From assembly GCA_015065005.1 (NCBI GenBank), contig SVRE01000007.1:1-47358 (forward strand): a stretch of DNA of 47,358 bases, read 5' to 3'. Source of the DNA: Oscillospiraceae bacterium (GTDB taxonomy: Bacteria > Bacillota > Clostridia > Oscillospirales > CAG-272). The notes under the pieces were generated by a model that did not search any database, had not been told where the DNA came from, and saw nothing but the letters and a program-made list of their open reading frames with translations. Position 1 is the first letter of the stretch. Each line of letters starts with the position of its first letter. The position numbers and the translations under genes were made by a program. Positions 1 to 47,358 of the stretch are shown in pieces.

Positions 1-19
1 TGGGGTCAACTTCATTTTT

Positions 20-1231
20 TTAGTCTAATTTTTTGTAATGCTTTGCAAGGCCGCCCAAGGAGCTTTCACGATAGTCACTTAACAGGTTTTTGCCCGTTTC
101 GTACATAACCTTGATTACAAGGTCAAAGCTGATTTTACGGCTATCTGTCAAGAAATTGGCAAGGGATAAGGCGTTAATCGCCCTCATTGCCGCAACCGCA
201 TTCCTTTCAATACAAGGGATTTGAACAAGGCCGCCAATAGGGTCACAGGTAAGACCCAGGTGGTGCTCCATGGCAACCTCTGCTGCGTATTCAATTTGTC
301 CTAAGCCCATTTCAAAAAGCTCAGCCAAAGCACCCGCCGCCATACAGCAGGCAGAGCCGATTTCCGCTTGACAACCGCATTCAGCGCCGCTGATAGATGC
401 GTTTGTTTTGATAAGATTGCCAATAACGCCGCCTGTTGCAAGTGCGCGTACAATCTGGTCATCGCTAAATCCCTTTTTCTCCTGGTAATACTTCAAAACC
501 GATGGTACAACACCGCAAGCACCGCAGGTGGGGGCGGTTACAATTGTGCCGCCTGATGCATTTTGCTCACCAACAGCAAAGGCATAGGAGCAAACAAGGC
601 GGTTTTCCTGTGTCTGCGCGCTTTCATCAATATGGCGCTGGTTATATAAAACCTGGGCGCGTCTTTGTGTGCCCAAGCCACCCGGCAAAATGCCCGTTGT
701 TGTAAGGCCTTGGTTGATGGATGCCTTCATTACATCCCAAACCTTGTGCAGATATTCAAAAATTTCCTCACCCTCGCACTCAAGCACGTATTCCCAAATG
801 CGCTTGTTGTGCTTAGCACAGTAATCTGCAATTTCGGTAAAGGTGTTCAAGGGGTAAACACCCTCGTTAATGCTTTTGACAATATCCTCGTTTTCAAAAA
901 CAATACTGCCGCCGCCCACACTGTAAACACGCTTTTTGCCAAGGAGCGTGCCACCCTTGTACGCCTCAATATCCATAGTGTTCGGGTGTACATCACAAGG
1001 GCTTTTTTTGTCAAAAACAATTTCACACTTAACAGGCTCAAATGTTTCCTTGATAATCCTGTCCGTGCCGTGGCCCTCACCTGTCAAGGCGAGTGAGCCA
1101 AAAAGCGTCACCTTAAAAAGGTCAGCATCCGAAAATTCATTTTTAATAATACCAACTGCCCTTTCAGGACCCATAGTGTGAGAGCTTGAAGGCCCTCTGC
1201 CGATTTTGTATAGCTCACGTAAGGATTGCAT
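20..1231 (-). CDS. sdaA: L-serine dehydratase (L-serine ammonia-lyase), single chain, iron-sulfur type
   Basis: This enzyme deaminates L-serine to pyruvate and ammonia in the cytoplasm. The N-terminal motif GRGPSSSHTMGPERA is the conserved substrate-loop signature of the beta domain. The C-terminal alpha domain has the Cys-rich segments APTCGACGVVPS, SGAECGCQAEIGSACC and GLTCDPIGG, which fit a [4Fe-4S] dehydratase. At 403 residues it is a fused one-polypeptide form, slightly shorter than E. coli SdaA. The start was placed at the ATG at 1231 because an AGGAGG box lies just upstream; the open frame runs 21 codons further without a site. It is the last gene of a leftward run behind comEC (59-bp gap). 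Confidence 0.93.
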   Translation of the reverse strand: MQSLRELYKIGRGPSSSHTMGPERAVGIIKNEFSDADLFKVTLFGSLALTGEGHGTDRIIKETFEPVKCEIVFDKKSPCDVHPNTMDIEAYKGGTLLGKKRVYSVGGGSIVFENEDIVKSINEGVYPLNTFTEIADYCAKHNKRIWEYVLECEGEEIFEYLHKVWDVMKASINQGLTTTGILPGGLGTQRRAQVLYNQRHIDESAQTQENRLVCSYAFAVGEQNASGGTIVTAPTCGACGVVPSVLKYYQEKKGFSDDQIVRALATGGVIGNLIKTNASISGAECGCQAEIGSACCMAAGALAELFEMGLGQIEYAAEVAMEHHLGLTCDPIGGLVQIPCIERNAVAAMRAINALSLANFLTDSRKISFDLVIKVMYETGKNLLSDYRESSLGGLAKHYKKLD

Positions 1232-1290
1232 ATTTGCCTCCTGTAAAATACTTACTCTATTATTAATTTTACTATTTAATAACGTAAATG

Positions 1291-3537
1291 TCAAGGGGTC
1301 AGCTTAAACCTGTAAGGATAATCCTTGCTAGGCAATGCCTTTTCCCCAATACTGTCAAGAAAACCCTCATCTGCGTAGCTCACACTGTCACCCAAGAACA
1401 CGCAATAGTCCAAATATGGCACCCTGTATCCGAAATTTACCTTGAATGTGGGCCCGTAAGCGCCAAAAGCGATTACGTCAGATGCATATGCGGCATCCTC
1501 GGCAAAATAATTTTCAAGCTCATATGTGCCGGCGCCCAAATAAGTAAAGGTGGCGCCGTTGCCTGTTACTTTAATGGCTACCGTTCGCTTGGTTGATCTT
1601 TTTAAGTGCTTCAGATTGAGAGAAATGCTTGTACACTCGGTTTCAATGCTGTTGCCTAAAATCTCTATGGGTATATCCTTTTCCTGTGCCAGCTCCTTAA
1701 TACGTTCAAGCTCCGCTATTTCTCCTTCATCAAGGGGATTTGGCATATATATTCTTTTTACTATCAAATTATTACATAGCTCATTAACCGTTGTGTAGGT
1801 TCTTCTTGTATAATCGGTAACTATATAGCGCTCGATTTCGTAATAACCTAAGTGCTGTGATACATAGTAGGGAAGATTGCCATCAGCATTTATGTCAAAG
1901 AGACTAAGGTTGTTTTTCTCTTCAACAAAAACAACCTCACAGCTTCCGTTATTTACAGCGCCCACGTAAATATTATTGTTCCTTTCGCTATAAAGAATAC
2001 CCGTGCCAAGCGCAAATACAATAATACCGCACATTACACCAATGAGGGCAAATATAGTGTAACGGCGCCGTACAACTAAAAATCCAAGCAAAAACAGAGA
2101 AATTACAAGGATGCCGATAATTTGTACATAATTGATTATGGGTACTAAGGCGTGGTCAATTGAAGCGCAATTTTCACCAATAAAGGTGATAAATGAAACT
2201 ATGGTCTTTAAAATCCAGCCAAATGCTACGGAAATGTAAGGGATATATGAGAAAATGATATAAGCGGGGCATAAGTATATAAGCACTGTAAAAACAGGTG
2301 AAAGCAGCAGGTTGCTAATCGGGGATAAGACCGCCACGTTGCCAAAAACCAAATAAACTACCACTAATGTAAACATCATAGCAAAGACGGACGTCATAAG
2401 ATTCAGTATAATGTAGCGTAGGAATGTATTCTTCATTTTCTTGAAAAACTGTACCCTGTGTGCGAATTTTACTGAAATAGCGCACCCAAGCATAGCAAAA
2501 AACGAAAGAATCAAGGAAACAGAGAAAATGCTGAACGGGTCAAATATGCAAATCAACGTAACGGACACGAAAAGAGAGGTTATTATATCTAACCTATTGC
2601 CAAAAAAGGATAAAAGATAAACTAAAGACAGCATAAGTCCTGCACGCAGGGCGGATTCTGAAAATCCTGTCATACCAACAAAGAAAAGCGTTGATAAAAT
2701 TAAGATTAGCTCTCTTAGTATTTTGCGCAAGCCTATTTTTTCAAGGGCAAAGCCAAGCAGGGTAACAACAATTGTAATGTGCATACCGCTAAGGGCAAGT
2801 ATGTGGCTCAGGCCAAGCCTTGCAAAATCCCGTTTGACAGAGCCCTTAAGTAAGCTCTTGTTGCCAAGGAAAAGGGCGGACAGCATTGCGTAAGTATCCT
2901 CATCCTCAATGGTTGACAGCCTGCCATCCAAATATTTGTTGGCAGCTTCTAAAATGTCCTTCAAAACCGTTTTTTCATGGCCGGTTATGTTGTAGCTTTG
3001 CGCGGCTAATTTAAAAGAAATTCCCTTGCTGAGGTTATATCCCCTTTCATCAAAGCCAAGAGGCTCACTGTTGATTTCTTCAAAAACGCACTGCGCTTCA
3101 ATAACATCTCCGCGCTCAAGCTCAGTACCGTAAATTGACAGTGAAACATCTTCATCAACTTCATTTTCATCGACCCTGTGTACGTTAATTACATATGAGC
3201 TTATGTAGCTTGACTTGTAATTTACATCAGTAACGGTTGCATAAACCGTATGCGCATTATCGTCACAGTATTGAAGCAAGGGGGATTTACCAAAGGAAAT
3301 TAAGGAAATAACCATTGCAAGAATAATAAACAAGCAGGGAAGAGTTGCCCTTATGAGTAATTTTAACGCAAAGGGTGACTTTTTCAGGCAATAAAAAGAA
3401 ATAATCAAAGCAAAAGCTACTCCCGCCAAGGCAAGAGTAGCTATTTTAATAGGTGTATAAAGGTAGTATGAGATAATGAGGAAAAGCAGAAAAAAGCTGC
3501 AGCCTAAAGCTACATTTCTGTATCTGAAAAGCTCCAT
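1291..3537 (-). CDS. comEC: ComEC/Rec2-family DNA-uptake channel protein with degenerate metallo-beta-lactamase domain
   Basis: This is a polytopic membrane protein of 748 residues. The order is N-terminal membrane segments, an OB-like extracellular DUF4131 region (about 60-190), the 'Competence' membrane domain with the family signature HILALSGMHI, more membrane helices to about residue 510, and a C-terminal soluble domain. In ComEC proteins that last domain is normally a metallo-beta-lactamase fold with DxGQGDS and HxHxDH motifs. Here the matching places read VGAVNNGSCEVVF and VTDYTRRTY, so the metal ligands are absent. The start is supported by GGAGGGT upstream. It follows truB by 32 bp and probably shares its transcript. 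The channel role may remain; nuclease activity of this domain is unlikely. Confidence 0.88.
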   Translation of the reverse strand: MELFRYRNVALGCSFFLLFLIISYYLYTPIKIATLALAGVAFALIISFYCLKKSPFALKLLIRATLPCLFIILAMVISLISFGKSPLLQYCDDNAHTVYATVTDVNYKSSYISSYVINVHRVDENEVDEDVSLSIYGTELERGDVIEAQCVFEEINSEPLGFDERGYNLSKGISFKLAAQSYNITGHEKTVLKDILEAANKYLDGRLSTIEDEDTYAMLSALFLGNKSLLKGSVKRDFARLGLSHILALSGMHITIVVTLLGFALEKIGLRKILRELILILSTLFFVGMTGFSESALRAGLMLSLVYLLSFFGNRLDIITSLFVSVTLICIFDPFSIFSVSLILSFFAMLGCAISVKFAHRVQFFKKMKNTFLRYIILNLMTSVFAMMFTLVVVYLVFGNVAVLSPISNLLLSPVFTVLIYLCPAYIIFSYIPYISVAFGWILKTIVSFITFIGENCASIDHALVPIINYVQIIGILVISLFLLGFLVVRRRYTIFALIGVMCGIIVFALGTGILYSERNNNIYVGAVNNGSCEVVFVEEKNNLSLFDINADGNLPYYVSQHLGYYEIERYIVTDYTRRTYTTVNELCNNLIVKRIYMPNPLDEGEIAELERIKELAQEKDIPIEILGNSIETECTSISLNLKHLKRSTKRTVAIKVTGNGATFTYLGAGTYELENYFAEDAAYASDVIAFGAYGPTFKVNFGYRVPYLDYCVFLGDSVSYADEGFLDSIGEKALPSKDYPYRFKLTP

Positions 3538-3569
3538 TTTTATACCCTCCCCATAAGTGCTTTTCCTTA

Positions 3570-4478
3570 TTACAGCACAAAAAGCTTAATCGCCTTAATC
3601 GCGCTGCCGTCAGGATAATTTTTTACTTGACCCAGGGCGAAAAATCCATTTTTATCATAAATTCTCACGAAGCTGTCAAGTGATATATTGGTTTTTATCT
3701 TTTTTTGGTAAATCTCACAGCCACTTCTGCAAAGGCGCGCATAAAAGTCGGGCAATTCCACCGCCTCAGCCTCTTCAAAAAGGCTTTCAACAGGCATTAA
3801 AAGGCCGTGCCTTTGTTCAACACTCATTTCTTCAAGTTGCTCAACGGTATAAGCATTTTCAAGCTTAAAGCCGCCGCTTTCTGTACGCATAAGCTCCGTC
3901 ATTGCGGCACCGCAGCCGAGAAAAGCGCCTATATCGGCACAAAGAGTTCTTATGTATGTGCCCTTAGAGCAGTGAACCTCTATTCTGTAAAGTCCTTCCT
4001 CCTCGTTTATTACCTGTGGGGTGATGGAGTAGATTTTGATTTTCCTTGCCTGCCGCTCAATTTCAATGCCACGGCGGGCTAAGTCAACAAGCTTTTCACC
4101 GTTTACCTTTAATGCACTGTACATTGGCGGTATCTGCTCTATATCCCCAACAAAATGGGTACAAGCATCAAAAAATTCATTTTTGGTGGAGAGAGTGTTT
4201 GTTTTTGACAAAATCTGCCCTGTAATATCCTCTGTATCAGTGGTGATTCCAAGCTTTAATTCAGCCACATATTTTTTGTTTTCGCTGAGCAGATATTCTG
4301 CCGCCTTTGCCGCCCTGCCAACAAGAACAGGCAAAACGCCTGTGGCAAGGGGGTCAAGGGTGCCTGTATGCCCAACTCTTTTTGTGCCGAACAGCCTTCT
4401 TATTTTAAAAACTATATCGTGGGAGGTAACGCCCTTGTGCTTATTAACAAGGATTACCCCACAAAGCTCTTTTTCCAT
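3570..4478 (-). CDS. truB: tRNA pseudouridine(55) synthase TruB
   Basis: TruB converts U55 of the T-loop of tRNAs to pseudouridine. The catalytic block GHTGTLDPLATGVLP, containing the nucleophilic Asp, sits near residue 40. It is preceded by the family's N-terminal VNKHKGVTSHDIV, and SKGTYIRTLCADIG matches the later RNA-binding motif. The length of 302 residues is normal for a Gram-positive TruB with a short C-terminal PUA-like end. Its start lies 3 bp after the nrnA stop with only a weak RBS, so translation is probably coupled. The rbfA-nrnA-truB order is a classic Firmicutes arrangement, although infB is not upstream here. Confidence 0.95.
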   Translation of the reverse strand: MEKELCGVILVNKHKGVTSHDIVFKIRRLFGTKRVGHTGTLDPLATGVLPVLVGRAAKAAEYLLSENKKYVAELKLGITTDTEDITGQILSKTNTLSTKNEFFDACTHFVGDIEQIPPMYSALKVNGEKLVDLARRGIEIERQARKIKIYSITPQVINEEEGLYRIEVHCSKGTYIRTLCADIGAFLGCGAAMTELMRTESGGFKLENAYTVEQLEEMSVEQRHGLLMPVESLFEEAEAVELPDFYARLCRSGCEIYQKKIKTNISLDSFVRIYDKNGFFALGQVKNYPDGSAIKAIKLFVL

Positions 4479-4481
4479 TTT

Positions 4482-5456
4482 TTATCTCGCTTTATATTGA
4501 TTTACTGCTTCCTCAAAAAGCGGTACGCATTTATTAAAAGCAGACACAGGGTCGGGTGAAACCAGCATAGCGCCGGAAGCACGTACGTGCCCGCCGCCCC
4601 CAAGCTGCGCGCAAACCTTGGATACGTCAATTTCACAGTTGGCACGGGAGGAAATTGAATATTTTTGTGGGTCCTTGTCGCTTTGCTTAATTGAAACGGC
4701 AACCAAAACACCCTCAATACTGCGTATGCAGTTTACAATATCGGAAATATCCTCATCTATAATTCCGTTTTGCTCCTTCATTTCCCTTGTAAACATAATA
4801 ACAGCAAGGGAACCGCCGCACAAAAGCTCCATTTTGTCATAGGTCAGCCTTTGCGCCTTTATTTCGCCAATTGTTTTGGAATCAAAAATAATCCTGTTTA
4901 TTTCTGCGTGGTCAATGCCGTGGCTAATCACCTCGGCACCGTATTCCATTGTACGCTTTGTTACATTTGAATATCTGAAGCCGCCCGTATCCCCACTCAT
5001 GCCCGCATAAATACATTCAAAAAAACGGGTAGGCAAATCAATTTCCAATGATTTGTAAAAGGAAAAGATTATCTCCGCACAGGAAGCGCCCAGGTCCTCA
5101 TAATAATCTGCAAAGCGCGTGTTCATTGCGTGATGGTCAATTATCAGATCAACCCTGTCGGCAAGATAGCCAAGGTCGCCAAGCTGTGTGGGTGAGGCAA
5201 CGTCAACCGCTATAATTCTTTCATACTCACCTTCAACGTAGTCAAGGCATATGCCACCTGTGATAAAGCTGAATTTTGAAGACGGGGTATCCCCACAGGC
5301 AACCCTTACCTGTGAGCCAAAGTGCTCAAGAATACACTTGAGAGCAAAGGCACTGCCAAGGGTGTCGGGGTCAGGATTTTTGTGGCAGAGAACAAGTGTG
5401 TTTTTCGGAGATTTTACAATGCACAAAACCTCGCTTATGCTAAGAGATTTATTCAT
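4482..5456 (-). CDS. nrnA: bifunctional oligoribonuclease/pAp phosphatase NrnA (DHH family)
   Basis: NrnA degrades nano-RNAs and dephosphorylates pAp. All DHH-family motifs are visible: HKNPDPDTLGS (I), IIAVDVASP (II), IIDHHAMN (III, the DHH triad) and SGDTGGFRYSN (IV). The C-terminal DHHA1 RNA-binding motif reads GGGGHVRASGA. Translation could start at the ATG at 5456 (chosen, giving MNKSLSISEV) or at an in-frame ATG at 5465; both lie inside the end of rbfA, where GAGGAAGAGG supplies the SD sequence. The overlap with rbfA and the 3-bp gap to truB indicate one transcription unit. Confidence 0.92.
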   Translation of the reverse strand: MNKSLSISEVLCIVKSPKNTLVLCHKNPDPDTLGSAFALKCILEHFGSQVRVACGDTPSSKFSFITGGICLDYVEGEYERIIAVDVASPTQLGDLGYLADRVDLIIDHHAMNTRFADYYEDLGASCAEIIFSFYKSLEIDLPTRFFECIYAGMSGDTGGFRYSNVTKRTMEYGAEVISHGIDHAEINRIIFDSKTIGEIKAQRLTYDKMELLCGGSLAVIMFTREMKEQNGIIDEDISDIVNCIRSIEGVLVAVSIKQSDKDPQKYSISSRANCEIDVSKVCAQLGGGGHVRASGAMLVSPDPVSAFNKCVPLFEEAVNQYKAR

Positions 5457-5820
5457 TTTCCTCATCCTCTTCCTCAAGGGGCTTTATATCAAGCGTTTTC
5501 AAAATATTTGAAATATTAGCGCCGTATTCCATAGAGCTGTCATATTCGAAGGCAAGCTGCGGTGTTATCCTTAAGTTAATACGTCTTGCAAGCTCAGAGC
5601 GGAAAAAGCCGGAGGCACTTTTGAGCGCCTTTAAAACCTCATCCTTGTCATCTCCTAAAACGGAAAAGAAAATCTTTGCAAATTTAAGGTCAGGGGAAAC
5701 CTCTGCCGCGGTTATGGAAACCAAGCTGCCTGTAATTCTTGGGTCCTTTACGTCTCTTAAAATCTGTGCCATTTCCTGCTTAACGGCATCATTAATTCTA
5801 TCTCTTCTGTACTTAGCCAT
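5449..5820 (-). CDS. rbfA: 30S ribosome-binding factor RbfA
   Basis: RbfA is a small KH-fold factor needed for late 16S rRNA processing and 30S maturation. The 123-residue product has the usual features: basic N-terminus (MAKYRRDRINDAVKQEM), VKDPRITGSLVSIT, the SPDLKFAKIFFSVLG strand and RRINLRITPQLAFEYD. The acidic tail (EEEDEENE) overlaps the start of nrnA. AAGGAG lies 5 bp before the ATG. It is the first gene of the leftward operon, with a promoter at 5857-5885. In many Firmicutes infB precedes it; here the operon starts at rbfA. Confidence 0.95.
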   Translation of the reverse strand: MAKYRRDRINDAVKQEMAQILRDVKDPRITGSLVSITAAEVSPDLKFAKIFFSVLGDDKDEVLKALKSASGFFRSELARRINLRITPQLAFEYDSSMEYGANISNILKTLDIKPLEEEDEENE

Positions 5821-5856
5821 TTTTTCTCCTTTAAAGTTAAAAGCGATATTTTATTT

Positions 5857-5885
5857 AGTATATCACATATAGAGATGAATTTCAA
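5857..5885 (-). promoter_or_regulatory. sigma-A type promoter of the rbfA operon
   Basis: On the minus strand TTGAAA (5880-5885) and TATACT (5857-5862) are separated by exactly 17 bp, with a TG one base before the -10 (extended -10). It lies 37 bp upstream of the rbfA ATG. Confidence 0.6.
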
Positions 5886-5903
5886 AGAAAATTTTCATAT
5901 TAG

Positions 5904-5933
5904 TTGAAATTATTAAATTGTATATGTTAAAAT
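5904..5933 (+). promoter_or_regulatory. putative sigma-A promoter of rmuC
   Basis: TTGAAA at 5904-5909 and TAAAAT at 5928-5933 are separated by 18 bp, upstream of the rmuC RBS GGGAGG. It diverges from the rbfA promoter. Confidence 0.45.
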
Positions 5934-5964
5934 AGGAATATAAGTATCTTTTGGGAGGTCAAAA

Positions 5965-7308
5965 ATGGATATTGTACTAATAATTATGGGCGCTGTGATA
6001 ATAGGGCTTCTCCTTGTGTTGCTTTTTAAAAAGAGCAAGGATGGTGGCACTGTAGATAAAAACGAAATCAAGTCAGCAGTTAATGAGGGTATAAACAATA
6101 TGTCCACCCTGCTACTTAGTAATATTGAAAATACAAACAAGCTCTTTTCCACATCTGTAAACGAGAAAATCGGTGAGCTTAAGGCGGAAATGAAGGAGCT
6201 TAATGAAAATAATACAAAGGGATATGTTGATTTTATAGAAAAGCTTAACTCCGCCCTTGGTGAGCTTACAAAGGCAGTGCGTGAGGAAAACGAAAAGGCG
6301 ATTTTAAACCTTAACACCAAGTTTGATGAGTTTTCCAAGGTAATGAAGGAAAGGCTCGATACAATAGACGGAAACGTAAGCAAGTCCTTGGTTGAGCTTC
6401 GCCGTGAAAACACAGAAAAGCTGGGCGAAATTCAAAAGGCGGTTGATGAAAAGCTTCAAAAGGCTCTTGATGAGCGGTTAAAGACCTCCTTTGAAAGCGT
6501 TGTTTCTCAAATCGGCAATGTAAACAAGGCAATCGGTGAAATTAAAAATATTGCACAGGACGTAGGCTCTCTTAAAAATGTTCTTACCAATGTTAAAACA
6601 AAGGGTATTGTCGGCGAGGTTATTCTTGGTAACATTATAAGCGAAATTCTGACACATGACCAATATGAGGAAAATTTTGCTACCAAAAAAGGCTCCCGTG
6701 ATGTGGTTGAGTTTGCAATTAAAATGCCAGCGGGGGAAGATGGCGGTTTTGTTTATCTGCCGATTGACTCCAAGTTCCCACTTGAAACATATTACAAGAT
6801 TAAGGACGGCATAGATACAGGCAACAAGGAGGAAATTGACCTTGCACGTAAGGAGCTAAGGTCCAAGCTACGCACCTATGCAAAGGATATAGCAACAAAG
6901 TACATAAGCGTACCCGACACAACAGATTTTGCAATAATGTTCTTGCCAATTGAGGGCTTGTATATTGAGGCTATCGAGGGCGGACTTTTTGAGGAGTTTC
7001 AGCGTGACTTCAAGGTTAACATTGTAGGCCCGTCAACCTTGGCGGCGCTTCTTAACGCCCTTCGTTCCGGCTTTAACTCTCTTGCTATTCAAAAGAGAAG
7101 CAACGAGGTATTCAAGCTGCTGGAGGCGGTTAAATCCGAATTTGAAAGCTTTGCAAAGGTATTAACCAGCGCACAAACAAGGGCAGATCAGCTAAGCGAC
7201 GAGCTTGAAAGGCTTGTAGGCACAAGAACCCGCCAGATGCAAAGAAAGCTGAAGGACATCTCTGTAATTTCTTTGGAAGAGGCAAAGCAGATAATAGACG
7301 AGGAGTAA
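5965..7308 (+). CDS. rmuC: DNA recombination protein RmuC homologue
   Basis: RmuC proteins are membrane-anchored, coiled-coil proteins with a restriction-endonuclease-like fold. In E. coli they suppress inversions at short inverted repeats. Here one N-terminal membrane helix (about residues 2-20) is followed by long charged coiled-coil segments (about 40-210). The conserved domain follows with KGIVGEVILGNIISEIL, YLPIDSKFPLETYYKI, FLPIEGLYIEAIE and NIVGPSTLAALLNALRSG. GGGAGG precedes the ATG. The 447-residue length is typical. It is transcribed away from the rbfA operon and is followed after 5 bp by the lipoprotein gene. Confidence 0.92.
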   Translation: MDIVLIIMGAVIIGLLLVLLFKKSKDGGTVDKNEIKSAVNEGINNMSTLLLSNIENTNKLFSTSVNEKIGELKAEMKELNENNTKGYVDFIEKLNSALGELTKAVREENEKAILNLNTKFDEFSKVMKERLDTIDGNVSKSLVELRRENTEKLGEIQKAVDEKLQKALDERLKTSFESVVSQIGNVNKAIGEIKNIAQDVGSLKNVLTNVKTKGIVGEVILGNIISEILTHDQYEENFATKKGSRDVVEFAIKMPAGEDGGFVYLPIDSKFPLETYYKIKDGIDTGNKEEIDLARKELRSKLRTYAKDIATKYISVPDTTDFAIMFLPIEGLYIEAIEGGLFEEFQRDFKVNIVGPSTLAALLNALRSGFNSLAIQKRSNEVFKLLEAVKSEFESFAKVLTSAQTRADQLSDELERLVGTRTRQMQRKLKDISVISLEEAKQIIDEE

Positions 7309-7313
7309 ATTAA

Positions 7314-8012
7314 ATGAAAAGAGCATTATTATCATTTTTGACTGTGATTTTTTTAATATCGAGCCTGGTTCTCTCTGCTTGTAACGACAGCAATAATGGA
7401 AAATCAAGTATGGGCAGTAGCAATAATAACAGTAATATTACCGATAACTCACAGTGCGGCGGCGTAACCGACGAGGACACGCATGTTGATAACGAAAATC
7501 TTGGTTATCGACTGCTTGACAACGGGACGTATGCAGTTTCTGTGGGAAGGTCAAAGAGTCTAAGCCAAATAACAATTCCAAAAAGCTATAAGGGTAAGGC
7601 AGTAACCATGATAGCAGAAGAAGGATTTAAGAACTGCGAAAAGCTTGAAGCTATAGAGATACCAAGCAGTGTAACAGTAATAGGCATGCTTGCCTTTGAA
7701 AATTGTAGCTCTCTTGAAAATGTGGAAATTGCAGAGGGCATGAGAGAAATAGGTCATGGAGCCTTTCTCGGCTGTATGAGCCTTGAAAATATTAACATTC
7801 CACAGGGAGTTGAGATAATTGGTGATAGTTCATTCTATTGTTGTCAAGCCCTTACAAGTATTGAAATTCCTGCTAGTGTGACAATAGTTTGCGACGATGC
7901 ATTTAGGGATTGTAAAAGCTTGACAATATATTGTGAGGCGCAGAACCTTCCAAGCCGATGGAGCAAAAGCTGGAATGCAAGCAACTGTCCCGTTGCTTGG
8001 GGACACAAATAA
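7314..8012 (+). CDS. BspA-type leucine-rich-repeat lipoprotein
   Basis: This is a predicted surface lipoprotein of 232 residues. The signal peptide ends in a lipobox LSAC (Cys about 23), followed by an Asn/Ser-rich linker. From about residue 75 there are four to five LRR_5 repeats of the Treponema/BspA type (for example LEAIEIPSSVTVIGMLAFENC, then LENVEIAEGMREIGHGAF). The C-terminal cap SLTIYCEAQNLPSRW is commonly seen in this family. Such repeats are typical binding modules; the ligand cannot be told from sequence. It starts 5 bp after rmuC and ends in a shared bidirectional terminator. Confidence 0.82.
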   Translation: MKRALLSFLTVIFLISSLVLSACNDSNNGKSSMGSSNNNSNITDNSQCGGVTDEDTHVDNENLGYRLLDNGTYAVSVGRSKSLSQITIPKSYKGKAVTMIAEEGFKNCEKLEAIEIPSSVTVIGMLAFENCSSLENVEIAEGMREIGHGAFLGCMSLENINIPQGVEIIGDSSFYCCQALTSIEIPASVTIVCDDAFRDCKSLTIYCEAQNLPSRWSKSWNASNCPVAWGHK

Positions 8013-8046
8013 AAAAATACGCACTCGTGCAGAGTGCGTATTTTTT
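8012..8046. terminator. bidirectional rho-independent terminator
   Basis: A perfect 15-bp stem (aaaaaatacgcactc / gagtgcgtatttttt) with a 5-nt loop lies between the convergent LRR lipoprotein and phosphatase genes. It ends in a T run on both strands. Confidence 0.9.
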
Positions 8047-8842
8047 ATTCAAGATAGTTCTTTTGTAGCTCGTCAAGATAGCTTTCGTCTAAGCCAAGCT
8101 GATTTTTAAGGAAGCTGTCCATACCGCCGTGGGTGTTGTCGATTACGTCGAGGACGGCGGTTATGTATGAAATATCCACGCCTGAGAGGGGCTCTATGGT
8201 GTCAAGGATTTTTTCGCTTACCCCTTGCGTACGTCCAAGCATGCGCGCCTCGTTTATAACGGCTGCGTAGCTTTCGTTTGTCAAAAGATAGTCCTTTATA
8301 ATATTCTCTCGGCTAACCCCCAAAGCGGAGAGGAAAATTAGCGTGCCAATGCCAACCCTGTCCTTTCCTGCGCTGCAATGGTACAGCACAGCACCCTCCT
8401 TGTTGTCCTTTAAAACGTCAAGGAATTTGCGATAGCCCTTTAAGCAAAATTCATCACTTACTAAGGGGATATAAAGGCTGGCAAGCCAGCTTTTGCCGTT
8501 TTCGCCAAGCTCCAATGAAAAGTTCAATAAAATTTCCGCCAAGCACGAGGGCTTTTTGGCTTCCTTTCTTGTTATTCCCGTTGTCAGACTTTTTAAAATA
8601 GGGCTGTGTATCCACTCAGCGCCGCAAACTGTCTTGTCGGGTGAGGCGGCAATTTCATCATTTGTTCTGAAGTCAACGATTTTTTTAAGCCCGTATTTAT
8701 TTAATTTTTTGCAGTCATTTTCAGTGGCAGGGGATAGGTTGTCACTGCGGATAACCCTGCCCATCTTAATCATTTTGCCCTCGTGCCCTGTTATACCGCC
8801 AAGGTCACGGGTGTTTAAAAGTCCTTCTAATTCTATTCTCAT
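8045..8842 (-). CDS. tyrosine-protein phosphatase (Y_phosphatase3 / DSP family)
   Basis: This is a 265-residue cytosolic phosphatase of the bacterial PTP/DSP-like family. The N-terminal LLNTRDLGGITG and IRSDNLSPAT blocks are family hallmarks. The P-loop HCSAGKDRVG carries the catalytic Cys near residue 156 and the phosphate-binding Arg. The substrate, protein phosphotyrosine or a phosphoinositide-like compound, cannot be decided. It is monocistronic, with a modest RBS (AGGTA), and its 3' end lies in the shared terminator. Confidence 0.88.
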   Translation of the reverse strand: MRIELEGLLNTRDLGGITGHEGKMIKMGRVIRSDNLSPATENDCKKLNKYGLKKIVDFRTNDEIAASPDKTVCGAEWIHSPILKSLTTGITRKEAKKPSCLAEILLNFSLELGENGKSWLASLYIPLVSDEFCLKGYRKFLDVLKDNKEGAVLYHCSAGKDRVGIGTLIFLSALGVSRENIIKDYLLTNESYAAVINEARMLGRTQGVSEKILDTIEPLSGVDISYITAVLDVIDNTHGGMDSFLKNQLGLDESYLDELQKNYLE

Positions 8843-8886
8843 ATAATACCTACTAATCTAATTTGATAAAATTATATCATAAATCA

Positions 8887-8915
8887 TTGAAAAAGGCAAT
8901 GTTTTATGATATGAT
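8887..8915 (+). promoter_or_regulatory. sigma-A promoter of the cysE operon
   Basis: TTGAAA (8887-8892) and TATGAT (8910-8915) are separated by 17 bp. They lie upstream of the AGGAGG RBS (8936-8941) of cysE. Confidence 0.6.
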
Positions 8916-8950
8916 TGTTACATATAATGTTAAGTAGGAGGTCTTTTGTG

Positions 8951-9799
8951 ATGGACATTAGCAAAATTGCCAAGGAAATGGCAAAATCCTATGAGGAATC
9001 TGATATTACTATGCTTTCCTGCCGTCAGTTACCTGACAAGGGGGAAATCATTTCTATTTTAGAGGATATACAAAGTCTGTTTTTTCCGGCTTACTTTGGA
9101 AAGGTAGAGTGCTTTGAGCCTGTGGAGTTTTCTGAGCAGCTTTTAAGCTCTGTATATTATCGCTTGAAAAAACAGGTGGAGCTTGCGCTTTCCTTTAATT
9201 CCCAAGAAAATGTAAAGGAAAAGGCAGAAAAAATAACCGAGGACTTTATTTCCGCCCTGCCAAAGGTGCATAAGCTTTTGATTAAGGATGTTCATGCCAC
9301 CTTTGAAGGGGATCCGGCGGCATCTAGCCTTGAGGAAATTATTTTTTCCTATCCCGGCTTTTATGCAATATTGGTTTATCGAATTGCCCACCTGCTTTAT
9401 TTGAGCCGCGTGCCGTTTATCCCAAGGATTATGAGTGAGTATGCACACGGAAAAACAGGTGTTGATATCAACCCGGGCGCAACAATTGGTGAGTATTTCT
9501 TTATTGACCACGGTACAGGCATTGTTATCGGTGAAACAACAATTATAGGCAACCACGTTAAAATTTACCAGGGTGTTACCCTTGGCGCCTTGTCACCGAG
9601 AAAGGGCCAGAGCCTAAGCGGTGTGAAAAGACATCCAACGGTTTGTGACGGAGCTACAATCTATTCAGGCTCTTCAATTCTGGGTGGAGAAACAGTTATC
9701 GGCAAGGATGCGGTAATTGGCGGCAACTCCTTTATTACGGAAAGCGTGGCGGACGGCGCCCGTGTAAGCGTTAAAAAGCCCGAGCATATAATAAAATAA
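8951..9799 (+). CDS. cysE: serine O-acetyltransferase (EpsC/CysE type)
   Basis: This enzyme makes O-acetylserine, the precursor for cysteine, from serine and acetyl-CoA. After an alpha-helical N-terminal domain (about 1-150) come left-handed beta-helix hexapeptide repeats: GVDINPGATIGEYFFIDHGT, GIVIGETTIIGNHVKIYQGV, then GATIYSGSSILGGETVIG. The active-site DHGTG motif and the GVKRHPT loop are present. The length (282 residues) and N-terminus resemble the longer EpsC-like group. The ATG at 8951 is chosen because AGGAGG lies 9 bp before it; the frame extends 12 codons upstream. It is the first gene of a tight operon with DUF1934, holA and rnmV. Confidence 0.92.
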   Translation: MDISKIAKEMAKSYEESDITMLSCRQLPDKGEIISILEDIQSLFFPAYFGKVECFEPVEFSEQLLSSVYYRLKKQVELALSFNSQENVKEKAEKITEDFISALPKVHKLLIKDVHATFEGDPAASSLEEIIFSYPGFYAILVYRIAHLLYLSRVPFIPRIMSEYAHGKTGVDINPGATIGEYFFIDHGTGIVIGETTIIGNHVKIYQGVTLGALSPRKGQSLSGVKRHPTVCDGATIYSGSSILGGETVIGKDAVIGGNSFITESVADGARVSVKKPEHIIK

Positions 9800-9808
9800 G
9801 GTGAAAAA

Positions 9809-10291
9809 ATGAAGTATAAAATTAAGACTACAACAACACAAACAGATTATAAGGGCAAGTCAATTTTTGACCGCGCCGCTGATGAGCTGATGATAGATGA
9901 AACCTTTTCCACTATGGATGAGGAGGGTACTATTGAAACCTCTCTTTACGGTGAGCTTGAATTCGTTGGGGATACCTATACTCTGTTTTACGAAGAGGAA
10001 ACCGAGGGTATGGGCGGTGTCAACACAGAAATCAGGTTTGACACAAGAAAGCCATACGAGCTGTCAATTGCCCGTACAGGTGCAATAGATGCCTTTATGT
10101 ATTTTGAAAAGGGAAAGCGCCACATTTGCGTTTACAATACAGGCATTATGCCATTTGAAATTTGCATTTACGCAAAGGAAGTGGACAATAGGCTTTTAAC
10201 TGACGGATATCTGGAAATAAACTATCTTATTGAAATCAAGGGTGCTTGCGCCCAAAAAACTGTATTTAAAATGGAAATTGAAAAGGTATGA
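9809..10291 (+). CDS. DUF1934 domain protein (YwiB-like, lipocalin-like fold)
   Basis: This is a 160-residue soluble protein of the DUF1934/YwiB family, a small beta-barrel of unknown role found in Firmicutes. Family traits include the alternating hydrophobic strands, the YTLFYEEETEGMGGVNTEIRF stretch read in part as T-L-F-Y-EE then G-x3-T-x-I, and the terminal strand EINYLIEIKG. It begins 9 bp after cysE and overlaps the holA start by 4 bp, so the genes are translationally coupled. No catalytic motif is apparent. Confidence 0.72.
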   Translation: MKYKIKTTTTQTDYKGKSIFDRAADELMIDETFSTMDEEGTIETSLYGELEFVGDTYTLFYEEETEGMGGVNTEIRFDTRKPYELSIARTGAIDAFMYFEKGKRHICVYNTGIMPFEICIYAKEVDNRLLTDGYLEINYLIEIKGACAQKTVFKMEIEKV

Positions 10292-11328
10292 CAGAAACAG
10301 AGTTTAAGGAAGAATTAAAAAATCTTCACGGCGGATATCTGTTTTTCGGCGGTGAGGATTATTTAAAGTACACATACTCAAAAGAGGTTAAGAAAAACGT
10401 GCTTGACGGCACATTTGATGAATTTAACCACATAGTCATATATGCGGAGGAGTATAGCCCCTCCGCCCTTTCAAGTGCAATTTTTGCCCTTCCTATGATG
10501 GCGGACAAAAAGCTGGTGGAAATTCGCGGAGTAGATTTTAATTCGATGAAAAAGGATGAAATTTCCGCCCTGGAGGATGTACTTGCCACACTGGAAGAGA
10601 ATAGCCACACTATTCTTTTAATTCGCGCGGATAACGAATACTTTAATGCGGGCAGGCTACCCAAAGCACCAAGCGAAATATACAAAATGATGTCAAAATA
10701 TGTAACCCCCGTGGAGTTTGAATTTCCAAGCGTATCAAGGCTACGCGCTTGGATTTTACGCCACTTTACAAAGGGCAAAATCGAATTTGACCCCACCCTG
10801 TGTGAATATTTGGTTACAATGTGCGGCCACGACATGTGGACACTGTCCAAGGAAATTGACAAGCTTTGCGCCTATGCAATGAAAAACGGGTTGGCAAAAA
10901 TCGAGGCGAAGGATATTGATTTTATTTGCTGTAAAACCATAGAATTTGATGACTTTCAGCTGACCAACGCCTTGCTTGACAGAAACAAGGCGCTGGTATT
11001 TGAAACCTTGAGAAGGCAAAGATCCGCCCACGAGCCTGCTCAAACAATTCTTTCTTCAATAGTAAGACTGTACACAGATATGCTCCTTATACAAAGGCTT
11101 TATCAAAGCGGAATGGGAAAGAGCCAGATTTCCGCAACGATTAATATGCACGAGTTCCGTGTTGGAAAGTACCTTGGAAGCATATCGGGGGTTAGCGAGA
11201 AAAAGCTTGAAAGAGCGGTGGAGCTTTGCCGTGAGGCAGACATAAAGTCCAAATCCTCCTCAAACGTAACCTCGTATATTGCGGTTGAAAGGCTGGTAAG
11301 CGCACTTTGTGCCTTGCTGTGTAAATAA
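10288..11328 (+). CDS. holA: DNA polymerase III subunit delta
   Basis: HolA is the clamp-loader subunit that opens the sliding clamp. The 346-residue product has the family's N-terminal signature (GGYLFFGGEDYLKYTY) and the clamp-contacting FALPMMADKKLVEIRG segment. The middle helical domain includes LVTMCGHDMWTLSKEIDKLC, and the C-terminal collar contains RQRSAHEPAQTILSSIVRL. The start ATG overlaps the upstream stop (ATGA-type overlap), and rnmV follows after 3 bp. DNA replication and RNA maturation genes are thus cotranscribed with cysE. Confidence 0.9.
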   Translation: MTETEFKEELKNLHGGYLFFGGEDYLKYTYSKEVKKNVLDGTFDEFNHIVIYAEEYSPSALSSAIFALPMMADKKLVEIRGVDFNSMKKDEISALEDVLATLEENSHTILLIRADNEYFNAGRLPKAPSEIYKMMSKYVTPVEFEFPSVSRLRAWILRHFTKGKIEFDPTLCEYLVTMCGHDMWTLSKEIDKLCAYAMKNGLAKIEAKDIDFICCKTIEFDDFQLTNALLDRNKALVFETLRRQRSAHEPAQTILSSIVRLYTDMLLIQRLYQSGMGKSQISATINMHEFRVGKYLGSISGVSEKKLERAVELCREADIKSKSSSNVTSYIAVERLVSALCALLCK

Positions 11329-11331
11329 AAT

Positions 11332-11901
11332 ATGAAGATAAAATATCCAATAATCGTTGAGGGAAAGTATGATAAAATCAAGCTTGACTCCTTGGTTGAA
11401 GCTACAATTATAACCACAGGGGGCTTCGAAATCTTTAATTCCCGTGAAAAGGAGCTGCTTTTAAAGCGCCTTTGCGAAAGAGACAAAATAATACTTTTGA
11501 CAGACTCCGATGGGGGTGGACATTTAATCCGCTCACATATTAAAACTATATTACCGCCCGACAAGGTGATAAATCTTTATATACCTAGGGTTGAGGGTAA
11601 GGAAAAAAGAAAAAGAAATGCATCCAAGGAAGGGATGTTAGGCGTTGAGGGCATCGGAAAGGATATGCTTTTAAAGCTTTTGGAGCCTTTTTCAGACACG
11701 TCCCCCGCAAAAATCTGCGGTGGCATAACAAAAAGTGACCTGTATCGCTATGGCTTGAGCGGCAGGGATGACAGCGCACAGAGACGCAAGGAGCTTTTGG
11801 AAAAGCTTGACCTGCCTGCAAATATGTCCCCAAATGCTATGCTGAGCGCCTTGAATATTCTTTATTCAAAAGAGGAATTTGAAAAATTGCTAAAGGAATA
11901 A
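11332..11901 (+). CDS. rnmV: ribonuclease M5-like Toprim protein (DUF4093 C-terminus)
   Basis: RNase M5 completes 5S rRNA maturation in Firmicutes. The N-terminal Toprim domain shows IIVEGKYDKIKL with the conserved Glu, TTGGFEIF, and LLTDSDGGGHLIR with the acidic DxD metal site, followed by VEGIGKD. The C-terminal half (about 110-189) matches the DUF4093 region found in RnmV proteins. The length of 189 residues is typical. It is the last gene of the cysE operon, and a rho-independent terminator follows immediately. Confidence 0.85.
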   Translation: MKIKYPIIVEGKYDKIKLDSLVEATIITTGGFEIFNSREKELLLKRLCERDKIILLTDSDGGGHLIRSHIKTILPPDKVINLYIPRVEGKEKRKRNASKEGMLGVEGIGKDMLLKLLEPFSDTSPAKICGGITKSDLYRYGLSGRDDSAQRRKELLEKLDLPANMSPNAMLSALNILYSKEEFEKLLKE

Positions 11902-11903
11902 CA

Positions 11904-11930
11904 AAAAATCGCACCCAGTGTGCGATTTTT
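11904..11930. terminator. bidirectional rho-independent terminator between rnmV and nrdR
   Basis: An 11-bp stem aaaaatcgcac / gtgcgattttt with a 5-nt loop sits between the convergent genes. It has T runs on both strands. Confidence 0.88.
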
Positions 11931-11935
11931 GTGTT

Positions 11936-12373
11936 TTATAGGAATTTTTTCAGCTCCTTCATAAAGCTTTCAACGTCATTGAAATCACGGTAAACCGAAA
12001 CAAAGCGGATGTATGCAACCGCATCTGCCTTGATAAGCTCCGCCATTATCATTTCTCCAATTTCAACAGAGGTGATTTCACTCCTCAAGGAGTTGAGAAT
12101 TGAATTTTCAACTGCGTTGGCAATGGCAACGGAGTCAACAGGGCGCTTCTGACACGCCTTGATAATGCCTGCAAGCACCTTCTTTTTGTCAAAAAACTCA
12201 CGCCCGCCGTCCTTTTTTACAACCATTGGCAAAATTGTTTCTATTGTTTCAAAGGTGGTAAATCTTGCCTGGCAATTCAAGCACTCCCTACGCCTTTTTA
12301 TGCTGGAATTTTCTTCAACGGGACGGGAGTCGATAACCTTTGATTCCTCGTTTCCGCAATGTGGACATTTCAT
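11936..12373 (-). CDS. nrdR: transcriptional repressor NrdR
   Basis: NrdR represses ribonucleotide reductase genes in response to ATP/dATP. The N-terminal zinc ribbon has Cys3, Cys6, Cys31 and Cys34 (CPHCG and CLNC). The ATP-cone domain (about residues 49-139) starts at VVKKDGGREFFDKKK. The length is 145 residues. It is monocistronic and convergent with rnmV. Two NrdR-box-like sites lie in the shared region with glnN, suggesting autorepression. The RBS is GGAGGCAC, 5 bp upstream of the ATG. Confidence 0.94.
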   Translation of the reverse strand: MKCPHCGNEESKVIDSRPVEENSSIKRRRECLNCQARFTTFETIETILPMVVKKDGGREFFDKKKVLAGIIKACQKRPVDSVAIANAVENSILNSLRSEITSVEIGEMIMAELIKADAVAYIRFVSVYRDFNDVESFMKELKKFL

Positions 12374-12420
12374 ATTCGTGCCTCCAATTTATGGCAATTT
12401 TACCGAAAAAGCATATATTG

Positions 12421-12469
12421 ATACTATATGTTGATCGTTTTTTCAGAAATTTCTCAATATATTGTAGCA
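12421..12469. promoter_or_regulatory. candidate tandem NrdR boxes
   Basis: Box 1 (12421-12436, core ACTATATGTTGAT) and box 2 (12454-12469, core TCAATATATTGTAG) align with each other. Their equivalent C positions (12424 and 12455) are 31 bp apart. Known NrdR sites are two AT-rich, roughly palindromic boxes about three helical turns apart. The location 48 bp upstream of nrdR suggests autoregulation; an effect on divergent glnN is possible. This was identified by eye only. Confidence 0.55.
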
Positions 12470-12515
12470 CAAACTTCTCGCATTTGCAATACTTTTTTAA
12501 TGCATAAATATTTAC

Positions 12516-12544
12516 TTGACAAAACGTGTGAAAAATAGTATAAT
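12516..12544 (+). promoter_or_regulatory. consensus sigma-A promoter of glnN
   Basis: A perfect TTGACA (12516-12521) and a perfect TATAAT (12539-12544) are separated by 17 bp, 32 bp upstream of the glnN ATG. The AAGGAGAG RBS lies between them and the start codon. Confidence 0.85.
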
Positions 12545-12576
12545 TTTTGCAACAGATTTATTCCAAGGAGAGTTTT

Positions 12577-14664
12577 ATGAAGACAGTATCTGAAATGTTT
12601 GGCACTATGGTGTTCAATGATGAGGTTATGAAGGAGCGTTTGCCTGAGGAGGTTTACAAATCTCTGCAAAACACAATTCAGAACGGAAAGCACCTGGATT
12701 TATCCCTTGCAAATGTTGTTGCAAATGCTATGAAGGATTGGGCTATTGAAAAGGGAGCTACACACTATACACACTGGTTCCAGCCTATGACAGGTATCAC
12801 TGCTGAAAAGCACGACAGCTTCATTTCTCCTAAGGACAATTCCACTGTAATTATGGAGTTCAAGGGTAAGGAGCTTGTGCGCGGAGAGCCTGATGCTTCC
12901 TCGTTCCCTTCGGGCGGACTAAGAGCTACCTTTGAGGCAAGGGGATATACCGCCTGGGACCCTACATCATATGCATTTATCAAGGGCAAGACCCTTTGTA
13001 TACCAACAGCCTTTTGCTCTTACGGCGGTGAAGCGCTTGACAAAAAGACTCCGCTTCTTCGTTCAATGGAGGTTTTGGGCAAGGCCGCTATTAAAATCGT
13101 TCACCTTTTCGGTAATGAGGATGTAACACAGGTAAGGACAACAGTAGGACCTGAGCAGGAATATTTCTTAATAGACAAGGACTTATTTTACAAGCGCCCT
13201 GACCTTGTATATACAGGCAGAACATTATTCGGTGCTATGCCGCCTAAGGGACAGGAGCTTGATGACCACTATTTCGGCTCTATAAAGCCAAGGGTAAAGG
13301 CATTTATGCTTGAGCTTGATGAGGAGCTTTGGAAGCTCGGTGTTTTTGCAAAGACTGAGCATAATGAGGTTGCGCCGTCTCAGCACGAGCTTGCGCCGAT
13401 TTTTACAACAACTAACTTAGCGACAGACCATAACCAGCTTACAATGGAGCTTATGCAAAGGGTGGCTAAAAAGCACGGCTTTGTTTGCTTGCTTCACGAA
13501 AAGCCCTTTGACGGTGTAAACGGCAGCGGTAAGCACAATAACTGGTCCCTTTCCACAAACACAGGTGTGAACCTGCTTGAGCCCGGTGAGACACCAAGTG
13601 AAAATGCGCAGTTTTTGCTGTTTTTGTGCGCGGTTATCAAGGCTGTTGATGAGTATCAGGATTTGCTCAGAATTTCCGTTGCAAGTGCGGGAAATGACCA
13701 CCGTTTGGGCGCAAACGAAGCCCCTCCTGCGGTAGTTTCCATGTTCTTGGGCGATGAGTTGAGCGCGGTTCTTGACGCTCTTGAAAGAGATGAGAAATAC
13801 ACAGGCAGGGAAAAGGAGCAAATGCGTGTTGGCGTACACATTTTGCCAAAATTCCCTAAGGATACAACAGACAGAAACAGAACATCTCCATTTGCATTTA
13901 CAGGTAATAAATTTGAGTTCCGTATGCTTGGCTCCAGCGCATCTATTGCCGATACAAACACAGTAATCAATACTGCGGTAACACAGGTGCTTAACGAGTT
14001 TTACGAGATTTTGTCTGTGGCGCAGGACTTCAACTCTGCATTGCACAATCTTATCAGAGAAACAATTAAGCAGCACAAGAGGATTTTGTTTAACGGTAAC
14101 GGTTATGACGACAAGTGGATTGAGGAGGCTGAAAAGAGAGGTCTTTCCAACTTAAAGTCCACCCCCGAGGCTATTGAACGCTTGCTTGATGCAAAAAATG
14201 TTCAGCTTTTTGTACAGAATAAGGTGTTCAGCGAGAAGGAATTGAAGGCTCGCTTTGACATAATGCTGGAAAATTACTCAAAGGTTATCAACATTGAGGC
14301 TCTTACAATGATAGATATGGCGAAAAAGTCCATTATTCCTGCTGTGTCCAAGTACACAAAGGAGCTTGTAAAAACCGCTACAATGAAGAATAACTTGGGA
14401 ATAGATTCCGTTTACGAAACCAAGGTTGCAACCAAGCTTTCCTCCCTCAACACCGAGGCGTATGAACTGACCCTTCGCCTTGAAAACGAGGTTTATGATG
14501 CTAACCTCGAAAAGAATGTGGTTGAAAACGCAAGGAAGCACGAGGAAAGGGTCCTTTCCACAATGAAGGCACTGCGTATGGTTGTTGACGAAATGGAAAC
14601 AATGACATCCAAGGAATACTGGCCAATGCCAAACTACAGTGAGCTTCTTTTCGGAGTTAAATAA
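12577..14664 (+). CDS. glnN: glutamine synthetase type III
   Basis: GSIII makes glutamine from glutamate, ammonia and ATP. At 695 residues it is far longer than GSI and has the GSIII layout. An N-terminal domain includes [15 protein letters not shown]. The catalytic motifs are [11 protein letters not shown] (about 190), [16 protein letters not shown] (about 262), [14 protein letters not shown] and [15 protein letters not shown] (about 372). A long C-terminal helical region specific to GSIII follows. The start is the ATG behind AAGGAGAG; upstream TTG codons in frame lie inside the promoter. It is monocistronic, with a near-perfect promoter and a terminator, which suggests high expression. Confidence 0.96.
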
Positions 14665-14676
14665 AAATTTACAATT

Positions 14677-14709
14677 AACAGGCTGTTAACAAACGGCCTG
14701 TTTTTTTGC
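14677..14709 (+). terminator. rho-independent terminator of glnN
   Basis: The stem aacaggc / gcctgtt with a 12-nt loop is followed by a run of seven T, beginning 13 bp after the glnN stop. Confidence 0.8.
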
Positions 14710-14791
14710 TTAAAAAAGTAATTTTAAAGCGTGCGATGCTTGTAAAATTCAACAAAATTTTATAATATATAATAAAAATCGGTTAAAAACA

Positions 14792-14856
14792 TTGATTTTA
14801 AAGTAAATGTGTGTTAATATATAAACTGAACATTTGTGTAGATTTGTTCACAAATG
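14792..14856 (+). promoter_or_regulatory. promoter and inverted repeat before the polysaccharide cluster
   Basis: TTGATT (14792-14797) and TAATAT (14815-14820) are 17 bp apart. Just downstream, in the expected 5' leader, CATTTGTG (14831-14838) and CACAAATG (14849-14856) form a perfect inverted repeat with a 10-bp spacer. It could be an operator or an RNA hairpin. The first gene starts at 14887 with a GAGGGA RBS. Confidence 0.5.
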
Positions 14857-14886
14857 CGGAATTTTTATTTTGAATGAGGGACTAAA

Positions 14887-16029
14887 ATGAAAAGAGCAGA
14901 AAAAAGAATAACCCTACCAACCCCTACTATGCACGGGGAGGAAATGAAATACGTTCAGGAGGCATTTGATAAAAACTGGATAGCGCCTCTTGGCTTCAAC
15001 TGCGACAATTTTGAGAAGGAAATGGACGCATATCTTAATGTGGGTATTGAAAGTCCGTACCATACCTTAGCGCTTTGCTCAGGCACATCGGCGCTTCACT
15101 TGGCTATGAAGCTTGCCGGTATAAAAAGAGGGGACAGAGTTTTTTGCTCCGATATGACCTTTGCGGCAACCGTTAACCCTGTTTCTTACGAGGGGGGTGT
15201 GCAGGTGTTTATTGACTCTGAGCCTGATTCCTGGAATATGGACCCTGTTGCACTTGAAAAGGCGTTTGAAAAGTATCCCGATACAAAATTTGTTGTTATT
15301 GCACACTTGTACGGTACACCAAGCAAAATGGATGAGATAATGGCTATATGTAAGAAGCACAATGCGATTCTTATTGAGGATGCCGCCGAATCTCTTTCCG
15401 CTACATACAAGGGCAGACAGACAGGTACATTTGGCAAATACAACGCAATAAGCTTTAACGGAAATAAGATTATTACAACCTCCGGCGGCGGTATGCTCAT
15501 CACAGATACCGAGGAGGCAAGAAAGAAGGCGTTCTTCTGGGCTACCCAGTCAAGAGAGCCGTTCCCGTGGTATCAGCATGAGGAAATCGGTTATAACTAC
15601 CGTATGTCAAATGTAGTTGCAGGTATCGGCAGGGGTCAGCTTATTCACCTTGATGAGCATAGAGAAAAGAAGGAAGCAATTTACAGGAGGTATGTTGAGG
15701 GGTTGAAGGATGCACCTGTTAAGATGAACCCTTACCTTGATTACACAACGCCAAACTTCTGGCTTTCCTGCTTAACCATTAACGAGGGCGTGGATATGGG
15801 TCCCTTGGAGCTTGCGGAAAAGCTTAATGAAGCTAACATTGAAACAAGACCGATTTGGAAGCCTATGCATATGCAGCCTGTTTTCAAGGATAATGATTTT
15901 ATTTCTGCATATGATAAGCCTGTGGATGAGGATATTTTTGCCAGAGGCATTTGCTTGCCATCAGATATAAAAATGACTGTTGAAGAACAGGATTTTGTAA
16001 TTGAAGTGATTAAGGATTGCTTCAGATAA
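14887..16029 (+). CDS. DegT/DnrJ/EryC1 family PLP sugar aminotransferase (PglE-like)
   Basis: This enzyme probably transfers an amino group to a nucleotide-linked 4-keto sugar. The closest recognisable relative is PglE, which makes the UDP-bacillosamine precursor. The 380-residue product has LCSGTSALHLAMKLAG (PLP phosphate binding), IEDAAESL (Asp to the PLP nitrogen) and SFNGNKIITTSGGGML, in which Lys194 should form the Schiff base. GYNYRMSNVVAGIG is also typical. It is the first gene of the polysaccharide cluster. No dehydratase supplying the keto sugar is in the window, so the substrate must come from elsewhere. Confidence 0.88.
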   Translation: MKRAEKRITLPTPTMHGEEMKYVQEAFDKNWIAPLGFNCDNFEKEMDAYLNVGIESPYHTLALCSGTSALHLAMKLAGIKRGDRVFCSDMTFAATVNPVSYEGGVQVFIDSEPDSWNMDPVALEKAFEKYPDTKFVVIAHLYGTPSKMDEIMAICKKHNAILIEDAAESLSATYKGRQTGTFGKYNAISFNGNKIITTSGGGMLITDTEEARKKAFFWATQSREPFPWYQHEEIGYNYRMSNVVAGIGRGQLIHLDEHREKKEAIYRRYVEGLKDAPVKMNPYLDYTTPNFWLSCLTINEGVDMGPLELAEKLNEANIETRPIWKPMHMQPVFKDNDFISAYDKPVDEDIFARGICLPSDIKMTVEEQDFVIEVIKDCFR

Positions 16030-16052
16030 AATACGCTTAACGGGAGTATGAT

Positions 16053-16886
16053 ATGGCAATTACATTAATGTACATAACAAACCGTCCTGATGTTGCGAAA
16101 ATTGCACAGGCTGCAGGGGTTGACAGAATATGGGTTGACCTTGAATACAAGGGCAAGGAAGAGCGCCAGGCGGGTATGAATACGGTTAAGTCCAAGCACA
16201 CCATAGAGGATGTTAAGAGATTAAGGCCTGTTGTTACCACATCAAAGCTTATGGTAAGGGTAAATCCCTTGGATGATGAATCCCCGGATGAAATAAACAA
16301 GGTTATTGAGGCGGGTGCTGATTATATAATGCTGCCTATGTTTAAAACAAAGGCAGAGGTGGAAAGGTTTATTTCCCTTGTAAACGGCAGGGCAAAAACC
16401 ATGCTTCTTCTGGAAACAAAGGAGGCAAAGGAGTGCCTTGAGGAATATGTCGGTGTTGAGGGTATTGATGAAATACACATCGGTCTTAACGATTTGCACC
16501 TGGCACACAATATGACCTTTATGTTTGAGCTTGTGGCTGACGGCACGGTGGAAAAAATAGCAAGCGTGTTAAAGGCGCACAACATCCGTTTCGGCTTTGG
16601 CGGCTTTGCAAGGATTGGCTACGGCATCCTGCCTGCGGAAATGATATTGACACACCACTACGCATTGGGCTCTGAAATGGCAATTTTGTCCAGGGGCTTT
16701 TGCGATGCGAATTCTCGCGAAAATCCTGAGGAGGTTAGCGAGGATTTTAAGGAGGGTGTAAGGAACATCAGACTTTACGAGGAAAAAATCAAAGGCTATA
16801 CAAAGGAGCAATTTGATGCAAACCTTGAGGGAATCAAGGAAAAGGTAAATCAGATTGTGGAAAGCATAAAAAATAAGAATAATTAA
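16053..16886 (+). CDS. HpcH/HpaI aldolase/citrate lyase family protein
   Basis: This is a TIM-barrel protein of the phosphoenolpyruvate/pyruvate aldolase superfamily (277 residues). Recognisable elements are the strand with RIWVDLE, the metal- and substrate-binding AGADYIMLPMFKT, LLLETKEA with a metal-binding Glu, and IHIGLNDLHLAH. Relatives in surface-polysaccharide loci suggest a C-C bond reaction on a carbohydrate precursor, but the substrate is unknown. It lies 23 bp after the aminotransferase with an RBS-like GGGAG. Confidence 0.75.
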   Translation: MAITLMYITNRPDVAKIAQAAGVDRIWVDLEYKGKEERQAGMNTVKSKHTIEDVKRLRPVVTTSKLMVRVNPLDDESPDEINKVIEAGADYIMLPMFKTKAEVERFISLVNGRAKTMLLLETKEAKECLEEYVGVEGIDEIHIGLNDLHLAHNMTFMFELVADGTVEKIASVLKAHNIRFGFGGFARIGYGILPAEMILTHHYALGSEMAILSRGFCDANSRENPEEVSEDFKEGVRNIRLYEEKIKGYTKEQFDANLEGIKEKVNQIVESIKNKNN

Positions 16887-16956
16887 CCTTGTGTTTTTGA
16901 AATCCGCAAATGCTTTTGCGGCGGACAAAATACAAGCTTGATAAGGGGTTTAAGGT

Positions 16957-18225
16957 TTGGGAAAGAAAGTTTTAGTATGTAGCATACCCTGTTGGAACAG
17001 TAAAATCGGCTCGGATACCTTTTCAACTCTTATGGAGGGATATGAGGTTGATAATATAGCAAACCTTTATGTCCGTGAAGGCGTGCCGAACAGCCCTGTT
17101 TGTCATAACTATTTTCAAATTTCGGAAAACGCGGTTATAAAAAGCGTTTTAAAGCGTGGGCTGAAAACAGGAAAGCAAATTTTAACCGATAATACAGCAG
17201 AGGCGGATAACGGCTCGGGTGATACGGCAATAGCGCAAAGATACAAGAATGCGGGAAGTAAAAGAAATTGGCTGTTGCTTTACGCACGTGAATTTTTGTG
17301 GAAGCTCGGCAAGTGGAAAACAAAGGAGCTTGATAGCTTTTTGGATGAGTTCAAGCCTGATGTTGTGTTTTTCGCTATGGAGGGATATATTCATTTTAAC
17401 AGAATAGCGGGTTATATCCTTAAGCGCACAGGTGCTACGGGAATAGGCTATTTTTGGGATGATAATTTTACGTACAAGCAGTCTAAAAGCTTAGGACATA
17501 ACATATATCGCTTTTTCCAGCGCAAGAGCTTGAAAAAATTAGCGAAAAAATGCTCTCATTTTTTTGCCATCACTCCAAAAACCAAAAAGGAAGCGGATGA
17601 ATTTTTCAAGATTGACTGTGAGCTGTTGACAAAGCCGATTAACTACGAGGGTGTTGAATTCCAACCCTATGCACCAAATGAGCCGCTTAAAATGCTCTAC
17701 ACAGGTAAGCTTATAATCGGCAGGTATGACACTGTAAAGCTGATTGGCAAGGCGCTTGATGAGATTAATAAGGATGGCGTCAAAATCGAATTGGATATAT
17801 ACACCACAACCCGTGTGGAAGAAAATGACGGCTTGAGCCAATATGTACACATCTTGGGCGCAATACCTCAGACTGAGGTTGCAGGGGTACAGGCAAAGGC
17901 GGATGTTCTTCTTTTTGCGGAGGCTATAGAGGGCGAAAATGCAAAGACAGCAAGGCTGTCGTTTTCAACTAAGCTTACTGATTATTTCCGTAGCGGGAAG
18001 TGTATATTTGCGGTTGGAAACGGTGATGTAGCACCGATTGAGTATTTAAAAGAAGAGGATGCGGCTTTGACTGCATCAAGCTATGAGGAAATATTAGAGG
18101 CATTAAATATCATGGTACGCAATAACGGGGTTGTTGCAGAATATGCTAAAAAGGCCTTTGATTGCGGAAAGAAAAATCACGACAAGGCACAAATTCAAGC
18201 GCGCTTGTTCAGCAAATTTGAATAA
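16957..18225 (+). CDS. glycosyltransferase (GT-B like), TTG start
   Basis: The 422-residue protein begins with a TTG preceded by AAGGGG 8 bp upstream; no usable ATG lies nearby. The N-terminal KKVLVCSIPCWNSKIGSDTF fits the first Rossmann strand of clostridial glycosyltransferases. The C-terminal half has KMLYTGKLI and GENAKTARLSFSTKLTDYF, which correspond to the nucleotide-sugar binding half of a GT-B fold. Donor and acceptor are unknown. It lies within the polysaccharide cluster, 70 bp after the aldolase gene. Confidence 0.7.
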   Translation: MGKKVLVCSIPCWNSKIGSDTFSTLMEGYEVDNIANLYVREGVPNSPVCHNYFQISENAVIKSVLKRGLKTGKQILTDNTAEADNGSGDTAIAQRYKNAGSKRNWLLLYAREFLWKLGKWKTKELDSFLDEFKPDVVFFAMEGYIHFNRIAGYILKRTGATGIGYFWDDNFTYKQSKSLGHNIYRFFQRKSLKKLAKKCSHFFAITPKTKKEADEFFKIDCELLTKPINYEGVEFQPYAPNEPLKMLYTGKLIIGRYDTVKLIGKALDEINKDGVKIELDIYTTTRVEENDGLSQYVHILGAIPQTEVAGVQAKADVLLFAEAIEGENAKTARLSFSTKLTDYFRSGKCIFAVGNGDVAPIEYLKEEDAALTASSYEEILEALNIMVRNNGVVAEYAKKAFDCGKKNHDKAQIQARLFSKFE

Positions 18226-18271
18226 TGCTTGTCAAAGCGAAGCCTTATGAGCTTTGAGTAATGGAGGAATA

Positions 18272-19507
18272 ATGAAGGTTTTACATATAAATGCTGTTTA
18301 TGGAGTCGGTAGCACAGGAGTTATAGTTGAAGATATACATAAACTCTGTCTGGAAAATAAAATAGATTCTTATGTTGCGTATTCTTCTACGAGAAAAAGT
18401 GCAGACGACATTTTTCATGGATATGTAATAGGAAAAAAGCTTGATAAGAAGCTTCATGCTTTTTTGTGCAGAATTAACGGTAAGCAGGCGTATTTTTCAC
18501 GCGGGGCGACAAAAAAGCTGATTAAGCATATTGAGAATATAAAGCCTGATATAGTTCATATGCACAATTTGCACAGCAACTACATTAACGTAAATATGCT
18601 TTTGGACTATCTTGGAAAAAATGGAATTTCCACCGTTATTTCATTGCACGACTGTTGGTTTTTCACAGGCGGCTGCTTCCACTTTACCAACGCAAAATGT
18701 GATGGCTGGTTAAAGGGCTGCGGCAACTGTCCAAAGAAGAAAAAGGACACCCCTGCTTATCTTTTCGATATGTCAGCTAAAATACTCTCAGACAGGAAAA
18801 AGTATTTTGGTAAAATAGAGGATTTAACTGTTGTGGGCGTTTCCCAATGGATTGCGGGCGAAGCCGATAAAACCTTTTTCAAGGGCAAGACAATGACAAT
18901 TCATAACGGAATAGATACGGACTTTTTTGTAAATACTCCGTCTGACATTCGCACAGAGCTTGGTATTGAGGACAAGTTTGTTGTGCTTGGCATGGCTAAC
19001 AAATGGCTTGACCCTGTAAACAAGAACGCCCTTGATTATTTTTCCGAAAATCTTCCAAGCGATTCTGTTATGGTATTGGTTGGCTGCAATGAGGAGCAAA
19101 AGGCAGCCCTGCCCAAAAATGTTATCGGGCACGGCTATGTTTATGACAGGAACAGATTAAGGCAGCTTTATTCTATGGCAGATGTGTTTGTTAACTGCAC
19201 AAGGGAGGATTCCTTGCCTACGGTTAACATAGAGCCGCAAAGCTGCGGTACACCCGTTGTAACCTATGACAATACAGGCGCTAAGGAAACGGTAGATAAC
19301 ATAAGCGGATTCTATGTTGAAACAGGAAACTATAAGGGCTTGTTTGAAAGAATGATGGAAATAAAGCAGCGTGAAAGCACTGCAGAGTGTAGAGAATTTG
19401 TAACCAATGAATTTAACAGAGATAAGAATTACGCTCAATTTATTGACTTATATAAATCAATTTACGAGAAAAAAGGAAGAAAGGGAGGGGACAAGATAGA
19501 TGAATAG
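18272..19507 (+). CDS. glycosyltransferase family 4
   Basis: This is a GT-B glycosyltransferase of 411 residues. The N-terminus KVLHINAVYGVGSTG is a Rossmann strand with a Gly-rich loop. DIVHMHNLHSNYIN and ISLHDCWFFTGGC are typical of GT4. TIHNGIDTDFF and the donor-binding EDSLPTVNIEPQSCGTPVV carry the family E-x7-E motif. The ATG at 18272 is chosen because GGAGG precedes it by 4-5 bp. The gene overlaps the polymerase start by 8 bp. Confidence 0.9.
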   Translation: MKVLHINAVYGVGSTGVIVEDIHKLCLENKIDSYVAYSSTRKSADDIFHGYVIGKKLDKKLHAFLCRINGKQAYFSRGATKKLIKHIENIKPDIVHMHNLHSNYINVNMLLDYLGKNGISTVISLHDCWFFTGGCFHFTNAKCDGWLKGCGNCPKKKKDTPAYLFDMSAKILSDRKKYFGKIEDLTVVGVSQWIAGEADKTFFKGKTMTIHNGIDTDFFVNTPSDIRTELGIEDKFVVLGMANKWLDPVNKNALDYFSENLPSDSVMVLVGCNEEQKAALPKNVIGHGYVYDRNRLRQLYSMADVFVNCTREDSLPTVNIEPQSCGTPVVTYDNTGAKETVDNISGFYVETGNYKGLFERMMEIKQRESTAECREFVTNEFNRDKNYAQFIDLYKSIYEKKGRKGGDKIDE

Positions 19508-20768
19508 AAGAATAACACTTACTGCGGAAAACTTTAAAATAACACATTTTCTCTTGTTCTTTGTGATACTTTACTTTTTCTGCGGCTTGTGGTATGAGCT
19601 TCCCTTTGCTAACCCTGTGTACAGTGCGTGTACATTTGCGCTGGTGGCGTGGGTAATTTTGAAAATAGTTTCAAATATTGAAAAGTTTATGACAACTGAA
19701 AATGTTGTATTATATGTCTGCATTGCTGTATGGTGTGTATTGATGTTTTTGGTATATAACTTTGCGGTAAAGACCAAAACGGTTAGCTTCTTCGGACTCC
19801 GTATGGACCAGCACGCGCTTATTATGATTTACTATGCGATTTTGTTAATACCCGGCGTTGTGCTAAGGGATGATTGCAGGGTGAAAATCGGAAAGCTGTT
19901 CAAGTTCCTTTTGGCATTCATAATTATTTCCAGTCTTGCATTTACACTGTATGCGGTTGCGGTATATCCTGACGCATTACGTGCAAGAGCAACGGCGGAG
20001 CAATTAGGATATGAGGATATCATGTTTGGTCTCCCTACGTATTCAATGATTTATTCAATGGCGCTGTTTTTCCCGTGGCTTTTAATGAAAGCAAGGAGAA
20101 GCTCAGGCTTTGAGAAGCTCTTCTACCTTGGGTTGGGTGCGTGCCTTGTGGTAACGGTTGCATTTTCACAGTTTGCAACAGCCCTGATTGCCTTGATAGT
20201 TGGTTTTGTTGTTTACTTTGTAGTTGTTTCCAGGAATAAGCCCTTGCGTTCAATTTTGCTTGTGGCGGTAGTAATTGCCTTTTTTGCAGTCGGCATGGAA
20301 ACCTGGGGCGATATGCTTATAGACTTAGCGGATGATATGGAAGGCTCCTGGGCTGATAAGCTTGCGGAAATCGGTGAATTTTTAAAGGGTAATGAGGCAA
20401 CGGGTGACCTTGAAACACGTTTTGATTATTATAAGGACTCATTCAACAGCTTTTTAAAGAGCCCGATTGCGGGTATGCTTTCTGTGGGAAAAACAGAAAT
20501 CGGAGGTCACGCAACCCTTGTGGATATGCTTGCGCTGGTAGGCATTTTTGGAACAGTACCGTTTATCATTATTGTGGGTATGACTATTAAAAAGCTGCGT
20601 AAAATGTCAAACGACTTATCCTGTACTGCGGCAGTTTGGGGAACAATCACTATCTTTATAATCTTCCTTGTTATGAAGAATATTATATCTGCGATTTCCA
20701 TTTCATACAGCTTTTTCGTATTAATTCCGATTTTATTCGGCTCGGAGGTAGAAAATGAACATAATTAA
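19500..20768 (+). CDS. O-antigen/polysaccharide polymerase-like membrane protein (Wzy-like)
   Basis: This is a polytopic membrane protein of 422 residues with about 10-12 hydrophobic segments. A larger extracytoplasmic loop (about 260-310) includes DLETRFDYYKDSFNSFLKSP, which resembles the RxxxW/Y...P-I-x-G region before the last helices of Wzy/ligase proteins (here SPIAGML). It overlaps the preceding glycosyltransferase and the following deacetylase. Its position between glycosyltransferases and a flippase supports the polymerase call; sequence alone is weakly diagnostic. Confidence 0.7.
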   Translation: MNRRITLTAENFKITHFLLFFVILYFFCGLWYELPFANPVYSACTFALVAWVILKIVSNIEKFMTTENVVLYVCIAVWCVLMFLVYNFAVKTKTVSFFGLRMDQHALIMIYYAILLIPGVVLRDDCRVKIGKLFKFLLAFIIISSLAFTLYAVAVYPDALRARATAEQLGYEDIMFGLPTYSMIYSMALFFPWLLMKARRSSGFEKLFYLGLGACLVVTVAFSQFATALIALIVGFVVYFVVVSRNKPLRSILLVAVVIAFFAVGMETWGDMLIDLADDMEGSWADKLAEIGEFLKGNEATGDLETRFDYYKDSFNSFLKSPIAGMLSVGKTEIGGHATLVDMLALVGIFGTVPFIIIVGMTIKKLRKMSNDLSCTAAVWGTITIFIIFLVMKNIISAISISYSFFVLIPILFGSEVENEHN

Positions 20769-21516
20769 AAAAGTAGTTTATAACAATTTGGTGCCTATGC
20801 TTGGCGCTATGAAAAAGAAATCAAATAAATTCGTGAACGTTATATACTACCACGATATTGTAAGGGAAAATGCACACGGCAGCCAGTATACTGATATTGC
20901 AACCTTTAAAGCGCACATGGAGTATATTGCACAAAACGGATACAAAACACTTACCTTTGATGAGCTTGATAAGGATGAAAATTTAAAATTTGACAAAAAG
21001 ACAGTGCTTATCACCTTTGATGACGGCTGGGTATCCAACTATACAGAAATATTCGAGTATATGAAGGAAAAGGGCATCAAATACAACATTTTCCTTGAGG
21101 GTAAAAATGTTGGCACAAATCCTAAGTACTTAACCTGGGAAATGGTTAAGGAAATGTATGAAAGCGGCATTGTGGGCTTTGGCGCGCATACCTATAACCA
21201 CCCATCCATGGCGGATGTTAATTTGGAGGGCTATGCACAAGAGGTTTCCAAAACCAACGAAATAATTAAAGAAAAGTTAGGTTACATTCCTAAGGACTTC
21301 TGCTATCCATTCGGCAAGTATTCAGAGGAGTCAAATGAATACATGGTGAAGAATACACCTTATGAAAGGATTTACACCTCTGACTTGAGATTTTCCTATG
21401 AGAAGGAAGGCAAAATCATTTTTGGCAGAAGCTCAATCAACAGTGATGAAAGCTTTAGAGTGTTTAAAAACAAGCTAAAGGCGAACTATAATGCCTTTTA
21501 TTTGCTGAAAAAATAG
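20755..21516 (+). CDS. polysaccharide deacetylase (CE4 / NodB homology domain)
   Basis: This is a 253-residue CE4 protein with the motifs YYHDI (substrate side), ITFDDGW (catalytic Asp and metal Asp), HTYNHPSM (two metal His) and FCYPFGKYS. It likely removes N-acetyl groups from the surface polymer or peptidoglycan. There is no signal peptide or membrane anchor, so action on a cytoplasmic lipid-linked intermediate or non-classical location is possible. It overlaps the polymerase gene by 14 bp. Confidence 0.88.
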   Translation: MNIIKKVVYNNLVPMLGAMKKKSNKFVNVIYYHDIVRENAHGSQYTDIATFKAHMEYIAQNGYKTLTFDELDKDENLKFDKKTVLITFDDGWVSNYTEIFEYMKEKGIKYNIFLEGKNVGTNPKYLTWEMVKEMYESGIVGFGAHTYNHPSMADVNLEGYAQEVSKTNEIIKEKLGYIPKDFCYPFGKYSEESNEYMVKNTPYERIYTSDLRFSYEKEGKIIFGRSSINSDESFRVFKNKLKANYNAFYLLKK

Positions 21517-21571
21517 TGGTTAAAAGGACAAGTACAAATTTTGGAAATTGATTCAATTTAAGGAGAATAAA

Positions 21572-22543
21572 ATGGAAGAAAAGGGATTTGACACTGCGGT
21601 TTTAATGCTGTTTTTCATAAGAGAAGATACATTTTCTAAGGTTTTTGAGGCTGTAAGGGCGGCAAAGCCAAAGAGATTATATTTATTCCAGGATGGCGCA
21701 AGACCAACAAGACCTGATGATTTGGAAAAGGTTGAAAAGTGCAGAAGGGTATGTGAAAACATAGACTGGGATTGCCAGGTTTTCAGAAACTATCAGGAAA
21801 AGAATCTTGGCTGTGACCCTGCTGAGCATGCGGCTGTTTCATGGGCGCTTGAGCATGAGGAGCAGATTATAGTGTTGGAGGATGATGATGTACCGTCAAA
21901 ATCATTCTTCTATTACTGTGATGAGTGTCTTGACAGATACAGGGATGACAAGCGTGTATTTATGATTTGCGGCAGAAACCAGCTTGGTGAAACCAATTAT
22001 GACGATAATAGCTACTTCTTTGCAAAGAGCGATGCAATTTGGGGTTGGGCTACCTGGAAGGACAGATGGCAGCTCTGCGACCATACCCACGAGTTCTTGA
22101 ATGACCCTAAGCTTGTAAAGAAAATAATAGATGAAGCTCCGACTAAATATGACGGTAAGAACTTTATCAAGAGATGTAAGGCGCACAGGCAGGACAGCCT
22201 TGAAAACAATAAGGTTTCTTCATACGAGTCACCCATAAGGGCTGCAATTTATCTCAATGATATGTACTCAATAGTGCCAAGAACAAATCTTATACAGAAT
22301 GTTGGAATTACAGGCGATTCTGAGCATACTGCAAGCGGCCTTGAAAATATCTCAAAGGGACAAAGGGCGCTTTATACCATCGGTGCAGGGGAGCTTGAGT
22401 TCCCGCTTAAGCATCCTGATGAAATAAAGAACAATGTTCCGTTTTTAAGGGAGCGCCTTAAGATAATGGGCGTTGATTCCTCCTGGCGCTTCTGGAAGAG
22501 AAGAATTTGCAGAAATATAAGTAAATTGTTTAAAAAAGGTTAA
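21572..22543 (+). CDS. glycosyltransferase (GT-A, GT2-like)
   Basis: This is a GT-A fold protein of 323 residues. The N-terminal FDTAVLMLFFIREDTFSK gives the first strand, QIIVLEDDDVPSKSFF carries the acidic metal-binding cluster (EDDD), and IWGWATWKDRW is a conserved block of this family. The ATG at 21572 is selected because AAGGAG lies 6 bp upstream; an ATT/TTG-initiated extension lacks an SD. The linkage formed is unknown. It sits 7 bp before the flippase. Confidence 0.82.
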   Translation: MEEKGFDTAVLMLFFIREDTFSKVFEAVRAAKPKRLYLFQDGARPTRPDDLEKVEKCRRVCENIDWDCQVFRNYQEKNLGCDPAEHAAVSWALEHEEQIIVLEDDDVPSKSFFYYCDECLDRYRDDKRVFMICGRNQLGETNYDDNSYFFAKSDAIWGWATWKDRWQLCDHTHEFLNDPKLVKKIIDEAPTKYDGKNFIKRCKAHRQDSLENNKVSSYESPIRAAIYLNDMYSIVPRTNLIQNVGITGDSEHTASGLENISKGQRALYTIGAGELEFPLKHPDEIKNNVPFLRERLKIMGVDSSWRFWKRRICRNISKLFKKG

Positions 22544-22549
22544 TAAAAG

Positions 22550-24070
22550 ATGGGCAACGAAAGACAGAGAAAGCTTGGTTTTGTCATGTCCTATGCCGGC
22601 ATATTTGTTTCATCAATAATAGGCATAGCATTTACGCCATATATGATTTTGAAGCTTGGCAAAATCGAGTATGGCTTGTACCAGGTTTTATACGCAGCAA
22701 TTGGTTATGTAGCCATGCTGGACTTCGGGCTGGGCAGCACCTTGACCCGATATATACTCAAATACAGGTCAAGCAATGAGCAGGACAAGGTTGACTCCGT
22801 AGTATCAATAAGTGTCAAAATATATTGTGCTATCGGTCTGTTTGTTATGCTTATTATAAGTATTCTGACGGCAAATCTGGACGTGATTTTCTCTGAAACA
22901 ATCAACGGGGAAAATTTACGCTACGCACAGAAAATGTTTATGGTTATGGGCGCCACAACTGCAATCAGCTTAGTCAGCCATGCCATGTCAGGAATACAAA
23001 CAGCAAGCGAAAAGCACGCAGTAGTTAAGGGCGTTTATATATTAAGGCACTTATTAAGGGTTGCCTTGATTTCCGTGCTTTTGCAGATGGATATAGGCGC
23101 AATGTCAGTAGTTATGGCTGATTTTGCTGTAACCTTTGCGCTACTTTTGTTTGACGTTTTATACTGTAAAATAGGCTTGAAAACAGCTATTTTCAGAGGA
23201 AAATGGAATAATCAGCTGGCAAAAAGCTTGCTCTCCTTTTCCTTCTATGCGTTTTTGCAAATAATGATTACTCAAACCAATAACGGTCTTGACAGGGTGC
23301 TTCTTGGCAGAATGTCAACCCTTGAGGTGGCTGCGCTTTACGGTGTTGTTATGCAGCTGCATAGCTTGTTTATCTCCACAGGCGGTGTTATCAGCGGTAT
23401 TACAATGCCGAGAATAACAAATGTAGTTTTTTCAAACGCAACACGTGAGGAGCTAACCGACTGTTGTGTACAATACAGTAGATACCAGTTTCATATTTCC
23501 GCGCCACTGATAGGCGGCTTTGCCGTGTTAGGTCAAGCCTTTGCTTCGTTATGGGTTCCTGAATACGATAGCCGCGCGGTTTGGATTTGTGTGCTTTTGA
23601 TAGTTTCTCCTCAAATATTGGAGTCTGTTGAGGGTACAATTTTCAATGTAATGAAGGCTAAGAATATGCAAAAAATGCGCTCTCTGTTATTGCTTGGCGT
23701 TATGGTTGTACATATCGGTATGGCGATTGCTTTAATAAGCGTAAATGATATTTACGGCCCTGCCCTTGCAACCTGCATAAGCTTCATTATAGGTAATACA
23801 ATTCTATCCAACATCTATTACCATAAAAAGGTAGGCATCAATATGGTGAGATACTTTAAGGGCATATTTAAGGGTATTTTACCAACGCTTGTAATATCAA
23901 TAGCGATAGGCGTATTTATTAATTATATACCCGTTGGCGGTTGGCTTGGCTTTATGGTAAAAGGATTTTTATATGTTTTGGTATATGGAGTCTTGACATT
24001 ATTAATTGGTCTTAATAAAACTGAAAAAGCTTTACTTGTAAGATTAAGGAAAAAGCTTTTGAAAAGATAA
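22550..24070 (+). CDS. lipopolysaccharide/teichoic-acid type flippase (Wzx/MOP superfamily)
   Basis: This is a 506-residue polytopic membrane protein with about 12-14 helices of the MATE/MOP polysaccharide transporter fold. The N-terminal helix is followed by the conserved YMILKLGKIEYGLYQVLYA and ALYGVVMQLHSLF regions. It would flip the undecaprenyl-linked repeat unit made by the neighbouring glycosyltransferases for the Wzy-like polymerase. It starts 7 bp after the GT2-like gene with a weak RBS. Confidence 0.87.
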   Translation: MGNERQRKLGFVMSYAGIFVSSIIGIAFTPYMILKLGKIEYGLYQVLYAAIGYVAMLDFGLGSTLTRYILKYRSSNEQDKVDSVVSISVKIYCAIGLFVMLIISILTANLDVIFSETINGENLRYAQKMFMVMGATTAISLVSHAMSGIQTASEKHAVVKGVYILRHLLRVALISVLLQMDIGAMSVVMADFAVTFALLLFDVLYCKIGLKTAIFRGKWNNQLAKSLLSFSFYAFLQIMITQTNNGLDRVLLGRMSTLEVAALYGVVMQLHSLFISTGGVISGITMPRITNVVFSNATREELTDCCVQYSRYQFHISAPLIGGFAVLGQAFASLWVPEYDSRAVWICVLLIVSPQILESVEGTIFNVMKAKNMQKMRSLLLLGVMVVHIGMAIALISVNDIYGPALATCISFIIGNTILSNIYYHKKVGINMVRYFKGIFKGILPTLVISIAIGVFINYIPVGGWLGFMVKGFLYVLVYGVLTLLIGLNKTEKALLVRLRKKLLKR

Positions 24071-24079
24071 GGAGTAATT

Positions 24080-25630
24080 ATGTGGAATAAGGATACAATG
24101 AATAGATTCGAGAAAAAGCTTGAGGCTTCTCGAAACGGCGGCGGTGAGCAAAGGATTGCAAAGCAGCACGAATCCGGCAAATTAACAGCCAGAGAAAGGC
24201 TTGAATTACTCTTTGATAAGGGTACCTTTAATGAGGTTGGCGGTCTTGTTGAAGCAAGAATGACTGACTTCGGTCTTGACAAAAAAAGAATTTTGGGGGA
24301 TGGCGTTGTTACGGGCTACGGTAAGATCAACGGCAGAACCGTATTTGCCGCAAGCCAGGACTTTACAGTAATCGGCGGTACCTTGGGTGAGTGCCATTCT
24401 GCAAAAATCTGCAAGGTTATGGATATGGCATATGATATGAAAGCGCCCTTTATCAGTATAAACGACAGTGGCGGAGCAAGAATAGAGGAGGGTATTGTTT
24501 CCCTTAACGGATACAGCGGCATTTTCTACCGTAACACAAAAATGTCCGGTGTTGCACCGCAGATTTCCGTAATTCTCGGCCCTTGTGCGGGCGGCGCTTG
24601 CTATTCTCCTGCAATTACTGACTTTATATTTATGTCAAATAAAAATGCGAAGATGTTCATAACAGGCCCCGGCGTTGTAAAGGCGGTTACAGGGCTTACC
24701 ATAACCCCTGATGAGCTTGGCGGTGCGGGCGTACACGAAAAAACAAGCGGAGTTGTACATTTCACATACGACTCTGATGAAGAGTGCTTGAACGGTGTTA
24801 AGCAGCTCCTTGAATATTTGCCGTCAAACTATGAGGACAAGGCTAAGGACGTTGAATACAAGGCTAAAAAGGATGAAAGGTGCAAGAAATTGCAGGAAAT
24901 CGTTCCCGATAACCAAAGCAAGCCATACAATGTAAAGGATGTAATCGAAACGCTTTTTGATGAAAAGAGCTTCTTCGAGGTTCAAGAGAATTTTGCACGC
25001 AATATTGTTATTGGCTTTGCAAGATTGAACGGTGAGAGCGTTGGTGTTGTTGCAAACCAGCCAAGCTATTTAAGCGGCGCTATGGACTGCAACTCATCTG
25101 ATAAGGCAGCAAGATTTATCCGCTTCTGCGATTGCTTTAATATTCCACTTATTTCCTTGGTTGACGTAACGGGCTTCTATCCGGGTAAGGACCAGGAGCA
25201 TGCGGGAATTATAAGGCACGGTGCTAAGATGCTTTATGCATATTCTGAGGCAACAGTGCCAAAGATCAGCTTGATTATGAGAAAGGCATATGGCGGAGCA
25301 TATATAGCAATGAACAGTAAGGGTATGGGGGCAGACTATGTTTTGGCTTGGCCTATTGCCCAAATTGCTGTTATGGGCTCTGAGGGTGCGGTTGATATTA
25401 TTTACAAAAAGCAGATAACAACAGCTGCCGATCCTGTAAGCGAGAGATCAAAGTGCATAGACCAGTATAACGAGTGGTTTATGAACCCATACATTGCTGC
25501 AGCTCACGGCTTGATTGATGAGGTTATTCATCCTGAGCTTTCAAGGGCTAAGCTTATTTCTGCTCTTGATATGCTAAAGAGCAAAAAGGTTGAGCTTGTT
25601 AAGAAAAAGCACGGAAATATTCCACTATAA
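24080..25630 (+). CDS. acyl-CoA carboxyltransferase subunit (propionyl-CoA carboxylase beta / MmdA type)
   Basis: This 516-residue protein has the two crotonase-like halves of biotin-dependent carboxyltransferases. The N-terminal half has LTARERLELLFDKGTF and INDSGGARIEEGI with the oxyanion-hole Gly pair (GPCAGGACYSP). The C-terminal half has LVDVTGFYPGKDQEHAGIIR and MRKAYGGAYIAM. It would carboxylate propionyl-CoA or decarboxylate methylmalonyl-CoA together with a biotin carrier and a second subunit. No biotin carrier, biotin carboxylase or membrane decarboxylase subunit is encoded nearby, which is unusual for a gene within a polysaccharide cluster. The RBS is AAGGAG. Confidence 0.9.
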   Translation: MWNKDTMNRFEKKLEASRNGGGEQRIAKQHESGKLTARERLELLFDKGTFNEVGGLVEARMTDFGLDKKRILGDGVVTGYGKINGRTVFAASQDFTVIGGTLGECHSAKICKVMDMAYDMKAPFISINDSGGARIEEGIVSLNGYSGIFYRNTKMSGVAPQISVILGPCAGGACYSPAITDFIFMSNKNAKMFITGPGVVKAVTGLTITPDELGGAGVHEKTSGVVHFTYDSDEECLNGVKQLLEYLPSNYEDKAKDVEYKAKKDERCKKLQEIVPDNQSKPYNVKDVIETLFDEKSFFEVQENFARNIVIGFARLNGESVGVVANQPSYLSGAMDCNSSDKAARFIRFCDCFNIPLISLVDVTGFYPGKDQEHAGIIRHGAKMLYAYSEATVPKISLIMRKAYGGAYIAMNSKGMGADYVLAWPIAQIAVMGSEGAVDIIYKKQITTAADPVSERSKCIDQYNEWFMNPYIAAAHGLIDEVIHPELSRAKLISALDMLKSKKVELVKKKHGNIPL

Positions 25631-25653
25631 AATATAATTCAAGGAGTAGCCAA

Positions 25654-26811
25654 GTGAACGTAAGAGATTTATTGTTGGCTCTTTTGCAAAATGCGATAAA
25701 GGGCAAGGCACTGAATGTAGATGCTGTTACAGAATCCTTAAGTAGCAAAAAGCTGGCTACTCTTTTTAAGGTTGCAAAAAAGCATGATGTTGCGCATCTT
25801 GTAGCTTACGCCTTGGAGCAAAGCGGCGTTTCTCTTGAAGGGGAAATGTGGCAGGCTTTTTTAAGTGAAAAGGAGCAGGCTAAGCTTCGCTATGAAATGA
25901 TACAGGCAGACACGGATGAAATTTGCGCCTGCTTTGATAATGAAGGCATAGATTATATTCCTTTAAAGGGGGCTGTTGTGCGCGCGTATTATCCCCAGCC
26001 CTGGATGCGTACAAGCTGTGATATTGACATCCTTGTGCGTGAGGCAGACTTGGAAAATGCGGTTAATGCTTTGACAAGCAAATGCTCGTATAGCACAGAC
26101 TTTAAAAAAACATATCACGACATTTCTCTTTATTCCCCCTTTGGTATGCATTTAGAGCTTCACCACAATATTAAGGAAACCATAGACAAATATGATGAAT
26201 TATTGACACAGGTCTGGGCTTTTTCCAAAAAAGCGGATGAAAACAGGCATATGTATTTGCAATCAAAGGAGTTTATGCTGTTTCATTTAAGCGCCCATAT
26301 GGCGTACCATTTTGTAAACGGTGGTTGCGGCTTACGCTCTGTTTTGGATATGTGGCTTTTGAGCAAAAAGCTCACTGTTGATAACGTTAAGCTGCTTGCC
26401 TTACTCAAAAGGGCAGAGCTTGACAGATTTTACAGCGCTGTTATGGAGCTTGGTGAATATTGGTTTGACGATAAGTCAACACCGTCAAATGCCGTTTTGA
26501 AAATGGAAAAATATATTCTTTTAGGCGGTGCTTACGGCACAGGCAAGCAGGGTGCTGCCGCAAAGCAGATAAAAAATGGCGGAAAATTCAAATATTTCTG
26601 GACAAGAGTATTTATGCCATACGAAAGCCTTGCAATCTTATATCCAATAATAAAAAGACATAAAATTATGACACCGTTTTGCCAAATCGCGCGTTGGTTC
26701 AGTGTGATTTTTAAGGGCAAGAGAATAAAAAAAGAAATCAAAGAAGTAACAGCCGTTAGCAAGGAGCAGGTTGACAGTACCCGTGCTCTTTTAAATGAAT
26801 TGGGCTTGTAG
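25654..26811 (+). CDS. nucleotidyltransferase-family protein (NTP_transf_5 like), copy 1
   Basis: This is a 385-residue protein of the uncharacterised nucleotidyltransferase family (PF14907-like). The core is KGAVVRAYYPQPWMRTSCDI followed by DILV, where the D-x-D pair matches the metal site of the Pol-beta nucleotidyltransferase fold. LELHHNI gives a third conserved spot. It starts with GTG behind AAGGAG. It is 23 bp after the carboxyltransferase and 12 bp before a divergent paralogue. Such genes are frequent in polysaccharide loci; the substrate is unknown. Confidence 0.78.
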   Translation: MNVRDLLLALLQNAIKGKALNVDAVTESLSSKKLATLFKVAKKHDVAHLVAYALEQSGVSLEGEMWQAFLSEKEQAKLRYEMIQADTDEICACFDNEGIDYIPLKGAVVRAYYPQPWMRTSCDIDILVREADLENAVNALTSKCSYSTDFKKTYHDISLYSPFGMHLELHHNIKETIDKYDELLTQVWAFSKKADENRHMYLQSKEFMLFHLSAHMAYHFVNGGCGLRSVLDMWLLSKKLTVDNVKLLALLKRAELDRFYSAVMELGEYWFDDKSTPSNAVLKMEKYILLGGAYGTGKQGAAAKQIKNGGKFKYFWTRVFMPYESLAILYPIIKRHKIMTPFCQIARWFSVIFKGKRIKKEIKEVTAVSKEQVDSTRALLNELGL

Positions 26812-26823
26812 AAAGGAAAAATA

Positions 26824-27993
26824 ATGCTATCAGTGTTTGAAAAGGGCATAGTTGAGCTTATAAAATGCGCTTTAAAGGGCGGAGTTCCACAGCTTGATGA
26901 GGGCTTTGATTTTGAGGAAGCATATCAGTATGCACAGGATAGGCAAATTACACCAATTATATATTACGGCGCTTCCAACATTCCCGACTTTATGGACACT
27001 ATGGTGGGCAAAAAATTCTTTAAGTCCACTATGAATTTAAGCTTTTTCTCTATGGAGCAGGGTGCGGCAATTGATAAAATAACTACTGCCTTCAAAAATA
27101 ATAAAATCCATCACGTTAAGCTGAAGGGTACAATTACAAGGGATATGTATCCGTATCCCGAAATGCGACTTATGAGTGATGCGGATATACTAATCAAAAT
27201 GGAAGAGTATGACAAGATAAAAGAGATTATGTTATCCACAGGCGCCATCGAGGAAAGGGAAAGCAACCACGAGATTATTTGGAGATATGGGGAGTTTTCA
27301 ATAGAGCTTCATAAGCTGTTGATACCGTCATATAATAAGGACTATTATGAGTATTTTGGTAACGGCTGGAGGCTTGCAACCCTTAAGGATGAGGAAACCA
27401 ATGAGTGCTTTATGACCCCTGAGGACAGCTTTATTTATATGCTTGTTCATTTTGCTAAGCATTATAGAGACTCCGGCATAAGCGTTAAGCATTTGACGGA
27501 CTTTTATGTGTACACAAGCAAAAATCCCGATTTGGATTTTGAGTACATAGAAAAAGAGCTTTCAAAGCTTATGATTGCTGATTTTTGGAAGAACATCAAA
27601 AGGACCCTGGAGGCTTGGTTTGACGGCGCTGAATGGGATGAAAAATCTGTATTTATTACCAAAAAAGTAATCAGCAGCTTAACATACGGTAGCAGTGACA
27701 ACCGTACCCTGGCAAGGGCAATAAAGGCATCCAAAACCACAAAGCACGTTAAGCTGAAAAAGGTAATGGGTTTGATTTTCCCAACATATTTTTCAATGTC
27801 GCAAAAATATCCCGTGCTGAAAAAAGTACCTGTTTTGCTTCCAATAATGTGGGTTGTCAGGTGGTTTGAGGCAATATTCAACCCTTCAAAAATCAAAAAT
27901 CAAAAAAGACACATTGATATGATTAGTGAGGAAAGTGTTGGTAAGTATCACGACGAGCTTAATTATGTAGGCTTGGATTTTAATTTTCAGTAA
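26824..27993 (+). CDS. nucleotidyltransferase-family protein (NTP_transf_5 like), copy 2
   Basis: This is a paralogue of the preceding gene (389 residues). The core here is KLKGTITRDMYPYPEMRLMS followed by DADILI, and IELHKLL corresponds to LELHHNI. Similarity between the copies is restricted to the core and to the shared C-terminal layout (basic segment near residue 350-370 and a final helix with D-E-L-N-Y-x-G-L). The copies therefore diverged long ago. The RBS is AAAGGA. Confidence 0.78.
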   Translation: MLSVFEKGIVELIKCALKGGVPQLDEGFDFEEAYQYAQDRQITPIIYYGASNIPDFMDTMVGKKFFKSTMNLSFFSMEQGAAIDKITTAFKNNKIHHVKLKGTITRDMYPYPEMRLMSDADILIKMEEYDKIKEIMLSTGAIEERESNHEIIWRYGEFSIELHKLLIPSYNKDYYEYFGNGWRLATLKDEETNECFMTPEDSFIYMLVHFAKHYRDSGISVKHLTDFYVYTSKNPDLDFEYIEKELSKLMIADFWKNIKRTLEAWFDGAEWDEKSVFITKKVISSLTYGSSDNRTLARAIKASKTTKHVKLKKVMGLIFPTYFSMSQKYPVLKKVPVLLPIMWVVRWFEAIFNPSKIKNQKRHIDMISEESVGKYHDELNYVGLDFNFQ

Positions 27994-28019
27994 ATAATAA
28001 GGCTAATGGAGGTGTCGGT

Positions 28020-28358
28020 ATGGATAATGGTATCTCTAAAAAGATAAAGGCTTTAAAAATAGCCGGAACAATTATTTATGCAATAGTAACAATTATTCTG
28101 GTATCGGTTCTCGTAGCTTCGATTCCAAAGGATGGGGGCTTGGACGTGCTTGGATATGTTCTTGTTGTTATTGTTTATTGCCTTATCGCTTTAGTTGCTT
28201 ATATAGCCCCTATGGTTATTGGAATTGTTGGAATTGTGCTGACAAAAAGACACGTGTCAGGTGAAAAACAAAAAGCAAATATGACATATTTCATTCTTAT
28301 GGTAGCGTTACCTATTTTTACAGATGGGTTGTGCATTTGCACTCTATTTTTACTTTGA
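28020..28358 (+). CDS. small integral membrane protein, unknown function
   Basis: This is a 112-residue protein with about three to four hydrophobic helices (about 12-32, 43-75, 88-112) and few polar residues. No family was recognised. GGAGGTG precedes the ATG with good spacing. It lies 26 bp after the second nucleotidyltransferase gene and 11 bp before mscL, so it is probably cotranscribed with the end of the cluster. Confidence 0.6.
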   Translation: MDNGISKKIKALKIAGTIIYAIVTIILVSVLVASIPKDGGLDVLGYVLVVIVYCLIALVAYIAPMVIGIVGIVLTKRHVSGEKQKANMTYFILMVALPIFTDGLCICTLFLL

Positions 28359-28369
28359 GGAATTATATT

Positions 28370-28966
28370 ATGCCAAGAGAAAAGATAAAAAGGGAAAGAA
28401 AAAAGTTTTGGGGCGAGTTTAAAGCCTTCATATCGAAGGGTAGCGTTGTCGATTTAGCTGTTGCCATTGTTATCGGTACCGCCTTTAACAAAATTGTGTC
28501 CCAGCTTGTTGATAGCTTTATAACGCCCCTTATTGGCATTGTGCTGGGTGGCTTTAGCCTGGATGACCGAAAATGGGTTTACAAGGAGGCTGTGCTTGAT
28601 GCAGACGGCACAACAGTGATGGAGGCGGAAATAGCCTTTACCTATGGTGCATTTTTACAAGCGGTTATTGACTTTTTAATAATTGCATTTACTGTATTTG
28701 TGGTGGTTAAGCTGTACACAAGGGTGAAAAAGCATATTGAAGAAGAGGCTAAAAGGTTAAACGAAGCGCTGAACCCGGAAGAGGTTGAGGCACGCAAAAG
28801 GGCAGAGGAGGAGGCTCGACAAAAGGAAGAGCTTGCTAAAAAGCTGGAGGCTGAGCGCTTGGCTGAAATTGAAAGTCTCAAGCAGGAAAAGGAAGAGGCG
28901 CAAAGAGACTATTTCTTAAAGCAGCAGGAGCTTTTAACCCAAATTCGTGATGCGTTAAATAAGTAA
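28370..28966 (+). CDS. mscL: large-conductance mechanosensitive channel MscL with long charged C-terminal tail
   Basis: MscL releases solutes upon membrane tension. The N-terminal amphipathic helix and TM1 read KGSVVDLAVAIVIGTAFNKI, followed by SQLVDSFITPLIGIVLGG, then TM2 ending near residue 110. The family is usually about 130-150 residues; this protein has 198. The extra C-terminal part (about 125-198) is Glu/Lys/Arg-rich with heptad-like spacing and should be a long helix or coiled coil. The ATG at 28370 is used (TTGAGGAA upstream); the frame extends 13 codons further into the previous gene. Confidence 0.9.
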   Translation: MPREKIKRERKKFWGEFKAFISKGSVVDLAVAIVIGTAFNKIVSQLVDSFITPLIGIVLGGFSLDDRKWVYKEAVLDADGTTVMEAEIAFTYGAFLQAVIDFLIIAFTVFVVVKLYTRVKKHIEEEAKRLNEALNPEEVEARKRAEEEARQKEELAKKLEAERLAEIESLKQEKEEAQRDYFLKQQELLTQIRDALNK

Positions 28967-28969
28967 ATT

Positions 28970-28999
28970 AAAACGGCGTTGCAAAAGCAACGCCGTTTT
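28970..28999. terminator. rho-independent terminator after mscL
   Basis: A perfect 13-bp stem aaaacggcgttgc / gcaacgccgtttt with an AAAA loop ends the rightward cluster and could also serve the convergent SDR gene. Confidence 0.9.
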
Positions 29000-29034
29000 G
29001 ATTTTGTTCGATTTTAGCCACCCTGTGTCTGTTT

Positions 29035-29835
29035 TTACGGTCTTAAGCCCATTCCACCCTCCAGGGTGATTGTTTCTCCGTTCATAAATTTAAAGTCTGG
29101 GGAGGCAAGCTGTACGCACGCCCTTCCGATTTCTGTTTCGGGGTCGCCAAAGTGACCTGCAGGGGGCATTTTAACATTTGCCTTAAATGCATCGGGATAT
29201 GCCTTTTCAAAGCTTTCAAGCTGTGCGGTCCAAGCAAGAGGGCAAACTATATTTGTGTTAATTCCGTCCTTTGCCCATTCTGTTGCCGCAACTCTGGAAA
29301 GACCGCGTATGCCCTCCTTTGCTGCCGCATAAGAGCATTGACCGTAGTTGCCAAAAAGCCCGGCACCTGAGGCAAAGTTAATAATTGAGCCCTTTGTTTC
29401 CTTCAGGTAAGGGTAGCACGCCTTCATATAATAAAATGTTGCGTAAAGTCCCGAATACATAGCCAAGTTAAACTGCTCCGTTGTGTGGTCTTGAATTGTC
29501 ACACCGGAGGCGGATGCCTGCGCATTGTTAATAAGCACATCGATTCTGCCAAATTCACTGTATGCCTTCTCGCAAACATCCTTGGCAATGGCTTCATTGT
29601 CCTGTCCCTCGGAAATATCTGCCTGCAGGGCAAGAACCCTTATTCCGTAAAGTCTTTCAAGCTCTTCCTTTGCCTTTTCAAGCTTTGAAACATTTCTTCC
29701 TGTAATTACAAGATTGCAGCCCTCCTTTGAATATGCGGTTGCAATTCCGTAGCCTATGGAGCCACATCTGCCATCAGCAAGGGCAGCATAGCCCGCACCT
29801 GTAATTATAGCGGTTTTTCCCTTTAAAAAGCTCAT
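29035..29835 (-). CDS. short-chain dehydrogenase/reductase (SDR)
   Basis: This is an NAD(P)-dependent oxidoreductase of 266 residues. The Rossmann start TAIITGAGYAALADG and then GSIGYGIA contains the glycine pattern with an unusual insertion between the glycines. INNAQAS replaces the common NNAG, and CSYAAAKEGI carries the catalytic Tyr-x3-Lys. A catalytic Ser is plausible at FASGAG. The start overlaps the GH31 stop by 4 bp with AGGAGG inside the upstream gene. Clustering with GH31 suggests action on a released sugar or sugar-derived ketone; this is inferred. Confidence 0.86.
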   Translation of the reverse strand: MSFLKGKTAIITGAGYAALADGRCGSIGYGIATAYSKEGCNLVITGRNVSKLEKAKEELERLYGIRVLALQADISEGQDNEAIAKDVCEKAYSEFGRIDVLINNAQASASGVTIQDHTTEQFNLAMYSGLYATFYYMKACYPYLKETKGSIINFASGAGLFGNYGQCSYAAAKEGIRGLSRVAATEWAKDGINTNIVCPLAWTAQLESFEKAYPDAFKANVKMPPAGHFGDPETEIGRACVQLASPDFKFMNGETITLEGGMGLRP

Positions 29836-31406
29836 TTGTTAATCCTCCTAAACCATAGTAGTTTTTCAAGTGGGGTTGGCATAGTCAGTGTTTGCCTACC
29901 CTCATAAATATTACCGTCCTCATCCTGCCAGGTGCCAAATGGCAGGGTGATTTCCTTTTGCCGTGTCCCCTTTGTTACAACAGGGCAGACAAGAATGTCG
30001 CCCCCAAGCATAAACTCATCAGTAATATGAGCATAGCCCTGATTCGGGTCATTGTATTCAAGGCAGCGCAAAATCGGCTCCCCTGTTTTTTCTGCATTTG
30101 AAACAAGCTCTATAATCTCATCAGCTAATGCGCTGTGTAGCAGATATGCACTGTAAACCGTATTATAGGCGTCCTTAGAAAGCACGCGCCAAGGCGCCCT
30201 TGAAAATTGCATCATAGGGAATAGCGCAGATGCTTGTGCCATCCTTACAAACAACTCACTGTCAATTTTAAAACCGGGCTGATGGTCATCCGTCCAGGAG
30301 CCACCGCCAATCATATCTGGGCAAATAAACGGATGTCCAAACAATCCCTGTAAAATAGAGCAAGGCATCAATGACTCGATTCCGCCGTTTGTCCAAACGT
30401 GCTCCCTGTCGCAAAGGCGCTGTATGGTGGCCTTGCCGCCGCCCTTGTATGTGTCCTTGTATTCGTGGTATTTATATCTTGCACCAAACTCATTCCAGAC
30501 AATGTTCAGCGCTTCCGGATCGTGGTCTTGTCGTGGGGTACCGTTTATCATATATTCGGGGGCATACATTTCATAAGCGCCGCCGTCAAACTTAAAGCCG
30601 TCAACACCGTATTCACTCATTAAGAAATCAAGCTTTTCCCCAAGGTATTTGCGGTCACACTCGTTTCGCAGGTCAAGAATAGCGGAAAGTCCGTTCCACC
30701 ACTTGATAAGAGCAACATCACCCTCATTGTTACGCAAGAAAATTTTGTTGTAGGTATCGGGGCTGAATAAGCTACTTGTCGCCTTACAAAACTCAACCCC
30801 GTCAGGCGTTACGGTTGGAACAACCCAAAGCATAACGGTAAAGCCAAGGCTATGCAACTCATCAATCATGCCCTTCGGGTCAGGGAACTTATGAAAGTCA
30901 AATTTCCACTGGCCGTAGTGGGTGTGCCACCCCTCATCAATCATTAAAATCCCTGGCTCAAAGCCATTATCTATGATATCGTGGGCATATTTTAAAATCC
31001 CCTCTTGTGTTGGATTGTAGGCAAATTCCACCCAGCCGTTAAATTGCGCGGCTTTGAAAAATTCGCGGGGGAGTGTCTTTCCTTGCACTCTTGTTTCGTC
31101 AAAAGGGAAGTGATTATTCATTGCGTGCAGGTAAGCATCACGCAGGCAAGAGCCACCCTCGTAAAGGTAAAAATCCTTATCTCCCTCAAAGCAAAGCTCA
31201 CCGTTTGCTATGTAACACTTAAAGGGACTCTCACTCCAAATGTACCTGCCCTTTGAGGAAAGGAAAAGCGGCATAAATTGGTTGTGCTGATTCTTTATAA
31301 AATTGTGGGAATAGGTGCTGTCCTTTGAAATGGGCATTTCCGTTCCGTGAAAAACGTCACCGCCCCAAAAATACTCTCCGTCTTGGATTTTAGTTTTAAA
31401 AATCAT
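29832..31406 (-). CDS. glycoside hydrolase family 31 (alpha-glucosidase/xylosidase type)
   Basis: This is a 524-residue retaining alpha-glycosidase. The (beta/alpha)8 barrel contains GILMIDEGWHTHYGQWKFD, MLWVVPTVTPDG and the nucleophile region VDGFKFDGGAYE (Asp about 274). The later PDMIGGGSWTDD and MMQFSRAPWR match GH31 patterns. There is no signal peptide, so the substrate is probably an imported oligosaccharide. AAGGAG precedes the ATG. It is the middle gene of the GDPD-GH31-SDR operon. The exact sugar specificity is not readable. Confidence 0.88.
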   Translation of the reverse strand: MIFKTKIQDGEYFWGGDVFHGTEMPISKDSTYSHNFIKNQHNQFMPLFLSSKGRYIWSESPFKCYIANGELCFEGDKDFYLYEGGSCLRDAYLHAMNNHFPFDETRVQGKTLPREFFKAAQFNGWVEFAYNPTQEGILKYAHDIIDNGFEPGILMIDEGWHTHYGQWKFDFHKFPDPKGMIDELHSLGFTVMLWVVPTVTPDGVEFCKATSSLFSPDTYNKIFLRNNEGDVALIKWWNGLSAILDLRNECDRKYLGEKLDFLMSEYGVDGFKFDGGAYEMYAPEYMINGTPRQDHDPEALNIVWNEFGARYKYHEYKDTYKGGGKATIQRLCDREHVWTNGGIESLMPCSILQGLFGHPFICPDMIGGGSWTDDHQPGFKIDSELFVRMAQASALFPMMQFSRAPWRVLSKDAYNTVYSAYLLHSALADEIIELVSNAEKTGEPILRCLEYNDPNQGYAHITDEFMLGGDILVCPVVTKGTRQKEITLPFGTWQDEDGNIYEGRQTLTMPTPLEKLLWFRRINK

Positions 31407-31433
31407 ATTTTCTCCTTGTCAGCATGGAACAGC

Positions 31434-32153
31434 TTATTCAAGAATGTTGGAGGTAATGTAGTCAATACCCCACTCAGCAAAGCGCTCTGCATCCTCGGCT
31501 GAGTCAACTGTCCAACAGTTAACCTTCAAGCCCGCCTCGTGGCACGCATCAATTTGCTCCTTTGTCAGCTCCTTGCACCAAACGTCAACGTCAATTTTGT
31601 CACGCTTAAGCCTTTCAATCTCCTCATCAGTTACCTTCCAAAACAGATATTGAACGCTTTGCTTTGGCAAAACCCTTCTTACCTTTAACAGATTTTCGTA
31701 ATTAAAGGAAATAAAGGTCAAGTTTTTTGTATAGTCAAATTCATTTATAATGTAGATAATTTTTTCGATTTCCTCATCTGTAAACTCGGATTTCAGCTCC
31801 AAAATTGCGTGCTTTTCGTATTTTTTGCAAATGCTAAGGTAGTTTTCCAATGAGGCAGGGCGTAAGTCACACCTGTTTTTTGTTCCATCCTTATCGTACA
31901 GAATAATGCTTTGTAAGGCTTCTAAGGAAGAACCCTCCAAGCGGATGTCCTCACCCGCAATGCGCCTTAAATTGTCATCATGTCCAAGGACAAACCTACC
32001 GTTTGATGTTCTGTACACATCGGTTTCAATCCCGTAATACGAACGGTTGCCCGCCGCCACAAAGGCAGCATTGGTATTTTCCGTTTCGATACCGGATAGT
32101 CCCCTGTGCGCAATCATACGCACTCTTTTTTTCTTGAATTTTATAGTGTTCAT
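31434..32153 (-). CDS. glycerophosphodiester phosphodiesterase (UgpQ-like)
   Basis: This enzyme hydrolyses glycerophosphodiesters to glycerol-3-phosphate and an alcohol. It is a TIM-barrel protein of about 239 residues with the signatures MIAHRGLSGIETENT (metal and catalytic His/Glu), GIETDVYRTSNG and LGHDDNLRRI. KHAILELKSE and VNCWTVDSAEDA complete the pattern. There is no signal peptide. The ATG at 32153 follows GAGGT at 9 bp; an in-frame ATG at 32171 is an alternative. It is the first gene of a leftward operon whose promoter and leader region is tandemly duplicated. Confidence 0.9.
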   Translation of the reverse strand: MNTIKFKKKRVRMIAHRGLSGIETENTNAAFVAAGNRSYYGIETDVYRTSNGRFVLGHDDNLRRIAGEDIRLEGSSLEALQSIILYDKDGTKNRCDLRPASLENYLSICKKYEKHAILELKSEFTDEEIEKIIYIINEFDYTKNLTFISFNYENLLKVRRVLPKQSVQYLFWKVTDEEIERLKRDKIDVDVWCKELTKEQIDACHEAGLKVNCWTVDSAEDAERFAEWGIDYITSNILE

Positions 32154-32158
32154 ATTGT

Positions 32159-32234
32159 AATTACCTCGCATAATTCCTATTGTGTCACCATATAATAATT
32201 ACCTCGCATTATTCCTATTGTGTCACCATATAAT
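32159..32234. repeat. tandem 38-bp duplication in the GDPD leader
   Basis: Two copies (32159-32196 and 32197-32234) of a 38-bp unit differ at one base. Each unit carries, on the minus strand, an ATTATAT -10-like sequence, an AGGAAT(t/a)ATG and a GAGGT ribosome-binding sequence. Confidence 0.9.
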
Positions 32235-32256
32235 AATTGTATATCAAAAAAGACAA
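32228..32256 (-). promoter_or_regulatory. putative promoter of the GDPD-GH31-SDR operon
   Basis: On the minus strand TTGTCT (32251-32256) and TTATAT (32228-32233) are 17 bp apart. The -10 lies in the distal copy of the 38-bp duplication. Confidence 0.45.
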
Positions 32257-32323
32257 GTTGTCAATGTGGAAAGAGGCAAAAACAGCCAAATTCCAAACGA
32301 AAAAATAATATTAAAAATAATGC

Positions 32324-32352
32324 TTGACAACAGGAATAAAATGTGATAAAAT
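32324..32352 (+). promoter_or_regulatory. promoter of tRNA-Gln
   Basis: TTGACA (32324-32329) and TAAAAT (32347-32352) are separated by 17 bp, 12 bp before the mature tRNA 5' end. Confidence 0.75.
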
Positions 32353-32364
32353 ACTAAAGCATAT

Positions 32365-32440
32365 TGGGATATAGCCAAGCGGTAAGGCACCAGACTTTGA
32401 CTCTGGCATTTCGATGGTTCGAATCCATCTATCCCAGCCA
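32365..32440 (+). tRNA. tRNA-Gln (anticodon TTG)
   Basis: This is a full 76-nt cloverleaf. The acceptor stem TGGGATA pairs with TATCCCA. The anticodon stem CCAGA/TCTGG flanks the loop CTTTGAC, giving anticodon TTG. The T arm is GATGG-TTCGAAT-CCATC. CCA is encoded. It marks the junction between core genes and the AT-rich accessory island to the right. Confidence 0.97.
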
Positions 32441-32446
32441 ATAAGT

Positions 32447-32482
32447 ACCGATTCGAACGCTATGTTTGAGTCGGTCTTTTTT
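32447..32482 (+). terminator. terminator of tRNA-Gln
   Basis: The stem accgattcgaac / gtttgagtcggt (two G-U pairs) with a 5-nt loop is followed by CTTTTTTT, directly after the tRNA. Confidence 0.8.
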
Positions 32483-32660
32483 TGTTTTATGAGGTAGATA
32501 TATTTGTATCTTTGCTCACACATACAAACCTTGCATTCTTGCACTATTTCAAAAGCAAGAAGGCAGTATTCACAAGGCTTCAAGCACGATTTCAAAAGTG
32601 CAATTTGATGTGCATTCTTAACAGCTTTTAACTGCAATTTTGCATACTTGAAAATAAAAT

Positions 32661-32924
32661 ATTTAATTGCCTTTCGAGTGGCATATTTTAGCATAGTCCT
32701 CGTATTTGTCAACAGATATTACTTAAAGCAAATATTGTTGAAAACTTAAATTACATATACCTTACAAAGTCAAGTAGCGATACTTGGCTTTTTTCTTTTT
32801 ATACAATATTTTCCCACACAGGTGTTGATAATTAGCCTGTTGACAAATACATTGTATTCAAAATATTAAAAACTCAATATCAGACTATGCTATGCCACTT
32901 TTGCCGAAAGGCAATATAATTAAA
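32661..32924. repeat. long imperfect inverted repeat with nested hairpin
   Basis: The left arm (32661-32715) and right arm (32838-32924) are complementary in blocks. Blocks include GTATTTGTCAACAG with CTGTTGACAAATAC, GCATAGTC with GACTATGC, AGTGGCAT with its complement, TGCCTTTCG with CGAAAGGCA, and ATTTAAT with its complement. Insertions of 4-28 bp separate the blocks. Between the arms a perfect-but-one hairpin aagtcaagta-gcga-tacttggctt (32767-32790) is followed by a T run. This accounts for most of the gene-free 32441-33039 stretch. It resembles a decayed MITE-type element; no transposase is attached. Confidence 0.7.
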
Positions 32925-32942
32925 TATAAAAAGGAGAATGAT

Positions 32943-33027
32943 ATGAAGGTATTTATATCAGTAAAACTAAAAATCCCATTGGTGAGCTTGTTAGCAATAC
33001 CAATGAGATTTTGAAAAAGTATAATTA
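32943..33027 (+). pseudogene. frameshifted micro-ORF remnant (about 28 codons)
   Basis: A good RBS (AAAAAGGAG) precedes the ATG at 32943, but the ATG frame gives only a 23-codon peptide ending at 33015. One base off, an open frame reads GIYISKTKNPIGELVSNT, then NEILKKYN and a TAG at 33025-33027. A single lost base near codon 2 would explain this. It may be the relic of a small element-encoded protein. The family is not recognised. Confidence 0.4.
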
Positions 33028-33039
33028 GTAATTAAAAAA

Positions 33040-33267
33040 TCACTCTGCTATTAGGTCTTGTATTATATTTTCGAAATGGATGCTGTTTAAATTTGTATTA
33101 TTGCAGTGATTGACCAACGCTTGTGCTTTGGCTTTATTGTCTGTCAAGTCATTAAAAGCCTTTATTAATTCGTAGGATTTATCATTCGTTTTGATTAATG
33201 CAATACCGTAAAAAATAATTTCATTGTCGGTATAATATGTTGTACTTGTTAATATATATTTCTTCAT
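33040..33267 (-). CDS. small DUF6514-like protein
   Basis: This 75-residue protein begins MKKYILTSTTYYTDNEIIFY and continues with YGIALIK and a C-terminal HFENIIQDLIAE. The layout resembles the small DUF6514 proteins of clostridial genomes, whose function is unknown. It lies 20 bp downstream of the helix-turn-helix gene on the same strand and is probably cotranscribed with it. No RBS stronger than an A-rich AGTAAAAA stretch is visible. Confidence 0.5.
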   Translation of the reverse strand: MKKYILTSTTYYTDNEIIFYGIALIKTNDKSYELIKAFNDLTDNKAKAQALVNHCNNTNLNSIHFENIIQDLIAE

Positions 33268-33287
33268 TTTTTACTCTCAAAGTCAAA

Positions 33288-33521
33288 TTATATTAAAGAT
33301 AAATCTTTTCCATAGACGCAAGCGTTCAATTCGCCTACATTGACAGATAAAGAATTGAATATCCGTCTTACAGTTGACCATTTTGGGTCGGCATCACCAA
33401 GCTCAATGTTTTCAAGTGCAGTTACACTCATTTTGCTCAGTTCTGCCAACTCTGCCACGGTCCAATGCTTATGTTCTCTTTTATCTCGAATAAAACGTCC
33501 TATATCACGATAAATCGTCAT
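33288..33521 (-). CDS. XRE-family helix-turn-helix regulator
   Basis: This is a 77-residue DNA-binding protein made of a single HTH_3 domain: IGRFIRDKREHKHWTVAELA then ELSKMSVTALENIELGDADP, with the Q/T-V-A-E-L-A turn characteristic of Cro/CI proteins. AGGAGGTG lies 6-7 bp before the ATG. It is likely the regulator of its own two-gene unit. The neighbouring inverted repeat and IS context suggest it belongs to the accessory island. Confidence 0.82.
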   Translation of the reverse strand: MTIYRDIGRFIRDKREHKHWTVAELAELSKMSVTALENIELGDADPKWSTVRRIFNSLSVNVGELNACVYGKDLSLI

Positions 33522-33860
33522 TTATCAACACCTCCTATCCAAATGATTTTAAGAGGTGTTAAATTGTTTTAAAATCTACCGCACTTGAGAATTGTGACTA
33601 ATTTGTTAAATGTTAACATCCCACATTTAAAAAAGATAAAAAGAACACAATTTTCTTCAAGTTTTTAAAATTTTTCACATTTTCATAGAAAATAAATATG
33701 GACAAAAAATGCCATTGGCATACTGTAAAAACAGTGCCAATGGCATTTTTCATTAATAATGATTTTTTAACGTTGAAAATTAAATATGGGAAACGATTTT
33801 TCGACAAGTGGTTGGAAAACGAGGGGCAAGACGTCATAGTCACCTGCCTTCCCTTGCCTC
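33522..33860. other. gene-free spacer with hairpin and REP-like palindrome
   Basis: No convincing coding region is present. It holds the presumed promoter region of the HTH gene, a very strong hairpin (33705-33750), and a sequence at 33797-33830 (tttttcgacaagtggttgg...) that recurs in variant form at 34561-34594. The recurrence brackets the 180-codon gene at 33861-34403. Confidence 0.6.
33705..33750. terminator. strong hairpin, likely terminator (minus-strand gene 33861-34403)
   Basis: A perfect 16-bp stem (aaaaatgccattggca / tgccaatggcattttt) carries an inner 4-bp stem CTGT/ACAG with an AAAA loop. T runs are present on both strands. It lies 110 bp beyond the stop of the minus-strand gene. 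Confidence 0.7.
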
Positions 33861-34403
33861 TTAAATGTTTATGCGTTTATGATATTTTTTTCCTATTTTA
33901 CAAGAATCTTTATCGTAAAACTCTTTATCAAAAATGTTCATTTCTTCGCCGTATTCAAAGAGATACTGAAAAGTCATAGGATCTGAAAATTTTCTTGCGA
34001 AATGATATAGATTGTAAAAATATTGAATAACATCTTCGTTCATCAAAATTCGATCTACTTCATATTTGAAAAATTTAAACTCTCTATCTGAAATTATTTT
34101 TTGTTTTTTCAAATAACAAATATAAGAAAAATAAGATAATGTTTTATCTACTTGTCTTTCTAATTCTCCACTACCATGAAAATAATCATTATACCACTCT
34201 ATACCGTATTCTATTTTATAAATTATAGAGCTTATATCGTTATCTGTTCTAATTTTTTCTGTTAAATCATTAATGTAATCTGCTCTTTTTAGCTTTGTGG
34301 TTTTATTGTACTGATATAATGAAAAGAATCCACCTACAATTACTGCAATTAAGCCTAAAAAGGCAATAATATCACCTGTGTTAAAAGTATTGTCAAAAAT
34401 CAT
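33861..34403 (-). CDS. membrane-anchored protein of unknown function
   Basis: This 180-residue protein has one N-terminal membrane helix (about residues 11-30, IIAFLGLIAVIVGGFFSLYQ), a short basic segment (TKLKRADYINDL) and a mainly helical soluble part rich in Tyr and Phe. The architecture resembles DUF4760-like single-span proteins, but this is not a firm assignment. The gene lies in the toxin-cassette island and is bracketed by a repeated REP-like sequence. It could be a leftover immunity or accessory gene of a lost cassette; that is inference from position. Confidence 0.55.
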   Translation of the reverse strand: MIFDNTFNTGDIIAFLGLIAVIVGGFFSLYQYNKTTKLKRADYINDLTEKIRTDNDISSIIYKIEYGIEWYNDYFHGSGELERQVDKTLSYFSYICYLKKQKIISDREFKFFKYEVDRILMNEDVIQYFYNLYHFARKFSDPMTFQYLFEYGEEMNIFDKEFYDKDSCKIGKKYHKRINI

Positions 34404-34735
34404 ATCTACCTCCGCAATTTTAATTTATTTGTCGTTTTCGCCATCAGCAAGCATTGTAATTTCATAGCTGCAGGAAAAAAGAGAGATGGTCTGCTTTTAT
34501 CCCTTATCTCCGCGCCTTATTTGATAATCTTTAATAACGAGAGTCAAATCGTAAAAGCGACTTTTTCGGCAAGCGGTTGGGAAACAAGGGGCGAGGGTGG
34601 AGTGTCAGTCAAGACTGACCACCGTCCCCTGTCTTCCCTGTAAAGAGGTTGTCCAAAGGTACAGGTTGGATGTCGTCAAGACAGACCACCGTCCCCTGTC
34701 TTCTCTGTCTTCTTATCTCCCTGTCTTCCTAAACC
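34404..34735. other. gene-free spacer with REP-like palindromes
   Basis: No plausible gene was found. 34561-34594 repeats the sequence at 33797-33830. 34588-34629 is a palindrome (GGGG, GGTGG, GTCAGTC-aa-GACTGAC, CCACC, CCCC). 34674-34713 is a second partial copy, sharing GTCAAGAC-N2-ACCACCGTCCCC and then TGTCTT. Confidence 0.6.
34588..34713. repeat. REP-like palindromic repeats, two copies
   Basis: The first copy is a hairpin with arms GTCAGTC/GACTGAC extended by GGTG/CACC and GGGG/CCCC. The second copy has only the right half. A third copy lies at 36311-36360. Confidence 0.7.
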
Positions 34736-35395
34736 TCATTCATTATCAGCACCGGAATACGTAAATTCCACTTCTTCATATCGTTCTAATTCGTTATCTA
34801 AAGGCACATTAAACCTATCAAAATATTTTGGAATATATCTTTCTGAAAACCATCCTCCTGAATAGGTTAAAATTACTGTCAAATCTTCAAGAGAGTAACT
34901 AATTATTTCGTAAAACGCCTCTATGTATCTTTCGTTTTCAATATATTTAACTTTGTATCCAGAAACATTCTTATGACTTGTTGAACAAAATTTGCTTGAG
35001 CAAAACAAATCAGTAAAACTTTCATCATATGGATTTTTATTCTCCAAAAAACAACTCCCATTCAAAAATATAGTGTTTGTACCCTCTTCCTTAATTCTTT
35101 TCTTAACGTTTGAAATATAGTGTTCCAAATTCTCTATATTATCAAATTTCAGTTCTAAATAAACATCACATTCTTCATTATAGTAAGCATAATAATAAAA
35201 CGACTCTATTTTCGCGGTTAATGGTATTTCTTCTAAAAATAATTTGGAATAAATAGGATATTCTTTGGAATTATAATCTGCAATATCATCAGTATAACGT
35301 ATATCTTCCTCCATAGTTATGGTTAGATATATAGCTACGGAAATTATAAATATTGCAATCAAAGACACAACAGTAACAATTACTTTTCTAGTCAT
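34736..35395 (-). CDS. candidate immunity protein of orphan cassette B, membrane anchored
   Basis: This is a 219-residue protein with one N-terminal membrane helix (about 4-26) and a soluble extracytoplasmic part rich in aromatic residues, including Cys pairs near residues 112 and 131-137. No family was recognised. Its ATG overlaps the stop of the upstream orphan toxin frame by 8 bp, and GGAGGG supplies an RBS, a coupling typical of toxin-immunity pairs. The outward-facing topology suggests that the cognate toxin acts outside the cytoplasmic membrane. Function is inferred from context only. Confidence 0.55.
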   Translation of the reverse strand: MTRKVIVTVVSLIAIFIISVAIYLTITMEEDIRYTDDIADYNSKEYPIYSKLFLEEIPLTAKIESFYYYAYYNEECDVYLELKFDNIENLEHYISNVKKRIKEEGTNTIFLNGSCFLENKNPYDESFTDLFCSSKFCSTSHKNVSGYKVKYIENERYIEAFYEIISYSLEDLTVILTYSGGWFSERYIPKYFDRFNVPLDNELERYEEVEFTYSGADNE

Positions 35396-36143
35396 TCCAA
35401 ATAGCCCTCCAACCTTTTTTGATCATTGTCCAACGAGTTTCATCAATATCAAGATCTGTAGTTTTTGCTGAATCAAAACCAAAAGAATGTGCAAATGCAT
35501 GCCACTGATACTCCCATCTTATGTGTTTAATATCCATTAAATATTCTGTTTTAATTCCATTGAATTCTGCTAATTCTAAGGTTCTTTCATACAATCTTTC
35601 ATAATAGTGATCATATGCTAAAACATCAACATTATCAATGGCATGTTGTGTATCAATGTGTATTTTTATCGTGTCATTTCCATAATTATCTTTAGATTCT
35701 TCCAGTTCAGCCTGCTCTGCAGCAAGTATTGCTTGCTCAATTTGTTCCTGTGTGGGCTCCTGTCTTGTATCACTTCTTAACGTAACGGTGCATCCAACCA
35801 TCATACCAACAAACAATACTATACCAATAGCTATAGGCATATAGCCAGAATTATCAACATACATTATTGGATTGTTGTCACAATATGAATACAAATTTAA
35901 CCCCGCTATACTCACGCCACACGACAATTGTACGTCCGCATTGATAAATCTCTTAACCTGTGGGTCGTAATACCTTGCATTCAGGTAATAGAAGCCTGTT
36001 TCGGTATCGTAATAATAGCCACGGTAACGGAATGGGTTTAAATTACCGATGTTTGCACTTGTATGATTTGTAACAGTATGCTCACCCCAAGCATTATAAG
36101 TGTAACTTGCTACGCAGTTTCCGTTAGTGTCGTATATACCTAA
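35388..36143 (-). CDS. orphan Rhs C-terminal cassette B (core fragment plus toxin-like tip, no proper start)
   Basis: The frame opens after a TAA at 36144-36146, which lies at the junction with the 123-bp element. The first 80 or so residues are Rhs core, with DTNGNCVASYTYNAWGEHTV and FYYLNARYYDPQVKRFINAD. After NNPIMYVDNSG (main gene: DPVG) come a membrane segment and a new C-terminal domain with a Glu-rich linker, ending in IRWEYQWHAFAHSFGF and DLDIDETRW. The only in-frame start is a TTG at 35927 without an RBS, so the cassette is probably silent unless recombined into a full rhs gene. The WE-x2-WH-x2-AHSFG stretch resembles EWELHNVAYAFSSVFG in cassette A. Confidence 0.7.
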   Translation of the reverse strand, partial: LGIYDTNGNCVASYTYNAWGEHTVTNHTSANIGNLNPFRYRGYYYDTETGFYYLNARYYDPQVKRFINADVQLSCGVSIAGLNLYSYCDNNPIMYVDNSGYMPIAIGIVLFVGMMVGCTVTLRSDTRQEPTQEQIEQAILAAEQAELEESKDNYGNDTIKIHIDTQHAIDNVDVLAYDHYYERLYERTLELAEFNGIKTEYLMDIKHIRWEYQWHAFAHSFGFDSAKTTDLDIDETRWTMIKKGWRAIWND

Positions 36144-36151
36144 TTATACCA
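36143..36151 (-). promoter_or_regulatory. extended -10 promoter at element E1 edge
   Basis: The minus strand reads TGGTATAAT here, a perfect extended -10, directed into orphan cassette B. No good -35 is seen. Confidence 0.45.
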
Positions 36152-36276
36152 GAAACCAAACGCAGGGCGTTTGCAACGACATTGTCGTTTGTGGTGCGAA
36201 AGCACCTTTGTTTCGCCGTCAACGGAAATGGCGCAATACCGCACTTGTGGTTTTGGCAAGAGCCATTTCCGTTATA
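36144..36276. repeat. 123-bp multi-hairpin element E1 flanked by TTATA
   Basis: The element proper is 36149-36271, flanked by TTATA at 36144-36148 and 36272-36276. It has four successive stems: CAAACGC/GCGTTTG (36157-36173), AACGAC/GTCGTT (36175-36189), GGTGC-GAAA-GCACC (36193-36206) and AACGGAAATGGC/GCCATTTCCGTT (36221-36273). The last contains an inner hairpin ACCGC/GTGGT. A second copy of equal length is at 37959-38081 with about ten substitutions. To the left it abuts Rhs core. To the right TTATATCACCTT again matches the intact rhs gene, as expected for an insertion inside rhs sequence. Confidence 0.85.
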
Positions 36277-36310
36277 TCACCTTAAAAATTTTTGTGGGTA
36301 AACTTGTCCG

Positions 36311-36360
36311 AGGGGCGAAGGTGGGCGCCAGTCAAGACGCACCACCGTACCCTGTCTTCC
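36311..36360. repeat. REP-like palindromic repeat, third copy
   Basis: GGGGCGAAGGTGG, then CAGTCAAGAC, ACCACCGT and CCCTGTCTTCC match the palindrome at 34588-34638. It lies just beyond the immunity gene of cassette A. Confidence 0.65.
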
Positions 36361-36371
36361 TTATCATTTGT

Positions 36372-37181
36372 TTAGGAACCATCAAAACACATTGAAAAAC
36401 CCTCGAGGTCGAAAATTTGAACCCAATCTACAAAAGTGAAGCTTTCATTTTCAAAATCATATGAGTATACAGTAACTATAAAATCTGGAAACTCACCTGA
36501 TACACATCGAACATAAATTTTATCTTCAACTAATGTTATCCCTCTAATTTCAATTTTCAAAAGATCGTTTAAATATTTCGCTTGTTCAACCTTCAAAAGC
36601 TCTTCTAAGTACTCGTTGTTAATTATTTTTGTTTCTTGCGAATTAATATCGGTTATGCAAAAATCTTTAATTGTTTTAAAAAAATGCGATTTGCGTTTTT
36701 TTATTTCTAATGAATAATACTCTGTATTTCGAAATATCTCACCAAAGTCTGTTGTGTCACATTGTTTATATGTGTCATTCTTAATGCTGTACTTAGTAAT
36801 GTTTTCGTCGTCTTTATATACAATAGTATCATTATCTATCATATAAATATTTGAACAACAAGTTTCAAATATTTTTTCAGAATAAGAGCAGTCATGGTCT
36901 GTTTTGTATACTTCATAATGATTTTTTTCAACTCTAACAGAAAAGTAAATGCTACTTTTTGAAACAAAAAGTATGTCACTGTCCTCTAAAAGTTCTTCTT
37001 CGTAAATTGTGATTTGTTTGTTTTTTGTATAAATATCAATATCTTGAACAACGTAATTGAAGCTTTCGTTCCGTTCAAATTGGCTCAAATATTCTATAGC
37101 CCGCTTTTCTTTCTTAGAGTTGCAAGAGCTCAAACCAATGATTAACAAACAAGTAATAATCCATAAAGCAATTTTTTTCAT
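36372..37181 (-). CDS. candidate immunity lipoprotein of orphan cassette A
   Basis: This is a 269-residue predicted lipoprotein. The signal helix MKKIALWIITCLLIIGLSSC ends in the lipobox LSSC (Cys20), followed by NSKKEKRAIEYL and a beta-rich, aromatic-rich soluble domain. No family was recognised. It starts 10 bp after the stop of cassette A with AGGGG as RBS. Surface anchoring by lipid suggests protection against a toxin acting outside the membrane, as for cassette B. The role is inferred from the pairing. Confidence 0.6.
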   Translation of the reverse strand: MKKIALWIITCLLIIGLSSCNSKKEKRAIEYLSQFERNESFNYVVQDIDIYTKNKQITIYEEELLEDSDILFVSKSSIYFSVRVEKNHYEVYKTDHDCSYSEKIFETCCSNIYMIDNDTIVYKDDENITKYSIKNDTYKQCDTTDFGEIFRNTEYYSLEIKKRKSHFFKTIKDFCITDINSQETKIINNEYLEELLKVEQAKYLNDLLKIEIRGITLVEDKIYVRCVSGEFPDFIVTVYSYDFENESFTFVDWVQIFDLEGFSMCFDGS

Positions 37182-37191
37182 ACGGTTACCC

Positions 37192-37953
37192 CTAATTCAA
37201 ATGCGTAATCACATCGGGGAGCCAAATACACACTCCCTTGCTAAGATACATAGCAAACATTGCATATGATAGAAAACCATGATCGTCTTCAAAAATGGTA
37301 CTACCCAAGTTCACATGCTCGGATTGTCCTTTATATTTTTCTAAGCCAAAAACGCTACTAAATGCGTATGCGACATTATGCAATTCCCATTCAAATTGCA
37401 TTCCAAAAGATGATCCATCGATTATATCTTTAGTGTCTTCCCTAGAATAATTCAAATAGACACTATACCCATACTGCACCCATGGAGTAATTATTTTATA
37501 AGAATTTTCAATTTCGACACTCGACTCTCCATCTTCATTAGTACACACCTTTGCATTAACATTTCCACTTGAAATTTGAACAATGTCATCCATGGTTATA
37601 TCAATCAACACTATTACAATCAAAGCAATTATCCACCATGCTATTTCTCCCGTTGGGTCAACATACATTACAGGATTATTCGAACAATAAGCATATAAAT
37701 TGTAGCTATTCAAATCACCGTTTGCACCAAGATTATTAATATTGTCCGGACTAATAAATCTCTTAACAATAGGATCGTAGTACCTTGCGTTTAAGTAATA
37801 AAATCCGGTTTCTGTATCATAGTAATAACCACGATATCTAAATGGATTTATGTTACCTATATTTGCACTTGTATGATTTGTGACAGTATGCTCACCCCAA
37901 GCGTTATATGTATAGCTTGCAACACAATTTCCGCTTGTGTCGTATATACCTAA
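37192..37953 (-). CDS. orphan Rhs C-terminal cassette A (core fragment plus toxin-like tip, no proper start)
   Basis: The frame opens after a TAA at 37954-37956 at the element junction. About 85 residues of Rhs core follow (DTSGNCVASYTYNAWGEHTV, FYYLNARYYDPIVKRFISPD), then NNPVMYVDPTGEIAWW, a membrane segment (WWIIALIVIVLI) and a new domain. The final part has FEWELHNVAYAFSSVFGLEK and ends in DVITHLN. The first 61 bp after the junction (37892-37952) are identical to the active rhs gene at 39438-39498, while the rest is diverged. The only start is a TTG at 37713 without an RBS. It appears to be a silent donor cassette. Confidence 0.72.
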   Translation of the reverse strand, partial: LGIYDTSGNCVASYTYNAWGEHTVTNHTSANIGNINPFRYRGYYYDTETGFYYLNARYYDPIVKRFISPDNINNLGANGDLNSYNLYAYCSNNPVMYVDPTGEIAWWIIALIVIVLIDITMDDIVQISSGNVNAKVCTNEDGESSVEIENSYKIITPWVQYGYSVYLNYSREDTKDIIDGSSFGMQFEWELHNVAYAFSSVFGLEKYKGQSEHVNLGSTIFEDDHGFLSYAMFAMYLSKGVCIWLPDVITHLN

Positions 37954-37961
37954 TTATACCA
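37953..37961 (-). promoter_or_regulatory. extended -10 promoter at element E2 edge
   Basis: The minus strand reads TGGTATAAT at the element/Rhs junction, directed into cassette A. It is identical to the copy at E1. Confidence 0.45.
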
Positions 37962-38086
37962 GAAACCAAACGCAGTGCGTTTGCAACGACATTGTCGTTT
38001 TCGGTGCGAAAGCACGAACGTTTCGCCGTCAACGGAAATGGCGCAATACCGCACTTTCGGTTTTGTCAAGAGCCATTTCCGTTATA
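37954..38086. repeat. 123-bp multi-hairpin element E2 flanked by TTATA
   Basis: The element proper is 37959-38081, flanked by TTATA at 37954-37958 and 38082-38086. It has the same four-stem architecture and exact length as E1. The inner hairpin changes from ACCGC/GTGGT (E1) to ACCG/CGGT here, which keeps pairing. Its right side runs into the 3' end of the immunity gene of the active rhs tip, with no Rhs homology left. Confidence 0.85.
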
Positions 38087-38118
38087 CATCGGCTTCTGTC
38101 TTTCTGGTTTTTAGAAAA

Positions 38119-38589
38119 TTAATTCTTTCTTAATTTCACTTTTATAGTAGGAAAACATGGACTTGACAAATATTCATGCAATAATAGTTGTCCAAATTCA
38201 TTTGAGTTTGTTTTACATATTTTATAATCACTTTCGTCAACTTCTGGACTAGAAAATCTAAATTCTACTTTGTCTACAAATTCAAAAGAAAAAATTAAAT
38301 TCACAAGACCACTTATTTTCTTCAAATCTTTAGAAATGCTATCAAGCAAAGCCTCGTTATCCATAGTATAAACTATTGGTTCCATAAAGAATTCACAATA
38401 ACGAATCAAAAAATTGTCAGATAATTGAAAACTAATGTCTCTTCTAGTATCTTTAGTAGGTATACTTTCAATAAAGTGTATCGCAAAACCATTGTCAAGA
38501 CAAAATTTAACCATGCAACTGTCTATTTTCGAATTTGTTGCTTGAGAAATATCATTACAAATAATGTTTCCATAAATAAAATTGCTCAT
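38119..38589 (-). CDS. candidate immunity protein of the active Rhs tip
   Basis: This is a 156-residue soluble protein without signal or membrane segment. The ATG at 38589 follows AAAGGAA and lies 10 bp after the rhs stop; a longer frame overlapping rhs lacks a site. No family was recognised. The sequence is mixed alpha/beta with an aromatic- and acid-rich middle. Its placement directly behind a polymorphic toxin end and its lack of export signal suggest that it neutralises a cytoplasmic toxin activity. Confidence 0.62.
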   Translation of the reverse strand: MSNFIYGNIICNDISQATNSKIDSCMVKFCLDNGFAIHFIESIPTKDTRRDISFQLSDNFLIRYCEFFMEPIVYTMDNEALLDSISKDLKKISGLVNLIFSFEFVDKVEFRFSSPEVDESDYKICKTNSNEFGQLLLHEYLSSPCFPTIKVKLRKN

Positions 38590-38599
38590 TTTTTTCCTT

Positions 38600-41500
38600 T
38601 CACCATGGCAATACATATTCTCTGCCGATAGGTTGTCCATTTTGATTTAATGGTGGAGCCATATGAATATGTGGCATATAGGGAACGCCGTCTATTTTAT
38701 GCGTATGCATATAATCAACTCGTGAATACCAATTTCCATTAGAATCATACACCGTATCAGAACGCAATTGATTTGTGCTACTATCATATTGCAAATATCT
38801 CGAATTTGGTGTTGCTCCAGTTTTTGGTGCTTGAATCGAACCTTTTTCAATCGGCTGATTCGAAATGTTATTCAATTGAGATTTAGCTATATCATAGCCA
38901 TAGCTTCCTCCAACAATTACTCCTGCCGTTGTATTAGCTACTACTTCCCAACTTCCTTTTTCTGCAAATTCTTCTAAAGAATTAGAATTGTCAGCAGCAA
39001 TCAATGCAGTCGTACCTAAGGCAACAGAAGAACCTATAAATGCCCCTGCTGCAACTGTAGAAGCAGTCGTTGCTGCAGCCATACCGTTAGCTACCGAAGC
39101 AACTGCCGCAATGCCGGCCGTTGCACCTCCTGCGGTAACTACTACAGCAACAGCACATGCCACTACAATAGCTCCTGCTATTGCCCAATGCCACCAAGCT
39201 TCCCCAACAGGATCCGTTCTATTTACTGGATTATTCCCACAATATGCAAATAGATTTGCTCCATTAACATCACCCGCTAACATTCTGTCATCTGCATTAA
39301 TAAACCTCTTAATTTGTGGGTCGTAATATCTTGCATTTAAGTAATAGAAGCCTGTTTCGGTGTCGAAATAATAGCCTCTATATCTGAATGGGTTAATATT
39401 ACCTATATTGGCAGATGTGTTGTTGGTAACTGTACATTCACCCCAAGCGTTATATGTATAGCTTGCAACACAATTTCCGCTTGTGTCGTATATACCTATT
39501 ATATCACCTTGTAGATTTTTTGTAAAGAGGTAATAGTCAAACACTCCAGATGTATAGGAGCTTGTTCTATATGCCATACCGATAATACTGCCTGATTCGT
39601 CATAAATATACAATATCAGCTTGTTTCCGTATTCTTCACTTAAAATCCTTGTTCCGTCTAAGTGATAGATATGAGTTACACCGTAAATTGTTTTGCTTGT
39701 TCTTATGCCACTGTCATTATAGGTATAGGAGTTAATCCACCATCCATCGTTAGTACTTACAAGATTATTTACATTATCCCATGTGAATTCCAAGCCATTG
39801 TAATATCCCGTTGGATTGCCCATACTGTCATAGGTTATAGTTCCACCATTATAGTTTGTCAGCTGATCTCCCCATTGAGAATTGCCATATGACCAAAGAT
39901 TACTTTCAACAAACGTTGAATCGTATGCATCTCCCAATGTGTAGACAAAGACTATTTCATCCCTAATATTTCCGTTGTTGTCATAAGTGTACAAATACGT
40001 TCTGTTTGTTACGCTGTTATCCTCTCGTACAAGCCTGTCAAGACTGTCATAGGTGTACCTATACAATAGATTATTATTAGCGTCCCTTATTTCCGTTATG
40101 TTTTGGTTTGTTTCGTCATAGGTATACTTAAATGTTTGAGATGACAATGTTCCCGTATCATTTGACACACTTGTTGTATACTGTGAAATTAAAGCAGATG
40201 TAGCATTTGATGATGAGAGATAATTATATGCAGTCACGTTATCTATATTACCGAACTCAACAACCTTATTTGCATATCTTCTAAAATCATCGTATGTGTA
40301 ATTAATTCTATATTTTTCCGCGTTTCCTACATTCACTTCAACACGCTTTAATGAGTTGTCGCTATTATATATAAAATTGTAGTAATTACTAAGCTTGGCA
40401 TAAGCGGATGTACCATACAAATAATCTTGAGAATAATATAAATAACTCAATCTTGACTCTTCATTATAATCATAGCTTACACCAAAGTTATTTTTCATTT
40501 CCTCTGTGTCATATTCTATCATTTTTACAAGTCTGTTAGATATATCATATTTGTAAATGGTGGTTGTTCCGTTTTTACCGTCAACATACTTACACAAATT
40601 TCCATTGGAATCATACTCATAGTTATATACTGTTACAGCTTCACCCGTTGTATACTTGATTTCCGTCACTCTTTCAAGATGATCATATGTATATTCTACG
40701 ATTGTTCCGTTTGCATATGTAACCTTCGTTACCTTTCCGTTATATGCGTTAGTTTCCTGAGATACGATTTGGCTACTGCCTATTGCAACTGACTCTTGAT
40801 TGCCGAATTCATCATATGCAAAATTATATGTTGTTCCGTTTGCTATAATGCTTTCAAGCCGATTGTTTGAGTTATATACATATTGTACCTTGGAGGAATT
40901 TGTAACAGGTTGTGCAGTTGTACTAACCGTTGCAGGCTGTACCATTGTCAAGTTACCTATACTATCATATGTGTAATAATATCCTGTATCATCAGATTCA
41001 ATAACAGATATCAGCTGTCCTGTTGCGTTATCATAAAAGTACTCCGTTGTATTACCCAAAGAATTGGTTTCTGATTTTAAAGCACCAAACAGCTTGCTTG
41101 ATGTAACTGTATCGTACAAATATGTTGTTTTAACGTATTGTGTATCAGCAGCATCATATGTTAGCTCCTCAACAGTTAATCCATAACTATTATATGTATA
41201 TGTGGAAGTGGATTTTAAAACTTGACTTTGACCATATATGTCTTCTATGTACACTTCATCGTCAGTATCAACACTCTCATCGCTATCATATATATTATAT
41301 GAAGGAGCAATAGAATGATTATACCGTTTTTCACTTACAACATTATGATTGCTATCATATTGGTAGGTAGTTTTTGTTTTGTTTGTTATTATGTTGGTTA
41401 CGTCATTTCCTTCATAGGTATAAAATACTACGTCATTTGTCCCCGTTAGTGTAGCCTTTAACTTACCATCATCATTGTATAAGTACCTTATTGTACCACT

Positions 41501-44500
41501 TTTTTTATCACAAGTTAAAGTAATATTATCAAAATACGCAATGCCTATATTATTTGAATATTCACAACGCACCTTTATTTCTTTTATCATAGAATTTGCT
41601 GGTAAAACAAACGTAGCACTCGTAAATTGCCAACCTTCTGATTTTGCACAAAAATCAGCAGATGTACTTATCGTTTCAAATTGCGTGCTTACACTCCTAT
41701 AAGTAATATCTAATACTATGGAAAATTTACTTTTGCCTGTATTCATTGCATCAATTCCTTTTCCAAAGCCAGATATTACGAAAACAACATCTTCACTCGT
41801 TGATCCGCTACCAAATGTCATATCATTTGTAAATCTATCAATAGCTGCTTGTGATGCAGTATATACAGTTTGAGTTGCGGATCTTTTGTATGCTATACTA
41901 CCTGCTATGGCGATTGAATTTCCTATAGAAAGCGTAGAATTGTCAATGCTTGTTCCACTAGGAAGATTCCATTTTCCAAGGTCAGTGCCGATTTCATAGT
42001 TTTCCAAATCCGCATAATTCACATAATTGTATTGAGATACACCGGTTGTCTTAGCAAGCATAATATTATCAACAGATATGCTATCAGAGTCTGTTGCGGA
42101 ACTATTTGCAACAAGATATACTCCCACTGTATAGTTGGTAGCTGTTGTTTCGTCTACATCAAAGGTAAAGCTTGCAAATCCACCACTTCCGGATGCATAT
42201 ACCTCATTTATTGGAATTTCTTCTATAAATGTATTATTGCTTGATATTGCCTTTAAATATATCTGGAAATTAGATGACGAATGTGCGTTTATATCTAAAG
42301 ACAGTGTATAAGTACCCTTTGAAAGCTTGACTGTTTGAGATATAGAAGTTGTTCCATTTGGTGTAGCGTACATATATAATCTAGCATTATCCCATGCAAT
42401 CCCGCTGCTTGTACCACTCAAATATGTATCCCCTGTTATGGTCCAATTAGGTACGCTTGAATCACTTGCTTCGAAATTACCGTTTAAAAGATAATTTGCA
42501 CTGTTTCCATTGATTACAGTCGACATAGCCAAGCTGTTCTTTGCCTTTTCTTGCTCGGCATATTCGCCTGTTACAGCGCCGTATATTTTTGTTCGTGATG
42601 AGTCAGTTGTGTATGTACATAACGTTCGATTGCTTTCATCAAAAGTATATACATTTATTAGATCATCACTTGTATCAAGCACATCATCACTACCAGAGCT
42701 TCGAACCTCCGTGTAGCCTTTATAATATGCAATAGAAATGCTTTGTCCTTGCACTTGGTTCTTTCCATATTCTTTTATTAAGGATATACTATCGTTTACA
42801 TAGCTGTACTCTACAAAATAATCCGATGATGCGTCATATACCTTTATTAGTCTGCCAATTTCGTCGTATTCGTATCGTGCTATTGCATTAACCGTTATAC
42901 CCGCAGATGTATTATCTATATCGCCAACAAAGGCATATAGCATACTTTGTGTAACTGTATCTTCACAATGTAAAAACAGCACCTCTCTCAAATATGCTCC
43001 GCCAATTGCACTGATTTCTCCTGTTGGAGTGCTTGAATACCTTAATAGACATGCTTCTCCGCTTGTTTCGTTTCTTACCAAATATAATCTTCCGCTTCCA
43101 TCATATGCAAGCGTAAGCATTTCTATAGCATTCAATCCGTTTGGAGTAACATTAACTTTTGTTGGTCGTTTGCTTGAATCGAAGGTAAAACTTAGCTTGT
43201 TACCATTTTTGTCGTTAATAGAGGACAAATACCACACTTCTGTATCTTCATTTGATGTAGATGAACTGTACTTTGTGAAAAAACGGACATTATTACTCGT
43301 ATCGCTTATTGTAATGCTATTGGTCTCAACAGTAAGCTTACATTGAAGTCCGTCTTCATCGTAGTAAATATTTTCTTCCTCTTCTTTTTCAGATGGATAA
43401 AATGTGTGTCTTGTTCCATCGCCATCTATCCACACGTAATATGTTGCGTCTATACTCCAAAATTCCGAACCAACATTTATTGTATAATTTTTCTCTATAA
43501 GAATTTCGTTGAGATTTAATTTAAATCCATGTCCCATATAAGATTGTGCTATCACTGCTTGAGTATCGTCACTTATTTCATACGATTCTCCTGCATATGC
43601 TGAATCATACACGATTGTGGGTGCATAAGCAAACAAACTATCTGTTGTTGTTAATGTTGGTGTTGTAAATATTAAATTTCCTGATGCTAAATTTATATTT
43701 CCTGTTCCAGAAATGCCTACACTTTGTGATGCGTATGCCCAATATTCTTCTAATCCACCAACACCTATGTAAGAAATTAACACTATTGGATGACCACCCA
43801 GATGATCGACGGAACAAAATTGAGTTACATAATCACCTTCCATTGCATCTAAAATCAAGGTTCCGCTGTTCATAGAATTCGAATACCATTTTTTCAAAAT
43901 ATTGGAAAACTCCCAATCGTACCATTCGTCGGTAAATTTCACTATATTATAGTCCTCGGGAGTATACTCTCCGTCATTGTATATTCCTATGTAATTTTCG
44001 CCAGCAACAACTGGATGCATTGAAAGTTTCGCTGATGTAACATAAGCATCACTCGGTAAGGCTGGAAGTGTATTTATTTGTATATATGCCCTGTATCCTA
44101 GACCAACACTTAATGTCGTTTCTGTATATGGAGCTTCTTCATTTACGGTGTAATCTTCAATATAACTCTCGTTTACATAAACTGCTGGGTCAATAGTTAC
44201 CGGAAGAGATGTAGTGTCCGCGTTTATCCAATCGGCGCTTGCGGTTACGGTGAGGGTATATTTCCATTTGCTGTTTTGGGTAAGGGTATATTCCACGCTA
44301 TTGCTGTATGCGTTATTTGCATCAAGCATATATGGCGCGGGGATTTTATATACTTGCTCGCCGCTATCGTAGTCGGATAGAAGGATTGCTCCGTTTACAA
44401 GCTCAGCGCTTAACTTATTAAGCTTAAGCTCAAATGAGAAGGTATATGTGTCTTGCTTTTCTTTGACAATAATATTTTCCTTAATATTATTGCCTACGAG

Positions 44501-45094
44501 TATGTATTCTATATCTATTCCGTCATAGATGTTTTCATAAATAGCCTTTGACACAAGGTTATTAAGCACGGACACATCCTCAAACTTACGGCTATTATTG
44601 CTTTGAGGATTTTCGATTTTCACGCTTACCTTGTTTGTGTTTAGGGGAGTAAAATCTATTTTATATCCCCCGTCATTTATACTAACAAGCCCCGAAGAGC
44701 CTGACTTATTTGCAAATTTAATTTCTGATTTGTTGCCGGCGGAATATTCACTTCCGTTTAAAGTGAGAGCATTATCGATATCTACCCATTTTCCGTCTGC
44801 ATCCTTATAGTGTACTGCCTGCGAGTATACAACCGCCTTTGTTGTTCCGTCAGACAGTTTGAAATGCTTAATATTTTCTTCCCTTAATGCTTCGTCCTCT
44901 TCTAATACAATAACATCCTTTGTAGTCGGTTCGCCTTCAATATCAGCATTTGTGCTTACATTATCTGTACTTGTATCGCTTGTTTCTTCGCTAATCACAT
45001 TTGCGAGGGCTGATACAGGTAATGATACTATGAGAATTAATAATGCCATAACGAAAGCCAACATTTTAACTGTCAATTTAACTTCTTGTTTCAT
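38600..45094 (-). CDS. secreted Rhs/YD-repeat polymorphic toxin (WapA-like)
   Basis: This is a 2164-residue cell-surface protein. Order: signal peptide (1 to about 31, cleaved near ALA), N-terminal beta-rich region (about 60-290), DNRLRE-like module (about 295-450), start of the shell with CDGT-like YVWIDGDGTRHTF (about 555), two carbohydrate-binding-like jelly-roll modules (about 870-1015 and 1045-1190), many YD repeats (about 1195-1930), the Rhs-associated core RYRGYYFDTETGFYYLNARY (about 1895-1915), and the cleavage-type boundary NRTDPVGEAWW (about 1960). The variable tip has a hydrophobic Ala/Val-rich stretch (about 1967-2035). The last 70 residues are His-rich (DYMHTHKIDG, PHIHMAPP) and resemble polymorphic toxin type 24 domains. 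AAGGAGAA is the RBS. Confidence 0.92.
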   Translation of the reverse strand: MKQEVKLTVKMLAFVMALLILIVSLPVSALANVISEETSDTSTDNVSTNADIEGEPTTKDVIVLEEDEALREENIKHFKLSDGTTKAVVYSQAVHYKDADGKWVDIDNALTLNGSEYSAGNKSEIKFANKSGSSGLVSINDGGYKIDFTPLNTNKVSVKIENPQSNNSRKFEDVSVLNNLVSKAIYENIYDGIDIEYILVGNNIKENIIVKEKQDTYTFSFELKLNKLSAELVNGAILLSDYDSGEQVYKIPAPYMLDANNAYSNSVEYTLTQNSKWKYTLTVTASADWINADTTSLPVTIDPAVYVNESYIEDYTVNEEAPYTETTLSVGLGYRAYIQINTLPALPSDAYVTSAKLSMHPVVAGENYIGIYNDGEYTPEDYNIVKFTDEWYDWEFSNILKKWYSNSMNSGTLILDAMEGDYVTQFCSVDHLGGHPIVLISYIGVGGLEEYWAYASQSVGISGTGNINLASGNLIFTTPTLTTTDSLFAYAPTIVYDSAYAGESYEISDDTQAVIAQSYMGHGFKLNLNEILIEKNYTINVGSEFWSIDATYYVWIDGDGTRHTFYPSEKEEEENIYYDEDGLQCKLTVETNSITISDTSNNVRFFTKYSSSTSNEDTEVWYLSSINDKNGNKLSFTFDSSKRPTKVNVTPNGLNAIEMLTLAYDGSGRLYLVRNETSGEACLLRYSSTPTGEISAIGGAYLREVLFLHCEDTVTQSMLYAFVGDIDNTSAGITVNAIARYEYDEIGRLIKVYDASSDYFVEYSYVNDSISLIKEYGKNQVQGQSISIAYYKGYTEVRSSGSDDVLDTSDDLINVYTFDESNRTLCTYTTDSSRTKIYGAVTGEYAEQEKAKNSLAMSTVINGNSANYLLNGNFEASDSSVPNWTITGDTYLSGTSSGIAWDNARLYMYATPNGTTSISQTVKLSKGTYTLSLDINAHSSSNFQIYLKAISSNNTFIEEIPINEVYASGSGGFASFTFDVDETTATNYTVGVYLVANSSATDSDSISVDNIMLAKTTGVSQYNYVNYADLENYEIGTDLGKWNLPSGTSIDNSTLSIGNSIAIAGSIAYKRSATQTVYTASQAAIDRFTNDMTFGSGSTSEDVVFVISGFGKGIDAMNTGKSKFSIVLDITYRSVSTQFETISTSADFCAKSEGWQFTSATFVLPANSMIKEIKVRCEYSNNIGIAYFDNITLTCDKKSGTIRYLYNDDGKLKATLTGTNDVVFYTYEGNDVTNIITNKTKTTYQYDSNHNVVSEKRYNHSIAPSYNIYDSDESVDTDDEVYIEDIYGQSQVLKSTSTYTYNSYGLTVEELTYDAADTQYVKTTYLYDTVTSSKLFGALKSETNSLGNTTEYFYDNATGQLISVIESDDTGYYYTYDSIGNLTMVQPATVSTTAQPVTNSSKVQYVYNSNNRLESIIANGTTYNFAYDEFGNQESVAIGSSQIVSQETNAYNGKVTKVTYANGTIVEYTYDHLERVTEIKYTTGEAVTVYNYEYDSNGNLCKYVDGKNGTTTIYKYDISNRLVKMIEYDTEEMKNNFGVSYDYNEESRLSYLYYSQDYLYGTSAYAKLSNYYNFIYNSDNSLKRVEVNVGNAEKYRINYTYDDFRRYANKVVEFGNIDNVTAYNYLSSSNATSALISQYTTSVSNDTGTLSSQTFKYTYDETNQNITEIRDANNNLLYRYTYDSLDRLVREDNSVTNRTYLYTYDNNGNIRDEIVFVYTLGDAYDSTFVESNLWSYGNSQWGDQLTNYNGGTITYDSMGNPTGYYNGLEFTWDNVNNLVSTNDGWWINSYTYNDSGIRTSKTIYGVTHIYHLDGTRILSEEYGNKLILYIYDESGSIIGMAYRTSSYTSGVFDYYLFTKNLQGDIIGIYDTSGNCVASYTYNAWGECTVTNNTSANIGNINPFRYRGYYFDTETGFYYLNARYYDPQIKRFINADDRMLAGDVNGANLFAYCGNNPVNRTDPVGEAWWHWAIAGAIVVACAVAVVVTAGGATAGIAAVASVANGMAAATTASTVAAGAFIGSSVALGTTALIAADNSNSLEEFAEKGSWEVVANTTAGVIVGGSYGYDIAKSQLNNISNQPIEKGSIQAPKTGATPNSRYLQYDSSTNQLRSDTVYDSNGNWYSRVDYMHTHKIDGVPYMPHIHMAPPLNQNGQPIGREYVLPW

Positions 45095-45141
45095 AATAAT
45101 TCTCCTTTTGATTTCTTTATAAAATTTTTGTTTGGTTTGGA

Positions 45142-45171
45142 CATTTGGCTACTACTTAAAGTAGCCAAATG
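45142..45171. other. hairpin between the secreted-protein gene and rhs
   Basis: The stem CATTTGGCTAC / GTAGCCAAATG has an 8-nt loop. It lies 8 bp after the stop of the upstream minus-strand gene and 48 bp before the rhs start. There is no T run on the minus strand, so it may be a weak attenuator or an RNA-stabilising hairpin and not a full terminator. Confidence 0.5.
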
Positions 45172-45179
45172 CCAACAAT

Positions 45180-45605
45180 TTAGTATGTTTTTTCGATTTC
45201 TCTTGTGATAACATCGTCTGCACCACCGCTACCTGAAACAGTATATGTTAATGTAGCCTTGTAGGTACCACCTTCTGTTAATTGAACAGAATGTTCATTA
45301 ATGCAATAATACAATGTTGATCGATCTGTCCAAGAAGCCCCCTCAACCTGTACCCAAGAAGAGCCTGATTGCTTTTCAATCTTAGTGTCTACTACGATGC
45401 TTGTTGTTATTCCTCTATATCCTCTGCAAGTATATGTAATAGTTCCAATACCATTTTCATCAATAATAAAAGTCGCTTCCGCCGTGCTCATATTATTAAA
45501 GTATGGAGTTATGCCACCCTCAGTTGTAGCAAATGCAGACATTGCCAAAGAAACCATTAATATCGCAAGCAACGTAAGAGAAAGTATTCTGTTACGCATT
45601 TTCAT
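45180..45605 (-). CDS. small secreted protein of unknown function
   Basis: This is a 141-residue exported protein. The signal peptide MKMRNRILSLTLLAILMVSL is cleaved around SAFA (about 24-27). The mature part is beta-strand rich (ATFIIDENGIGTITYTCRGY, TYKATLTYTVSGSGGAD), similar to an Ig-like or immunoglobulin-sandwich layout, with two Cys. A strong AAGGAGGTG precedes the ATG. It is the first gene before rhs on the same strand, 85 bp upstream of it. A structural or export-related partner of the Rhs protein is possible but not shown. Confidence 0.7.
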   Translation of the reverse strand: MKMRNRILSLTLLAILMVSLAMSAFATTEGGITPYFNNMSTAEATFIIDENGIGTITYTCRGYRGITTSIVVDTKIEKQSGSSWVQVEGASWTDRSTLYYCINEHSVQLTEGGTYKATLTYTVSGSGGADDVITREIEKTY

Positions 45606-45632
45606 AAATTCACCTCCTTTCTATTCCGTTCT

Positions 45633-45661
45633 CTATAATTAAATAGGGGATTTTTTGTCAA
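45633..45661 (-). promoter_or_regulatory. promoter of the secreted protein and rhs
   Basis: On the minus strand TTGACA (45656-45661) and TTATAG (45633-45638) are 17 bp apart, 28 bp before the ATG at 45605. It is divergent from the sigma-factor promoter. Confidence 0.55.
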
Positions 45662-45722
45662 AATCCTTCAAATTTTGGAAAATATTTTTAATTTTACAAA
45701 TCGTTCACAATTCAAAAACAAG

Positions 45723-45751
45723 TTGACTTGTGAATAATTGTATGATATACT
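45723..45751 (+). promoter_or_regulatory. promoter of the sigma/anti-sigma operon
   Basis: TTGACT (45723-45728) and TATACT (45746-45751) are separated by 17 bp, with TGA directly before the -10 (extended -10). Confidence 0.6.
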
Positions 45752-45780
45752 GTTAAAAAATTTTTAAGGATGTGAAAATA

Positions 45781-46323
45781 ATGCTTCTACTCTATTTAGC
45801 TTTGCTTGAAACAGAAGAGGATCGAGCCAAAATCACCAAAATATATGAAACGTATCTTGATTGGATGCTTAAAATGGCTTATTACTACTTAAAAAATGAA
45901 GATGATGCTGAGGATGCGGTTAACGACGTGTTTTTAAGCAGTATCAGCGGAGGTTGTTCTATTCCAATGGATAACGAGAATGAAACAAAACCGTATCTTT
46001 TTATCTGCATAAGAAACAGTGCATTTCGCATTAAAAAGCTGAAAAGCAAGCACAAAACGGTTAATTTTGATGAATTGTTTAATCTATCATCCAAATACGA
46101 TTTAGAAGATGAAATGATTGAAAAAGAGACAAAGAAAATACTATTAACTTGCATAAATACTTTGCCCCCGATATACAAGGATGTTTTGACTCTTTATGTA
46201 GGTTTTGACAGAACATTAAAGGAAATCGCTAAAGAATTGGTCTTGCCATTTAAAACAGTTGAAACGAGATTTAGGCGCGGAAGGGGCATCTTAAAGGAAA
46301 GGTTTGGTGATGTTGATTTATGA
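45781..46323 (+). CDS. ECF-type RNA polymerase sigma factor
   Basis: This is a 180-residue sigma-70 family protein of group 4 size. Region 2 spans about residues 20-55 (WMLKMAYYYLKNEDDAEDAV, then NDVFL). Region 4 is near the C-terminus (PPIYKDVLTLYV, TLKEIAKELVLPFKTVETRF, RRGRG). The start at 45781 (ATG) has AAGGA 10 bp upstream; an in-frame GTG at 45772 is too close to that site. It overlaps the anti-sigma gene by 4 bp. The divergent neighbour is the secreted protein-rhs unit, a plausible target. Confidence 0.85.
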   Translation: MLLLYLALLETEEDRAKITKIYETYLDWMLKMAYYYLKNEDDAEDAVNDVFLSSISGGCSIPMDNENETKPYLFICIRNSAFRIKKLKSKHKTVNFDELFNLSSKYDLEDEMIEKETKKILLTCINTLPPIYKDVLTLYVGFDRTLKEIAKELVLPFKTVETRFRRGRGILKERFGDVDL

Positions 46324-47048
46324 GTACTGTTGACAATGCAATGCTTAAGGAATGCCTGCTTGAAAGCATTTTAGCTGAAATCAAAGAAATTGAAGCTATG
46401 GAATACCCTAACATAAAAGCAAGCGAAAGCTTTAAAGAAAGAATTAAAAACACCATAAACTCGGGAAAGGCTGCCCAAAAGAAGCATTTTCCAAAAAAAG
46501 TTGCAATTGCTTTTATAGCTGCTGTTATTCTAAGTCTTTCAATAATGTTTACTGTTTCCGCTGAGATACGACAGGCTGTTGCTGACTTTTTTGTCAAAGC
46601 ATATGAAACCTTTACACAGTTTATCATTGTAGAAAACGATGGAGCGGACACAAATACATCTGGCTCTGACATAACACAAGCTCCGATTACATATCCCACC
46701 ACAATAGAAACAGAATATATGCCATCTTATATAAACAAAAACAACTATGTACAACTTGATAAAGTCACAAACAAATACAATATTTGGGCTGCTTGGTCGA
46801 ACGATACTTACATAATTGATTTGGCACAGCAGGTAATTGATAGCAACGACATTATATTAGATACGGAAAACGCATCTTATCAAACCGCATACATAGGAGA
46901 ACAAAAGGTTTATTACGTCTTGAAGAACAACACATACACCATAAAATGGTTGGAGTACGGGTATTCATTCAACATGAGCTGTGATGAAGCTTTGGGTTGG
47001 GATGAAGTAGAAAAAATCGTATTAAGCTTAGAACCTGTTACTGATTGA
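46320..47048 (+). CDS. membrane-anchored anti-sigma-like protein (DUF4367-type C-terminus)
   Basis: This 242-residue protein has a cytoplasmic N-terminus (1 to about 62), one membrane helix (about 63-82, VAIAFIAAVILSLSIMFTVS) and an extracellular domain. The last 100 residues (IWAAWSND through KIVLSLEPV) fit the DUF4367 pattern common in proteins encoded after clostridial ECF sigma genes. The 4-bp overlap with the sigma gene supports a sigma/anti-sigma pair. Its N-terminus lacks a classical zinc anti-sigma motif (HxxxCxxC). Confidence 0.72.
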   Translation: MSTVDNAMLKECLLESILAEIKEIEAMEYPNIKASESFKERIKNTINSGKAAQKKHFPKKVAIAFIAAVILSLSIMFTVSAEIRQAVADFFVKAYETFTQFIIVENDGADTNTSGSDITQAPITYPTTIETEYMPSYINKNNYVQLDKVTNKYNIWAAWSNDTYIIDLAQQVIDSNDIILDTENASYQTAYIGEQKVYYVLKNNTYTIKWLEYGYSFNMSCDEALGWDEVEKIVLSLEPVTD

Positions 47049-47060
47049 TTACAAATTTTC

Positions 47061-47096
47061 AAGGAACTCACCGATAAAATTGTCGGTGAGTTCCTT
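47061..47096. terminator. rho-independent terminator of the sigma operon
   Basis: A perfect 14-bp stem aaggaactcaccga / tcggtgagttcctt with an 8-nt loop lies 12 bp after the stop codon. Confidence 0.85.
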
Positions 47097-47210
47097 TACT
47101 TGGTGCCTTTAAGGCGTGGAAAAAACCCCTAGTTCTACTAGGGGAAAAAGACGCGAGGAACTACAATAAATTCGGGCGAGCTTTACACAAGCCCAAGAGA
47201 AGTTTACAAA

Positions 47211-47277
47211 AATTAAGCCTCCTGATATAAAAGTAGTGGTTTGGCGACCGCATTACTAAAATACAGGAGGATTAATT
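47211..47277 (+). promoter_or_regulatory. RBS-masking stem-loop in the IS200 transposase leader
   Basis: AATTAAgCCTCCTG (47211-47224) pairs with CAGGAGGaTTAATT (47264-47277), so the AGGAGG SD is buried in a 13-bp stem. An inner stem GTAGTG/CATTAC adds stability. IS200 elements are known to limit transposase translation this way. Confidence 0.75.
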
Positions 47278-47280
47278 TTT

Positions 47281-47358
47281 ATGGAAAAGAATGAAATAAG
47301 AAGCAACGCACACTCAAAATATAGGTGTCAGTATCATATAGTATTTGCACCGAAATTC
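47281..47358 (+). CDS. tnpA: IS200/IS605 family transposase TnpA (Y1), N-terminal part only
   Basis: The first 26 codons are present; the frame runs off the window. The N-terminus reads NAHSKYRCQYHIVFAPKF, which matches the conserved start of Y1 HUH transposases (typically K-x-C-x-Y-H-I-V-F-x-P-K). The catalytic HUH and Tyr lie beyond the window. AGGAGG is 10 bp upstream but sequestered. Confidence 0.85.
   Translation, partial: MEKNEIRSNAHSKYRCQYHIVFAPKF

What the first reader, a model, noticed from the sequence alone, without database searches (positions are those of the whole stretch)
34736..45094. Rhs polymorphic toxin locus with two silent, switchable tip cassettes
Seen: a full-length secreted Rhs gene is followed on the same strand by two fragments that each begin at the same codon of the Rhs core (the GIYDT-GN site). 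Each carries about 80-85 core residues, then a different C-terminal domain, then a small gene with a good RBS. Neither fragment has a usable start, and both have a TAA at the junction. Known: orphan Rhs-CT/immunity cassettes exist in Proteobacterial Rhs and CDI loci. Inference: this is a Gram-positive WapA-type version in which a tip can be replaced by recombination across the shared core.
Basis: partly seen in the sequence, partly recalled or inferred. Interest (0 to 1): 0.85.

Follow-up and report, generated by a model that had tools for sequence, protein, structure and literature searches.

The report
Rhs toxin with orphan tip cassettes
A gut Clostridia genome carries a large secreted Rhs-type toxin gene followed by two headless spare toxin-tip/immunity pairs, an arrangement already known elsewhere, here with traces of DNA exchange and a small mobile-looking DNA element parked in a promoter-like spot at each spare's start.

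Summary
The observation largely holds. A 2164-aa Rhs gene with an immunity-like gene is followed on the same strand by two truncated Rhs-core/tip fragments, each with a downstream gene. Orphan Rhs-CT/immunity modules are known, including Gram-positive WapA ones (Streptococcus suis), so the basic arrangement is not new.

New here: (1) The shared start codon and junction TAA are the right end of a 134-nt structured, MITE-like element whose relatives sit at extended -10 boxes (exact TGnTATAAT at the left end in 17 of 21 copies examined). In the orphans it interrupts a promoter-like stretch that is uninterrupted inside the full-length gene. (2) A 61-nt tract is identical between active core and fragment 1, with synonymous sites beyond it saturated: past recombination. 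(3) In other Clostridia a promoter-like site is written into the Rhs core codons near the same place, its codons conserved at synonymous sites, and many orphans start there.

Not shown: a tip switch, or silence or expression of the orphans. Only 6 of 54 validation orphan boundaries have a strong promoter-like site, the window's own two score low, and two orphans in a sister species start at the same codon with neither feature.

The parts
38600..45094 (-). Full-length secreted Rhs polymorphic toxin gene, 2164 aa
   Evidence: ORF; RHS_repeat E 1.6e-26; Rhs_assc_core E 1.8e-21, residues 1881-1964; sequence matches to solved Rhs proteins
38600..39214 (-). Active tip (DPVG onwards, 204 aa), Ntox24-like
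   Evidence: Ntox24 E 1.6e-4, 22.3 bits against cut-off 24; homologous tip in L019 (active, 49% over 199 aa) and L086 (orphan, 43% over 150 aa)
38119..38589 (-). Immunity-like gene of the active tip, 156 aa
   Evidence: position and RBS-like GAAAGGAAAA; no family match above cut-off
39498..39526 (-). Promoter-like site inside the core codons of the full-length gene (TTTACA, 17 nt, TGATATAAT)
   Evidence: best of 28 sites in 33800-39700, 11 of 12 matches plus TG (the number of sites is what shuffles give, 27.6); score 15.7, top of the 900 nt of core scanned in its gene; its bin is not above synonymous expectation for the 54 genes together
39438..39498 (-). 61-nt tract of the active core identical to the start of fragment 1 (37892-37952)
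   Evidence: permutation P 5e-5 within codon positions; pS 0.80 beyond the tract
37953..38086 (-). MITE-like structured element, copy 1, at the start of fragment 1
   Evidence: 93% identical to copy 2; fold z -4.95; covarying hairpin; model hit E 8.7e-22 (one of the 8 sequences the model was built from)
37192..37953 (-). Orphan fragment 1: about 100 core codons plus tip CT1
   Evidence: Rhs_assc_core E 1.5e-23; CT1 has no Pfam match, no match at E 0.001 in the 144 other genomes searched, and one weak relative at a contig edge in L067 (30% over 99 aa)
36372..37181 (-). Immunity-like gene 1, 269 aa, lipoprotein-like signal (LSSCNS, by eye)
   Evidence: ORF with RBS-like AGGGGTAA; no family match
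36143..36276 (-). MITE-like structured element, copy 2, at the start of fragment 2
   Evidence: fold z -5.05; model hit E 4.9e-21 (one of the 8 model sequences)
36277..36310 (-). Decayed remnant of Rhs core left of the element in fragment 2
   Evidence: alignment to the active core, shuffle P 0.0015, random windows 0.0042
35388..36143 (-). Orphan fragment 2: about 100 core codons plus tip CT2
   Evidence: Rhs_assc_core E 1.5e-22; no Pfam family above cut-off
34736..35395 (-). Immunity-like gene 2, 219 aa, N-terminal membrane segment (by eye), overlaps the end of CT2
   Evidence: ORF with RBS-like GGAGGGC; no family match

Best explanation
An Rhs polymorphic toxin locus in which older tip/immunity pairs were pushed downstream of the delivery gene by recombination across the shared end of the Rhs core (inferred). 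The 61-nt tract shared by the active core and fragment 1 (shown), and the lack of any such tract with fragment 2 (shown), fit a stack in which fragment 1 is the more recently exchanged or displaced pair and fragment 2 an older one (inferred). The orphans lack a signal peptide and an evident translation start, so the likely present use is expression of the downstream immunity genes, with the tip reading frames kept open as a reserve for recombination (inferred). At the orphan start the core carried an extended -10 promoter-like site. A small structured, mobile-looking element of a family that sits at such -10 boxes now occupies that site in both orphans and leaves its own TGGTATAAT next to the first core codon (the element's position is shown; that the site drives transcription is inferred).
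For: Orphan architecture and uniqueness in the assembly. Identical 61-nt tract, pS 0.80 beyond it, permutation P 5e-5; core-fragment 2 longest run 21 nt. Of 6 genus loci with an active and an orphan copy, 3 show such runs (window 61, L149 of G011 73, L147 of G023 88 nt). In L020 two cores are identical over 297 nt and the next 300 nt are 37% identical. Tip families shared between active and orphan positions: 10 of 49 homologous pairs among 131 tips. Element family, 21 of 24 matches examined: TGn before the left TATA in 20, exact TGnTATAAT at the left in 17 and at the right in 17, a -35-like hexamer at a suitable spacing in 10 against 10.7% of random positions; 14 of 27 consensus pairs change on both sides with pairing kept. 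The full gene has the uninterrupted promoter-like site. In other Clostridia a promoter-like site in core codons at +10 accounts for most of a bin with 12 of 54 genes against 1.68 expected under synonymous shuffling, and its codons are conserved (0.80 against 0.41, P 1e-4, 18 loci). 22 of 80 orphan boundaries have a strong site within 60 nt, 3.9 expected, 2 on the opposite strand; new set 6 of 54, 1.5 expected, P 0.004.
Against: No strain or population data, so no switch was seen. The window's own orphan boundaries score only 7.6 and 7.0, since the element end has an extended -10 but no good -35. The number of promoter-like sites in 33800-39700 is no more than chance (28 against 27.6). The -27 site is not above synonymous expectation across genes (6 observed, 5.45 expected in its bin), so amino acids alone may produce it. 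In G021 (L146) two orphans start at the same codon with neither element nor promoter-like site (4.7 and 3.7). 58 of 80 discovery and 48 of 54 validation boundaries lack a strong site; at the lower threshold the validation excess is not significant (8 against 4.2, P 0.058); none of the six validation sites is of the +10 kind. 3 of 6 genus loci with active and orphan copies show no long identical run (16, 21 and 29 nt). The 61-nt tract may be gene conversion without any tip exchange.
Confidence: 0.6

Rival explanations
1. The fragments are decaying remnants of past tip replacements with no function; the common start is an accident of one element insertion copied with the cassette.
For: Fragment 2 has DNSG instead of DPxG and a decayed left flank; G026 keeps only a short remnant of a stub behind the same element; some orphans elsewhere have broken frames. 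The only two element copies in the assembly are at these two starts, which suggests copying within the locus.
Against: Tip and stub frames are open over 251 and 253 codons. pN is below pS in 39 of 39 within-locus pairs that involve a copy with 300 or fewer in-frame residues upstream; some of those are contig-edge or partial genes, and much of the divergence may predate orphanhood.
Confidence: 0.25
2. A programmed switch: tips are exchanged between active and orphan positions at an appreciable rate in a population.
For: 61-nt identical tract in the same reading register; tip families in both positions across genomes.
Against: One short identical block with fragment 1 and at most 21 nt with fragment 2; none of the seven proteins scanned matched a recombinase family and the only inverted repeat listed for 33800-45600 is a weak 72% pair; no alternative arrangement was available to see.
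Confidence: 0.1
3. The orphan units work inside the cell as toxin-antitoxin modules driven by an internal promoter, as reported for Salmonella Rhs P2.
For: Promoter-like site at the boundary in the active gene and core-embedded promoter-like sites in other Clostridia; known precedent PMC7043789 (passages).
Against: No convincing ribosome-binding site or start for the tip was seen by eye in either stub; the element interrupts the site in this genome.
Confidence: 0.15

Closest known systems
Orphan Rhs-CT/RhsI modules of Salmonella and Dickeya; orphan CdiA-CT/CdiI modules (PMC3967940, PMC3150448; passages seen)
   Same: Truncated core plus tip plus immunity gene downstream of a full-length gene, no translation start, shared core homology used for recombination.
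   Different: Signal-peptide-bearing protein of Clostridia; much lower core identity here (70-74% active to orphan, against 95% over 522 bp in Salmonella LT2); element insertion at the orphan starts.
Truncated WapA duplications of Streptococcus suis (PMC12704120; passages seen)
   Same: Gram-positive Rhs gene with downstream truncated copies bearing other tips and immunity genes.
   Different: No WapA N-terminal domains recognised here; that paper's main text does not use the words promoter or recombination (0 occurrences).
Internal P2 promoter of Salmonella rhs main and orphan genes (PMC7043789; passages seen)
   Same: A promoter inside conserved core codons, present in main and orphan copies, upstream of DPxG.
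   Different: In Clostridia the site lies further upstream (GIYD/LLDS codons) and often coincides with the orphan's left edge; independent origin is my inference, not tested.
MITEs and REP-like elements of bacteria (family features recalled)
   Same: Short, non-coding, structured, several copies across related genomes.
   Different: No terminal inverted repeat recognised; copies sit at TGnTATAAT-like boxes with that motif at both ends in most copies; three tandem pairs share one TATAAT.

Membership tests
Rhs polymorphic toxin | RHS/YD repeats and Rhs-associated core | tested here: met
   RHS_repeat 1.6e-26, TIGR03696 1.8e-21
Rhs polymorphic toxin | Variable C-terminal tip after a conserved junction | tested here: met
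   The three tips of the locus are not homologous to each other at E 1e-4; the active tip recurs on other cores
Rhs polymorphic toxin | Toxic tip neutralised by the adjacent gene | not testable with these tools
   Only position, RBS and a sub-cut-off Ntox24 match
WapA (Gram-positive wall-associated Rhs) | N-terminal secretion signal | tested here: inconclusive
   Looks met by eye (MKQEVKLTVKMLAFVMALLILIVSLPVSALA); no signal-peptide program run
WapA (Gram-positive wall-associated Rhs) | WapA wall-binding repeats or DUF6531 | tested here: not met
   Not in the Pfam listing at E up to 1 nor a WapA model in the NCBIfam listing. That these define WapA is partly recalled; PMC12704120 names an NCWB part and DUF6531
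Orphan Rhs-CT/immunity module | Truncated core stub, own tip, following small gene, no translation start or signal | tested here: met
   starts and signals judged by eye
Orphan Rhs-CT/immunity module | Recombination with the main gene | tested here: inconclusive
   61-nt identical tract with fragment 1, none with fragment 2; no rearranged copy seen
Internal Rhs promoter (Salmonella P2 type) | Promoter in core codons of main and orphan genes | tested here: inconclusive
   Strong site in the main gene; orphans have the site interrupted and score 7.6 and 7.0; no transcript data
MITE | Multicopy, short, non-coding | tested here: met
   24 matches in 14 of 96 genomes, 8 of them the model's own sequences; only two copies in this genome
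MITE | Terminal inverted repeats | tested here: not met
   Ends TATAA.. and ..GGTATAAT are not inverted repeats (by eye)
MITE | Target site duplication | tested here: inconclusive
   TATAAT at both ends in most copies and shared by tandem pairs; the only uninterrupted counterpart seen is the full-length gene

The most novel reading that the evidence does not exclude
In many Clostridia an Rhs tip cassette is a self-contained transcription unit: a promoter overlapping the last Rhs-core codons, the core stub, the tip, the immunity gene and a terminator. The promoter is kept at synonymous sites inside the active gene, so an immunity gene stays expressed whichever delivery gene or orphan slot the cassette occupies, and it often marks the cassette edge. 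In this genus a -10-seeking mobile element has settled in that promoter.
Probability: 0.4. Interest if true: 0.75.

Novelty: new variant of a known kind. Interest (0 to 1): 0.55.

Why it matters
How bacteria keep immunity to toxins that they have swapped out is, to my knowledge, an open question. A promoter written into the shared core codons would let any recombined tip carry its own immunity expression, and makes this directly testable with promoter fusions. It would also be a case, outside Proteobacteria, of coding sequence constrained by an embedded promoter. The element family found at -10 boxes is a separate lead: a natural marker of active promoters in uncultured gut bacteria.

Tried and rejected
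Rejected: that the identical start codon proves a cassette excision site; the element explains it here, but L146 shows that the codon can be an edge without the element. Rejected: that every orphan cassette starts at a promoter; the validation set gives 6 of 54. Rejected: that the -27 promoter-like site of this genus is shown to be selected; its bin is not above synonymous expectation, and the five-gene comparison has a change inside the -35 (L148, ACA to GCA). Rejected: a known RNA; no Rfam match at E up to 1 in 33000-47358.

Led nowhere: tip CT1 in relatives (1 of 145 genomes, its own); defence library at E up to 0.1; solved structures for the active tip at E up to 1; structure prediction of CT1 and CT2 (not completed). 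One paper search for the element (MITE, TATAAT, insertion, Clostridium, hairpin, promoter) gave 0 papers. The genome collections hold one genome per species, so no strain comparison was possible.

Selection effects: the +10 site was first seen in orphans, then tested on full or long genes (several from one genome or locus, so not all independent). The 18-gene list was partly chosen by promoter score, so repeats the test with a list defined by amino acids (23 sequences, one per locus kept: 18); there codon identity is 1.0, 0.71, 0.55, 0.89, 0.88 and 0.79 at the six promoter codons. The 22 boundary sites come from 17 loci. The validation stretches (60) were picked by me from the match list, orphans mainly, before scoring and with the criterion written down. 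Dropped rows: L014, L015, L017 and L062 as duplicates of genus loci; identical sequences; three duplicates; 3 of 24 element matches not examined. The 21 element copies are not independent (model sequences, tandem copies, one near-identical pair).
Full report
What is there. The window is a whole contig (G000:C64) of a 2.06-Mb, 83%-complete assembly. On the minus strand a 2164-aa Rhs gene (45094..38600) is followed by an immunity-like gene and by two fragments, each with about 100 Rhs-core codons, a tip of its own and a following gene. These are the only three Rhs cores found in the assembly. The active tip resembles Ntox24 just under its cut-off, and the two orphan tips match no family above cut-off. 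Immunity-like protein 1 looks like a lipoprotein and 2 has an N-terminal membrane segment (by eye).

The shared start is an insertion. Directly left of both fragments lies a 134-nt sequence (37953-38086 and 36143-36276), 93% identical between the two, with no other copy found in the assembly. It folds far better than shuffles (z -4.95 and -5.05). The active gene reads GGTGATATAATAGGTATATAC without interruption. In fragment 2 the element stands after GGTGATATAA, with a decayed stretch of core left of it (shuffle P 0.0015); a third case in G026 of the same genus has a clearer remnant (0 of 2000 shuffles); fragment 1 shows none (P 0.45). The TAA at the junction is part of the element's final TATAAT.

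The element family. A covariance model from 8 copies found 24 matches (the 8 included) in 14 of 96 genomes; 13 of the 14 are among the 29 genomes of this genus. 14 of 27 consensus pairs change on both sides with pairing kept. Of 21 copies examined, all begin with TATA, 20 have TGn before it, and 17 have the exact TGnTATAAT at the left end; 17 have it at the right end. 10 have a -35-like hexamer at a suitable spacing, against 10.7% of random positions. Three tandem pairs overlap by exactly 6 bases, the shared TATAAT. So the family sits at extended -10 boxes. I call it MITE-like; I saw no terminal inverted repeats. Rfam has no match.

Promoter-like sites at the tip boundary. The best promoter-like site of 33800-39700 is the uninterrupted site inside the active gene (39526..39498, 11 of 12 plus TG), though the number of sites in the region is what shuffles give (28 against 27.6). 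It recurs in four other genes of the genus, but over all 54 genes its bin is not above what synonymous shuffling gives (6 against 5.45). In other Clostridia a different site, CTTGACA-N17-TGGTA(A/G)AAT, lies about ten bases after the first base of the GIYD/LLDS block. In that bin 12 of 54 full or long genes have a strong site against 1.68 expected (z 8.6; no other 30-nt bin exceeds 2.5). In a set defined by amino acids, one gene per locus (18), codon identity at the promoter codons averages 0.80 against 0.41 elsewhere (P 1e-4); at the codon that gives the start of TTGACA all 84 same-residue comparisons use the same codon (CTT for leucine, GTT for valine), while GTG of the -10 region is weaker (0.55).

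Orphan boundaries. Of 80 orphan boundaries in the discovery loci, 25 fall within 20 of about 190 profile positions (380-399). 22 have a strong site within 60 nt, against 3.9 expected from random windows of the same loci and 2 on the opposite strand. In L034 the site survives although the reading frame at the boundary is broken. A repeat with a pre-set criterion on further loci of the order gave 6 of 54, against 1.5 expected (P 0.004, five loci); at the lower threshold 8 against 4.2 (P 0.058). None of these six is of the +10 kind. The feature therefore looks real but confined to part of the orphans. The window's own orphan boundaries score 7.6 and 7.0, and two orphans of G021 start at the same codon with neither element nor site (4.7 and 3.7).

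Recombination. The active core and fragment 1 are identical over 61 nt from the second base of the fragment; beyond the first 21 codons their synonymous difference is 0.80 (permutation P 5e-5). Fragment 2 has at most 21 identical nt in a row with the active core. Of six genus loci with an active and an orphan copy, three show runs of 61-88 nt and three do not (16-29 nt); L020, outside the genus, has two cores identical over 297 nt with the following 300 nt only 37% identical. Among 131 tips, 49 homologous pairs were found, 10 of them between an active and an orphan position and none of those within one locus, including the window's active tip with an orphan tip in L086. This supports exchange over evolutionary time, not a switch.

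Literature. Orphan modules, their recombination and their internal promoter are described for Salmonella, and orphan modules for CDI and Dickeya Rhs (PMC3967940; PMC7043789; PMC3150448; passages seen). PMC12704120 (passages) reports truncated WapA duplications in Streptococcus suis. PMC3482391 (passages) describes standalone toxin cassettes. I saw no report of a core-embedded promoter in Gram-positive Rhs in the listings, nor of the element; the library lacks most subscription journals.

Verdict. A real orphan-bearing Rhs locus of a known kind, with signs of past exchange, an element insertion that explains the shared start, and a broader pattern of promoter-like sites at tip-cassette edges that deserves a bench test.

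Noticed in passing
34608-34641, 34675-34708, 36331-36364: REP-like repeats (GACCACCGTCCCCTGTCTTC core, up to 2 mismatches); three of the six copies in the assembly lie between or after the orphan cassettes. GACAGGGG-type repeats also border orphans in L156, L147 and L149 (by eye).
   Followed up: partly
33861-34403: A further small gene with a membrane segment and a good RBS (by eye) after orphan 2, possibly a third orphan immunity gene without a tip; no family match above cut-off.
   Followed up: no
L259, L123, L011 (G026:C15:191000-191138): The same element in a remnant Rhs stub of another species whose 75%-complete assembly has no Rhs core match.
   Followed up: partly
L028, L056 (both Scatousia excrementigallinarum contigs), about 60 nt into the core block: Another core-embedded promoter-like site (TTGACATYAC..TCGTATAAT) at a different place, again next to the orphan edge.
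   Followed up: partly
L020, cores at 7991 and 10515: Two Rhs genes with 297 identical core nt and dissimilar following sequence: a recent tip exchange or duplication.
   Followed up: no
L040, cores at 6408 and 8000: Nearly the same tip (98.6% over 142 aa) twice in one array, behind cores that are 89% identical.
   Followed up: no
45180-45605 and 45772-47048: A small secreted-looking protein upstream of the Rhs gene and, on the other strand, a sigma-factor-like gene followed by a membrane-protein-like gene (by eye).
   Followed up: no
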